Shown here piece by piece: positions 1 to 64,000 of a DNA stretch of 64,000 nucleotides (the stretch's first letter is position 1; each line of letters opens with the position of its first letter). The position numbers and the translations under genes were made by a program. This DNA comes from Salvia splendens (taxonomy: Eukaryota > Streptophyta > Magnoliopsida > Lamiales > Lamiaceae). The stretch is taken from contig NC_056034.1 in NCBI RefSeq assembly GCF_004379255.2, positions 9,922,501 to 9,986,500 on the forward strand, in the 5' to 3' direction. The notes beneath the pieces were generated by a model. The model ran no database searches, was not told the origin of the DNA, and was given only the letters and a program-made list of their open reading frames with translations.

Positions 1-262
1 CCTCAACCGACCCCATCATCAAGGGTATATACTGGAAACTCATAGGGGAGATCCAGCGCCGGCTAGGCTTGTCTGATGAGGATTGTATTGGTGCAGCCGA
101 CAGCAGCGGACAAATAAAATGATAAGTGGCTAAAAATTTTTGGGCTATTGGAAGTGTCCACCTTATAGCCATGGACAATTTTTTTTTTAACGCGGACAAA
201 TAAACTGGGGCTATGGACAAAAAAAGGGGCAGAGCTATTGGAGTTGTCCGCCGGACACTCTA
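1..262 (+). mobile_element. Right-end fragment of a PIF/Harbinger-like element
   Basis: The window opens inside a transposon. After a short coding tail, the stretch from about 135 to 262 repeats phrases such as 'gggctattgg' and 'gtccgcc'. These match, in reverse complement, the left end of the Harbinger element at 17817-19606. The end of the element is probably near 'ccggacactc' at 250-260; I could not define a target duplication because the left end lies outside the window. Confidence 0.45.
3..122 (+). CDS. C-terminal tail of a Harbinger ORF1 (Myb/SANT-like) protein, partial
   Basis: An open frame runs from the window edge to a TGA at 120-122 and gives 39 residues ending GLSDEDCIGAADSSGQIK. 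The stretch GEIQRRLGLSDED resembles the C-terminal stretch KGLQKQLGLLPPDE of the intact ORF1 protein at 15736-16746, which supports a Harbinger ORF1 C-terminus. It sits directly before the transposon end described for 1-262. The evidence is short, so the family call is tentative. Confidence 0.4.
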   Translation, partial: STDPIIKGIYWKLIGEIQRRLGLSDEDCIGAADSSGQIK

Positions 263-907
263 AAGGACCCTTTCATTATTTATTACCGACAAGGTTACAG
301 TTGGGCAAAACTTTGAGCTTATTATTAATTAATTACTGTTTCCCACTCCATTTTTACTAATCATGATATATGAATGAATAACATGGTAGTATAACTTTGC
401 CTAAACATATTAATTAGTCACATATTACACATAGCAGCATCAACGAAATCGCCCCCACACATATTTTACATAAAGTTTGAATATAAATGAAGGATGAAGA
501 TTGGATGAAAGGTTGTAGTGCGTTGTGTACGTGTACACAAACAGTTGCACTAGACTTTATTGTATGAAAACAACTCAAATATACTCCTATTACACTAACA
601 AAGTTTTTCAAACACCATCACTTACCGATTGATATGAATAGGAAAAAGATTCAAGCTTTTCCAATTCTTGACTTTGAACTATAAAAAGTGTCCGACATCA
701 ATCTATCATTTTCGCCGACTTAAGAGAATTTCCATATCCTTGACTATTGATCAGTGTACATTTATGTTATTGTTCAAAGATTAATATATATAACACTATT
801 ATCTTGGGTACGTTTTCTTCGTAAAGACACACATGTATAGTCGAAATGCCAACGATTCTAGATAAAAGACAAACAGCGGAAACTGTAACGTAAGCAAGAT
901 GCCCAGC
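263..907. other. AT-rich intergenic stretch 3' of MOG1
   Basis: I see no conserved coding frame, RNA gene or repeat structure here. The 3' untranslated region of MOG1 should lie in the right part of it. The 65-residue minus-strand frame at 414-611 has no recognisable features. Confidence 0.5.
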
Positions 908-3900
908 TCAAGCCACAGCACCAAAAAGGCTCCAGTCGTTCACCTTGAAACTCGAGACGGCACCTCTGAAGACCTCCTCCATCGGCATGCATCCGGACTG
1001 TGAAGCAGGCACGGCTAAGCCAGCACCGACTGTTGCAGCACTTTCACTCAAAGGGCTGCAAGAAGGGATGCAGAAGATGAGCCGGAAAGAAGAGCAGATA
1101 CTAGAAAGCAGTTGGCACCTGAGAGAGAATCAATATGTGCAATTGGGTGGGAGTCGTAAAGAATCTACTTACTTTATCATCACTGGCTCATATGCAGTAA
1201 TCAGAACATCAGTACCGACATCCTTGAGGCGTAAATTAGCTAGATAAACCTGGAAATAACGTATATTAAGGTCCCAGTTAAATATCTTGAGGCAATTCTC
1301 CTTGGAAGATGAAATGGCGAGTTTACCTTAACTACGTTTTGTGCATCTCTTCCCTGTCTACCTTTAGATATGGCCTGAAAATGGAGCGTAGCAACAATGA
1401 AGTCTGCTGATAAATTATTATAGGAAATAAACACCAAACACACAATGCCAACCTCAATATCCTTGAATCTCTTGCTAGATATTTAATGGTTGTACACTTG
1501 TACTACCTAGGCACTAAGAAACAACTCACACTAGTTCAATGATCTATATCAGGTTAGCAGAACTTGAATGTCAGCAAGTAGCAGAAGCAGAGGGCTTAAT
1601 TGATGGCAATCTTGAATTGTTTGCAAGAAATTCAGTACTGAAAATGTTTTCGATAGACATGTTCCAGAAGTAGGGAGATAATAAATGGGGTGTGTAACTA
1701 CTAACACAGGATCATGCAAGCAAATAATATATGAAATGATTATCTGAGGTTCGAGGAGAAGTGCGTTTTAACACAGTACATATTTCTTTTAGGGACAGGC
1801 TCCAGAGGGTTGAGTGGGCTGGTTAAGCTCTTTATATCACAAACCAGATACATTATGATATCACTCTTAATGCATACAAAATAGTACTAGTACCAATCAG
1901 TAAAAGACTGTACATACCATCTGACCAACCGCAGTTGTAATAACAGCAGGACTGTCTCTAAATCGTAGTGCATCGGCCTCAAATACACCTGATTGTTCAA
2001 GCACCTGGTTTATAGAACAAGCCGATGCAATTATTATGAAGGAAACTCAAGATTTTAAACTTATCAGCTATACATTTTATGTTTTTTATACAACAACATA
2101 AATTGTCAGCAAATAAGATCTAGAAAATAATTTATAGAGTGAAAATTTTCATCTCTGTCAATAAATTACATGATGACCGTGTTGTGTTACACTAACACAA
2201 AAGTTGAAAATAATAGAATTACAGATGCAGGATCATAACATCATTAACTTCAGTTCTCATAATTATGTTCTTCTGAATGAAAAGAAATTAATAGAAATAG
2301 GCCTTTAAATGAGCAAAATCTACATTACAAACTAAAGAACAGAGAAAACCTGTCATCAGCTAGTAAATGACAATGGTAACTAGATCTAAACTTAATTCCA
2401 CTACAACAACCTGACTTCAAAGTTAAACCTGTATAAATTTTAGAAATATTTCATCTCTAAATCCTCAAGGACACACTAAAATCTTGAAAGACTCTGTCTA
2501 CAATTTCTTTAGGATAAAATTGAAATTCACAAAACTTGGATTCCCTGATAGCTTTCCACAAAAGAAGTCATAGCATACTCAAGAAAAAGTTTTTATCGTG
2601 AAGTTCATTGATAAAGAAGAGATGCGTACTTAGTCAGTGTTAGTTAGGATTTGATTAGATTTTATTTATTAATTTACTTCTTTAATTAGTTAGTTGTTAG
2701 CAGATTTGAATTTTGAATTAAGTTGTTGCAGATTTCTCTCATTTTGTAAGTCTATATATTGAGGCTCTTTAAGTGGTGAAAACGATCTTTTGGAGAGATC
2801 AGAATTTAGACGGCGTAGCCGTGGCCTCCTTCGTGAGGATTGGCCTCCTTCGTGAGGATTATTTCTTGTTCCAGTTTGATTAGTTATATTGAGTTCCTTC
2901 CCTTTTTCGTTTATCTTCTTGTTCATTAGTCTCGAGCCTTTACTCCTAACAATTGGTGCGGTGAACGATGGTCAACTCTCGGGGAGATTCACGCCTAGAC
3001 GGTTTGGAGAAGGCTACTGAAAAACTCAACGCCCAGCTCCAACAGACGAACGAACGGGTAGGGATGTCAATTTAGCCCGCAACCCGTGGGCTGGCCCGAA
3101 TAGCCCGCCAAATTTATAGGGTTAGAGTTGAAAATTTCCAGCCCGATAAAATTACAGCCCGATTAGCCCGCACCCGATTAACCCTCAACCCGTTAGGGCC
3201 AGACCCGAAAACCCGATGGGCTGGCCCGGAAACCCGATAAAATTTCTATTGTTTTATTTGTTTGACTCTAATTCGACACTTCATTAATTATTTTATAATA
3301 TAGATTACTGAAAAAATAACTTTCCATTTTATATATTAAATATATAAATTATATATATTAAGTTTTATTAATATAACAATAGATAAATGGATTAGAAACT
3401 TCAAATTCACTAAAAAATATATTTAAATTTCTAAACATGCTTTAAAATTTCTTAATGTTTATGTTTTATTTTGCATAAATCTCAAATATTAGTATTTGAT
3501 CATGTTTATGTTTGAGTTTAAACATATATCTCAAATTTATCATAATTAAATATTTTACATTTTATAAATATAATTAATTTTAATCATTATTTATTAGATT
3601 GATCGCATGTTAATTTTATCGGTAGCAACCCGATTAACCCGATGGGCTAGCCCGAAACCCGAGCTTTTAGGGTTAGGGTTGAACTTTTATAACCCGGAAA
3701 AATCACAGCCCGACTAGTCCGCACCCGATTGACCCGAAACCCAAATAGGGTTGGCCCGAAACCCGATGGGCTGGCCCGATTGACATCCCTACGAACGGGT
3801 CTCGGCATTGGGGTCAAAACTCGACTCCATGATAGAGGAAATGCGTGCGGGTTTCGCGGCCCTCAACCACAAGTTCAGAGCAACGCCGGAGGACGGTGCT

Positions 3901-6284
3901 TCCTCTGAAAATCGGGAATCTAATTCGGTGTCAGCCGGAAACAAATCAACGTCGCCAATGCCAACTTTTGATGGATCTGAGCCTCTCGCGTGGCTCGCGA
4001 GGGCAAACCAATATTTCCTCGTCAACAAAACATCATCGGATAGACGTGTCGACGTTGCCATGCTCGCCATAGACGGACCAGCCAAGCCTTGGAAGCAATT
4101 GCTCGTTCATCGCTGCCCCTCCTTATCGTGGGACAAGTTTGTTCAACAGCTCTTGCAACGTTTTGGTGATACCATCACATCATAAAGCTGCGTCGCTGGC
4201 AATTCATCCAAGTACAGTAGTAAGGATCCTTTTTCTACTATCTATGTTGCAAAAAACCAGCCAAAAATTCCACCCATAACCAGCAATAATTCTGCAGCTA
4301 TCCTACCCACCGTGACAACACCATTGCTGTCCTCTAGCCTGTCTACAACAGCCCTGCAGGAGATACCGCCTATTACCACGTCAACAATCCACCCTGATAT
4401 CGATACCAAAGCGGACAATAAAACACCCCTACCCTTGGTAGTACAACAGCCTATTCATATTTCTGTTTTAGTGCCCCTGCCATCTCCTACCAATCCGCCT
4501 ACACCAACAGTGGTGACAACACCGTTGTGGTTCTCGAGTGCTGATATTTCACTGTTTCAGCCCTTCTTCCCTTTGCTGCGACGTACAGTTCCTGCAGCTG
4601 CTGCCGGGCTGGCCACAATCATGTATCTACCTCTTCTTGTTCATGGGCACATTCCTTGGTTCAGCTTTTCACCTCCTGGCCAGAAGCATGAATGGGAGCC
4701 TCCACCGAACAATGTAATTGGTTTCAGTTTTGAGCTCAGCCTTGAGGGCAAGGCTGTTTTGAGAGTGAGGCAATTGATAAAGAAGAGATGCGTACTTAGT
4801 CAGTGTTAGTTAGGATTTGATTAGATTTTATTTATTAATTTACTTCTTTAATTAGTTAGTTGTTAGCAGATTTGAATTTTGAATTAAGTTGTTGCAGATT
4901 TCTCTCATTTTGTAAGTCTATATATTGAGGCTCTTTAAGTGGTGAAAACGATCTTTTGGAGAGATCAGAATTTAGACGGCGTAGCCGTGGCCTCCTTCGT
5001 GAGGATTATTTCTTGTTCCAGTTTGATTAGTTATATTGAGTTCCTTCCCTTTTTCGTTTATCTTCTTGTTCATTAGTCTCGAGCCTTTACTCCTAACATT
5101 CATAGTCATATAAGACAAACTTCCCATCACCACAACCTGAGGCTACATTTAGAGATAGGGATTTGAAATGCTAAATGGAGGATGATATCTACAACCAAAT
5201 AACTCAAAAAACTACTCGAAATCACCATCGTACTGGAAAACTTTGTTCTGATGTGACCTAAGGTTGCATTTGGATTTGGAGCTATGGATTTAAAGAAAGG
5301 CTAGAAAATAATTGAAATCCCATCCAAGTAACTTTAGAACAAAGAAATTTAAAACAGAAAATAATACTACAAATCAGAAACATTTCCCAATCCAAACAAC
5401 CACCAGAGTTGATATAATGGAATCCAAATCTAACCCAAGTACTTTAAGCCCAAAATAAGGCCGTAAAGATAACCTCTCTATCACCATCATTTAAACCAGT
5501 GCTATCACCAAAACAGCTAATTCGAAGCTAACATCAACCATGATAATGACAAACTTCTTTGACAAAGTATTAAATAACTAGTCATTAAACAACTGGTGAT
5601 TAACATTAAAGAGAAAGTTCAAATGTGGTAGGGAATGGATTAGCAGTGAACTAAAACAACAAAATAACTCGATATTATCGACTTCCTAAACTTCACTAAT
5701 TCGCTGGAGTAGCATGAGATGCAGACGATTGGTCCAATTGAGCCAAGTAGCAGCATGAAACTCGAAATCTTTACAGAAATTATAAGAAAAAAGAGGTGAG
5801 ATTAAGAGCTCTGATTGTACCATTGCTCCTTCAGCATCTTGCTCATTAGCCAGGTCTTGAAGAAACCACGTGGCACTTCCCTGATCCGCCACATCTGTCT
5901 TCAAGTCGAGGAGCTCAAATATTAAGCTCCCGTCGCTCGTTGGATCAACAAAAACCTCCTACAGAAGCAATTTGATTGATAAAAGAGAGCCGATAAAATA
6001 CAAAAGAAAACAACGAAATTGGAGGAAAGGCAAATTAAACATTCAGGAAGTCTCTGACCTGATGATCAGGAACTTGGCGCATGTTGCTTACGTCCTGCAT
6101 AAACAGTAAATTGAAACTTCATTAAATCGAACAAATTAATTGTTTTTGAAAAAAGCAGTACAAAAGGGGAAATTAAACTTCAAAAGAAAAAAAAATAACG
6201 CATATAAACCTGGAAGCGAAGCGGAAAGGTGGAGGAGATGGCGCCACCGAAGAGTGGGCGTTGAGTGCATAAATCCGCAGGCAT
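908..6284 (-). CDS. MOG1: Ran-binding protein MOG1 homologue (Ran guanine nucleotide release factor)
   Basis: MOG1 binds the small GTPase Ran, promotes nucleotide release and supports nuclear protein import. Seven exons on the minus strand join in phase: 6210-6284, 6059-6094, 5821-5958, 1918-2004, 1327-1374, 1173-1249 and 908-1055. They total 609 bp and encode 202 residues, about the usual length for plant MOG1. Recognisable family blocks are RPLFGGAISSTFP near the start, RQVPDHQEVFVDP, the conserved ISKGRQGRDAQNVVKV block in exon 5, and SFKVNDWSLFG at the C-terminus. The start at 6284 is chosen because it gives the family N-terminus. Every intron has GT and AG ends. Intron 3 (2005-5820) is 3.8 kb and holds an LTR element in the opposite orientation with a nested MITE. 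The coding sequence itself is intact. Family membership is firm; the function comes from homologues. Confidence 0.93.
2609..2951 (+). repeat. 5' LTR of the MOG1-intron element
   Basis: 343 bp, beginning TGATAAAG and ending CTAACA. It differs from the 3' copy by a tandem duplication of the 19-bp unit GGCCTCCTTCGTGAGGATT at about 2827-2864. Just after it, ATTGGTGCGGTGAAC could be the primer binding site, but I cannot assign its tRNA. Confidence 0.9.
2968..4185 (+). pseudogene. Ty3/gypsy-type Gag fragment, split by a MITE
   Basis: Coding starts at ATG 2968 and runs 30 codons to 3058. There the hAT-type MITE interrupts it. The same frame resumes at 3799 after the duplicated target site and continues to TAA at 4183-4185, about 158 residues in all without the MITE. 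The N-terminal part looks like a coiled coil, with repeated Leu/Glu/Lys in LEKATEKLNAQLQQ. The Gag core follows with PTFDGSEPLAWLARANQYF. There is no CCHC zinc knuckle. Gag packages the retrotransposon RNA; this one is broken. Confidence 0.7.
3059..3791. mobile_element. hAT-type MITE inserted in the gag frame
   Basis: This 733-bp element has perfect inverted ends TAGGGATGTCAAT/ATTGACATCCCTA and an 8-bp target duplication CGAACGGG at 3051-3058 and 3792-3799, as expected for the hAT superfamily. Both subterminal regions are packed with short repeats of AGCCCG/CCCGATGGGCTGGCCCG, while the middle is about 85% A+T. It has no coding capacity. Confidence 0.9.
4186..4774 (+). other. Non-gag internal region of the MOG1-intron element
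   Basis: A 165-residue open frame (4312-4809) is rich in Pro, Thr, Ser and Leu and runs into the 3' LTR. It starts at GTG, matches no retrotransposon protein I recognise and may be non-coding. It could be transduced foreign sequence in place of pol. The last bases, GAGAGTGAGGCAAT before the LTR, are purine-rich as expected for a polypurine tract. Confidence 0.4.
4775..5098 (+). repeat. 3' LTR of the MOG1-intron element
   Basis: 324 bp; same as the 5' LTR except that it has a single copy of the 19-bp unit. It is followed by the target duplication TTCAT. Confidence 0.9.
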
Positions 6285-6459
6285 TCTACTCTGCTGCTTC
6301 AATCGCGGAGAAATTTGTAGAATTTTCTGCGCGCGAATTCGAAATTGGGGAGTGGAAGAGTGTGGGAGCTCAGAAGAAAGAGGATTTAGGTAGCGTTTGT
6401 TTTACACGGTGACTGGGTTTGAAAATTTATGTTTTAAATGAATTTAAATCAATTAAATA

Positions 6460-6713
6460 CTATTCCTTCCATTCCGCGGCATTGAAGGTGTTTCTTTTTC
6501 GTCCGCGATTTAAGAAAAATTATAAATTAAGTTATTTAATTAAATGAAGAATTAAAAAATAAAAATGATAGAGAGATGAAAAAAGAATAAAGTATTATAC
6601 AAATGAGAAGCAATGTATTGATTTTTTTACTTAAAAAAGAAAAATAACTCCACTACTTAATATACCAAAATGTTAAAATAATTAAATAACTCTACTACTA
6701 TAAAAGGAGGGAG
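6460..6713. mobile_element. Degenerate Stowaway-like MITE upstream of MOG1
   Basis: The left side reads CTATTCCTTCCATTCC and the right side AGGAGGGAGCACC, recalling the CTCCCTCCGTCCC ends of plant Stowaway (Tc1/mariner) MITEs with TA at the edges. The interior is very AT-rich. The match between the ends is weak. Confidence 0.35.
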
Positions 6714-6777
6714 CACCACTTTAAAATCGAAGTTAAAAAATAATGGTGATGAAAATAGTAAGAATACTACTTATAAG

Positions 6778-7169
6778 AGTGACCACAATAGCACCGCTAC
6801 GGCGGTGGGAAGACAGCCGAGGACCCGGCTGCGCCAGGTGGGAGGGTGGCGGTCGCGCGGCATAGCTGCGGTGGCATATTGTGAGCCGCGAGACCGCCGC
6901 AACGGTCAATTTCATTTTTTTTAATTCTTTAATTTTTATCTATAAAATACCTATCTCCAATTCACTTTTTTCATTTCATTACAATCTCAGATCTCAAAAT
7001 TTTCTCAAATCCACTGTCCGAATTAAAATATACCAACAATTGATAAAATAATGTGAGGCGTGACGTGACTGGAAAAGTTTTATGTGGCTGAGGCATGACT
7101 GTGATGACCAGGCGAATAAGTTTTTTTGTGGTGGTGGCGTGACTATTCTACTATTGCGAACACCCTCAC
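6778..7169. mobile_element. Harbinger-like MITE
   Basis: The left end GAGTGACCACAATAGCA and the reverse complement of the right end GAGGGTGTTCGCAATAGTA are similar, with GC-rich subterminal DNA. The pattern recalls the other Harbinger ends in this window. No clear 3-bp duplication was found, and no protein is encoded. Confidence 0.4.
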
Positions 7170-7911
7170 GAAGGCTTTGTAAAAAATGTTTTAAAATTGT
7201 AGCTTAACGATGACGCTATGATAGACTTAATTGCTTCAAAATTTTAAAAATAAAAAAAGAGATAGAAAAGAAGTATAAAAACATTATTCCAATTTGTGCG
7301 TTAATACTAATTTAACAATAAAAACACTTATAGATGTTTAAACATTTATTAATTATTTTTTATTTTATAATTTATCAAAAAAAATTAAAGTAAAAAAAAG
7401 GTTCTCACCCCAAAACTTCGACCATTCACTTGTTGTCACGACTTCATCTTAATTAATCATTGCATGTGTTATAATCCAAGAGCTAGCTTTATCTTCAAAA
7501 TTCGTTGTTGACTTACAATTGGGCGAGTTTCAAAGGAGATTTTGAGGATTTGAAGATGGACTTCAAAATCACTAGTGTTTCGTCCTTCATTGTAAAAATT
7601 CGAATTCTTAGAAAAATATGAACTTAGAACATCGCAATACCTATCACAAATGAAATTCTAATATCATAAACCTTCAAAAGTTGTCAACTCTTAACAAAAT
7701 ATATGAACATATGAACAAACTGGTTGTAATTTTTAAGATCCAAAACTAATAAATTAAGTAATATTACATGCCAAAATTATGAAATTTGGACATATGTTTT
7801 ATTCTCAAAGACTTATTTTTATAAAATTAATAACAAATGGATACACGGGTGAATGCTTAGGCCTTGAATGGTAGACTTGAAAAGCCTTGAAAACGCACTG
7901 TTCACAGCCTA
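7170..7911. other. Intergenic, nothing recognised
   Basis: AT-rich sequence with no coding frame, RNA gene or inverted-repeat pair that I could identify. Confidence 0.5.
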
Positions 7912-8210
7912 GCATCCGCAACGCATCTCTTAATCGTCTTTTATCTCGTCTCTCCGAGACGAGACGGTTAAGAGACGCATTGCAGCGTCCCGTCCCGTCT
8001 CGTCCTTGTCTCGACGAGCGGCTCGTCCCTCCGAGACGGGCGGCCCACGAGTGGGCGTCGTCACGCTGACGCAATAAATTATTTTTTAAAAAAAAATTCG
8101 ATTTTAATAAAAAAATTAAAAATTAAATATTTGTAATATGACCGTTCAACGGTTATTTTTTTAATTTTTTATTTATTTTTTATTTTTTTATTCTATAAAT
8201 ACTCTTCTTT

Positions 8211-8450
8211 CATTATCATTACACACACAAACACACATCTATTCTTCTCAAATCATCTCACTTTCCTCTCCAATTTTCATCTCAAATCATCTCTTTTATT
8301 CTTCTCCCAAATTTAAATCATCTATGGATCCATTATCATTACACACACAAACACACATCTATTCTTCTCAAATCATCTCCCTTTCCTCTCCAATTTTCAT
8401 CACAAATCATCTCTTTTATTCTTCTCCCAAATTTAAATCATCTATGGATC
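8211..8450 (+). repeat. 120-bp tandem duplication in the transposase leader
   Basis: Copies at 8211-8330 and 8331-8450 are almost identical and rich in CT and CA. The unit covers the 5' leader and the first codons ATGGATCCATT, so the transposase has two start contexts, at 8324 and 8444. Confidence 0.85.
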
Positions 8451-9661
8451 CATTTGAGCAAATGCGTTGCATAATGGAAGAATCGCTAGCAAAAGATCGA
8501 CGCCGGGAGGAGGAGGAAGCCGCGACGCCTCCAAGGCGATCCCTGGCTTACATCCATCGTAACCGGGAGGAAGCCGCCGCAAGTTGGTACGCGACTACTT
8601 TTGAGACAACCCGGTATGGGAAGAGACCTACTTCCGTCCCCGTTTCCACATGCGGAAACGGCTATTTATGCACATCGCAAATATGTTGGCAGCCCGGGAA
8701 GAGTTCTTCCAAGAAGGGTTCGACGCCGTTGGCCATCCCAGTCACACGACGCTGCAGAAATGTACTGCAGCAATCCGTCAGCTTGCTACTGGACAAACGG
8801 TAGATGAGTTCGACGAATACCTGCACGTCGGGGAAAGCACTAGGAGAATGTGTCTGATAAACTTCTGCAAAGGCGCCCGGGCAGCCTTCACCGACGAATT
8901 TCTTCGGAGGCAAAACACGACAGATTGTCAGTTTCTGCTCCGACTTCACGAAGAAGTGCACGGATTCCCCGGGATGCTTGGCAGCGTTGATTGCATGCAT
9001 TGACAATGAAAGAATTGCCTTGTGGCGTGGAGGGGTCATACACGAGCGGCCACAAAGGCACCCACCCCACCGTTATACTCGAGGCCGTTGCCGACTACCG
9101 GCTATGGATTTGGCATGCGTATTTCGGGGGTCCCCGGATCGAACAACGACGTCAACGTGCTCAACCAATCCGACCTCTTCCCCGAAGTTTTGAATGGTAA
9201 AACGCCGACCATCTACTTCATCGCTAACAACCGGCAGTATAAAATGGGGTACTATCTTGCCGACAACATCTACCTTCGTGAAGACGTTCAACAGGCCGGT
9301 GAACGAAAAATAGGCTCTTTTTACGCAGATGCAAGAGGCTGCTCGCAAGGATTTGGAGAGAGCGTTCGGGGTTCTCCAAGCTCGCTTCAACATTATCAAA
9401 GCCCCGGCTCGTACGTGGTTTATGGAGAATATGGTCTACATCATGTATACGTGCATAATCTTGCACAACATGATTGTCGCCGACGAAGGACCTGAGGCGG
9501 GAAATTGGTTCGACCCTGAAACCCCGGGAAGCTCTACCGCAAGTAGTCCGCCTCACAGTGGAGTGCATCCGTCTATGCAAGATCGGTTGTCTATTCGGGT
9601 AAGGACACGTGATTCTACCGTCCACGCCCAACTCCAAGATGATCTAATGGAACACATTTGA
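8444..9661 (+). pseudogene. HARBI1-like DDE transposase, multiply broken
   Basis: Fragments in all three plus frames line up into one Harbinger transposase. Blocks in order are MDPFEQMRCIMEESLA, the helix-turn-helix region with AREEFFQEGFDAVG, HGFPGMLGSVDCMH before the first catalytic Asp region, TSGHKGTHPTVILEAVADY, GSNNDVNVLNQSDLF, and RAFGVLQARFNI with IILHNMIV near the end. Breaks include a frameshift near 8585 and a TGA near 8604. Two TGA codons at 9001-9009 stand where the family has Trp. Extra G residues shift the frame near 9030 and 9126, and a deletion near 9268 is followed by a TAG. It cannot make transposase. It differs from the other Harbinger copies here, which have ORF1 instead. 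Confidence 0.85.
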
Positions 9662-10015
9662 GCAAACTTTGGCAACCAGTAGAGTGCGCGGAAGAAATTA
9701 AATTATGTATTTTTAATATTTTTTTAGGATTTTAATTATGTGTTTTTAAAATTTTTTTAGAATTTGAAGTTTTTATTTTATTTTATTTTATTTAATGAAG
9801 TGTGTTTTTATTAATTGAATTTGTTGGAAATAAAAAAAAAAAGAAATTGAATGAATAGTTAAGGGATGAGATAGTTAAGAGATGGTTAAGAGATGGAGGG
9901 TTGCAAGTGTTGTCTCTTAGTTAAGAGATGGGATGAAAAGTACACTGAGGCCCATGAATAGTGAAGAGATGAGACGGTTAAGAGATGGATAAGAGACAGC
10001 GTTGCGGATGACCTA

Positions 10016-10898
10016 ATTAGCGTCCGATAGCTTTGAAACACATTTTCCCGACCCGATAAAAACATGGGCTTCCAGCTACTACTATCCTTGTAGGTTGTGT
10101 AACTCTTATCACAGCCGAAGGCATGTACAAGGATTGATCTTTTTCCCCCTTCTCCTGAAAACAAACACTTTATCCTCGCCTCTCTCCAAATTCAAGCAAC
10201 TATTCACGAAATCATCATCCTCGTCGTTCTAAATTCACTCCTTCGACAAATTGGACTTGATCTCCTCATCAGTTTCGGCGAAATCGTAATTTATTTGGGC
10301 GAAATCATAATTCATTTGTTGAATTCAATTTGTTCGCGTCGAGGATGACGATTCCGTGAACAATCAACCCACTCAATCTCGCCTATGGAATAATCAACCC
10401 ACTCAATTTCCATGAACAATCAATCCACTCCTTCGTCTACTTCACACCTCAATCTCCAGCAACAATTACCTCCAATTTCCATGGCGGAAACCCAATCAAC
10501 CCACTCCGCCGAACCCAAAATCGGCTACTGCCCACCCCCACCCCCATCCTCCCGCCATCAAAGCCCATTTCCATCTCCTCACACACCCTCTCCTCCACTC
10601 CCCTGCCACTCCGACCTCCGCCGCCCTCTCCACAACTACATTTCTCATCGTCGAATTAGGACTTGATCTTCGCCAAATTAAGTCATTCACCCAAATTAGA
10701 ACTGATGACTTTAAGTCATTCCAAACTCAAATAAGGGACTGTTTAGGCAGTTCATAATTATTTTCACAAACTTGGGCTTTCGACCAAACAACTACCCGTG
10801 GGCTTTCAGGGATATATGGTTTGTACCAAACACAATATAGTCACCAAAAAGACTGTCCTTATGCATGTGAAAAGCCCACTATCTAGGAAACCATGAAA
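10016..10898. other. Intergenic, low-complexity, no gene recognised
   Basis: Contains pyrimidine- and CCACC-rich stretches near 10520-10630 that create proline-rich open frames on both strands, and repeats of 'aatcaacccactcaat' near 10360-10440. It could be decayed transposon coding sequence, but I could not assign it. Confidence 0.45.
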
Positions 10899-11305
10899 AT
10901 TACTTCCATGGGTACCACCCGCCTCCTTAGGAAATTATAACGAGGTGATGATTAGATTGTTTATGAAAGTCAGAGAAAATGAGGGAAAAATGTAATTAAA
11001 AAAAAACATAAGCTACATCTGATTTATCAAATTACTTCCATGGGTACCGCCCGCCTCCTTAGGAAATTATAACGAGGTGATGATTAGCTTGTTTATGAAA
11101 GTCAGAGAAAATGAGGGAAAAAATGTAATTACAAAAAAAACATAAGCTACATCTGATTTATCAGAGCCAGGTTTCGATTTACTTCCATGGGTACCACCCG
11201 CCTCCTTAGGAAATTATAACGAGGTGATGATTAGCTTGTTTATGAAAGTCAGAGAAAATGAGGGAAAAAATGTAATTACAAAAAAAACATAAGCTACATT
11301 TGATT
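10899..11305 (-). repeat. Three serial copies of the tRNA-iMet 3' flank
   Basis: A unit of about 132-147 bp starting TTACTTCCATGGGTACC occurs at 10899, 11031 and 11178. It always contains an A-run that reads as an RNA polymerase III terminator T-tract on the minus strand. The copy boundary at about 11160-11178 also contains the last 18 nt of the tRNA (T-arm and 3' acceptor strand). The duplications therefore started inside the tRNA gene. Confidence 0.85.
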
Positions 11306-11377
11306 TATCAGAGCCAGGTTTCGATCCTGGGACCTGTGGGTTATGGGCCCACCACGCTTCCGCTGCGCCACTCAAAT
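11306..11377 (-). tRNA. Initiator tRNA-Met (CAU), acceptor stem slightly altered
   Basis: Read on the minus strand, GGCGCAGCGGAAGCGTGG, the anticodon stem-loop with CAT at 11343-11345, and GGATCGAAACCTGGCTCTGAT are the plant initiator tRNA-Met. The initiator-specific GGG/CCC pairs flank the anticodon loop. The 5' acceptor strand reads ATTTGAG where I expect ATCAGAG, leaving a G-U pair and a T-T mismatch. An oligo-T terminator lies about 20 bp downstream (11279-11286). It may be a functional variant or a decaying copy. This tRNA primes both large retrotransposons at the right of the window. Confidence 0.85.
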
Positions 11378-11384
11378 CAATGTT

Positions 11385-11660
11385 AAATTCATTTCCTTTT
11401 TGTATCTTTTGTTCTATTGTTCTTTTTAATCTCAGCCCCACGATTTTGTCATCCGACGGTTAGATTGATGCCGCGTGTCATTTAATAATGCAGATTTTTA
11501 GTTGAATAATGCACACCGACTAATAATGCATCATTATAGTGTAATAATGCAGATCATCACAACAATCTAATTCAAGGATCCAAGGGTTGTGATTAAAAAG
11601 AAGCTTGGACTGAAAAGCTGCGAAGCACCTTAACACACCCATATATATATATATATATAT
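11385..11660. other. Likely end fragment of another TA-microsatellite-bounded element
   Basis: Several 'aataatgca' repeats occur between 11485 and 11560. The segment then ends 'ttaacacaccc' directly at an (AT)10 tract (11641-11660), beyond which the next element starts. The layout mirrors the ends of the two (TA)n elements but the sequence differs, so this may be a related family. Confidence 0.4.
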
Positions 11661-11826
11661 GGTAGTGATCTATGGCAAACACCTCTTAACCAAATAACTA
11701 GAGAACAAATAATAGCCACAAGATCAAAAAAATCAAGGGCTAGTATTAATTTTCGAATTTAAGGAGATATTAGTTCCATTAATCATAAATTTACTCTATA
11801 ATAAAAATGCAGGGGTATTATGGTCA

Positions 11827-12246
11827 TTGCATAGCCATGGCTTCCATGGCTTCCCCCGCCTCAGGAAGCTCATGTTCTACAATTGCTTCGCGCAGACGCA
11901 GACTCCATTCCCCAATTTATCATCCCTCAGCCACGCATCCTCGTTAGAGGAGCTGATCTTCATCGAGAATCCCGCCCTAATCGGTACCCTCCACGGCAGG
12001 ATCAGAAACCTAAAACGACTCCGGCGGCTAATTCTCACCGGAACCGGCGTCTCCGGCGGGATCACCGAATGGATCGGGAAATTTGCCGTTCTCGAGCAGC
12101 TTACCCTCTCGAGAAACGGATTCTCCGGCGAGATTCTGATTAACGCCTTCCGTAACATGACGAAGCTCAAAATTCTCGATCTGAGCAACAATGCGTTTGA
12201 AGGATCTCTGCCGGAATCGATTTCGGAAGCCAAATTTTATGAATAG
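11827..12246 (+). pseudogene. Captured LRR-protein fragment (PII-2-like)
   Basis: An open frame of about 139 residues with tandem plant-type leucine-rich repeats, for example NLKRLRRLILTGTGVSGGI and LTKLKILDLSNN-like spacing in MTKLKILDLSNNAFEGSLP. The order and motifs (LEELIFIENPALIGTLHG) resemble the Piriformospora indica-insensitive protein 2 group of secreted or membrane LRR proteins. The N-terminal signal peptide and C-terminal region are missing. It is internal to a transposon and has no obvious promoter, so I read it as a captured exon piece. Confidence 0.65.
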
Positions 12247-12565
12247 CTTCTGACTATTTTTAACCCCTCGGGTTGAAGGTGGGAAAAATCTCTTGATTCT
12301 GTAGCTGCAGATTTTTGTGCAATATGTGGAATTCGCATTTTTTGTAAAGACTTTGAATTATTAGTATATACGTGAGATCTATTATATTAGTGGCACTATT
12401 GCATTTGGGATATGAAGCATGGAATCTATTTTGATGTTCGGTTGATTTTTATCATTGCTAATTTAGAAGTTTAGTTTGTGTATATACTCATTGTGTGCCA
12501 ATACATGGTCGCAATTGAAAATTGACAATATATCCCTGTCGATTATTATTATTATTATTATCAAT

Positions 12566-13156
12566 AAGAGTGATGTGTTTAGTAAACAAGAGCGGATTAA
12601 AATCATGCTAAGAGTGATGTGTTTTGTAAACAAGAGTGAAGTAAAATCATGCTAAGAGTGATGTGTTTTGTAAACAAGAGTGAAGTAAAATCACGCTAAG
12701 AGTGATGTGTTTTGTAAACAAGAGTGAAGTAAAATCATACTAAGAGTGATGTGTTTTGTAAACAAGAGTGAAGTAAAATCGCGTTAAGAGTGATGTGTTT
12801 TGTAAACAAGAGTGAAGTAAAATCATACTAAGAGTGATGTGTTTTGTAAACAACAGTGAAGTAAAATCATGCTAAGAGTGATGTGTTTTGTAAACACGAT
12901 TGAAGTAAAATCATGCTAAGAGTGATGTGTTTTGTAAACAACAGTGAAGTAAAATCATAATAAGAGTGATGTGTTTTGTAAACAAGAGTGAAGTAAAATC
13001 ATACTAAGAGTGATGTGTTTTATAAACAAGAGTGAAGTAAAATCATGCTAAGAGTGTTGTGTTTTGTAAACAAGAGTGAAGTACAATCATGCTAAGAGTG
13101 ATGTGTTTTGTAAACAACAGTGAAGTAAAATCATGCTAAGAGTGATGTATTTTGTT
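12566..13156. repeat. 44-bp minisatellite, about 13 copies
   Basis: The unit contains GAGTGATGTGTTTTGTAAAC followed by AAGAGTGAAGTAAAATCATG. Copies differ by a few bases each. The same 44-bp unit recurs at 14996-15393. There are no unique spacers between copies. Confidence 0.95.
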
Positions 13157-13388
13157 ACCGGGTTAAAGACATTGAAAAATGCCGTTCAAGGATGTAATTG
13201 AACGCACATCGTGCATCACAAATTCAATTTGACAATCACTCCAACAGTTCACCTCTGTTTCTTGAAACACAATTTTTTATTTAAAATTTTCTGAAATCAT
13301 ACCATATACATATCACACTAACATATTTCCATTCTTTGGAGAAAATTCATATGTTTTTTTTTTAAATGTAAGAAACTACTACTATGAA

Positions 13389-13742
13389 TCAACATCCAGC
13401 TGCACCGAATCCCAGCTTCCCTCCGGCGACATCATACACCACTTCAAATGTCAATTGCTGCGTGTTTCCGAAGATTCCGGTGTCTGTGGCGTCTCCGTTT
13501 CCGGCGAAAGCAAGGCACGCCACCGTGGAGCAAACCGATATCAGTATCCCCGACGGGATGAAGTCGATCTTCACTCCGCCGCCGAATGCGAACGACACGG
13601 TGGGGATTGTGACGGTCGTGTAGTTGGAGAAGTCGAAGCTCGTGTCCAAGATGGAGTACACCGGCGCCGCCAGGTAATTCTTCATCCCGTCGCCGGAGAG
13701 GAAGTGGAGTCGTGCTCCGTCACCTCCTTTGAGAGAGAGCAT
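13389..13742 (-). pseudogene. Captured C-terminus of a nepenthesin-like aspartic protease
   Basis: 117 residues on the minus strand with YSILDTSFDFSNYTTVTIP, VSFAFGGGVKIDF, ACLAFAGNGDATDTGIFGN and the terminal KLGFGAAGC. This is the end of a plant A1-family secreted aspartic protease, with the family's Gly-rich C-terminal motif. The catalytic DTG/DSG domains are absent, so it is not a working enzyme. It lies right of the minisatellite in element 1. Confidence 0.75.
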
Positions 13743-13929
13743 AGTGTGTCTACGAGAATGGTGTGTGTATATGCAGGAATGGTGTGTGTGTTTGATTTCC
13801 CAAAATGTCCCTATGCAATTTGTATGAGTTAAAAATGTATGCTTATTTTAGTCATTGGATTAAGATAATGTGTGGCTGAGATTTGTTTTCTAGTTATACA
13901 CTTAAAATTAGTTATATCTTGATCACTAA

Positions 13930-13931
<2 letters not shown>

Positions 13932-13977
<46 letters not shown>
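13932..13977. repeat. (TA)23 microsatellite joining two elements
   Basis: 46 bp of perfect TA repeats. The right end of element 1 abuts its left side and the left end of element 2 abuts its right side. Confidence 0.97.
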
Positions 13978-13980
<3 letters not shown>

Positions 13981-14234
13981 CAGTGATATAGGGCAAGTGT
14001 CCACTAACTACATAACTAGAGAACAAATCACAACTACAAGATTAAGGAAATTAAGGACTAGTATTAATACATGTAATTTATGAATTTAAAGGATAAATTA
14101 GTTCATTTTCTCACAAATTTACTCCACGATAACAAAGTGGGGGTATAATGGTCAGAAATATAAGAATTACATGTATTAATACTAGTCTTTGATTTTCTTA
14201 ATATAGGTATAATGGTCAGAAATATAGGAATTAC

Positions 14235-14514
14235 CTTACGAAGCTGATGTGCACGCCAAGGCTTCGATGAACTCCCGAACAATCAATGCACAGGAAGATC
14301 CCATACGTAACCGACGCCCAAGTCGGATTCTTCGCGTTGCAATCGAAACACATCTGAAATTCCAATTAAGATATCCAAATAAAAAGAGGAGGTTAGATCT
14401 GAATTAGATCTCAAACCAAAATTGCACAAGAAAACGAAAATGAACCTTATTATCGGACTTGGCTCTTAGCTTGCGGAAAATGGCGTTTCTGTCGGTGGAG
14501 GTGTCGGTAACCAT
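14235..14514 (-). pseudogene. Captured 5' part of an ARF GTPase-activating protein gene (AGD8/9/10-like)
   Basis: Exon 1 (14446-14514) starts ATG and encodes FRKLRAKSDNK. A GT-AG intron follows, then exon 2 (14235-14353) with [20 protein letters not shown] and [19 protein letters not shown], ending at a donor-like GT in phase. The C-x2-C-x16-C-x2-C zinc finger and the Arg of the HRSLG block, needed for GAP activity on ARF GTPases in vesicle traffic, are intact. The rest of the protein is missing. The retained intron shows that capture was from DNA, not from mRNA. Confidence 0.75.
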
Positions 14515-14682
14515 GGCGCTGTAGCTTAACGGGATCCGGTATAGACAAAGATGTATACGCGAATGATTTTTTATTTGAATTTTTATTTTTGAGAGAGAAA
14601 GACGTTTCTTTGTCGGTCTCTCTCTAGTTTCTGTATCTCCCACCCCTCACCCTTTTGAATGCGAAAATGAGAGCAGAGAGAA

Positions 14683-14928
14683 ATGCAATCTCAGCTCTTC
14701 TTCTCAATCGTGGCGATAATGGTGGCGTTCTGCTCGTGCTTGCTGTTTTTCGAGCACGGGTGGGTGGCGGTGGCGCTGCTGCTGATTTTTCTGGTGATTG
14801 TGCCGACGATGTTTGTGGTGTTGAAGTATCCTTTGTTGAGGACTATCTTAAGTTGTACGTATAGCTGCACCTGGTTGAGGACAAGTAATAAAGATGAAGC
14901 AATTCTCCGAGGTTGTGATAATGCATAG
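14683..14928 (+). pseudogene. Unrecognised hydrophobic frame inside element 2
   Basis: The frame encodes about 60 residues with two membrane-spanning stretches (FFSIVAIMVAFCSCLLFF and VAVALLLIFLVIVPTMFVV) before losing character near 14860. G+C content is higher than in the surroundings, as in a captured exon. It starts 169 bp from the ARF-GAP start in divergent orientation. I do not recognise the family. An overlapping frame at 14655 looks less protein-like. Confidence 0.35.
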
Positions 14929-14995
14929 ATCAATTTAAGAGAAAGAGAGAGAGAGGTTGAACAAGAAAAAAGAAGTTTCGGAATAGTGAAAGCTG

Positions 14996-15393
14996 ACAAC
15001 AGTGAAGTAAAATCATGTTAATAGTGATGTATTTTATTAACAACAGTGAAGTAAAATCATGCTACTAGTGATGTGTTTTGTTAACAACAGTGAAGTAAAA
15101 TCATGCTAATAGTGATGTATTTTGTTAACAACAGTGAAGTAAAATCATGCTAATAGTGATGTATTTTATTAACAACAATGAAGTAAAATCATGCTAATAG
15201 TGATGTGTTTTGTTAACAATAGTGAAGTAAAATCATGCTAATAGTGATGTGTTTTGTTAACAACAGTGAAGTAAAATCATGCTAATAGTGATGTGTTTTG
15301 TTAACAACAGTGAAGTAAAATCATGCTAATAGTGATGTGTTTTGTTAACAAAAGTGAAGTAAAATCATTCTAATAGTGATATGTTTTGTTAAC
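14996..15393. repeat. 44-bp minisatellite, about 9 copies
   Basis: The unit contains ATAGTGATGTGTTTTGTTAAC followed by ACAGTGAAGTAAAATCATG-type sequence. It is the same 44-bp unit as at 12566-13156 with consistent differences. Each copy holds the palindrome TTGTTAACAA. Confidence 0.95.
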
Positions 15394-15426
15394 TCATATT
15401 GCTCCATTTTAAATAAAAACTATTGA

Positions 15427-17226
15427 GAGCATCCACAACCGTGCTCTGCCAACGGCACGGTTGTGGGCCCGGGCGGTACTATTCATGCCTGCTCTCTGGC
15501 AAGAGCACAACACTCACAACTGTGCTCTTCCGCAAGGACGAGCACAATTAATTTAATATTCAATTAAACATAAACATTTCCATAATACTAAAATTCATTA
15601 AAAAATCACAATAAATATTACAAAATACAAATAAAATAAAAAGACATAATTAAAATCCTAAAAATTAAAAATTACATAATTAAAATACTAAAAATTAAAA
15701 TTACATAATTATTGGCTAATATTACCCGAGGAAGACTACTCATCCGGCGGCAACAACCCCAATTGTTTTTGGAGACCTTTTATCATGGTCTCGTGTGTTT
15801 CAAGTTGCGTGGGGGTCATAGATGACATATCGGCCATATTGAGTTGGCTTAAGAGCATCCACAGCGAGTTGTTCGGGGGTGGAGGTGGCACATAGGGAGC
15901 GGGAGCGGCTTCGGGAGTGGCTTCGGGAGTCGAGCCGCGACGACGGTTGGCCGCCGTCTTCTTCCTTCCTTGGGGGCGGCGTTGGGAACCGCTCGGTCCG
16001 GCGTCGGGGCTACCCAAGTTAGCTCCGGCGAGTTGGCTAGCCACTTCTTCCGAGCCGGAGTCGGATAGGGCTACCGACCTTGATCGTTTGGAGGAGCCGC
16101 TAGAGGAGGATGTTATGCCTCCCTTATACTTCGGGTGCGTCCGTTTCTCCTGCCAAACATTAAGATATTTGAACGACTTACCGTTCATGGATTGGTAGGT
16201 GCTCAGCGCGGCGGGGATGATGTCGACCTCACTTCGGCCGCTCCCGGCATTCCGGGACTCCTGGATGAAATAGCCGTTGAACTTGCCAATTTCTTCGTTG
16301 GCTCGGCCGATGCAGTTGCGCACCATACTCTCGTTGCGCTCGATCGTTCCGGGCGGCCGGTTTGCATTGTACCGGCTAGAGACGCGCCACCAAAAGTGAT
16401 CGCCGGATTGGTTCGTTCCAACCACCGCATCTTCGGAGATTTCCAAGTACGCCTTGAACAATCTTTCCATCTCCGCCGGTGAGTACGGTGTGCGGACACC
16501 GGCGCGAGATGGAGGAATCGGCATCTGGGAAGGGGCGCGATGCCTAGGCTCCGGTGTCCACCCGTAGCGCCCTTCGGAGGCACCTTGGTCGCCGATTGGG
16601 TATGGACGGTAGCCACCCGGAACGGCCGAATCTTGGGTTTGAGGAGGGGCCGAATATTCCGTTTCCGGACTAGGAAACGGTTGTGAACCGAACCATTCGG
16701 GGTTCCAACCGTGGGAGCCCGAAGGGTTATCGTCTTGGCCGGACATAGTGATGTTGTAGGGTATGAGAGAATGAAGATGAAAATGGATATGAGAGAATGG
16801 AGATGAGAATGGATATTGGAGAATGATGATGAGAGTTGTGTAGTTTGATGTGAATTTTTGGGGTGAAATTGAGGGTATTTATAGATGAAAGTGTGTATTT
16901 TTGAGGTAAAAAAAATGAAAAAAAAAATTAAAAAGGTGTAAAAAATGGTTATAAACGGATATATTTTTTTGGGGAAGTGAAATTTTTTTTTTATTTTTTA
17001 TCGGTTAAAAAAAAAACCGATTTTTTTAAAAAAAAATAGAAATTTTTTAAACACAACGGTCGAGCCGTTGACGAATGGGAGGCTGCCACGTGTGCGTCCG
17101 CTGGCACGGACGTGCTCGATACATCGAGCAGCGCCGTGCCAGCGGCGCGAGCGCAGCGGCTGCGGATGGCGTCCGTGCCAGCGGCGCGGACGGCGGTGGC
17201 GACGGACGCCACCGCTGCACATGCTC
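15427..17226 (-). mobile_element. PIF/Harbinger element with intact ORF1 only
   Basis: The left end GAGCATCCACAACC and the reverse complement of the right end GAGCATGTGCAGCG form imperfect inverted repeats with a 3-bp duplication TGA at 15424-15426 and 17227-17229. The element is 1,800 bp and carries a single minus-strand gene with Myb/SANT-like features and no transposase. Confidence 0.75.
15736..16746 (-). CDS. Harbinger ORF1, Myb/SANT-like DNA-binding protein
   Basis: An uninterrupted 336-residue frame starts ATG at 16746. The first ~80 residues are Gly/Pro/Ser-rich. The Myb/SANT-like trihelix region follows at about 90-190, with YSPAEMERLFKAYLEISEDA, HFWWRVSSRYN and RNCIGRANEEIGKFNGYF. 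Next comes KSFKYLNVWQEKRTHPKYK, typical of the no-apical-meristem-associated C-terminal family, and then a basic stretch (RRPQGRKKTAANRRR). In PIF/Harbinger transposons the ORF1 product binds the element ends and helps bring the transposase to the nucleus. It is the only intact transposon protein gene I found in the window. It may supply ORF1 to other copies. Confidence 0.8.
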   Translation of the reverse strand: MSGQDDNPSGSHGWNPEWFGSQPFPSPETEYSAPPQTQDSAVPGGYRPYPIGDQGASEGRYGWTPEPRHRAPSQMPIPPSRAGVRTPYSPAEMERLFKAYLEISEDAVVGTNQSGDHFWWRVSSRYNANRPPGTIERNESMVRNCIGRANEEIGKFNGYFIQESRNAGSGRSEVDIIPAALSTYQSMNGKSFKYLNVWQEKRTHPKYKGGITSSSSGSSKRSRSVALSDSGSEEVASQLAGANLGSPDAGPSGSQRRPQGRKKTAANRRRGSTPEATPEAAPAPYVPPPPPNNSLWMLLSQLNMADMSSMTPTQLETHETMIKGLQKQLGLLPPDE

Positions 17227-17559
17227 TGAAGTTGTTCGGCAGCGAAGTGAGAGATTACAAAATATTCATATTTCCCATGTCATGAATCCACGTTCCCAAT
17301 CGCCAAAATTTCCAATTATTTTAGTATATATAGAGAGAGGGAGGTTGGGTGGCATAATTTACTGGAAATGCTTGAAATTCGTTACATTGTTGGCGATCTT
17401 TGATGGATCAACAGCCTTCTGGACTGCTCTTTACAGAAAACTTCTTTTTATTCATATCAACAACAGATACGAATAAAGGGATGTTCAAAATATTCTCATC
17501 TTTTTTTGTTACTTTTTCATATAATTATATTTATTTAGTATTCCATCAGCAATTGCTGA

Positions 17560-17674
17560 ATTATTCCCATTTTCTCGAGCAATTAGATGGGAGCAGAATA
17601 TGGTGGAGAAAGAGAGAAATGTCATCGGATTCATGAGGAGAGTAGTAGTGATTGTTATCGGAGAGATTGGCCAT
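17560..17674 (-). pseudogene. Possible captured bHLH N-terminus (SPATULA/ALCATRAZ-like)
   Basis: A minus-strand ATG at 17674 opens a frame with SPHESDDISLFLHHIL, then a stop at about residue 39. The acidic-hydrophobic DDISLFLHHIL block resembles the N-terminal motif of SPATULA/ALCATRAZ bHLH factors. No bHLH domain follows. The call rests on one short motif. The surrounding 17230-17816 is not otherwise explained. Confidence 0.28.
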
Positions 17675-17816
17675 CGAAACATGAAAAAAGGCGGTGGTGG
17701 AGTATGATTTTTTGTTTGAATATGAAACGAGGAGGAAATGAAGGAGAGAGAGGGAGGGACCAGTTGTGGTGAAAAACAAGCGCGGCTTTTGAGTATGCAG
17801 AAGGAGGCGTATGTGA

Positions 17817-19606
17817 GAGTGTACACTATAAGGCGGACACCCCAATAGCCCCGGCCCAGTTTTTGTCCATAGCCCCAAAATTATTGTTCACAGCCCTAAA
17901 AATTTGTTTTCGCCACTATAGTGGATATTTTCAATAGCCCTCAAATTTTATAATCAATTTTCATTTTAAAATGTTTTTAGTTTCAATCATGTATAATTAA
18001 AATCGTCACAATGTAAATAATTAGAAAACGAGGTAATTGAGACCGAATATTCATTGTATTGAAAATTGTAAAATTATACAACGAATATTAGCTGCAGACG
18101 TCCTACAGTTGTTGCATCAACTGCACATCGAGGATGCACGATCCAGACGCGGCCGACGATGGGCGGGAGGCACTTCTAGCCCCTCTAGCGCTGCGGATAG
18201 ATGCCTGTTGTCCCGGGGGCCGTCTTCGCCTAGTGTGTGCAGCGGCGGGCTCTTCGACTAGCTCGTCGTTCTGCTCGAACGAGTGCGAGCCGCTTCCACT
18301 ACTGTAGTCCCCGACAAGGTTGTGCCTTGTACGCTTCGGTCCAGGGCTCTTGCGCGCAAATGTCCTTGAATTTCGGACAATCCGCAAGGACTAGATACTC
18401 CTCCCACATTGTAAACTTCGGCCAGCCCTCCGTGTTGTATTGGCCTATCGACAGGGCCTTCACGTCTGCTTCGCTTCGGCCACTCTCAGCGTGGAGAAGG
18501 TTGTTCTGGTATATGCTCGCGAACCGCTTGGTAGCCGGCAGAATCCTAGACCACTTTTTGCGGATCTGTTCTGGGTCGCTCTCTCGGGCGCTGGCAGGTT
18601 TGAACTCGTTGTATGCCATCAAGACGCGCCTCCAAAAGCTCCCCTCGGTCTGATTGGTGCTCACTATAGGGTCCGATGTGATGGCATCCCACTCTCTCGC
18701 CACGGTAATGGACTCCACTTTGGTGTAGAGCTTGCCCCGTTTGGAGCCCTCGCCACCTCCACTGCCGACGCCGCTGCCCTCGCCACCGCCGCTGCCCGAG
18801 CCGCCGCCGCCACCGCGACCGTCGCCCCTACCGCCACCGCCACCGGCACTGCTTCGGGTCGGAACAGACGTTTCCACCCGTGCTGCAGGCGTATCCGGGA
18901 TGCCTGAACTGAGCAGACCCATCATGATTTCCAGAGCGTCTTGATCTGCTTCGGTGTAAGGAGATTGGCAGGATAGGAAAGGGGACTCCGGACGCGGCTG
19001 GTTAAGCGCGTCGAGGTTGGGTCTGTAATCTCCAAACGCCGAGCGACTTAGATTCCGCTGGAAAGGTTGGGGCGTTGGAGAAGACCTCCACAACTGAGAT
19101 GGAGGAAGGTTTGGACACGATGCCCACGGCGGGGGAGATTGACTCCAAATCCACGGCTGGGACGGAGACCCTCCATATCCCGAGGGCTGAGAAGGATAGC
19201 CGCCATATCCCGACGGCTGTGAAGGATAGCCGCCGACGGCTGTGAAGGATTGCCGCCATAGCCCGATTCCTGCGAGTCGGGTGATTCGTCGTCTCCACCG
19301 TGCATTTTTAGAGAGTGAAAGTGTAGATAGTGAATGAAGGGAGAGTGTGTGAAAATGGTGAAAAAATGGGTGGTGGAAGAGTGGTATTTATAGAGTTAAT
19401 TTAAAAAATAAATTAAAAAGGCGCGCCTATCGCCGACGCACTATGGTCGGCGTGCCTATAGGCGCGGCGAAAGGCCGACCGGCTCGTCCTCGCCCCGGTT
19501 TCGCCGAATGACCGTCCGCCCCGGGGCGGACGTCGCCTACACTATAATCAGCACCGGGATCGCCCCCGCCGGGGCTATAGGCGCGGCGGTCCCATAGTGG
19601 ATACCC
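17817..19606 (-). mobile_element. PIF/Harbinger element with broken ORF1 only
   Basis: The left end GAGTGTACACTATAAGGCG and the reverse complement of the right end GGGTATCCACTATGGGACCG are alignable imperfect inverted repeats. Flanking TGA (17814-17816) and TAA (19607-19609) could be a degraded 3-bp target duplication. Inside is one minus-strand ORF1 pseudogene. Confidence 0.65.
18100..19305 (-). pseudogene. Harbinger ORF1 (Myb/SANT-like), frameshifted
   Basis: The start codon is at 19305 (MHGGDDESPDSQESGYGG), followed by Gly-Tyr-Pro-Ser-Gln-Pro repeats. A frameshift near 19230 moves to the frame that carries AREWDAITSDPIVSTNQT, FWRRVLMAYNEFKP and KFTMWEEYLVLADCPKFKD. A second shift near 18370 leads to the Ser/Arg-rich C-terminus ending LDVQLMQQL. 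A low-complexity Gly/Ser tract lies near 18740-18850. Domain order matches the intact copy at 15736-16746. Confidence 0.7.
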
Positions 19607-19908
19607 TAAGGTTTAATCAAATAATAGTTGCTGAGCCAAATGATTAATTTAGTTTCCAAAAATACCCTTATTATTTACTTTTTATTTAAAACATGTAAAA
19701 ATAGCTAAGCCATATGATTAATTTAGAGTATTAAGATGCGTGACTGAGATTTGTTCTCTAGTTATACACTTAATATTAGTTATACTTTGATCATCTCCCT
19801 ATATATATATGAGTAGGAGTACTGTAGTATTTTATTTTCGTCAGTGATAGTTACGAATACCTTATTACAAGCAATATTTGAGTAGTGAAAATAACTATAC
19901 TCCTACTT

Positions 19909-20167
19909 CCTTCGTCGCATAAAAAATATGGACATTTGAAATGGTACGAAAATTAATGTACGATTGGTAAACTAAGAGAGATGAGGAAAAAAATAGTTAA
20001 AGTGGTGTTAATGGATAGCGATACTCATATTATTATTGTGTTAATGAGTTGTAATGGTGAGTTATAGTGGTATAAGTTATAAATAAATTGATTTATATGG
20101 ATAGTGATTTGATGACAACTTTTCATAAATGCAAATATCCATATTTTTATGGGTCAAACGAAAATAG
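19909..20167. mobile_element. Degenerate Stowaway-type MITE
   Basis: The left arm CTTCGTCGCATAAAAAATATG and the right arm in reverse complement (TTCGTTTGACCCATAAAAATA) are similar, with an AT-rich interior, as in Tc1/mariner-derived Stowaway elements. Confidence 0.5.
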
Positions 20168-20207
20168 AAATACACATATTTTTATTAGATGGTGAAGATA
20201 TATATTA

Positions 20208-22109
20208 GGCCATCCACTACGCTGTCTCTATACCGTCCCTTAAACCGTCTCTTAACTACTATTTGAGCACTATTTGAGGGCCCCACTGTCCTTTTTTCAT
20301 CCATCCCTTAACTAAGGGACGGAACCTGCAACGCTCCGTCTCTTAACCGTCTCTATACCGTCCCTTAATTACTATTCATTCAATTTCATTTAGAAAATTT
20401 TTTTCTACCCAATTCAATTTAAACAAACACACTTTATTAAAAAACACACAAACTAAATAAACACACAAAATAAAAAAGACACAAAATATAAAAAAAAACT
20501 ACTCCGCCGGCGAATCATCCTCTGGAGGCGGTCAAGGTTTAGGGGGTGTCGGAAGGTCAAGTTGTGCTGCCATAACAACAATTCCGTTCCACCAGGCCGT
20601 GAATTGGGCGTACGAGAAGTGGGAAGTGTCCGCCATTGTGGCGGTCATGTACGCCACCATAAGTGTGTCCAAGCCTCCCCGCGAGCCCGAGGCCGGCTGG
20701 CTTGATTCGCCTCGGCCCTTCCTTGCTCTAGCCGCTTTCGCCGCCTTCGTCCCTTGCGGCCGACGGCGCCCACGCGCGGATCCTCCAGCATCGCCGACCG
20801 TACCCGCAAACTCCCGGGATTCAGCCTCAGGTTGGCTGATGCCATCGGTGTCACCACCAGACGAGTATTGACCACTCGTCGTATGCTTCGTGCGCTTCGA
20901 GGTTGAGCCCGAGCTGGAGCGGAAACCTCCGGCCCACCGTTCCTCGTCCTTGACGGCCTGCCAAACATCAACAAATCTGAATTGATGACCCTCGTCCTGG
21001 TAGCAGGCGCGCAAAGCGGACGTCAAAATGTCGGTGGCCGTGGCGCCGCTTTGGTAGCGCGCCTCTTCAGTCGAGTAGATGCCGCAGAATTTTTTGATCT
21101 GTCGGTCGACTCGGTCAAAGTGAGAGCGGAGCATTTTAACTTTGCGCTTGCGGGAGCCTTTCGGCTTTATCTGGTGGTAGACCTCGCAGACCTTTTCCCA
21201 TAAACACTTCCGGGTTTGTTGATTCCCGACGATGGGATCCTACGAGACCGTGATCCAGGCGTTGTACACCGCCATCGTTTCGTAGTTGCTGTACGGATGC
21301 CGGCCAAGATCCTCTTCTTCTTCTTCCTCCTCGTCCTCGCCCGCCTGGGGTTGTACACCGCCAGTGCCACCTCCACCGCCTCGGCCACCTCCACCGCCAG
21401 TGCCACCGGGAAAATCCTCCGGGATCTGGGATAATCCCTGCGAATACCGCGTGGCGGAGGGACGGGCATATGCATCAAGGTCAAAATTGGGTGGTTGGTA
21501 CCCCATCCGGCGTCGCCGAACCCTGAGTCCCAGGGGTTGACGAACCGGAACCGCCCAATGTGTTGATCATGGTCTCCCAATCGCCGAACGCATTGAGATC
21601 CCACCCGCCGGAGCCGGAACCGCCGTAGTTGCCGTCGCCGTCGCCGGACATCTTGAGTTGGTTTATGAAAATTTGAGAGAAAATTTGAGAGAAAATTTAG
21701 ATGATAGAAAGAATAGATGCGTAGTTGTGTGTGAAATGAGGATGAGTTTAGGAGTATTTATAGAGTAAAAAAATTAATAAAAAATCAAAAAAATTATAAA
21801 AAAAACAAAAAAACGGTATTATTACCGTTACAAAATTTTTTTATTTATTTAAATTCAAATTTTTTTAAAAAAAATATTTATTGCGTCAGCACGTGACGAC
21901 GCCCACTCGCGGGCCGGCGAGTGGGCGTCATGCACGACGCCGGGTTGCTCCACGTCGCCTCGGCGCGTGGCGAGACAGCCCGTCTCGTGGCTCGCCGGGA
22001 CGAGACGCGGGACGAGACGGGACGAGATGGAGGCCGCAACTCGTCGCGCCGGCGTCCCGTCTCGCCGGGACGAGACGCGAGACGCCGGCGAGACCCGTAG
22101 TGGATGGTC
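20208..22109 (-). mobile_element. PIF/Harbinger element with broken ORF1 only
   Basis: The inverted ends GGCCATCCACTACG and, in reverse complement, GACCATCCACTACG are nearly perfect and sit between TTA duplications at 20205-20207 and 22110-22112. The element is 1,902 bp. Subterminal DNA repeats GTCTC/GAGAC motifs. It carries a minus-strand ORF1 pseudogene. Confidence 0.88.
20532..21651 (-). pseudogene. Harbinger ORF1 (Myb/SANT-like), one stop and one frameshift
   Basis: A start at 21651 gives MSGDGDGNYGGSGSGG. The frame then shifts before 21506 into PPNFDLDAYARPS, a Gly-rich segment and an acidic run. An in-frame TAG at 21240-21242 interrupts the SANT region just before DPIVGNQQTRKCLWEKVCE. 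The same frame then continues with KMLRSHFDRVDRQIKKF, FRFVDVWQAVKDEERWAGGF and a basic segment to the stop at 20532. The order of parts is the same as in the copy at 15736-16746. Confidence 0.75.
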
Positions 22110-22112
22110 TTA

Positions 22113-22610
22113 GTCTTTTGTCCTTTTTACTCATTTAATATGACTATGTATGAAATACAGAGGATATAACGAATAATAGATGGCTTGATTACAATATTTT
22201 AGTTACTAGTAATAATACATATAGTCTGCACTTATTTTTTATTCTATTAGTACAACTTTAGCACCCACAACAAATTAAGCCTTCGTTTTTTTCTTATACA
22301 TTTTTTTTTAATTTTATAAAATTTGTAAACTCAAATATTTATTTGTAACCTTTTTTTATTATTTTAGAGCCAATGCAAATTTAAAATAAAATTCAAAAAA
22401 CAATTATAGAACCAAGTGAAAAGCCCGCGAAGAAAAAAGAAAATTGCTTTTGATGCATGCATGGTAAAAAATACTCGGATAATTTTTCTTTCTTTATATA
22501 AATTAGGATTTTCCAATGTTTAAGTTTTGGTATTTATTTATTTTCTTATTTGATTAAAATAAATAAAAAGAAAATTGTTGACCAATATTAACTGGCCTTG
22601 ATATTTTTTT
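22113..22610. other. AT-rich intergenic, nothing recognised
   Basis: No coding frame or repeat structure stands out. Confidence 0.5.
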
Positions 22611-23662
22611 AAGGAGAAATTACACCACATACATAAAAAGTTTCACTAATGTTTCAATTCAGTACAAAATGTTTTAAGTTTACATATTCCATACAAAAAG
22701 TTTAATGAGTGTTACAAACTAATACATTTCGTCAAAATTCCTCTAACATCGTTACTTTTCTTATTTTTCATCCTTTTTATTTTTATTTTTCATCATATTC
22801 ACAATTACTTGATTCCCTGCACAATTTCTGTTTTATACATTGAATAAAAAAAATTCAAACACTTTGAATTTAAACTATCGTTTGAATCCACCACAGACTA
22901 AATGTCGTCGGAGCTCTCTCTCAAATTTGAAATCAACCCTTCACCTCTTCACGTCTATCACTGCTAATATTTGCTGCCTCGAGCTTCGCAGGTCCATGAA
23001 ACTTTCACAAATTAATAATTTTCATGGCTTCGAAGAGCCATTTATTTATGTATTAGTACTGGTGCAAGATTAATTAAAGTCATGCTTGAATTAAATGTGT
23101 AAATTCTCAACATGAATAATATAATTGTCATTGTAGCAAGATCTGCCCCTCCATTGTGAACTGTACTGCCCTTGCAGGCTAATCATATAATTGTCATGTA
23201 TGTATTGTTCCGAAATATTAGTGCTTGAGCAGTGACGATCAACTATGTAAACAACACTTATTACCTCCCTTCATCCATCTCTATTTTTCATACTGAGATC
23301 TTCTACAAGTGAATATGATTAAAAAATACTATTCCCTTTGTCGATTATGTAAGCGACACGAGTTTTAATGTAAAAGTGGTAAAGTAAGAGAGATAGAGAT
23401 AAAAAAAATTAATTATAGTATTGTTAGAGAGAATGAGTCTCACCTCATTAGAGAGAAAAAATTTTAAAAAATTAAAAAGTGCATATTCTTGTGGGACGGA
23501 GGGAGTACTCTATAAGAAAAGTAACGGTGTTACATGGATTTAAACGGAATACATGAACTTGAAACACTAATTAAGCTTTTTGCATGAAATATATAAACTT
23601 AAAACTTTTTATATAAAATTGAAACATTGGTGAACTTTTTGTACGTAAAGTGTAATTTCTCT
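22611..23662. mobile_element. Long-TIR MITE, probably Mutator-type
   Basis: The first and last ~110 bp are imperfect inverted repeats. The left begins AAGGAGAAATTACACCACAT and the right, in reverse complement, AAGAGAAATTACACTTTACG. Both continue with alternating 'caaaaagttt' and 'gtttcaatt' phrases. TIRs this long suggest a Mutator derivative, but I could not find a clean 9-bp duplication. A Stowaway MITE is nested at 23329-23505. No protein is encoded. Confidence 0.65.
23329..23505. mobile_element. Stowaway MITE nested in the long-TIR element
   Basis: Ends CTATTCCCTTTGTCGATTATG and, in reverse complement, CTCCCTCCGTCCCACAAG are flanked by TA on both sides. Length is 177 bp. Confidence 0.7.
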
Positions 23663-24850
23663 TCTTTTTTTCTCTTTTCAAAACAGTGTTTCATTTTGGT
23701 TCATTTAGCTCATTTCCTTCAAGTTTTACTAGTATTTTTTATTTGTATATATAAATGTCTCATTAAGGCTAAAAAGACACTTTTCTAGTTCATTTCCTTT
23801 GCCTATATTTTTCCTATTGTGTTATCTCTTAAATTTTTAATTAATTGAATTATCAAATGAATTTTTACACTTATATGTGGTACCGTTCACTCTCTATATG
23901 ATGATTTATCAATGGTTATGTCATACCAGCTGTGGCGTTATTCACCTCACCAATCCATCTATCCATATTCAGTCTTCCATACCATTCTTATAGAATTCCT
24001 CATCATTCATCAAACGAACGGCAATGATCATATCAACTTTACCTCATTGACCGCCGTTAATGGCTTGCCTCCTCATTGTGGCATAACACATTGTCTAGTA
24101 AAAGCAGTAAGCTCAAGTGCTGTGAATTGCATTTGGAAATGGAGACACACTCTAACGACAATTTAGCAAGGAATATAATAAAAATACACATTTTAAATTA
24201 TTTTTAGTTATATCATTTCAAGATCGATGTATCCTACTTTATGTCATTATCATCTTGTCCATAGTGCTTTAGTTTCCAAAAAACCATTAGCAGATACTGG
24301 TATCCGATGGTTTATAAATGTAATGTGACAGATATGAAAAGAGAAAATTAGTTGATGTAAAATGGTTTAGGAAGATTAATCAAAAGGGCAATGATTACAA
24401 ATCAAATGGATATATAAATAGATTGAGAAGTAATAACTGTAGAGTTTTTATAAATATTTACTGAATTAATTCATACGGTAATTCACATTTCATAAATGTG
24501 TGTGGGAAACCAAGTCACCTTCAATTTCCCTCTTATAATTTCCGAATCCACCCCAACGAAAACCCTAACGAAAACTGGCATCCCCTTTTGACAAAAGAAA
24601 TGAATAACAGTTGTTCCTTTTGATCAATTATCTCAAATTCATGTTCATGCTGGATTAGCTCGCCCCACAACCCAATCTATCACTGCATCTATACGGTTTT
24701 CAGCTCCAATTTCATCCCCTGAACCTGTTTTCTTCGCCTCATCAACCAATTGCAAAAATCCCTAAAATCGCGTCATCGATCTGACCCTAAAACCTCGGGC
24801 TTCGTAGATTATTTGCTCTCGGAGATCACAATTTCAAAATTTCCGAAAGG
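23663..24850. other. Intergenic and 5' region of CUL3
   Basis: No gene recognised. The last ~300 bp, from about 24540, are C- and CT-rich and should hold the CUL3 promoter proximal region and 5' untranslated leader. Confidence 0.45.
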
Positions 24851-27800
24851 ATGAGCAGCGGGCCGAAGAAGAGGAATTTTCAGATTGAAGCGTTTAAGCA
24901 CAAAGTGGTGGTGGATCCCAAGTATGCAGAAAAGACTTGGAAGGTTTTAGAGGATGCGATTAGAGAGATTTACAACCATAACGCTAGCGGCCTCAGTTTT
25001 GAAGAATTATACAGGTTTCTTTTTGCTGTGTCCCCAATTTTCGTGAAGTTTTCTTTTTACTTACTTTTTTACGGTTTAGTTCGTCACTAGCTTCTTATGA
25101 TATTCGTTATTGAAGTTGATTGGGCGTCACTCCTTTTTTTTTGCTGACAATTGTCTGCGTATGCTTGTTGAATTGCTAGTTTTCTTTATATTGCTGGATG
25201 GTTCTGTAGCTTTACGCTGTAGGAGTTCACATTTGATTTGGTAATTTTTCAAACGTGTTTTACCACCATTTCTATGCAAGACACGCTAGCTAATCAATGT
25301 GTTCATTGGTGGAATTTCATTCTTTCCTCTTCTCCTATCACATTTGAACAATGTTATCTTAAAGTGTAATCCTGTGGCGCATAGTTTACACATACTTGAT
25401 GTGTAATCATCTGGTCTTTACATATACTACTTAACTAAACAGGTTAAGGATTTCACAGTGAGTGGTATTTTTAGAGAGCTGTGTTTGAAGTTTTTTAATA
25501 GAATATGCACATAATATGGTTTCATGGGCGCGCCTTGTCCTCTGTATGTGTACTGTTACTACATTTCAATGTAGTGGAAAGAACTTTGCTTCTGAAAATA
25601 TTACTTGTGCTTTTAAAATTTTTAACCCCTTTGCTTCAATCCTACTTTGTCATCATTATGCTGTAGAAAAGAACCTTCCTTCCAGTGCAGAAGGTAATTT
25701 GAGTTGTGATGCGTTGAAAGAGTCAAAAACATTATCACTGATAAGATTTTGAATGAGGAGAATCAGATTTGTGTCCTTTATCATTATATGCTGTCTAGAG
25801 GCACATTTTCTAATAGAGGCTGTCATTTTTGAATTTATGTTTCTTTTGGTTGAAGTGAATCCTTGCTTAAGTCAGACATTAGGAGTGTATGTGTGAAACG
25901 AGTAACTTACCAAATCGCATGCTCTTCCTGCAACATATTGGGTCTCTAATTTGGAATTTCTTTGCATCCAGAAATGCTTACAATATGGTATTACATAAAT
26001 TTGGCGAGAGGCTTTATTCTGGACTTGTGTCTACAATGACACTCCATCTTCAGTCAATGTCCAAATCCATAGAAGCTGCCCAAGGTGCTTCGTTCCTGGA
26101 TGAACTTAATACCAAATGGAACGATCACAATAAAGCATTGCAAATGATCCGTGACATACTAATGTACATGGACAGAACATTCATCCCAAGCACCCACAAA
26201 ACCCCTGTTCATGAGCTCGGGTTAAACCTCTGGAGGGACAATGTAATCCACAATAGTAATATCCAGTCAAGGCTTTTAAACACCATTCTTGAACTGATAC
26301 AGAGGGAACGCACAGGCGAAGTTATCAACAGGGGGCTTATGAGAAACATTATCAAAATGCTAATGGACTTGGGACCTTCAGTCTACCAAGAAGATTTTGA
26401 GAAATCATTTCTTCAAGTTTCTGCTGATTTCTATCGAGCAGAATCTCAGGAATATATCGAATGTTGTGATTGTGCAGACTATCTGAAGAAAGCTGAAAGG
26501 CGACTCAATGAAGAAATTGACAGGGTATCGCATTACTTAGACACAAAGACTGAAACAAAGATAACCAATGTTGTAGAAAAGGAGATGATAGCCAACCACA
26601 AGCTCAGATTAATACACATGGAGAACTCAGGACTGGTAAAGATGCTTCTCGATGATAAATTTGAAGACTTGGCAAGGATGTACAACTTATTCCATCGGGT
26701 TTCTATAGGTCTTTCGACAATCAGGGATGTAATGACGTCTCACATCAGAGATACAGGCAAACAGCTTGTTACTGATCCTGAGAAATCAAAGAATCCAGTG
26801 GAGTTTGTTGAGACACTCCTTGAGAAAAGGGATAAGTATGATAAAATCATAAGCTCGGCATTCAGCAATGATAAGACCTTCCAGAATGCCTTGAGTTCTT
26901 CATTCGAGTATTTCATCAATTTAAATCCTCGTTCTCCTGAGTACATATCTTTGTTTGTAGATGATAAGCTCCGCAAGGGACTGAAGGGAGTGAAAGACGA
27001 TGATGTTGAGCTTATTCTTGATAAGGTGATGATATTATTTCGTTACCTTCAGGAGAAAGATGTTTTTGAGAAATACTACAAGCAGCACTTGGCAAAGAGG
27101 CTCTTGTCTGGAAAAACAGTATCTGATGATGCAGAGAGAAGTCTCATTGTCAAACTGAAGACTGAATGTGGTTATCAATTTACATCGAAATTGGAAGGGA
27201 TGTTTACAGATATGAAGACGTCTCAGGACACAATGCAAGGGTTTTATGCTGCATGTGGTGCTGAGCTGGGGAATGGCCCAACATTAGTTGTACAGGTTTT
27301 GACTACTGGATCTTGGCCTACTCAATCCACCAATACTTGCAACCTTCCAGTTGAGCTGTCAACTCTGTGCGAGAAGTTTCGATCATATTACTTGGGGACT
27401 CATACAGGTAGGAGATTGACCTGGCAGACAAATATGGGAACAGCTGATCTGAGAGCAACCTTTGGGGAAGTACATAAGTATGAGCTGAATGTTTCGACTT
27501 ATCAAATGTGTGTCCTAATGTTGTTCAACAATACTGAACATCTTAGCTACAAGGAGATTGAGCAGGCCACAGAGATTCCCTCTTCTGATTTGAAACGGTG
27601 CCTGCAGTCCCTAGCTTGTGTAAAAGGGAAAAATGTGCTCCGTAAAGAGCCCATGAGCAAGGATATTGGAGAGGATGATGTATTTTCTGTTAATGACAGT
27701 TTCACGAGCAAACTTCGAAAGGTTAAAATAGGAACTGTGGTTGCACAGAAGGAATCTGAGCCTGAGAAGCAAGAGACAAGGCAGAGGGTGGAGGAAGATA

Positions 27801-28012
27801 GGAAACCCCAGATTGAGGCTGCAATTGTCAGAATCATGAAATCGAGGAGGGTATTGGATCACAATAATATCATTGCAGAGGTGACAAAACAATTGCAGTC
27901 ACGGTTCCTGGCCAACCCTGGGGAGATCAAGAAACGAATTGAATCGCTTATAGAGCGAGACTTCTTGGAAAGGGATAATGAAGATAGGCGATTATACCGG
28001 TATCTTGCCTGA
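24851..28012 (+). CDS. CUL3: Cullin-3, scaffold of BTB-CUL3 ubiquitin ligases
   Basis: CUL3 links BTB-domain substrate adaptors to the RBX1/E2 module and so marks proteins with ubiquitin in nucleus and cytoplasm. Exon 1 is 24851-25014 and exon 2 is 25972-28012, joined in phase through the split Arg codon of ELYR/NAYN. The total of 734 residues matches the plant family length. The N-terminus KKRNFQIEAFKHKVVVDPKY carries the CUL3-specific BTB-binding region. N-terminal cullin repeats follow, and the cullin homology domain begins around VEKEMIANHK. Conserved landmarks are YYKQHLAKRLLSGKTVSDDA, WPTQSTNTCNLP and the winged-helix tail. The NEDD8-acceptor Lys is about residue 678 in AAIVRIMKSRRVLDH. 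The C-terminus ends LYRYLA. The single 957-bp intron matches my recollection of Arabidopsis CUL3A. Nothing is broken. Confidence 0.97.
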
Positions 28013-28922
28013 AAAAGTTATCTACTTTGCCATGAAAGTGCTGCTGATTGACAGTCGAGGCAAGTTTATTTCTGAAAGATGCAATTTATATTCTGAGTGA
28101 AACTTTTATCTCTTCTTGCAATGGCCATCACTGTTCAATTCAACCCTTTGTAACGTCATTTACATTTTTACCTGCAGTTATGAATTCACTCTCTCGCTCC
28201 TTTAGTTCCTTCTGTGTGCTATACTCATTGACAAGTTATCATAATCTCATAGTATATATCTTTTTGAACCATTATTTATCTCGAACAAAGACCTTCACTT
28301 GATGAAAACGTGTAAATGTTTCTGTAGAAGCTTTTATTGGGTTGTTCTCACAAATTCTTCATCGACAATTTGTTTTTCTAAATGAGGTACTCGATTATTT
28401 AGGGGAAATGAGAGAGGGAATTTCGTACTATATGATTGAGGGGTACAACATCGAATCATCGATATATAAAAATAAGTTTGAAGTTTAGACCTATAATAAA
28501 AGTTCCAGAGAAGCGATTCTATTTGTATGTTGGGCTTAATAGAATGTTCCAGAGAGCCAATTCTGGATGTGCTGGACCCCTAAGAGGGGTTAAATCATGT
28601 AATTTATTGTGTATTGTTTAAAAAATTATTTTTGGTTTTTGTTAGTATTGTCAAACTCTAAACATCAACACATTTCACTTAATAATTTTTAATAGAGTAT
28701 TTTTGTTATTTAAAATACTACTATTATTTAATTTTGTAGTGAATCATGAATAAAAGAAAAAAAAATGAAAATTATAATTGTTAGCGTTGATGTATTAGAA
28801 AAAATAAAAATAAAAATAAAAATGAGGGGATGATAAAATTACAGAAATATTCACCGTTATAGTGAAGATCTCGCGAATAACCGTCTGTAACGAAAAACCC
28901 GCGCACTGTCGTGTGCCAGTAG
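28013..28922. other. CUL3 3' region and intergenic DNA
   Basis: Probably holds the 3' untranslated region of CUL3 on the left and the ORC6 promoter on the right. No further gene recognised. Confidence 0.45.
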
Positions 28923-28930
28923 GCGCCAAA
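28923..28930 (-). promoter_or_regulatory. Consensus E2F site upstream of ORC6
   Basis: GCGCCAAA on the plus strand reads TTTGGCGC on the minus strand, an exact match to the plant E2F consensus TTTSSCGC. It lies 205 bp before the ORC6 start. A near-match (GCGCCAAT) is at about 28962-28969 and ATTCCCGCC at about 28997. E2F control of origin-recognition genes at the G1/S transition is known in plants. Confidence 0.6.
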
Positions 28931-29134
28931 TAAAGAATCGGCATTTTTAATTTTCACCGCGCGCCAATGAACCCTCAAAATTTCAACGCCTGCCGCATTC
29001 CCGCCATTAATCTTTGATAATAAAACTGAAAATTCCCAGCAACCCAATAACGCAATTTCACTAGAGATTTCATTTCTCTCAATCCCAAAAACCAACAAGA
29101 AGAATCGCCTACTCCAATTTCGTTTGCTCAAAAA

Positions 29135-30684
29135 ATGGACATGTCCGACATAGCCAGGAAATTAGGCCTCTCCGAATCCAAATACGTTGTCCGTAAGGCT
29201 GCCGAGCTCCGCCGGCTAGCCGACATCCAGTTCGATTCCTCCATCATCGGCGTCGTACGTTTTCTCCTTTCATTCCGATAAAATCGTCCCATTCAGTTGA
29301 TTTATTAGGTGTGTAATTTTGATTTTCAGGGCGAGATTTGCAAGGCCGTAATTTGCCTCGAGATTGCAGCTTCCAGGTATTTGATTAATCATGATAAGAT
29401 TTCGATGCGAATTCGAATTTAATTTTACTTAATTGATGCGATCTATGCAAATTTGTATCAGAATGGAAGTTTTGTTTGATCGGCATGAGGCAATAAAGCT
29501 GAGTGGGGTTTCCGATAAGGCTTACAACAGATCCTTCAACTCGATGCAGAATGGGATGAATTTGAAGTCAGTATCTGCTATTGAAACTTGAACCTTTTTA
29601 GGGTGTTGATGCTATCAAAATTTTCTTTTACTTATTTAGTAATATTGTTTTGTGAAGGAATAAACTTGATGTAAGAGAACTGGCCATTCAATTTGGATGC
29701 GTGCGCCTCATCCCCTTTGTTCACAAGGGCCTTTCTTTGTAAGCATTTGCTATCCCTAATTTTGTAGCCAAAATGACAAATTGTCTATTTTGCTGTCTGG
29801 TTATAATCATATGGTGTTGTTTTAGGTATAAGGATCGGTTTCTTGCTTCGTTGCCTCCTTCTCGAAGGAGCGGTACAGATTTTAGTCGACCTGTTTTTAC
29901 TGCGGTAGCATTCTACCTTTGTTCCAAGAGGCATAAGGTACATATATATACACAAATTTTGCTATTTTTTTATGCTGAGTTGAGAGAGTGTTTGTAGTCA
30001 TTTTTGCAAGTGTTTTATGTGAATGCAGCTCAAGGCAGACAAATTCAAGCTGATTGAGCTTGCTGGCACATCAGAGTCTGAATTTGCTAATATATCTACT
30101 TCGATGGTGGACCTATGCTTTGATGTGTTTGGAATAGCCAAGGAGAAAAAGGATGCTAGGAAAATCCAAGGCAACCGAGGTATAACATCATTGGATCACC
30201 TTAGCTCTTAGCGCGGCTAAGATCATTCTATATCAGTTTCTTTAATCAAACAAATTGTATTTGCAGAGCTTATTGACGCATTGCCTGAAAAGAGAAGGCT
30301 AGAGGATGGTGGCTACTCTTCTAGTGATGGTGAAGAGGTAATAATCATTGTTCATTGGTGTAATGTGTTGTGGTCTAGCATGAGTTTCGGATGGTGCTGA
30401 AGTTAAACTGATGTTTGATGCAGTCTCCTGCCTACAAGAAGCGCAAGCAGATGGATAAACGGGATCACGATGAGTGGAAATCTGCTGTTTTGAAGTCCAA
30501 CAAGCTTGGCAAGGCTCAAGGTAGTTAAGAAGAAAAACTTTCCACTTTTGTGAAGTTTGTTACACTTTTAGTGAGTAATGTGATTTTTTGTTTAATTGTA
30601 GCTGCTGCAAAGCTAACGAAAAGCAGACAGAGCGGGCTTGATTTTCTGAAGAAGGCTCCTGAAACTGCAGCAAATGCCTTGTGA
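29135..30684 (+). CDS. ORC6: Origin recognition complex subunit 6
   Basis: ORC6 is the smallest subunit of the complex that marks replication origins and loads MCM helicases. Nine exons join in phase: 29135-29254, 29330-29376, 29462-29566, 29658-29738, 29826-29937, 30029-30179, 30267-30337, 30424-30520 and 30602-30684. They total 867 bp and encode 288 residues, close to the 284 I recall for Arabidopsis. The TFIIB-like cyclin-fold region is clear: FDSSIIGVGEICKAVICLEI, AYNRSFNSMQN, VRELAIQFGCVRLIPFV and FSRPVFTAVAFYLCSKRHKL. The C-terminal tail is basic and carries EKRRLEDGGYSSSDGEE, a likely regulatory region. The start is preceded by AAAAA, with no earlier in-frame ATG. The gene faces the same way as CUL3. 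Confidence 0.96.
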
Positions 30685-31129
30685 TCATAGATATTGATTT
30701 TTTGTTTCAATTTTGCTGATCTCTATGATTTTTCAAGCTGTACATGACAATTGAAAGAAATGGATATAAATTATTGTTGAAATGAAATTGGCTCATATGT
30801 GAAACAATCATATATTACAACATCTGCAAGTTTACCATGGTTGATTCTGGTGTCAATATAATTATAGAACAAATACGCAAACATATCTCAATCTTATGAA
30901 ATAGTCGTACTATTTTAGATGGTAATCAAGAGGAGATAAAAAGAATTCATAGTTTTATTGATGTATTATAATGGGAGGATTGTGATTTATAGAAGGAAAA
31001 ATATCATCTACTTTAATGCCTTATCAATTATTCATAATTTATTCGTAAATCTCTCATCTAATTTTGATTTATTTATGTTTAACGCCTCCCCTTAAGTTAG
31101 ACCAACGATATTTTTGATGCTTCACTTGC
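30685..31129. other. ORC6 3' region and intergenic DNA
   Basis: No gene or repeat recognised; the ORC6 3' untranslated region should lie at the left. Confidence 0.45.
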
Positions 31130-31760
31130 AAAGACCCAAAATGTTTTTCAAACTTCTACTACAATTTATTGTCTTTGTCAATATATGTGCCAATTGATCC
31201 CTTACTGGGAAAAAGATTAGTTTCACAGTGTCATTTGCAATCTTTTTTTTCATGAAGTGTCAATCTATCTCTACACATTTGGTTTTGTCACGTTTGACTG
31301 GATTTTATGCAATGATAGTTGCTGCTTTGTTGTCACTAAACAATTTGTTCTTATGCGTTAGGGGAAACGCAGTTTTTGTTAATATTTTTCTTAGCTATAA
31401 TATCCACGTTGCGTCACTTTTCATTTATCAAATTTTACCTCATTGATAGGGCAATAACATTTTATTGCTTACTTCTCAAAGTGATTATGTGTTCTCCGAC
31501 AAAGGAAACATCAAGCAATGGAGTCGATGAGATTGCTTGCCTAATCAGATCGATGTACCCACGAATATCTAAGTATTGATTCTTTTCATATCCCATAGTG
31601 CCCTTCAAATATGAGGCCAACTTTAGTTTTACAATCATATGAACTTCATGTGGCCGATGGATGAATTGGCTTACTACCCCGACATCATAAGCTATACATC
31701 TGGTCGAGTATGCGAGAGGTAAATCAATTTTCCAACCAAGTGTTGGCATATCTTGCAATC
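31130..31760 (-). pseudogene. Ty1/copia pol remnant (end of RT and RNase H)
   Basis: On the minus strand, IAYDVGVVSQFIHRPHEVHM is the post-RT block of copia polyproteins. Further downstream, after frameshifts and stops, come DNKAATIIA and RDKTKCVEID with HFMKKKI, the RNase H end, then FFPVRDQLAHILTKT. The middle is missing or unreadable and I see no LTRs nearby. It is an old truncated insertion between ORC6 and PKS. Confidence 0.7.
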
Positions 31761-32872
31761 CATTGGTTTTTTTTGCTTATGTTCCAATAAAACGTTGGTG
31801 TTATTCCGTAGAAAAAATCAAAAAAAGGTTTAGGTTCGCAGTATGATTGGAGAAATAAGATTTGGCGTATGGTTGCATATGGTGTAATCCAAATGGCTAT
31901 CGCCATCTTATTTGAGTTTTTTGGTATGTGTTGTTTTCTCAATAAATTTTTTGTTCTTTTTGCCTTGCTAGCAAGTCATTTAATAGTCAAATTTGTTGAT
32001 ATATGTTACTTATCTATTCAGTCCCAACTGCATTAACGCTTAGGTCCCCAGCTGAATTGCACACCAGCTTTCTCCATCAACAAAACTATACAACTACATA
32101 TATACTCGAGGAATTTTGGTAATGAAGAAAATGATAGTGCTATATGTAAATAGCATCTCTCTCTAAATCATGAAAACCATGCACTTCTCCACTTCATCAT
32201 TGGTTACATTCCATGAGGTAGTTGGCAGTTAAGACTTTGGAATCTCAAGGTATCAATTCTTCATTTATTGTAGTTTGCTGTGGGGATTATTATCTCTTCA
32301 TCATATCATATTCAACCAATCCCAATCATGAAAACAAATTTTCAACTACATAGTTTTTACTCTTCAACTTGCCCCATTTTTTTTCTTCAGTTGGAATCAT
32401 AACTCAAGAAACAAAAAAGAACTGAGAAAAAAGAAAAGAAATCAAGAATCACAATATTTAGTTGCTCTAGGTGATCCATTATCACATCTATGAAGATTGA
32501 ATGCTAATATAAGAAAAAAGATGAAGCTAGTCTAAAATGTCATACTGGCTAGCTGTCTCCTTTGAAGGAGGGGCCCTGCCATTAATACGGCGCTTATGGA
32601 GTGCGACTGCACCCCACCATCTTGTCTCACGCTCTCCTGTCTCGTGGCCTCCGTTAGAGCAACGCGTCGCACCAAAAGGCAAAAACACAATCCACTCTTG
32701 GCATGACTTACCACAAAATTTTGCAGAAAATTTAGCTTGTGATGTCTTAGTTGTACATTGTATGTTACAATAATGATAATATTTATTTACTAATGAGCTA
32801 CTTATACATATGTGATATGGTCTTGCTAAAAATAACTAACTTGGTAAAAATATTAACAGGAAAAAAACTTGA
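31761..32872. other. Intergenic with one GC-rich island
   Basis: Mostly AT-rich. From about 32540 to 32690 the sequence is clearly richer in G+C and carries a 60-residue minus-strand frame (32532-32714) that I do not recognise. No RNA fold was evident by eye beyond the small CTCCTT/AAGGAG inverted repeat near 32568. Confidence 0.4.
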
Positions 32873-34033
32873 CTAAGTACACAAGAGATGTGCAGAAGTT
32901 GCAGATCTTGATTGAGACATGACACGGTGATCAAGTGAGTTCTGCCTGCTCTTTCCATCAAAGCTGAGCTTGCTCTCGTCGTGGAACCGTGTCATCGGTG
33001 TGAGGGGCCGCCTCTTCGTCTGTGCATCTCCGGCAACATTAACAGCTTTCTGGCTCTTGCAGCCTGAGAGTATACTAGGTCGAATCTTTGGCATTTCTTT
33101 GGATGGAGCAGTTTTCTTGGCATGCGGCTTTTGGATGGTGGAGGATATGTCGTCTGAATCCGAAAGGAGGGAGAAATCTGCAGCGCTGGCAGTGACAACA
33201 CTCCACTCTATGCTGGCCTCACTTGGAGCATAGCATGTTGTGGGATCAAAAGGGTTGTCTATGCACAAGCTCTCGATTTCAAACAGATCGGAGCTTGCAT
33301 CGCTGTCACAGTCGTTGTGCATTTCACTTGATATTGAAGGGATTTTGAGCTCTTCAGCTGCTGAGAATGGAGTGATTGCATCCCATGTAACCACGGTGTC
33401 CAAGTTGAAGCAGTTGTTCCCTTTTATGTGGATTGGGGAGCCAAACACTTGTTTCTGAGATCTCCTCTCGATCTCCTGTTTCTCTCTCTTGGTGAAGAGA
33501 TCATTATTGGTTTTGTTTCCTGATTTTGATCTGCCACTGATGATGCTGGTGGTCAAGCAGGAGCAGTTGCAGCCAATGCTGGAAAGGAAGCTCTTCTTGC
33601 TTGCCTTGCTCAGCTGCTGCTGGCTTCCTGGGGCAGTGCGGAGCAGGGAGCTCCGGCTGTTCCAGCTCGACTGGGAGCGTATGCTGAGCGCTGCAGTCGG
33701 GGGCGGATGCTCCTTCACTGCAGTTTGGACAACATCTTTGTTGAGCTGCTGCTGATGGAGGTGATCTTGATGGTTCTTGGCGCAGATCTTGGGAGTGTCG
33801 TGCAGACCCTCGTCAAAGTATTTCCGAGCATCGAAGACGTCGATTTCTTTGTCTGGCGACGTTTTCTTGCCAAGGAAGATCCGATCATGTGTGGCGGTGA
33901 GGTCTTGAGTGAATGAGGCTGCACTGCTAGTTTTGTTTTTGGTGATTTCGGAAGCGTGTTTGGGAGGCAGAGTCAGGATGGTTACGGGCATCGACATTTT
34001 TGTTACCCGGTCGGGTTCGAGCTTAGTGTTCAT
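32873..34033 (-). CDS. PKS: PHYTOCHROME KINASE SUBSTRATE family protein
   Basis: PKS proteins sit at the plasma membrane, bind phytochromes and phototropins, and act in phototropism, leaf positioning and growth orientation. This 386-residue intronless protein carries the family blocks SDASSDLFEIESLCID and YAPSEASIEWSVVTASAADF. It also has a Cys-rich stretch GCNCSCL typical of the N-terminal half and long Ser/Lys-rich disordered segments that are probably phosphorylated. I chose the ATG at 34033 (MNTKLEPDRV). The frame is open to an ATG at 34132, but that codon lies only some 10 bp from the TATA box and would be upstream of the expected transcription start. Which PKS paralogue it is cannot be told from the sequence alone. 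Confidence 0.9.
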   Translation of the reverse strand: MNTKLEPDRVTKMSMPVTILTLPPKHASEITKNKTSSAASFTQDLTATHDRIFLGKKTSPDKEIDVFDARKYFDEGLHDTPKICAKNHQDHLHQQQLNKDVVQTAVKEHPPPTAALSIRSQSSWNSRSSLLRTAPGSQQQLSKASKKSFLSSIGCNCSCLTTSIISGRSKSGNKTNNDLFTKREKQEIERRSQKQVFGSPIHIKGNNCFNLDTVVTWDAITPFSAAEELKIPSISSEMHNDCDSDASSDLFEIESLCIDNPFDPTTCYAPSEASIEWSVVTASAADFSLLSDSDDISSTIQKPHAKKTAPSKEMPKIRPSILSGCKSQKAVNVAGDAQTKRRPLTPMTRFHDESKLSFDGKSRQNSLDHRVMSQSRSATSAHLLCT

Positions 34034-34137
34034 ACAAGAAAGATGGGGGAGAAGGGATTTCAAAGATTTTTTTTTTTTCAAGTGAAAAAAGGCTAATAGA
34101 AAGGGTGAGTTTGTGGAAAGTTGGCAAACCATGATAA

Positions 34138-34150
34138 GTGTATATATAAG
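34138..34150 (-). promoter_or_regulatory. TATA box of the PKS gene
   Basis: Read on the minus strand the sequence is CTTATATATACAC, about 105-115 bp before the chosen start codon. Transcription should begin near 34110, leaving a leader of about 75 nt. Confidence 0.6.
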
Positions 34151-35479
34151 GGAGGCTGACTAGATTGACTGTGTTGCTGTTATTTAACTGGAAATACTCT
34201 TTTGGATTTGAATTAAGTAGCAAGGGGTGTGAGCACCACAGAATCCCATTATGATAGCCATTTTTGGAAAAGAAAATAAAGCAGCTACAGCATCTCACTT
34301 TCTTCTACAGTAGCATTATGATCACATTCACATCTTTTCCCTTCACATATCTTTGGTCAATTCATCTCAGCCTAGTATTATATCCATCATCATTCATCAC
34401 TATTCTCCAGCTACTATCTATGCATTTCCAAACATCATTGGCTGCCTTACTTTTCACACACACACACCATCATTCATCTTTTCAAGAACTGCTAGATATA
34501 ATTAGGTTAACTTACTTAGCACTAGCATGTTACTATGATGCATGCATGAGCCCACAAAAGAAAATGGCTTGTTTCAAGAAAACAAATTGTGTTTTTATTC
34601 TTGGCAGTCCAAAACATCCACTAAAGCAAGTTTTAACCTATGTGGTGTAATAATTGAAAAGCTTATACAAAATGACTGGAAATTTATCAGCAGAATTTAC
34701 AATAATATTCTCCTGTCTCCACATTTTCTTTCAATCTAATCAGAGAAAAAATAATTCCAGAATTAAGTTTCTTGAGAACATTACTGCATACGCCCCACTT
34801 GTTTTATCTGTGTTATAAACTCTTTCACTAAAAACAATGGTGCTGTCTAAATGAATTTGTCATGCTGTCGGAATTGATTCCAAAATCTACTTACTGTCGA
34901 CATAGACCTATATATGAAATCAATCTTAAATGTTTTTTGTAACCAGACAAACTTGTCCTTTTACTACACATCACATGAAAATCATAGCAAAACAACAGTA
35001 TGTGTTCGTGTACCTTTTAAATCTGTAAATCAGCATAGATAGCAACGTTTTGGTTTCCACTTAACTGGCAAATTCTCCTATATAGCAACATAGGGAAAAA
35101 GGAAAGACTGAAACTTTAAGCATCCGGGACTTCTAATTAAACACGAATATATAGTAGTTGGCATAAATAGTTCTGTCATTAGCAACTTGCTTGAAAAAAG
35201 GTAGAGCTAGAAGCAAAACAAAAGCCCATATACGGTTAAGTTCGGGCGATTTTCCGAAGGGATCAAAAAATGCACTAGAGTTACATAGTAGAAGTACAAT
35301 CTATAACTTACTGACCTATCCCTGGTTAGTACTTGTGCGATCAAGCCCAATGTCGCCTCTTTTTCCTGGCAGAATCATTGCTCTGCAGAACTCTCATGGT
35401 GAAAGGGATAGTGATCCAGGGAGATGGAATTAAAGATCAAAAAGTTGCAGCGAGCTCATGCAGTTTTGCAGCCTTGTTT
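34151..35479. other. Intergenic between PKS and PMT2
   Basis: AT-rich with no gene, RNA gene or repeat that I could support. The right end should hold the PMT2 3' untranslated region. Confidence 0.45.
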
Positions 35480-38303
35480 TCACTGGGAAGAAGTCGAGTT
35501 GCCAACCCAATATTGCTTGACAGCAACCAGTACTTTCTCCGGAACAAGTGGACCGTCCTCATGATCGATCATCTTGGAGTCCCATCTCATACCTCCGATC
35601 ATTCTCTTCACCTTCACAAGTACATCGACTTCATCTCTGAATATAACCGCACCTTCTGGACGTAAAATCCGGTCCATTTCTAATATTATGTCTTCAAAGT
35701 CACACCTGTGTTGGAAGGGGAAAACCATAAACTCAAAGAATCATTTTCCAAACTAGACATGCATTTTAGGAGTGGAAGACAACTGAAAAATGATGACATT
35801 CTTCTATAATTGAATAGAGGAGAACCACACAGGACAGGATAATCAGAAGAATTCTCACATAAGTAGAAATGTAATTGTCCAGACTTAACTGCCTATTGAT
35901 CCTCAAATTCATTCGAGATAAGATCAAGTATGTCAGGATTTGGTTTTAAATTAGTGAATCAGGCATCAGTCAGAAGCATCATTAAATCAGTAATCTCCTA
36001 TATTTCTGCAATTCCTTGATTGCGAGAAAAGTTTCTAAATTTATTTATGTCAGGTAGTTAATTTCATGTGGAGATGTTCAGAGGCCATACTGATTATTAT
36101 GGAAATAGAATAATGTTTCGCAGCAAAATATCAGAGTAAAGGGATTATGAGTGAACTTACTTGTCCTTGTACAAGCTAAAAACACCATTAGCATGAATGA
36201 GATCATATGTTCTAGGATAAGTAGAGAAGGCTTCACACCTGGAAAGGAAATTTCAATAGGCTGTCATTATCAGAGTAGATAATTGGTGCACCAAAGATAT
36301 TTGTGTAGTTTAAGGTAGATGATAGGGTGGACAGAAAACAGTGGACAAAGAATGCATACCAGTCATGATAGATACCAATCAATCCTCGTTCATAAACAAC
36401 ACCGAGGGTATTTTTCTTGGCAATAGTGGGTACAACATTCATGACCCACAATTTGGGGGATTGAAGTGCAGCAGCAAAACCACCGAATCCAGCATTCATA
36501 TCCATGATGTTGCGGTACCTTCCAGAGTCGAGAATTGGGATAGTCTTTCTATAGGCATTGACATGTTTTTTCCATTGTTTATCATCCTCGAGGAATGCCT
36601 CTGCAGAAACTCCAGAAACTGAGCCACTAACAATTTGTGGAGGAACTGAATGAAGCCTCTCGGGGAATGGTTTAATTTCTTCACTGTTAGGATTTTTATT
36701 TGGAGTAATGCATTGCTCCATTTTCTTGTACCTGATAAAAGAAAGAAGCATTAGTTATTACTCATGGTGAGCAAACTCAACCACTTTGGTAACAAGGAAA
36801 AATAATCAAACAATAAGATCTGCAACAAGAAATCTATCAATGAATTGTCGGACACATACCAGACATTATCAGAATCTTCAGATTGACAGAATGTTGCTCC
36901 GGCACTTTCCTGTTTAGCACGACAAGCATCAGAATCCATTGTCTTCTGCCACACAGCAATTTCACCTTTCTCCGACTTCTTCTCCCAACAGAGAAGTTTA
37001 GCAGCATCTTCTATCTTTCTCTGCTCTTCCTTAAGGTCTTCCAGTGGTCGTTGCCATGCCTTGTAGTTAGTCTTCCAGTTGATAGGAGGGCCTGAAAGCA
37101 CCCAATAGCCACCAGGTCTAAGCACACGATCAACTTCCTTCATATATAGTCCATCTGCAAAATGGAAGTAAAAAGGTTGAAATGTAACTTCAACAAAGAT
37201 GACAATGAAACTTCCAAGAAGGTGCTGGTAAAATTGTATCACATTCTAATGACTTCCTCTAATAAGATAAAGGTTTGGATTTCCATGATGATTGTGCAAA
37301 CAAGAACAACAAAAGTTTAATTTTCACCATTTATCCCCCAAGGTATAAGACAGCGAGAACAATGAGCCATGTCAAAAGCTCTAGATGGATATGGCATTTT
37401 TATCGACCCAAGAACACCAATGACAGCAGGTACACCCCTTTCCAGAGCAAACTGAACTTGGGCTTCATGTGAATCTCTAGGTGCAAAAGACATTGCTATG
37501 ACATTTTTTTTCCATAGATACGCACCCCAACTGGCTACCTGAAAAGCAGGATCAGATGGAAAGTCAATTCAGTGCAGTCCATCTCATAATCTTAATTTTT
37601 GGAAGAGAAATACATTGCATATTTTTGAAGAAAGAATTCCATTAATTTGACATACCCCGCAACCAGTGTCCAATGCGGTTCTAACAGTTCCATTGTCAAT
37701 TGGTATAACTGAAGCAAGCTGGTCAATGTACTTATCTGCTCCTTGAGGAAATTGGGTTCCTCCACCAGGGAACCTGAACACATTACCTTCATATTGGATC
37801 CAGTTTTGTATAGCCTTCTCTACTGTCAAGCTCTTATATGGAGCATTAGCATAGGGCACATAATCACGACTTTTTGGCCACGGAAATGGGGTCACATATC
37901 CTTCTGGAGCCGGAATGAGGCAACGCAACTTCTCTGCTTGAGGAGGGCAGTGCCTCTCACGGTAGATCATATTATCCCTCGGGAAGGTCATTGCACGCCC
38001 TTGGTCCTGACAAGGGGTGTAATCAGTGTACCGTTGATGGCATGGTTTGTACACTGTTGCTTTTGAATCAGAATCATCAATAATCCCAGCTTCACCGCCA
38101 TGATGGGTTTCGAAATTGAGATTGGGAAGAACGTTACAATTTTCTCCACTCTTAGTCATCTCCAATGCTATACTGTCCCCCTTTCCGAACCCGCTTCTCT
38201 GCCATGCTCCTAATAGGTAGAAGAAACAGCAAAGACCTGCTACTATAAAAATTGACACATGACTCCTGGTCCTACCATCTCCCGCATTAAACTTGTTCGC
38301 CAT
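35480..38303 (-). CDS. PMT2: Probable Golgi methyltransferase PMT2 (QUASIMODO2/DUF248 family)
   Basis: The family comprises type II Golgi membrane proteins thought to methyl-esterify homogalacturonan using S-adenosylmethionine. Six exons join in phase: 37656-38303, 37328-37538, 36860-37154, 36360-36731, 36161-36238 and 35480-35705. They total 1,830 bp and 609 residues, the usual length. A short cytosolic tail precedes one membrane anchor ([19 protein letters not shown]). The stem is followed by the conserved [15 protein letters not shown] and [19 protein letters not shown]. The SAM-binding motif I is [14 protein letters not shown] across the exon 1/2 junction. [20 protein letters not shown] follows in exon 3, [19 protein letters not shown] in exon 4 and [19 protein letters not shown] in exon 6. 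The match to the Arabidopsis PMT2 clade is close ([20 protein letters not shown]). A further intron (38311-39178) separates the start codon from an upstream leader exon. Confidence 0.95.
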
Positions 38304-38310
38304 TACAGGC

Positions 38311-39178
38311 CTGAAACATCAATAGGGCATAACTCAAGTTAAGTAGAGGCAGTGGAATGCCTTAACCTTACTTCTCCCTTTTTGACAAAATACTCACGTA
38401 TTATAAACTACGAGAGTCCAAACAGCATATACACACGATAAGATTTGAATATAAATATAGCCCCAAACTACAAAACTGCGAAGGCAATGACAACCATCAG
38501 GGGATGAGTACATCCAAATCTTAAGCACCGCTCAAAGAATATAAAAATATGAAAAATAAAATCTTCTTCTGGAACAAGTAATTACTTGTGACAAATATAG
38601 GCTAGCGAAGTAAGATCCACCAACATTATCAAGATCTGTTTCGAGTTTTTAATGAAATGTGAGCTCAGATCTAAAAAAAATTGCCTTTTTGCTTCAAGTT
38701 CAACCAATAATTAACTTTAATAACCATTTCTCAGCAAACCAATACACCAACCTAAAAGATTAGATTAGATCATCATCCAGATTCGGAAAATACATGGAAA
38801 ATGATCAAACGTCAATCACACTCCACCTACACGAGGCAGCAAATTGATAATCCTTCAAATCAAGAGACATTTGCTTCAATATACAGCAAAAATTAAATAA
38901 TTCATTAATGACACCAACAAACACAAAGATAAACCGGCATCCTAGTACAAACAGTAGCTAGATTTGAAAGCCCCCCCCCCCCCCCCCTCTCATAAGTATA
39001 CCATTCCTAATTAATGATTCAACTCAAATCTCAAAAGTCAAAACAATATTACCAAAGCCTGAAAACAGATATCATTCATTCATTCATTGATTCACTCACA
39101 AAAAAAAAGTGAAAACAAATCATTAAGTTTCTAACGTTTCACGTATGGATATGATGCATGAACGATGAAATCACATAC
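38311..39178 (-). other. Intron in the PMT2 5' untranslated region
   Basis: Immediately upstream of the start codon is a consensus acceptor (pyrimidines then CAG, before GCCTGTAATG). A consensus donor GTATGTGA lies at 39171-39178, giving an 868-bp leader intron. On the transcribed strand it carries a run of 17 G residues (38971-38987). Confidence 0.65.
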
Positions 39179-39340
39179 CAATTGCATCAGTTGAGCGAGT
39201 CCTGAATCGAGATCTATAAATCTCGCAGCTTTGGTTGTTTTTTTTTTTCTCAATTTGAAAAGGGCTGGAGCGGATCCAATAAGTAGAGAAAAAAAAGCCC
39301 CAACTTTGACATTCAGGAAACAGTGGGTATATATATAAAC
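39179..39340 (-). promoter_or_regulatory. PMT2 leader exon and TATA region
   Basis: The leader exon begins upstream of the donor at 39178 and runs to about 39300. A TATA-like stretch, GTTTATATATATAC on the minus strand, sits at about 39326-39339. A MITE insertion begins at 39351, just beyond it. Confidence 0.5.
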
Positions 39341-39350
39341 ATTTATATAT

Positions 39351-40145
39351 GAGTAAATGCCAAAATTGGTCCTGAACGCTTATTTTATCATTTTGATCAT
39401 AAATATTATCTTTTGAACTTTTTGGTCCTGGACATTTCAAATCGGATCACAATTGGTCCTCCGTCAACAATTCCGTTAATATTTAACTGTCAACGATTTT
39501 AATCACAATTTTGACCAACTTAAACAATTTTTAATTATTTAATCATCAAAATTATTTTTTTAAATAAAATCATAAATTATTTATTAGAAATAATTTTTAA
39601 ATTATTTATTCCAACTTAAACAATTTTTAAATAACAAAATTATTTATGATTTTATTTAAAAAAATAATTTTGATGATTAAATAATTAAAAATTATTTAAG
39701 TTGGTCAAAATTGTGTTTATCATAAAAAAATCATAAATTATTTATTACAACTTAAACAATTTTTAAATAATTAAATTATTTATGATTTTATTTAAAAATA
39801 ATAATTTTGATGATTAAATAATTAAAAATTGTTTAAGTTGGTCAAAATTGTGTTTATCATCAAAAAATCATAAATTCTTTATTACAACTTAAACAATTTT
39901 TAAATAATCAAATTATTTATGATTTTATTTAAAAAAATATTTTTGATGATTAAATAATAAAAAATTGTTTAAGTTGGTCAAAATTGTGATTAAAACCGTT
40001 GACAATTAAATATTAACGGAATTGTTAACGGAGGACCAGTTGTGATCCGATTTGAAATGTCCAAGACCAAAAAATTCAAAAGATAATGTTTATGACCAAA
40101 ATGATAAAATGAGCATATGATCAGGACCAATTTTGGCCTTTACTC
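39351..40145. mobile_element. Mutator-type MITE next to the PMT2 promoter
   Basis: This 795-bp element has inverted repeats of about 170 bp, starting GAGTAAATGCCAAAATTGG and GAGTAAAGGCCAAAATTGG, and a perfect 9-bp duplication TTTATATAT (39342-39350, 40146-40154), diagnostic of Mutator-like elements. The AT-rich centre consists of three rough direct copies of a 'taaacaatttttaaataa...ttatgattttattta' block that is itself palindromic. The transcript could fold into a long hairpin. No protein is encoded. Confidence 0.85.
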
Positions 40146-40154
40146 TTTATATAT

Positions 40155-41259
40155 TCGTCAAAGTATACAGATCATCATATTACGTCGTGCGCTCAATCTT
40201 TTTTTAAAATTTATCTTACACATTGCATTGTTGCTTAAAAATCAAATATATAGTATATAAATAAATTTACATGAATAACAATAGTGCGATATTATTGAAT
40301 TCTAGTGTAACCAACTTACTATACGAGGGCGAAAATAATTAAACATAAATAAAGATAAATCATAGATATGCACTTTATGGGTGATTGTGGGATCCACTGC
40401 TATTGCGCTCCCATGCCTCTTTCTTCAGATATAAAATTAACAATTTTATGGTGGAATTCCACTAATATTCTAAACATAAATTGCAAAATATCCATATGTA
40501 CTTCACTATATATTTATTTATTTATACTGATGTTTATACATTTACTTAGTTGAGTTATTATTAGCAACGCAGCACTAATGTCATGCAATCAGGCTTTAGT
40601 ACTAGAATGATTTTGCCTTCAAAACCTCATACCAATAAATTATTGCAATTGACACATTGATGGAGAGAGACACAAAGTAAATCCATGCCATTAATGTTCT
40701 TGTATTTATGTGCATTACAACAGCGATATATAATTGATATATGACCAGATTTAATAATGTGGAGTACTCCTTTAAGTTCCATATTACTTGCACATTTCTA
40801 TTTCTTTTTAGATAGTAAATTTGAAATTGATTTTTAATATAATTAAATTACTAGTATTTTAAGTGTAATGAAAAATTATGGCAACACTTAATTTATTACT
40901 ATATGGAGTGTTAATTAAATACCTAATTTTTATTTTAAAAAAATAATGCAAGTAGTTTCGGACAAGGCGAAATAGAAAAGTGCGAGAAACATAAAGCGGA
41001 GGGAGTATTAAAAATCATATTAAGTCGACATCATTAACAGTCATTGGCTTATTTGTTTTATCTCATCTTGATTCAGGGAAGATTTATTTTAAAGTTTGGA
41101 TGCTCAGAAACCAAATATCATGAGCATTTTGTACATTTTTTTAAAACCAAACTTGGTAATTTAGGCATATGATGTACTAGTGATTATCCAGCCCATTGAG
41201 CTGTCTCACACCATCTGATAAAGATGTTGAGGCCCACCAGTATGAATTAAATGTATTCA
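40155..41259. other. AT-rich intergenic, nothing recognised
   Basis: A short Stowaway-like end (CGGAGGGAGTATT near 40995) is the only recognisable piece. Confidence 0.45.
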
Positions 41260-41273
41260 TCATTTTGTACTAC

Positions 41274-41517
41274 ATAGGGACAAAAAGGTGATTCGCTCAC
41301 CCCAGGCGCTCCCATAACCCGGCCCGACATCGCTATGGAGGGGTTCAAACACGGTACCTCAGCGGCCCATTAGGTGGGAGGAACTTACACTGGTAACCAG
41401 CACACAAGGAGCCACCACAGTGGTGAAACTCCCACACTGCGGCTGCCAGCATTCGATCCTGTCTGCTTAGGGACAATCTACCACCCAGGAACCAACTGAG
41501 TTAAGCCCGTGCGGGCG
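41274..41517 (-). mobile_element. tRNA-derived SINE
   Basis: About 244 bp flanked by a perfect 14-bp duplication TCATTTTGTACTAC (41260-41273, 41518-41531). Near its minus-strand 5' end are an A-box-like TTAACTCAGTTGGTTCC and, 35-45 bp on, a B-box-like AGGATCGAATGC, the internal RNA polymerase III promoter of a tRNA-derived SINE. The body is G+C-rich against the AT-rich flank. The element ends CTTTTTGTCCCTAT. Confidence 0.85.
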
Positions 41518-41531
41518 TCATTTTGTACTAC

Positions 41532-43030
41532 TATTACTATGAATTATAGGGGTGGGATTCATCATTTGGTGTCCACCAATACCAAATCGTGGTATTTTAA
41601 TTTAATACTAGTAGTAGTAGTAGTATTTAATAATTTTGAAATTACTAATGCATGTACTATATATTTATACATATATTACTTAATGATAATCAAATCCAGA
41701 AAGTTATTTTATAAAATAAATGGAGTACACTATATTAGTCACAACATACACACGCCTAGGATTAATTGCCTAATCACTATATTAGAAGGAATTTGGAGAG
41801 AATCACTATAAAGTGAAGTGGAACTGTGGAGGTGAAAGTACTTTATAGATGAATTTTAAAATTAGTTTTTAAAATACTAACTATTTTTACCGTTGGACAT
41901 TTAAAATTTGTTTTTTTATATATATTCAGTTTTACTTATTTATTGAAAAAAATAAAAAAAATCCAGTTGGTTTTATATATATTCAGCGTAGGCGGTATAT
42001 TCCAGGGGTGATGATAAGCATATACTACATCCATATGCAATATAATGCTTTATTTTGTTATATCGATCCTTCCGTAATTAAAACTTTTATTTATATTTTA
42101 ATTTTGATTAATTAGATTTCACACTTCATAAAATTATCATACTCACTTTCTATTATAAATTTAATATATATATTAAAATGAAATCTAAGTATGTTCAAAT
42201 AAACTTTTTAATTAACTTTTCTTTACCAAATCTATCAAGTCAAATGACATTATTTTGTGAAACTAATAATGACAAAGCAAAATTGGCAGGTAGGTGCACC
42301 AAAAATTTAACTTTTACTAATACTCCCTATACTACTCCATAGTACTTACTCCCTCCATTTCCAAAAAGTATGAATATTTAGTTTTTAATACGAAAATGAG
42401 ATAAATTAAAAGGGAAAATATATCATTTGCAGAGGGACGGAGAGAATACTACTTGTAATAATAGAATATACATTTCACTAATTTTATCACACTCACACCT
42501 CATTATAAAACCAATATATAAAAGTTTTTCCACTATTATTTTTCTATTCACTTTCTACTAATTACTTAAAACTCATATGATAGTTTTACATATGGACTTG
42601 TAATCGTGAACTATGGGAGAATAATTTTATAAATGTAAGGGAATAAGTATTAGTAGAATATATAATTTATTACTAAATTTAATAAAATATAAATGATGCA
42701 ATTATTCAAAGATAAATAGAAAAAGAAATACTCGTATGAAACAATTAATTTATATTGGGTTTTTATATACTACTCCTATATAATATAGAAACAGGACACA
42801 TGAACTTAGTTAATTCTAAGGTGTACTAGTTTTAGATTATTGGGCTATCTTCAACTACTTCATATAATCGGGTGAAAATTAATCCGTCCATGAATTTTCA
42901 AGCTCCGGTGTCAAGTGATTAAAGGTTGACGGAGAGGATGGTTTGTTGGCTTGGTCAAATTCAACAATTCCTTTTAATCAAGATTTTGTATAGATGACAT
43001 CAAAATAGAGTGAAGAAGACTCCTTTGTTT
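41532..43030. other. AT-rich intergenic with a short Stowaway remnant
   Basis: At about 42348-42450, ACTCCCTCCATTTCC on the left and GGGACGGAGAGAATACT on the right form the ends of a roughly 100-bp deleted Stowaway MITE. The remainder shows nothing I can name. Confidence 0.4.
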
Positions 43031-43262
43031 AAAGAGTGAACTACATAAATGGTCTCCGACGTTTCCATTTGTGACACTCCAGGCCTCTGACAAAAAAAAT
43101 ATCGCCACAAGACTCTGACCTTAAACATAATCACATATCATGTTTTTGTAGCCAATTTTCGGACTAAAATACCCAAATGCCTTGAAGGGCATTTCAGTTA
43201 TATTACCCTTTCTTGCAGGCCTACTCTGCACCCAACTGCACTTTTGTAGACATTAGCTCTGC

Positions 43263-43890
43263 ACTTTTGTCAAATCAAAATTGATGTTTCCCAAGGCTGT
43301 GTACTGTCCATCTATATTTTAAGTGTTTGAAATTAATTTCTCTTCTCTCACTGTAATTCATCATTCCATTGATTTTCGTCATGTGATCCCTACCGTCGTA
43401 TACTCTGTTGTCAATTCATTCTCTATAGCCGAGCTTCAGATCACAATTTAGGTAACTTGCACTCTGACCGATTTGGGTCGATTTTTTGGGTGGAATTTGC
43501 AGCTGAATTTGGTTGTATTCAATTTAGGGTTTATGTGTGTTAGGCTGTGTCGTGCAATTTTTTTGGGATTTCATTTCAAATCAAAGTTGATCTTTCCCAG
43601 GCTGTGTACTTCCCTCTATATTTTAAGGGTATGAAATTAATTTCTCTTCTCTCACTTCAATTCATCCTCCCGTTTTCTTTCGTCTATGCGTGTGATCCCT
43701 ACCGTCGTATACTCATTTTTCAATTCTTTCTCTATAGCTGAGCTTGGGATCGCTATCTAGGTAACTTGCACTCTGACCGATTTGGATCGATTTTGTAGCT
43801 GAATTTGAGTGGATTTTGCAGTTGAATTTGGTTGTATTCAATTTAGGGTTTATGTGTGTTAGGCTGTGCCGTGCAATTTTTTGGGGATTT
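43263..43890 (+). repeat. Tandem duplication of about 310 bp
   Basis: 43263-43572 and 43573-43890 share long stretches such as 'tgtgatccctaccgtcgtatactc', 'gtaacttgcactctgaccgattt' and 'ttgtattcaatttagggtttatgtgtgttaggctgtg', differing by scattered changes and small indels. It lies in the 5' region of the GRF-finger frame of the Mutator element. Confidence 0.85.
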
Positions 43891-43950
43891 TATTTCATAA
43901 ATAATGTTGTATAAGTTTTAATATGTTTTGGGTTTTAATTTCCAATTCAG

Positions 43951-44232
43951 GTCCTTGTTGCAAAGTCTTCTTCAAGTTCTCAATCGTTCGGGTCAAGTTT
44001 CAATTGGGATTGGCCTCGTCCACAGATTGTGAACTGTAATCACGATCTTGAGGCTGAGCTTGTGATATCTAGGACGGCTGTTAATCCTGGTCGACGTTAC
44101 TATCGTTGTCCAATATGGAAGGAAGATGATTGCAGATTCTTTCGTTGGTTTGATGCGGGTCTATCGTCAAGCCAAGACACTTACTTTCAAAGAATCAAGC
44201 TCGAACGAGACAAGTTTGAAGAACAACTCTGA
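43951..44232 (+). CDS. GRF zinc-finger protein of a Mutator-like element, last readable exon
   Basis: A consensus acceptor (TTCCAATTCAG) precedes the exon. The frame encodes a Ser-rich linker, then CNHDLEAELVISRTAVNPGR, RYYRCPIWKEDDCRFFRWFD and a Glu/Lys-rich tail, ending in TGA at 44230-44232. The Cys/His pattern with GRRYYRCP and CRFFRW is the GRF-type zinc finger, a nucleic-acid-binding module often carried by plant Mutator elements and other mobile DNA. Beyond the stop the same frame continues as a coiled-coil-like DELK/EEC sequence for about 40 residues, so the stop may be a mutation. The upstream exon was not identified. It converges on the transposase at 44985-45934. Confidence 0.55.
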   Translation, partial: VLVAKSSSSSQSFGSSFNWDWPRPQIVNCNHDLEAELVISRTAVNPGRRYYRCPIWKEDDCRFFRWFDAGLSSSQDTYFQRIKLERDKFEEQL

Positions 44233-44639
44233 TGCAAGAATATTGTGGAAGGTGTTCTTGAAGATAAATTGTCCATTAAAAGTGACGAATGCGAAGATCT
44301 GAAGTTAAAATTGAGCATGAAGACTGAGGAGTGTGTACATCTTAATTTAGAAATTGTTAAAACCAAAAAATGTCCCGAAATATGAAGATTGTAATATTGT
44401 TGCTATGCGTTGTAATTATTTTCCTAATGTAATGGTAACACTTTTCTTCTTCAATCAATAAGAGGGGATTTTTTGGTACTAAACCTTTGAAGTTCCACTG
44501 TAAGTATAAGGGGTAAATAAGTGACACTTTAATTATTGTACACGAATGAAGTTTTACAATCACAAATAAAGTTCCCGAATAGTTACATTAAACTAACACT
44601 CTGAAGTTTTATAATCACGAATGAAGTACGCATCTTTTG

Positions 44640-44723
44640 GTGAAATACCACCCTACGTACAAAACTTTTTGTTGAATAACACCCGACGTACAAAACTTTT
44701 TGTGAAATAACACCCTACGTACA
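44640..44723. repeat. Short tandem repeat, about 3 copies of a 30-bp unit
   Basis: The phrase 'aataacaccctacgtacaaa' with the spacer 'actttttgt' occurs three times in a row with small changes. Confidence 0.75.
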
Positions 44724-44984
44724 AAGTTAAAATATGCAGTACTCAATTAATATACGTATAGGTAGATATGAACAAATAAAGCATACACAAAAGTATAGTC
44801 ATAAAATACAAACAAAACATGCAGTTAACTACAACTACATACAAGAGCCTTCCCATGATGATCCCTAACAAGCATAGTATTTAATATCTGAATAATGTTT
44901 GACAAAAAAAGCTTCAAGACACTAACAAAAACCAACACCATTGTTTAAACTTTTAAGGTTCCCAAATTTGATCACCGTGATTAT

Positions 44985-45934
44985 TCAATCCTGATCCCCG
45001 CGACAGCCACATCGTTGCGGTTGAGTCCTGGTCCGACGTGTGCTAGCCCTTGGACCAGTGGGATTGGTCTACAACAAACAACAAACCGGTCAAATTGACT
45101 GGCAATGTTTAGGAAATGAAAAGTGAAGGAAATGAAAAGTGAAAAATTGATCTTGAACACTACCTCTTGGTTTGACCGCGTAGACCGATGTGTGCTAGGT
45201 CGTTCCCGACGAGGTAGATTGCTCTGTAACAAACAAACCATTAAAATACAGGCAAACGGGTAGGGAATTCATATAATCGTACTAATAATACCTCTTCATT
45301 TTGAAACACGTTAGACGACTCAGTCCTGTCATCGCCATCCGTCGTGGGTGGCTCACTGGACTCAATGGGCTGTGAACTCTGTCCAACTTCGGTTCGAGCA
45401 TCTACACGGGGATCATTGGTGCATGTTATCCTGTTATGACCATCTTGTCCGCACTGACGACATCTGAGTACAAAGGTTCATCATAGTGACTCTGATCCAT
45501 CCTCATGATGACAAACCTGGGGCTCTTCATGCCTCAGTTTCTTTGGCCGTCCACGCTGTCGCTTTGTCCTCGGGGGGTGCCAGTTTAAATCCAACATCAG
45601 AAGTCTTGGGCCAATTATCCATCCCATTGATTGGGTACAAGACATTCTCGTACAGAATCGACATTGTGGACCGTAAATAATAGCGGGAGACATAGTCTGA
45701 TACGTCCTTCTCATTCTTGTTGATTGTAGCAATGGCATGAGTGCACGGGATCCCAGTCAGCTGCCATGATCTGCACGAGCAAGTAAATTCACGCATGTTC
45801 ACTACATACTGGCCTGACGGTCCCGACACTTGGTACGAATCCTCTCCGTTCCATGTTGATCTTCAGGAAGAAGCCCTCACGTACAACTTATCCACAATCT
45901 CTTTAATAACGGGCGGCAGTGTGTGATCGTATGT
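44985..45934 (-). pseudogene. MURA-like Mutator transposase C-terminus, cut by an LTR element
   Basis: Reading leftward from 45934, KEIVDKLYVRASS is followed by the SWIM zinc finger (FTCSCRSWQLTGIPCTHAIATI, the C-x-C...C-x-H pattern). Next come YYLRSTMSILYENVLYPING and, after one frameshift, PPRTKRQRGRPKKLR with an AT-hook-like RGRPKK. A CCHC knuckle (CRQCGQDGHNRITC) precedes a donor at 45291. Two small exons (45164-45223, 44985-45068) may encode an Arg-rich tail. The N-terminal DDE catalytic domain is not in the window: the large Ty3/gypsy element inserted at 45935 separates it. Confidence 0.7.
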
Positions 45935-48489
45935 TGTCACGACCGCCCACCCCAGGGGTGTTACAAACGAGGCGATCGTGACCAAGGGACAAACATTTAA
46001 GAATATCATTTAAGGATTTTAGTTCATAAGAAAGACTCAAGTAGCTTGAAAGAATAGTATTTTAGTTCAAAAATATAGCAGCGGAAATAAGGTTTTAAAG
46101 AGAGTCAAGGATGACGCCTATGTATGAAGACACAACGCATCCATATTCCCTATGCCGACTCAACATCCACCGCAACATCCCGCTCAACCTGCACATAGGG
46201 AAAACACATGCAGGGCTGAGTACTTGATGTACTCAATGGGCTCATGCCGAAATTTTTTTTTCATAAAAACAGTTATGTCATCCATATCAGTGATCTCGAG
46301 TTTTATGTGTAGTTAAGAAATATCACGAGAACACAAAAATATTTCAAAGTCTGGCCAGACAATCAATCTCCCCACTTTCTCATCAATCATTCAATCACAT
46401 TCTCTTTCCATAGTGCGACGAAAGTGTGGCCACACTATTCGCCCACGAGACCGGCCGACTAGCAAGGACGGCTCACGATCCCACTTGTGTACACAGCCTG
46501 ATAGGGTTTGCGGCCCTATTCAGACCCGAATTCGTTTCATTCATAGCCATATAGCCTAACGGAGTAAACTCATACGAACTAGGCATCAGGCACATAATCT
46601 CAATCAAAACAATCCATGGCATGACATAACACTTTTAAACCACCCTTATTACACCATAATCATACTTTTGAAAGCGTAAAAGAGTTTAGTAAAAGAGAGC
46701 CCACCTCGTTTGCTTAAACCATTCAACATCCATTTAAGGCAACCCTCGTTCCTCGAGCTCACGTATACTCAATCACCCTTGCCAACGACAACACAAATCA
46801 GCCTTTCGTAAACTTATATTATCATGCATGTCCTATTGTTTCTCTCTCATCGTTATTCTCCATTTACCCAACCCAACGTTCGTCACAAAGGTGGAAAAAT
46901 AAACCATAATATATTTCAACGTATCACACGTGATCGCATTGTTAAACACGTTCCTTGGACATACATGCATCATATAATACTTTTAAACTTGGAAATAAGT
47001 GTCATTTTAATAAGACAGAAAACCGGCAGAATTGCGCGACCGTTTTGTAAAAATTACTATAAAATCACCCAACATCAAACGATGCTAAATTTTGGTCACA
47101 ATACAGAGGACACATTCAAGTTCATCCATGAAAATTTTCATATCGAAATCACGCCATTTAGTCAGTCATTTCACATATTGAACTCTCTGGTCAGAACATA
47201 TAATTTCTGACAGTATTGCGCAGTAAACTTCAAAAATTCACCAAAAATTCATCCTTCCTCATATGATGCTAAACTTTGGTCACAACACATTAGACACATT
47301 CAAGTTCACCCAGTTAAAATTTCACACCAAAATCGTGTCATTTGGTCAGTCAAAACATTTATGCAACTCTCTGATCGGAACATAAAATTCTAGCAGCACT
47401 GCGCAGTTCATTTGAAAAATTCACCGTAAATTCATACGATGTCCAATAAGGCTGAAATTTTCACAAGACTCAGAAGACACTCCAAATTTTCATCTAGTTC
47501 AAGAATCAAATCGATCGGAGGTCATTTGGTCGGTCAAACAGATTTCGAAACATTCTGGCCGAGAACACATGTTACTGGCAGAATTGCGCAGTCGACTTCA
47601 AACATTTTTCAAAAATTCATTTTTCGACAAAAGGGCTAAAATTTATACGAGACACAGAAATCACCTTGAAATTTACTCAGTAAAATTTTCGTATCAAAAT
47701 TCGACCGTTTGGTCAGTCAAATACACGTCGGAATCCACTGTCCGAACACCACAAATTTCATACTCAAAATTTCGAAATTTGAGTTTCTTCCACAATCATC
47801 CAAATAAAATTTTCTCATGCTTATAACACACAATCATGCTTGATAAGACTCTCTTAACATGTTTGCACATAAACTTAGATCATTTACCAAGGATTCAAAT
47901 CAAACTTCACACAACTTAATCAACAATAGCATAACTATCAAAGTTCTCAAGCAAACTCACTTTCCCACCGATTAACTTTGCGATCTATGATTCCTACACC
48001 CTCTATATGCATGTAGGATTCAAGAATAAAGTTTCAATGAAGGAGATGAGAAGGAAATCTTAGTTATACCTTCTTGAATCAAGAAAACGAACGGTAGAAA
48101 CAAACGTTGACACGATTCGTCCCTCTCCCTTCACTGCTGCCGCCGCTGCCACGAATCCGCCGTCGCGGATCCGCCGCCATCGGCTCCTCCTCTCTCTTCT
48201 CTCTCTCGGATTCTCGATTGCGAAAGAAATGAAATGAAATGAAAGGAGGTTGTATTTATAGAAAATATTTTCATAAAAGACAAAAAATCACGTCTTTTTG
48301 TTTCGATGTGACGCGTAATTAATGCGGCGTTGAAAAACGTGCCTGATGTGACGTGGTTCTTATCCACTTGGAAAACGTGCCTGATGTGACGCGGTTCTTA
48401 TCCAACTTTTCGTCTCGATTTGTTGTCGAAAGTGTATTTGATACGTGGTTTATTCTTTCGTGTAGGTAACGATTTAACGGGTCGTTACA
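45935..48489 (-). repeat. 3' LTR of the outer Ty3/gypsy element (2,555 bp)
   Basis: On the minus strand it starts TGTAACGACCCG and ends GGTCGTGACA. The first 823 bp from the left (45935-46757) align without any length difference to 63178-64000 and look identical in the parts I compared. Open frames inside it are not convincing genes. Confidence 0.92.
47008..47750 (-). repeat. About four degenerate ~190-bp tandem units inside the LTR
   Basis: Each unit carries in the same order 'attgcgcag', 'caaaaattca', 'gctaaa.ttt.g.cac', 'gaca.attcaa.tt', 'aaattttc..atc.aaat' and 'catttggtcagtca'. Divergence between units is high. Confidence 0.7.
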
Positions 48490-48561
48490 TTCTACCCACC
48501 TTAACAGAAATTTCGTCCCGAAATTTGATCGTCTTACATAAACAACTCGGGGTACTTTTCT

Positions 48562-51530
48562 TTAATTCCATCTTCTAACTCCCACGTGGCTTCTTTGGAA
48601 CCATGGTGTTTCCAACACTTTCACGAATGCTATCGACTTGTTTCGCAACTCTTGTATCTTCCGATCTAGGATTGCCTCTGGCCTTTCCTCGTAGCTCATG
48701 TCGGGGTTTAGGATCACTTTTTCTTGACGAATCACATGCTTGGGGTCAAACACGTACTTGCGCAACTGCGACACATGGAACACGTTGTGCACATTCCCAA
48801 AACTGGGAGGTAACGCTAAACGATACTCTACAGGACCTACTTCATCGATAGACTCGTATGGTCCTACAAAGCGCGATTTCAACTTGCCCTTCATTCCAAA
48901 CCTCACAACTTCTTTCGTCGGGGATACTTTCAAGAGCACTTTATTACCAACGTCGAATTTGATTTCCGTTCGACGCACGTCAGCATACGACTTTTGCCTA
49001 TCTTGAGCTTCCTTGATCCTTGCGCGGATTTGATCCACAATTTCGGTCATTTCCTTTATAGCGTTGGGTCTTAACATCCTCCTCTCGCCAACTTCATCCC
49101 AATATAGTGGGGATTGACACTTCCTGCCATATAAAGCTTCATACGGAGCCATATCGATCGTCGCTTGGTAGTTATTGTCGTAGGCGAATTCAACCAACGG
49201 CAGAACAGTTTCCCAACTTTCCCCTCAATCTAAGACATTGGCTCGTAGCATGTCTTTAAGTTTTTGAATCGTCCTCTCTGACTGTCCATCCGATTGCGGG
49301 TGATAAGCAGTTCTGAAGTTCAATTGCGTGCCCAAATCTCGTTGCAAACTCATCCAAAACTTTGACGTGAACTTCGTATCGCGGTCGGACACAAAAGTCT
49401 TTGGCACTCCATGCAAACGTACAATCTCACTCACGTAGATCTTAGCTAATTTGTCCGATCCATAGGAAATCTTTAATCGGTAAGAAGTGCGCGCTTTTAG
49501 TCAGTCGATCGATAATCACCAAAATCGCAGTGTTGCCCTTATGTGACTTTGGCAAACTCATCACGAAGTCCATGGCTATATGCTCCCACTTCCATTCGGG
49601 AATTTCGAGTGGTTGCAACTTCCCATATGGCCGCTGGTGTAAGGCATTCACTTGTTGGCACGCTAGACATCATTCCACATGTGACGCTACGTCTCCTTTC
49701 ATCCCATTCCACCAAAAACGTTGCTTCAAATCTCGATACATCTTCGTACTTCCGGGGTGAGCAGTATAAGGCGTGTCGTGCGCTTCACTTATAATCTCAT
49801 CTTTTAGCGCCTCATCGCTCGGCACACATAATCGTCCATCGCACGTCAAAACATTATCCGCCTCCTCACGATATTGATCAAGCTTCTAGGCTCTCACCTT
49901 TACACGTAATTCTTCCAACTTCTCATCACGTCGTTGGGCTTCTATGAGCTTGGTTATCAAGTCTGGCTCGATCACTAGCGTCGTTATTCTTCCTCCTACT
50001 GTCTCGGGCTCTTTTACTATTTCCAATCTCATTCTATCGAATTCGCGAATCAACGCTTCCTCTTGCGTTAGGAAATAAGCTAATTGTGGTTGGTTCTTCC
50101 TACTCAAAGCATCGGCTACTGCGTTCGCCTTGCCCGGATGATAATGAATACCACAGTCATAGTCTTTCACGACTTCTAACCAACGTCATTGTCGCATGTT
50201 TAGCTCCTTCTGCTCGAGTACTTGAGACTCTTATGATCCGTAGAAATCTCACATCAGACTCCATAGAGATGGTGTCTCCAAATTTTCAGTGTGTGCACTA
50301 CTGCTGCTAGTTCCAAATCATGAGTCGGAAAATTCAGCTCATTCGGTCTCAACTGTCGGGAAGCATATGCTATCACCTTCCCATCTTGCATTAACACGCA
50401 TCCAAGTCCTACTTTTGATGTATCAGTAGAGACGGCGAAGTCCTTGTCGGCTGCCGGCACCGCTAGAACAGGTGATGTGGTCAACTTTTCTTTCAACCGT
50501 TGGAAACTCGCCTCGCATTCCGGTGTCCAAACCGCTTTGATTCCTTTCTTCAACAATTGAGTCATTGGTCTCGCGATTTTAGAGAATCCCTCGATGAAGC
50601 ATCGGTAGTATCCCGCCAATCCCAAAAAAAAAACTGCGGATTTCACTCGGCGTTTTCTGCGATTTCCAATTTTGCACAGTCTCAGCCTTTGCGGGGTCTA
50701 CTTGAATCTCATTTGCCGTCACGATATGACCAAGAAAGTTCACTCGAGTCAACTAAAATTTACACTTACTAAACTTGGCATAAAGCTTCTCCCTTCGTAA
50801 CGTTTCCAACACAGTTTGCAGATGCCTTCCATGTTCCTCCTCGTTCTTTGAGTATACTAAAACATCATCGATGAACACTAACACGAACTTGTAAAGATAC
50901 TCATGGAAAACTCGGTTCATCAAGTCCATGAAGACGGCCGGGGCGTTGGTCAGCCTAAATGGCATCACTACGAATTCATAATGGCCATAACGAGTGCGAA
51001 AAGCAGTCTTAAGTACATCCTCTCGTCGGACCTTTAGTTGATGATATCCCGACCTCAAGTCCATTTTTTTTGAAAATATGCCCGCTCCTCGAAGTTGGTC
51101 AAACAAATCATCAATCCTCGGCAGTGGGTACTTATTCTTCAGGTCATCTTGTCGAGCTCACGGTAATCGATGCACATTCTCACCGTTTCATCCTTTTTTC
51201 TTTACGAACAACACCGGCGCTCCCCACGGTGTCACACTAGGTCGGATAAAACCCAAGTCTAACAATTCTTGCAACTGAATCTTCAACTCTGCCAACTCTT
51301 TAGGGGCCATTCGGTATGGCGCCTTCGATACTGGCGCAGGCCCTGGTTCCAAATCAATAGTGAACTCTAATTGTCTGTCGGTTGGCGGTTCAGACAAAGC
51401 TTCTGTAAAACACATCGAGAAAAAAATCTAGTACTACTGCCACTTCTTCCACTCTCAATTCCTTCCTTTCCTTTCCGTTCAAGTACACAAGATACGCCGG
51501 ACGCCTTTTCCTTATCATCATGGTTGCTTG
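48562..51530 (-). pseudogene. Ty3/gypsy pol (RT, RNase H, integrase), broken
   Basis: From right to left the segments are these. The protease-RT linker contains RRPAYLVYLNGKE and [18 protein letters not shown] has [34 protein letters not shown] and the active-site block [13 protein letters not shown]. RNase H has [14 protein letters not shown] and [16 protein letters not shown]. Integrase has EWKWEHIAMDFVMSLP, TFVSDRDTKFTSKF and HPQSDGQSERTIQ for the D-D-E triad. The C-terminal region has FGNVHNVFHVSQLRKYV and a chromodomain-like tail. At least four frameshifts or stops interrupt it, near 51405, 51190, 51150 and 50740, and again within integrase near 49440 and 49215. The tail type points to the Tekay chromovirus lineage. 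Confidence 0.88.
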
Positions 51531-53035
51531 CAATGCGGAGATTATAGAGGTTTGTCGATTTAAAGAAATCCCTTACAAAAATAGTCGGCTCGTCGCCAGG
51601 GGTTTGAAAAGAAATTTGCCTCTAGCTGGTGCATCACTTTTACGCATGTCTGAGTATAGAAACTTATTCCCCCGTGTGCATTCGAAAAGCTCAACCCCTC
51701 CCTTTTCTCCAAGTCTAGTATCAAGAACTCGAAAATTGATCATGCAGTCTTACTTGGATATGAACTGAATTCAAAATTGTAGCAACACTGCTGAAGGTGT
51801 CTTAATCAGAAAGGTTGTAGAATTAATCAAGAAAACAAGAACAACACTTCTAGTTCGACTCTTTTAGATCTCATCACCAACTTGCAGAAATTGGTTTGAA
51901 AAAATAAGGCAGGGTCTAAGTTTCATTGATCTTGATCATGTTCATTCTGGAAATTAAGGTTTCAAATAAACTCATAAAGGTTGAAACTTTACTTCTGACG
52001 AGAGCTCGAAAGAATATGAGATAGGCCTTGAAAACAGGATGAAACTGAATCAGGTCTCAAATTACATAGTAGGCTGCCAAATAAGATATTTCAATTGTCA
52101 AATCAAATTTGCAAAATCAATGAATGATGGTTCACACATGTCATGACACGAGATGGTCAATCGTGGGAGGATTTAGAAGCATAGACAAATGTCATGAGGT
52201 AGCACTGATCATGGTTCGACGACATCATGTTATTGAATAATGATGTCACATCAATGGATTCACAGGGTTGCAACCAACGTGAAGTGAACTTTTTTTTTAG
52301 GAAGATCGGCTAGATCAACCACGTTAAGGAAAAAGAGACACAATAGCCTTAACTTGGTGTTGCAGAAAGAAAATCATTGAGCATGAAACAATATGTGTAG
52401 TGAAACTGAGCTAAAAAAAATTTCACTTCTGCAAGGAAGAACTTGCCGCATGCATAGTTACGAAATAAAAAGGTGTACAAAAGTTCCAAGAAGAATATTC
52501 CATCCTTTGAAGAAACATGTTTGGGAATGGGATCGTACTGAAAGTCATAACTGCAAACAACTTTAGAAATGAAGCTCAAAGGCGGAAGTTCATAAAGTCA
52601 AAATATTGTCCTTACAAAAGATGAATCAAAGAAGACTACTAATCAAGATGTCCAAAAATGACGAAGGCAACCACAAATTTTCCAGAACTGAAAGTGAGTC
52701 ATGACTCGATATAGGAAAAGAAATAACGTGCAGTAATTGTGAATTGTGAGTCAAACAAGGTCGTAATTAGACAAAGGCTCACCGTTAATTGAAAGATTCC
52801 AAAAAGAATTTCTTATAATCCAAGTAAGTACTGTTGATTAAAATCATTCATTCTAGCTACGAGGGTCACACTCTCACGTTCATCTTTCTGAGGCCGAACA
52901 TGGTAACATCGTTCTACGAAACTGTTGATTCCAAGTTAAGATTCATCGTGTCGTTACAACTAATAACAGTATTCGAAAGCCATATCTTCATATATTCCTT
53001 GCACGTGATAATCGTCATTTTCTTAAAGCGTTGTA
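51531..53035. other. Non-coding interior of the outer element
   Basis: No gag, protease or other coding frame can be recognised in this 1.5 kb, where a complete element would have protease and Gag. It ends at the nested element's target site TTGTA. Confidence 0.55.
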
Positions 53036-55719
53036 TGTAACAACCGGAAAAAAAAAAAGAAATTAAAAAAAAAAAAAATCTAACTTGGTCACCAAGTTAG
53101 TAAATTAATATATTTAAAAATTCTAAGATTTTTTTTCCTCCAAACCAGCCCCCTCTATATTAATCTTCAAATCAGTTATTCCTTCTTCTCTCTTATCGTT
53201 CCCTGCAATCAACAAAAAAAAAAAAAAAAAAAAAACAACAAGCTTCATTCTCTCAACTTCAATCCAAGAAACTGAGTCTACAAAATCTAGCGGGCTACTC
53301 CTTCCGGTCCTACAATTTCACAACCAATATCGTGTCATCGAGGTAAACCTCCTTTCCCGATCTAAACCTTCAATCCATGAAATGCATAGCATGTTTTTTT
53401 TATACTCAACCAAATCGCACAATCCAAAACAGTAACTACGATCTGGAATCAATCTTTTAGTCGTTTAAATCGAAGCGAACCGAATTCAAGAATCAGACTT
53501 TAATTCATGAAATCAATTAGAAACTTACGAGGGGGGGCTGTTTCGGGGTGGTGCGGGGTTGTTCGGGTTAGTTGCGGTGATGTTCGGGGTTGCACGACCA
53601 CCGGCGAGCAGCGTCTTCCCAGCGAGGTGACTGCGCGGCAACGACGGACGGCGACAGCAGCGGCGTCGCGGCTTCCGGTGGCGACAGCAGCGGCTGCAGT
53701 GGCTGGACGATGACGACGAATCGGCGGCGGCGTGAGCATAGCCGAGAGTAGGAGAGGAGAGGGGGAGCCGAGGGAGAGAAAGGAGGGGGAGAGGAAATAG
53801 GTGATGGAAGGAACACGCCGGCGGTGGAGCGACGGCGACGGAGCGACGGCGACGCCAGAGGGATGGCTGATCGACGGCAGCGAGGTGTGAAGCTGGGTGA
53901 GGGAGCTGAAACTCTAAATTTAGAGAAGGGGTTTTTTTCTATTTTGTGCAATTTGGGGGAAGAAGATGAATAATGATTGAGAGAGAGATGAAGAGTGATA
54001 CGTGGGGGGGATGTGGGAGTTAAAAATGGGGCTTGTTAATTTTTAAAAAATTTGGGCCATTTGTTTTAAAAAGAATTTGGGGCCTTTTGTTTTAAAAGAA
54101 TTGGGACTTATTAATTAAATGTTTTGTTTGGGCTCTTTTTATTTTGTTGGGGCTTCTTAATTAAATTGGGGATATAAGGTAGGGAAATAATTAAGTTTTG
54201 GGGCTTTTTAAATAAATCTTTGGGCCGATAATTAATCGTGACGAAATTATTTAATTAAATTCCGAAATAATTTTGAAGTATGAATAATTTACCCCAAGTT
54301 TCAAAATAAATATAATTGCGAGGGGAAATACTTGTGATGAATTATTTAAATAATCCCGGAATATTTCAAAGGATGAATAATTTTATCCTAAGTCCGAAAT
54401 AAATATATTTTTCGAGGGGAAATGGTTGCGATAATTTAATTGTGCACTTTTATAATTTTTGGGATTTTAATTCGACATCGTGGAGGGAAATACGAGGAGC
54501 CAACGGAGGAATTATGGGCGTAAGCGGCCGACCGGAGTCTCAAGCGACGTCTTGGGAGGCCGCCGAATAATTGAAAATATGTGAAAATCGAGAAACGAGA
54601 TAAAAGACTTTAATGAGGGTGCATGCATTCTAATTTAAGTAGTTTTTTTCTTGAGTCTAATTAGTGTATTATTATATTGTGTTTTTTTTAAAAAGGGTGC
54701 TTTCGCAAGTAAAGTCGGAACGAAAGATTCAAGTTAAGGAATCTAAACGATCAAGGTGAACTTTCTTATCCTACATACTAATGTGGATAAAAATGCAAAT
54801 TATTTTGAGGTGATATGTTATGAAAACTCGAACCTATGTTCGTTGCTGTTTCAAGTGATGTTGTCATGCCATAAATATTTTGTGTATGATGCCTATCTGT
54901 TGGCTACGGCCAAGTGAATTATGAATGATGATATAAGTCGAATTCGGGTCCCAGTGAGGGTGGTGTCCCCGCTCGGACTAGTGTACACAAGCTACCTCTG
55001 TCATGTTGGGCAGAGCAGGTGACCGTGGAAGGTGGCCACCTTCCCGGCACAAGGATACCTCTGACATGTTGGGCAGAGAAGGTGACCGAGGAAGGTGGCC
55101 ACCTTCCCGACACATGTATGTAAGGTGACCGTGTGAGAACACCATCTCAACGGCACAATGTGATCAGATATGGCTAAGTACAGGAAAAAGGGACTGCAGT
55201 CCAATGTGATATTTTTAGTAAGCTCGGGTCTTTTCAACAACACCCCGAGTGTTACTGTGATGATGGCTTGACAATATTTTCAAATGTATATGTGAAATTT
55301 TCGGCAATGTGTTCACTGAGTACTTTTTGTACTCAGCCCTGCATATATTTCTAAATGTGCAGGTTGAGCAGCGAAGTGGTGGAGGAAGTGCTATTGAGAC
55401 AAGACATTTAATTCAGTCAGATTTTGACTCTCGGAGGTTCATGTCTTCATACATGGAACCGCGTTCATTTGCTTCCGTTGTGCATTTTAAAAGACTCAAG
55501 TCTATTTTGTTCAAAACTCTGATATTTTGAAATTTTTACAAACAATTACTCGAGTCTTCATGATCGAGTATCTTTCTTCTATGTATCAACATTTAATTAG
55601 TCATGTCTCGCAACCAATGCTTGATTTTATTTTTCCCCTTATTTCTTTCCCCGCTTCTTTAATCCTCCCCTAGTCGCGATCAACCGTGTTTTCTATCCTT
55701 AGAAAATGCGGTCGTGACA
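53036..55719 (+). repeat. 5' LTR of the nested element (2,684 bp)
   Basis: Starts TGTAACAACCGG and ends GGTCGTGACA. It contains A-runs at about 53044-53075 and 53212-53235, a G+C-rich region at 53520-53920, and two 63-bp direct repeats at 54993-55118 that each contain the palindrome GAAGGTGGCCACCTTC (55028-55043, 55091-55106). Confidence 0.95.
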
Positions 55720-55722
55720 GAG

Positions 55723-55734
55723 TGGTATCAGAGC
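55723..55734 (+). other. Primer binding site of the nested element
   Basis: TGGTATCAGAGC, three bases after the LTR, is complementary to the 3' end of initiator tRNA-Met (GCTCTGATA plus CCA). Confidence 0.93.
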
Positions 55735-58280
55735 ATTCTTTCTCGCTCTGAACCCGAGAGTCTTCTTCGAAAATCTTTGGTCTAGACTTGTTCCAGTAGA
55801 CTGTCTAATCGATGAAAATGCTCTTAGCACTTCCCTCCCATTGCGCTCAACGAGGAAAAAGGTAACTTGTTTTTTTTCAAAAGAAAGTCAAGATATTTAA
55901 AAGTGTGAAATTGAGAAATAACGCATGCAGTTAATTTGAGTGAACAGATGAAAATACTGAGTTTAAAGAAAGAGTTGGTGTTTCTTGATTTGGTAGCGTG
56001 CTTAAAGAAAGAGTTAGTATGTCTTTTCTTGGCTAAAGACTGTGAATGCATGAATAAAAGAAGTAACTTTCCTAAATGGAAAAAGGTACTGGAATATGAA
56101 AGTATAAAGTATATGAGTATGGTACCAATTGTTGAAATGATATCTCTTTTTGAGTTGGTGAAATGATATCTCTTTTTGAGTTAGTAATTGAATCATGTTG
56201 CTAGAATGGGGAAATCAAAATTTCCAAGAACTTAGAATACTTAGTTATGCGTTCCTTCTAGAACACAATATGAACTCGAACTTAGAAGTACAGTATGAAC
56301 ATTTCTCGCTTTCTTGAGCGACGATAAGAAAGTACACGATAAGAAAAAAGTTTCGTCACGAGAAAAGTAATCCAACATAGAACAAAACGATGTTTTTACG
56401 TCCCAATGACATGAATAATCTGGGTTAGCCATTGTCTTTCTTGACAATCCAATCACTCCAAAGGATTATACCTTTGATCCAATTAAGCGATGAACACATA
56501 CATGGCAAGAGAATATGATTACAATGTAAACAAAGAATCTAGCTTTACAATAATAAGTAAACAGAAACGGCGTGTTACGAGGATGATAGTTCTGACGAAC
56601 CGAGAGTACCAAGGAGTCATAATCTCCACATATGGTCATCTGACGTGATCGTAAGGTGAAAGTAGCTTGTGACGAAAGTTTCCCATAACTCATTTACCAT
56701 CCTCTATAAGGAATTAAACAAGGGAGTATCACCATTGTAGTTAACCAAGATGATTCATCAGCAACGCTTACTTGGATTCCCATGAATTTCATTTTCTCGC
56801 ACCCCCTTGATCAAAATACTTTTTGTTGAATTAAGATATTAAATGCCTTCTTTTGCAAGGTAATGTGCCATTATTTTCCCTCTTCTATGTCAAGGTTGTG
56901 AATCACTTTCAGTTTTGAGCTTGCTCCCTCATGTTTTCTGATAACCACCAGTGACTACGGTCCTTCTTTACTCGTTCTGTATAAAAGCAATACTTTGACT
57001 CTCTGAATTCTTGCCACCAAACTTCTATACTAGGAGCTGCTTTATTTATAGCCTTCATAATGAACATGTTTCCCTAAACTATTGTCTCTTCAATGATAAT
57101 ATATTCTTCAAAGATCATTAGTAGATCTTTAGTGTTTTCAAATGTGCTTGCTGACACTCATTAATTTATAAAGAATAGTCACTTCTTCTTAATCCCACTA
57201 TAATTATTCCATCATGCTTTGAGCTCTTTAGCAACTCCAAGTCTAAAGTAATTTGCTCTCTTCCCGAACTAGTTTGCTCTGGTTGTCTTCTCTACTAATT
57301 AATTTCCGTGACTTGGTTATAAACTTTGTAAATTCGTTAACGTGATATAGTATCACGATGTTGTTGACCAAAAAGGGTAGTTCCTTGTTATTCTTCTTTC
57401 TCAAATCCACTTGAGCCCAATCATTTTCAGTCTTACTATATTGGAGTAGCCATCTTGTGAGACCTTAAACCATTTAATTTGACCCTTTGTGATTTCAGAC
57501 ATACTTATTGACAAGCTATTTGTTTTACATGAATATTCTCATATTCTGAATTCAAATATGATTGTTGTCTCTTGATTTGAGCTTTTCTGCAAGCTCCATG
57601 TTAAAGCGGGCACATTGCTTCTCCCTTGGCTAGTTTCCTCTTGTTGCCCTCTTTATTAGTCAGTTTCCCTGAACTGCTTACAAACTCTAAAAATTTCATT
57701 GATTTGATCTTCTATCACAGTGTTGTTGAGCAAATTGCAATTGTTTATTTTTCCTATTCTTTTCAAATCCATTTGTAACCAACCATCTCAGGTCTTCATG
57801 TTATCATCCGGGGATACTTGAAACTTTTCTACTTCACTGTTCATTTTGATTATATTATTGGCAACCTATTATTGACATCTGCATTTTTATTCGTCATACC
57901 CTCAGTTTCGCAATTTATTCCATCTGGTAAGTTTTCCCACAATAAATTCCCAAGCTCTATGGGTATAGCTCAAGCTCTTTGAAGTTGTATTTTTTTCTTT
58001 TCTGGGAGTGAGCATAATGAGCCCAATTGGGCCTAGTCTTTGCACTTCATGAAAACCTTTGTTGCAAGCTACTGGTGAAAGTTTGTGGTGAACCAAACAC
58101 TCATGTAATTGAAATAATTATAATCGTTTTATTTTCATGGCTACCTTGGAGCCTACACAAAGCAAGAACGATTCGAATATTTCTCTTGGAATCCCAAATT
58201 CAGTTCCGATCAAAGTTAAAACAGTTAGATCAACTCTATATATCCTCGCGTGAGACCCTATGAAATTCTAGAGGAAGTGG
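55735..58280 (+). other. Non-coding interior of the nested element
   Basis: AT-rich with many stops in all frames. No Gag, protease or RT motif was recognised in any frame. Confidence 0.6.
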
Positions 58281-58600
58281 GCACAGTAGCATAGCGCTTG
58301 GCATTACCACCCAACTTTGGGAACGTACACAACGTATTCCACGCCTCCCAACTTCGAAGATACGTGTTCGACTCAAAACATGTGATTCGCTACAAAAAAA
58401 AATCGCCCTAGAGACTAACCTGAGTTACGAAGAAAAGCCGGTGGAAATACTAGATCGAAAAGTGCAGCAACTTTGGAATAAATCGATTACTACAGTAAGA
58501 GTTTTGTGGACAAACCACGGACAGGCATAAGCAACATAGGAGCTAGAAGAGAAAACGGAGGAAAAATATCTCGAGATTTTGCCTAGATAACTCCTAAATT
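58281..58600 (+). pseudogene. Integrase C-terminus and chromodomain-like tail, remnant
   Basis: The frame beginning near 58290 encodes LALPPNFGNVHNVFHASQL and RRYVFDSKHVIRY. After an A-run it continues with ETNLSYEEKPVEILDRKVQ, LWNKSITTVRVLW and, past one stop, ELEEKTEEKYLEILPR. It corresponds to the same region of the outer element (48562-49197) with many substitutions, so the two elements are related but not the same family. Confidence 0.8.
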
Positions 58601-58632
58601 TCGGGACGAAATTTCTTTTAAGAGGGGTAGAT

Positions 58633-61313
58633 TGTAACAACCGGAAAAAAAAAAGAAATTAAAAAAAAAAAAAATCTAACTTGGTCACCAAGTTAGTAAA
58701 TTAATATATTTAAAAATTCTAAGATTTTTTTTCCTCCAAACCAGCCCCCTCTATATTAATCTTCAAATCAGTTATTCCTTCTTCTCTCTTATCGTTCCCT
58801 GCAATCAACAAAAAAAAAAAAAAAAAAAACAACAAGCTTCATTCTCTCAACTTCAATCCAAGAAACTGAGTCTACAAAATCTAGCGGGCTACTCCTTCCG
58901 GTCCTACAATTTCACAACCAATATCGTGTCATCGAGGTAAACCTCCTTTCCCGATCTAAACCTTCAATCCATGAAATGCATAGCATGTTTTTTTTATACT
59001 CAACCAAATCGCACAATCCAAAACAGTAACTACGATCTGGAATCAATCTTTTAGTCGTTTAAATCGAAGCGAACCGAATTCAAGAATCAGACTTTAATTC
59101 ATGAAATCAATTAGAAACTTACGAGGGGGGGCTGTTTCGGGGTGGTGCGGGGTTGTTCGGGTTAGTTGCGGTGATGTTCGGGGTTGCACGACCACCGGCG
59201 AGCAGCGTCTTCCCAGCGAGGTGACTGCGCGGCAACGACGGACGGCGACAGCAGCGGCGTCGCGGCTTCCGGTGGCGACAGCAGCGGCTGCAGTGGCTGG
59301 ACGATGACGACGAATCGGCGGCGGCGTGAGCATAGCCGAGAGTAGGAGAGGAGAGGGGGAGCCGAGGGAGAGAAAGGAGGGGGAGAGGAAATAGGTGATG
59401 GAAGGAACACGCCGGCGGTGGAGCGACGGCGACGGAGCGACGGCGACGCCAGAGGGATGGCTGATCGACGGCAGCGAGGTGTGAAGCTGGGTGAGGGAGC
59501 TGAAACTCTAAATTTAGAGAAGGGGTTTTTTTCTATTTTGTGCAATTTGGGGGAAGAAGATGAATAATGATTGAGAGAGAGATGAAGAGTGATACGTGGG
59601 GGGGATGTGGGAGTTAAAAATGGGGCTTGTTAATTTTTAAAAAATTTGGGCCATTTGTTTTAAAAAGAATTTGGGGCCTTTTGTTTTAAAAGAATTGGGA
59701 CTTATTAATTAAATGTTTTGTTTGGGCTCTTTTTATTTTGTTGGGGCTTCTTAATTAAATTGGGGATATAAGGTAGGGAAATAATTAAGTTTTGGGGCTT
59801 TTTAAATAAATCTTTGGGCCGATAATTAATCGTGACGAAATTATTTAATTAAATTCCGAAATAATTTTGAAGTATGAATAATTTACCCCAAGTTTCAAAA
59901 TAAATATAATTGCGAGGGGAAATACTTGTGATGAATTATTTAAATAATCCCGGAATATTTCAAAGGATGAATAATTTTATCCTAAGTCCGAAATAAATAT
60001 ATTTTTCGAGGGGAAATGGTTGCGATAATTTAATTGTGCACTTTTATAATTTTTGGGATTTTAATTCGACATCGTGGAGGGAAATACGAGGAGCCAACGG
60101 AGGAATTATGGGCGTAAGCGGCCGACCGGAGTCTCAAGCGACGTCTTGGGAGGCCGCCGAATAATTGAAAATATGTGAAAATCGAGAAACGAGATAAAAG
60201 ACTTTAATGAGGGTGCATGCATTCTAATTTAAGTAGTTTTTTTCTTGAGTCTAATTAGTGTATTATTATATTGTGTTTTTTTTAAAAAGGGTGCTTTCGC
60301 AAGTAAAGTCGGAACGAAAGATTCAAGTTAAGGAATCTAAATGATCAAGGTGAACTTTCTTATCCTACATACTAATGTGGATAAAAATGCAAATTATTTT
60401 GAGGTGATATGTTATGAAAACTCGAACCTATGTTCGTTGCTGTTTCAAGTGATGTTGTCATGCCATAAATATTTTGTGTATGATGCCTATCTGTTGGCTA
60501 CGGCCAAGTGAATTATGAATGATGATATAAGTCGAATTCGGGTCCCAGTGAGGGTGGTGTCCACGCTCGGACTAGTGTACACAAGCTACCTCTGTCATGT
60601 TGGGCAGAGCAGGTGACCGTGGAAGGTGGCCACCTTCCCGGCACAAGGATACCTCTGACATGTTGGGCAGAGAAGGTGACCGAGGAAGGTGGCCACCTTC
60701 CCGGCACATGTATGTAAGGTGACCGTGTGAGAACACCATCTCAACGGCACAATGTGATCAGATATGGCTAAGTACAGGAAAAAGGGACTGCAGTCCAATG
60801 TGATATTTTTAGTAAGCTCGGGTCTTTTCAACAACACCCCGAGTGTTACTGTGATGATGGCTTGACAATATTTTCAAATGTATATGTGAAATTTTCGGCA
60901 ATGTGTTCACTGAGTACTTTTTGTACTCAGCCCTGCATATATATCTAAATGTGCAGGTTGAGCAGCGAAGTGGTGGAGGAAGTGCTATTGAGACAAGACA
61001 TTTAATTCAGTCAGATTTTGACTCTCGGAGGTTCACGTCTTCATACATGGAACCGCGTTCATTTGCTTCCGTTGTGCATTTTAAAAGACTCAAGTCTATT
61101 TTGTTCAAAACTCTGATATTTTGAAATTTTTACAAACAATTACTCGAGTCTTCATGATCGAGTATCTTTCTTCTATGTATCAACATTTAATTAGTCATGT
61201 CTCGCAACCAATGCTTGATTTTATTTTTCCCCTTATTTCTTTCCCCGCTTCTTTAATCCTCCCCTAGTCGCGATCAACCGTGTTTTCTATCCTTAGAAAA
61301 TGCGGTCGTGACA
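58633..61313 (+). repeat. 3' LTR of the nested element (2,681 bp)
   Basis: Near-identical to the 5' LTR. Differences I noticed are single bases at the positions equivalent to 54751, 54973, 55110, 55348 and 55442, and A-run lengths. Confidence 0.95.
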
Positions 61314-61318
61314 TTGTA

Positions 61319-63162
61319 GTTATACTCGCGCTCTCAACATGATATAACGGTCGTTTTCGCCGCATCGCCACTTTTGACCGAAGATCGGATTTATCTACTA
61401 GATCGCATGTATGATCTCTACATCCGTTGTAGGATTACATCATTTCGCATCTCTTCTTGCCTCGAACATTTCTCGTTTGGAACATCTCTTCAGTTTGCAC
61501 TTCTTCTTTTCTTAAACTCTTTATCATATGCTACGTCTTTTCGCATTCTCCTTGTTCTCGTCATTCAGGAAAAAAAAAACAATTCTGAATTTGTAATCAT
61601 TCGATAAAGTTCGAGTTCACACCACATATTTCCATTTGTCCTATCACTCGGAAAAGTGATATTGCAGTTGTCACCAACTAACTTCGATATCAATCAATCT
61701 AACATACTTCTTAGGCACTCTATGTTCGCATGCAAGGTTCATAGCGTCATTCCAAGAAATAGAAAAATTTCATGGTCCACTGGTCTCCATCCTCTATCTC
61801 GATACTCTAGTCTCATATCTCGATAATTTAGAAATTTCGCCCCACTTTTCATTCTCGTTCGTTTTCATTGCTCGGGAAAGCAATAGGTGAGTTTTCAAAT
61901 TAGAACTACGGTCCGCGTGGTCAACTAGGTCTACATCTTCGGCACTCTAAGTTCACGACACATTTCATCATCTCGTAGAGAACAAAATATCACAACAAGT
62001 ACTATAACACACAACATTTTCACATATCAAAGCAAAACACTTTCTCACTTCACATTATCATTCAAAACTTTTGAAATAAAATTTTCTTCAGACTCTCACA
62101 CTTTCCTCAAAATTTTCACATTTCAATTTCAACTTTAGAGTAAAAGTTTTGACTCAAAACTCAAAACATACTTTCACATCAACTTTCATCACTCGTATAA
62201 AACACTCCATAGAGTAACGCTTCATACTTCGCACCTCATAACATATATAACATCAGACTCCATAGCTAAATTTTCCAATCGAAAAGGAAATTTTTTTTTA
62301 AAAAAAAAAAATTTTTTAAATTTTTTTTTTTCAAAAAAATTTTTTTTTTCAAATTTTTTTTTTTTCAATTTTTTTTAACAACTTTCCACAACATAAACAT
62401 TTTTTTCCTCAATCAAACTCCACTAGACAACGAGTCATTAATATTACAAAACATCAACCACAAAATCCTTTTTCCATTTTTTTTCTACATATCAAACCAT
62501 GCAAATCTTTCAAAACTCATAACACATTTGTATTCCAAACAAAACACTCATGCACTTCACATATATGTTTGAAACAACATTCTTAGATTACTCATTTATT
62601 TTCTAAAAATTTTAACATTCTCAAAACAACTCATCAACTTTCGTCCTTCATGTAAAACACTCCATCATCCTATGTTGACATGCTCACGTTGTAGTACTTT
62701 CACACATATAAAACATACTCAGTCATCATACTAGTCTTGCTCATGCTCCATATAATCACATCATAACAATATCATGATCAACATACCACACGTGCTTAGA
62801 TCATCTTGTCAATCATGTGCATACTTCACATAATCATACTATCACAACATCGTGTTCACATATATAACACGTGCTTAAATTTTCATGTCAATCGTACTCA
62901 TATTCCACATAATCATATCATCAAAATTTAGCTTCACGTATAACATTCATTCACATGCGTACACTTGCCAAAACATCCTCATCATATCATCATCAATTTC
63001 ATACATCGATCTCACATTCTTTCAACAACTTAAAACATACCTCACTTTCTTTAGTTGAGCGTGATGCTTTGGATGTTGAGCCTTCGTGACACTTCCAGTT
63101 TAAGGTTTACCATTCTAGACTTAAGGTGAAAGAAGACTCTCGGACCAGAGCGAAAGAACGAA
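61319..63162 (-). other. Non-coding leader of the outer element
   Basis: Between the primer binding site and the nested insertion there is no Gag frame. The plus strand is very poor in G. An unusual poly-A/poly-T patch lies at 62289-62378. Confidence 0.6.
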
Positions 63163-63174
63163 GCTCTGATACCA
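63163..63174 (-). other. Primer binding site of the outer element
   Basis: On the minus strand it reads TGGTATCAGAGC, three bases after the 5' LTR, complementary to the 3' end of initiator tRNA-Met. Confidence 0.93.
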
Positions 63175-63177
63175 CTC

Positions 63178-64000
63178 TGTCACGACCGCCCACCCCAGGG
63201 GTGTTACAAACGAGGCGATCGTGACCAAGGGACAAACATTTAAGAATATCATTTAAGGATTTTAGTTCATAAGAAAGACTCAAGTAGCTTGAAAGAATAG
63301 TATTTTAGTTCAAAAATATAGCAGCGGAAATAAGGTTTTAAAGAGAGTCAAGGATGACGCCTATGTATGAAGACACAACGCATCCATATTCCCTATGCCG
63401 ACTCAACATCCACCGCAACATCCCGCTCAACCTGCACATAGGGAAAACACATGCAGGGCTGAGTACTTGATGTACTCAATGGGCTCATGCCGAAATTTTT
63501 TTTTCATAAAAACAGTTATGTCATCCATATCAGTGATCTCGAGTTTTATGTGTAGTTAAGAAATATCACGAGAACACAAAAATATTTCAAAGTCTGGCCA
63601 GACAATCAATCTCCCCACTTTCTCATCAATCATTCAATCACATTCTCTTTCCATAGTGCGACGAAAGTGTGGCCACACTATTCGCCCACGAGACCGGCCG
63701 ACTAGCAAGGACGGCTCACGATCCCACTTGTGTACACAGCCTGATAGGGTTTGCGGCCCTATTCAGACCCGAATTCGTTTCATTCATAGCCATATAGCCT
63801 AACGGAGTAAACTCATACGAACTAGGCATCAGGCACATAATCTCAATCAAAACAATCCATGGCATGACATAACACTTTTAAACCACCCTTATTACACCAT
63901 AATCATACTTTTGAAAGCGTAAAAGAGTTTAGTAAAAGAGAGCCCACCTCGTTTGCTTAAACCATTCAACATCCATTTAAGGCAACCCTCGTTCCTCGAG
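63178..64000 (-). repeat. 5' LTR of the outer element, truncated by the window end
   Basis: 823 bp matching 45935-46757. If it is as long as the 3' LTR it should end about 1.73 kb beyond the window. Confidence 0.92.

What the first reader, a model, noticed from the sequence alone, without database searches (positions are those of the whole stretch)
11661..19799. A family of gene-capturing elements that sit between TA microsatellites
Two adjacent elements (11661-13931; 13978-19799) have homologous inverted ends with the shared block ATAACTAGARAACAAAT, both bounded by TA repeats. Each has a modular layout: end, captured gene piece, 44-bp minisatellite, second captured piece, end. The captured genes differ (LRR protein and aspartic protease; ARF-GAP, a membrane-like frame and perhaps a bHLH). 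Excluding nested Harbingers both are about 2.2 kb. There is no transposase. I cannot assign the ends to Pack-MULE, Helitron or Pack-CACTA. A gene-shuffling non-autonomous family with microsatellite targeting would be new to me.
Basis: partly seen in the sequence, partly recalled or inferred. Interest (0 to 1): 0.82.

Follow-up and report, generated by a model that had tools for sequence, protein, structure and literature searches.

The report
Gene-capturing transposons in TA microsatellites
These are two members of a family of plant jumping elements that sit in TA repeats and carry copied scraps of host genes on either side of a central minisatellite, and copies of the family carry the same scraps in different pairings.

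Summary
E1 (11661-13931) and E2 (13978-19799) have related imperfect inverted ends, (TA)n on every side and a shared 44-bp minisatellite. In the window's own genome (806 Mb) the left terminus GGGTAGTGATCTATG occurs 333 times, 281 directly after TATA. Of 39 copies read, 35 have both ends, 2.1-5.7 kb apart. Three copies with little or no adjoining TA carry 10-bp duplications, and related sites without the element were located for two copies. This is a non-autonomous, gene-capturing Mutator-like (Pack-MULE-type) family of the TA-associated sort already described as Micron, TAFT, MuTAnT and SaTar. Neither TA association nor capture is new by itself. What the papers I saw do not show is the combination: a 44-bp minisatellite array in all 37 complete elements examined, with captured halves paired differently around it. 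The 37 hold 15 left and 15 right module types in 17 pairings; in three comparisons one half is shared and the other differs, with homology running through the minisatellite. Probable donors of six pieces lie elsewhere in the genome at 87-98% identity; one piece keeps an intron. No autonomous partner was found, within capped searches. New variant of a known kind.

The parts
11642..11659 (.). (TA)9 tract, left boundary of E1
11661..13931 (+). Element E1 (2271 bp), non-autonomous Mutator-like, gene-capturing
   Evidence: sister copy with the same cargo L009 on C8
11661..11826 (+). E1 left end, the family's conserved 166 bp
   Evidence: 39 other places at 94-98% over at least 158 bases (only 40 candidates scored)
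11852..12221 (+). Captured LRR gene piece, left module
   Evidence: C1:41935925-41936294 at 98%, C2:38227616-38227987 at 95%
12565..13155 (+). 44-bp minisatellite of E1 (13.4 copies)
13370..13688 (-). Captured aspartic-protease C-terminal piece, right module (left limit set by my query)
   Evidence: C21:24030477-24030795 at 97%, C10:3189146-3189449 at 93%
13838..13931 (+). E1 right end (TIR-like)
13932..13977 (.). (TA)23 tract shared by E1 and E2
13978..19799 (+). Element E2 (5822 bp with two nested inserts; 2243 bp without them by my cut)
13978..14154 (+). E2 left end
   Evidence: 73% to the E1 left end over 173 columns
14235..14695 (-). Captured ARF-GAP piece with a 92-bp GT-AG intron (14354-14445) kept (left limit set by my query)
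   Evidence: (C10:26241427-26241885, 97%; C9:30677987, 82%)
14694..14877 (+).
   Evidence: C15:2959315-2959498, 97%; C3:21775430, 94%
14996..15393 (+). 44-bp minisatellite of E2 (9.0 copies)
15427..17226 (-). Nested insert flanked by TGA/TGA, with a 380-aa frame weakly like NAM-associated C-terminal (below Pfam's cut-off; probably Harbinger-type, inferred)
17233..17584 (+). Captured piece, right module of E2
   Evidence: C9:17890837-17891224, 87%; C10:16011165, 82%
17581..17815 (+). Second captured piece, right module of E2; alignments overlap the first by 4 bases
   Evidence: C5:31460940-31461175, 90%; C6:27507896, 75%
17824..19599 (-). Second nested insert (CACTAT ends, 362-aa frame without a Pfam match; limits approximate, no duplication resolved)
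19710..19799 (+). E2 right end (TIR-like)
19800..19809 (.). (TA)5 tract, right boundary of E2

Best explanation
E1 and E2 are non-autonomous, gene-capturing Mutator-like elements (a Pack-MULE-type family) that insert mostly at (TA)n microsatellites and are moved by a Mutator-like transposase encoded elsewhere in the genome. Shown: paired conserved ends with imperfect TIRs, hundreds of left termini, TA flanks in most, 10-bp duplications in three TA-poor copies, related sites without the element for two copies, captured DNA at the DNA level (intron kept, one case), a 44-bp minisatellite between the captured halves, and halves that occur with different partners with homology running through the minisatellite in three comparisons. 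Inferred: the transposase in trans; that the TA tract was there before insertion; that capture occurs when repair or replication of the element interior switches template to unlinked genes (end-anchored nested mosaics; 2- and 4-base overlaps at two junctions); and that re-pairing of halves uses strand annealing or unequal recombination inside the minisatellite, which members share internally.
For: Ends paired in 35 of 39 copies read, 2070-5721 bp apart. Terminus 333 times, 281 after TATA. TA run of at least 10 nt within 6 bases on both sides in 29 of 37 elements and on one side or more in 35 of 37, against 82 of 63400 window positions for one side. Exact 10-bp duplications in L012, L042 and L046. 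Sites without the element: joined L046 flanks run unbroken at C5:4419898-4420376 over query 1-502 (77%); joined L034 flanks run unbroken at C457:46611-47122 over 1-490 (93%). Minisatellite array in 37 of 37 complete elements. 15 left and 15 right module clusters, 17 pairings by my count from that call. L017 and L022 share left half and minisatellite and then differ; L016 and L039 likewise with gaps; L015 and L035 share from the minisatellite to the right end. E1's right half occurs at 13 places at 98% or better, its LRR piece in only two elements. Matching loci elsewhere for six pieces. Intron kept. Modules 98-100% alike within cargo groups.
Against: The 39 copies are the best matches to one left end, not a random sample. 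Four of 39 lack a right end within about 6.5 kb, and one of these (L033) shows no minisatellite 13-mer in the DNA read. Donor loci were located by coordinates and identity only; their DNA was not read, nor was the TA content of the sites without the element. Overlaps of 2 and 4 bases can be chance. Several halves part company before the minisatellite: L012/L021 at 261 bp, L011/L028 at 250-260 bp, L010/L018 at about 125 bp, and L039 shares only the last 440-510 bp of the right half of L015 and L035. No half was shown to be fully shared in both directions.
Confidence: 0.83

Rival explanations
1. A new superfamily, or another known one (Helitron, CACTA), that inserts at TA repeats and captures genes.
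For: No MULE-transposase domain among the 40 frames scanned with Pfam (not every frame of every element), and no autonomous copy was found.
Against: Exact 10-bp duplications in 3 copies and TIRs aligning over about 62 columns fit Mutator-like elements and not Helitrons (no TIR, no duplication) or CACTA (CACTA ends, 3-bp duplication); those two definitions are recalled.
Confidence: 0.07
2. The TA tracts mostly grow after insertion (slippage in the duplicated target) rather than being long beforehand, as proposed in part for maize TAFT elements.
For: TA run lengths differ widely between copies and sides, up to 90 nt. PMC5907723 (Discussion part 1) reports short empty TA sites in maize that are expanded after insertion. 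I did not read the TA content of any site without the element.
Against: 281 of 333 termini follow TATA, which needs at least a TA-containing target. Tracts are shared with other repeats: a G..GATC-type terminus beyond the tract at 23 of 37 elements and a high-copy repeat ending at one tract. The L034 site without the element spans 512 bp against a 490-bp query that held a 10-nt TA join, so little or no long tract is missing there; target choice and later growth may both act.
Confidence: 0.2
3. The shared minisatellite is a passive leftover of the ancestral element, and the different pairings arose by successive replacement of one half, not by exchange between copies.
For: Nested, end-anchored mosaics show replacement behind each end. 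One half can be replaced without exchange. The apparent right type with three left partners (L015, L035, L039/L043) is full-length only for L015 and L035; L039/L043 share just its last 440-510 bp, so no half is proven to be exchanged in both directions.
Against: Homology ends near minisatellite edges in three comparisons. E1's right half is at 13 places but E1's left piece in only two, which needs the same right half beside other left halves, although those were not read.
Confidence: 0.42
4. Two unrelated elements that only look alike, or an assembly artefact.
For: None beyond the window view.
Against: Hundreds of dispersed termini, 39 further left ends on many contigs, sister copy of E1 on C8 at 98-99%.
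Confidence: 0.01

Closest known systems
SaTar elements (guayule, rice, sorghum, citrus; PMC5907723: Background, Results, Discussion part 1 of 2 and the 'gene evolution' section read)
   Same: Non-autonomous Mutator-like, TIRs, most copies in microsatellites (often TA), a minority with 10-bp duplications, arrays of unnested elements joined by a microsatellite.
   Different: SaTars described there are about 230-1900 bp; three of five rice families were called non-Pack-MULE, and gene contribution is only raised as a potential. Here the complete elements examined are 2.07 kb or longer, 8 of 17 pairings have a Pfam gene domain or a located donor, and all 37 have a 44-bp minisatellite.
MuTAnT (Medicago; PMC4486113, parts 1 and 2 of 4 read: abstract to end of Discussion)
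   Same: Mutator-like, (TA)n sites, 9-nt duplications in the few copies outside perfect TA, empty sites with TA repeats.
   Different: Mostly 200-300 bp foldback elements; a putative autonomous copy is known; no captured genes are described in what I read.
TAFT (maize) and Micron (rice)
   Same: TA-microsatellite-flanked DNA transposons, as cited in PMC4486113 and PMC5907723.
   Different: Original papers not read; whether TAFTs carry gene pieces was not checked.
Pack-MULEs (rice and other plants)
   Same: Non-autonomous Mutator-like elements with pieces of unlinked host genes.
Pack-TIR and FoSTeST model (PMC8277862, passages read)
   Same: Capture by template switching with short overlaps (median 2 bp there).
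   Different: Animal elements; the authors leave open whether the models apply to plant Pack-MULEs.

Membership tests
Mutator-like elements (MULEs) | Terminal inverted repeats, usually long | tested here: met
   Consensus ends align over about 62 columns with gaps; E1 arms 80 nt at 75% complementarity, part of it TA repeat
Mutator-like elements (MULEs) | 8-11 bp target duplication | tested here: met
   Exact 10-bp duplications in L012, L042, L046. Of the other 32 complete fetched copies, L015 and L036 gave no match (L036's right end was set a few bases short), L011, L035 and L043 ambiguous 9-12 bp TA-plus-G or C matches, the rest TA only, so length cannot be read there
Mutator-like elements (MULEs) | Moved by a mudrA-type transposase | tested here: inconclusive
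   At least 150 PF10551 matches in the genome; none of 130 compared lies within 31 kb of 130 left ends
Pack-MULE | Internal pieces of host genes from unlinked loci | tested here: met
   Matching loci for six pieces of E1/E2; Pfam domains in L010, L012, L013, L016, L021, L028. Donor DNA not read
Pack-MULE | Capture at DNA level (introns kept) | tested here: met
   92-bp GT-AG intron in the ARF-GAP piece; one case
SaTar / TAFT / MuTAnT type | Most copies inside (TA)n, minority with ordinary duplication | tested here: met
   29 of 37 with TA on both sides, 35 of 37 on one or more; 281 of 333 termini after TATA
SaTar / TAFT / MuTAnT type | Unnested arrays that share a TA tract | tested here: met
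   E1-E2; own-family ends 16-59 bp away in L021, L036, L039, L043, and 353 bp away in L027; G..GATC-type terminus across the TA tract next to 23 of 37 elements
SaTar / TAFT / MuTAnT type | TIR sequence related to an autonomous TA-associated MULE of the host | tested here: inconclusive
Helitron | No TIR, no duplication, CTRR 3' end with hairpin | tested here: not met
   TIRs and 10-bp duplications present; the CTRR hairpin itself was not scanned
CACTA / Pack-CACTA | CACTA ends, 3-bp duplication | tested here: not met
   Left end GGGTAGTG, 10-bp duplications

The most novel reading that the evidence does not exclude
The 44-bp minisatellite is a working part: a family-wide recombination hub at which left and right gene-bearing halves are exchanged, so the family acts as a combinatorial shuffler of host gene pieces that lands in TA repeats and so spares genes. 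Capture adds a piece behind an end; the hub re-pairs it with pieces captured by other copies.
Probability: 0.3. Interest if true: 0.78.

Novelty: new variant of a known kind. Interest (0 to 1): 0.6.

Why it matters
How Pack-MULEs take up and recombine gene pieces is unsettled; PMC8277862 (passages) says that whether gap filling or fork-stalling template switching applies to plant Pack-MULEs is worth exploring. A young family (modules 98-100% alike within cargo groups) with many cargo pairings, a fixed internal repeat as reference point and probable donors still present makes that testable by sequence alone. It also joins two lines of work that the papers I read treat apart: targeting of TA microsatellites and gene capture.

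Tried and rejected
Minisatellite derived from the ends: not supported. Local alignment of the unit with the E1 ends scored no better than shuffled ends (88 to 429 of 500 shuffles as good).

Autonomous copy among the longest elements: L013 (5.7 kb) and L034 (5.3 kb). L034 holds a DUF4371 frame (hAT-like, recalled), not a MULE domain. For L013 one frame was scanned (C2H2); its other frames were only listed.

Sites without the element: the E1-E2 right flank holds a high-copy repeat and the left-flank search did not complete. L047 failed because its left flank is itself a high-copy repeat ending at the TA tract. A script comparison of joined flanks of the 35 copies among the fetched loci gave only matches that I read as shared neighbouring repeats.

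Left halves of the other copies of E1's right half: not read. That they are complete elements with another left half is inferred from the absence of the LRR piece and from a TA-flanked left terminus 1.6-2.75 kb upstream in the same orientation for 5 of the 6 other copies at 98% or better on C1-C6, plus one 90% copy on C3 (one search lists only its first 100 places).

Pfam on 20 further frames gave no match above a family's cut-off, and 3 of the 10 frames gave none, so many modules are unidentified. PDB search of the protease frame: no match at 0.001. The host was not identified; about 22 large contigs in 806 Mb made me think of Salvia splendens (recalled, untested, a search on that name with 'genome assembly' and 'Mutator', found no paper).

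Dropped before counts: L029, L032, L033 and L040 (no right end) are left out of the 37; C551:13098 (82%) and the own copy are left out of the 39; 20 of 150 MULE places and the left ends on small contigs were not typed into.


Full report
What is there. E1 (11661-13931) and E2 (13978-19799) stand side by side, separated and bounded by (TA)n tracts that are three of the four (TA)5-or-longer tracts in the window. All four ends are related, directly and as inverted repeats. Each carries an array of the same 44-bp unit. E2 is enlarged by two nested inserts at 15427-17226 and about 17824-19599.

A family, not a pair. The window lies in an 806-Mb genome that could be searched. E1's left end gave 41 matches including itself; only 40 candidates were scored. 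Thirty-nine others are at 94-98% over at least 158 bases, and one (C551:13098) at 82%. I fetched the 39 with flanks. In 35 of 39 a right end follows, element lengths 2070-5721 bp; L029, L032, L033 and L040 have none within about 6.5 kb. The terminus GGGTAGTGATCTATG occurs 333 times exactly (reversed control 0 and 1), and TATAGGGTAGTGATCTATG 281 times (control 0 and 0). E1 lacks one G and E2 differs more, so neither matches that string and the family is larger than the count.

Target and class. Of the 35 complete copies plus E1 and E2, 29 have a TA run of at least 10 nt within 6 bases on both sides and 35 on at least one side; one-sided background is 82 of 63400 window positions. L036 counts against this only because I set its right end a few bases short. 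Exact 10-bp duplications that are not pure TA occur in L012 (CATCCATATA, itself TA-rich), L042 (TGCTCTAAAT) and L046 (TAGGGAGTAT, left end slightly altered); L011, L035 and L043 give ambiguous matches, L015 and L036 none, the rest TA only. Joined flanks of L046 run unbroken through C5:4419898-4420376 (77%, query 1-502), a related locus without the element. Joined flanks of L034, a TA copy, run unbroken through C457:46611-47122 (93%, query 1-490) and at 80-81% through six further places, with more distant ones; the letters at those sites were not read, so their TA content is unknown. TIRs plus 10-bp duplications place the family with Mutator-like elements, as argued for SaTars (PMC5907723).

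Arrays. Other ends of the same family lie 16-59 bp away in L021, L036, L039 and L043, and 353 bp away in L027. Across the TA tract a terminus of the type G..GATC stands next to 23 of 37 elements (26 of 66 TA-bounded sides; 45 of 132 sides of other TA tracts in the same loci; 216 of 20000 random window positions). One such neighbour (left of L047) is a high-copy repeat whose match ends at the tract in 38 further places. This resembles the unnested arrays described for SaTars.

Cargo. E1: the LRR piece (11852-12221) matches C1:41935925 at 98% and C2:38227616 at 95%; the protease piece matches C21:24030477 at 97% and C10:3189146 at 93%. E2 left: the ARF-GAP piece matches C10:26241427 at 97% and the adjoining piece C15:2959315 at 97%, alignments overlapping by 2 bases; a further 100 bases resemble C5:43230780 at 89%. 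E2 right: two pieces matching C9:17890837 (87%) and C5:31460940 (90%), overlapping by 4 bases. The ARF-GAP piece keeps a 92-bp GT-AG intron, so capture was from DNA. Other cargo types hold GT47, C2H2, sulfate-transporter, RPE65-type and AUX/IAA pieces (7 of 10 frames matched, one of them DUF4371); 20 more frames gave nothing above a cut-off. In all, 8 of the 17 pairings have a gene domain or a located donor. The donor loci match only inside the captured stretch; their DNA was not read. GC of the six pieces is 0.53, 0.55, 0.43, 0.51, 0.33 and 0.44 against 0.39 for the window, so there is no uniform GC bias.

The minisatellite and the halves. All 37 complete elements carry the 44-bp array between a left and a right module; seven (the L018 group) have forward and inverted units in one block, and L012, L013, L022, L026, L031, L039, L042, L043 and L045 have more than one block. 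Modules cluster into 15 left and 15 right types at 50% coverage, in 17 pairings by my count. One left type (L017; L022, L031, L045) has two right partners, another (L016; L039, L043) two, and one right type (L015, L035; L039, L043) three left partners; but L039 and L043 share only the last 440-510 bp of that right type. Homology of L017 and L022 runs from the left end to within about 11 bases of the minisatellite's right edge; that of L016 and L039 from the left end to about 20 bases short of the edge of L039's first block, with gaps (79.8%); that of L015 and L035 from the minisatellite's left edge to the right end (84.3%). Ends of alignments inside arrays are fuzzy. E1's right half is at 13 places at 98% or better, while its LRR piece is in only two elements, E1 and its sister on C8; 5 of the 6 other such copies on C1-C6 have the TA-flanked left terminus 1.6-2.75 kb upstream in the right orientation. 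Other pairs part company before the minisatellite (L012/L021, L011/L028, L010/L018 on the left; L018/L035 on the right), so cargo is also replaced stepwise behind each end.

How it most likely works. Shown: mobility (duplications, sites without the element, dispersed near-identical copies), TA association, capture of unlinked DNA, re-paired halves that meet at the minisatellite in three comparisons. Inferred: a Mutator-like transposase acts in trans; TA tracts are chosen as targets; capture happens by template switching during repair or replication of the element interior, as modelled for Pack-TIRs in PMC8277862 (passages); the minisatellite is where broken halves of different copies can anneal. 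The genome has at least 150 MULE-transposase matches, but none of the 130 that I compared lies within 31 kb of any of 130 left ends.

What is known. MuTAnT and SaTar establish TA-associated non-autonomous MULEs; both cite Micron and TAFT, whose papers I did not read. SaTar's authors called three of five rice families non-Pack-MULE and only raise gene contribution as a potential. Eight paper searches listed no paper whose title or abstract start shows a TA-targeted Pack-MULE family with a central minisatellite; a 2025 review searched for terms mentions microsatellites as landing pads and no MULEs (PMC12477314, passages). The library lacks most subscription papers and I opened four papers, so this is not proof of novelty.

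Verdict. A real and well-supported family; a new variant of a known kind.

Noticed in passing
20205-20395: High-copy repeat, 39 further places at 93-99% (only 40 candidates of 3749 scored), just right of E2.
   Followed up: no
45935-46757 and 63178-64000; 53036-55719 and 58633-61313: An 823-bp identical direct repeat that reaches the window end and a 2684-bp repeat pair at 99.7%, perhaps a large LTR-type or tandem insertion.
   Followed up: no
11306-11377, - strand: Rfam tRNA match (47.1 bits) beside short direct repeats at 10897-11325.
   Followed up: no
G000, many contigs: MULE-transposase matches with open frames of about 918-921 aa in many near-equal-scoring copies: a candidate source of transposase in trans.
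   Followed up: partly
L034 (C4:6963814 on), element positions 971-2911: DUF4371 frame of 647 aa inside the left module of a TA-flanked element, either a nested hAT-like insert or a captured gene.
   Followed up: partly
Left of L047, C4:12401600-12401851: Another repeat, 38 further places at 95-98%, whose match ends at a TA tract: a second abundant TA-associated family.
   Followed up: no
L018, L019, L020, L024, L036, L037, L038: Seven near-identical copies in which the 44-bp array switches to the inverted orientation half way.
   Followed up: no
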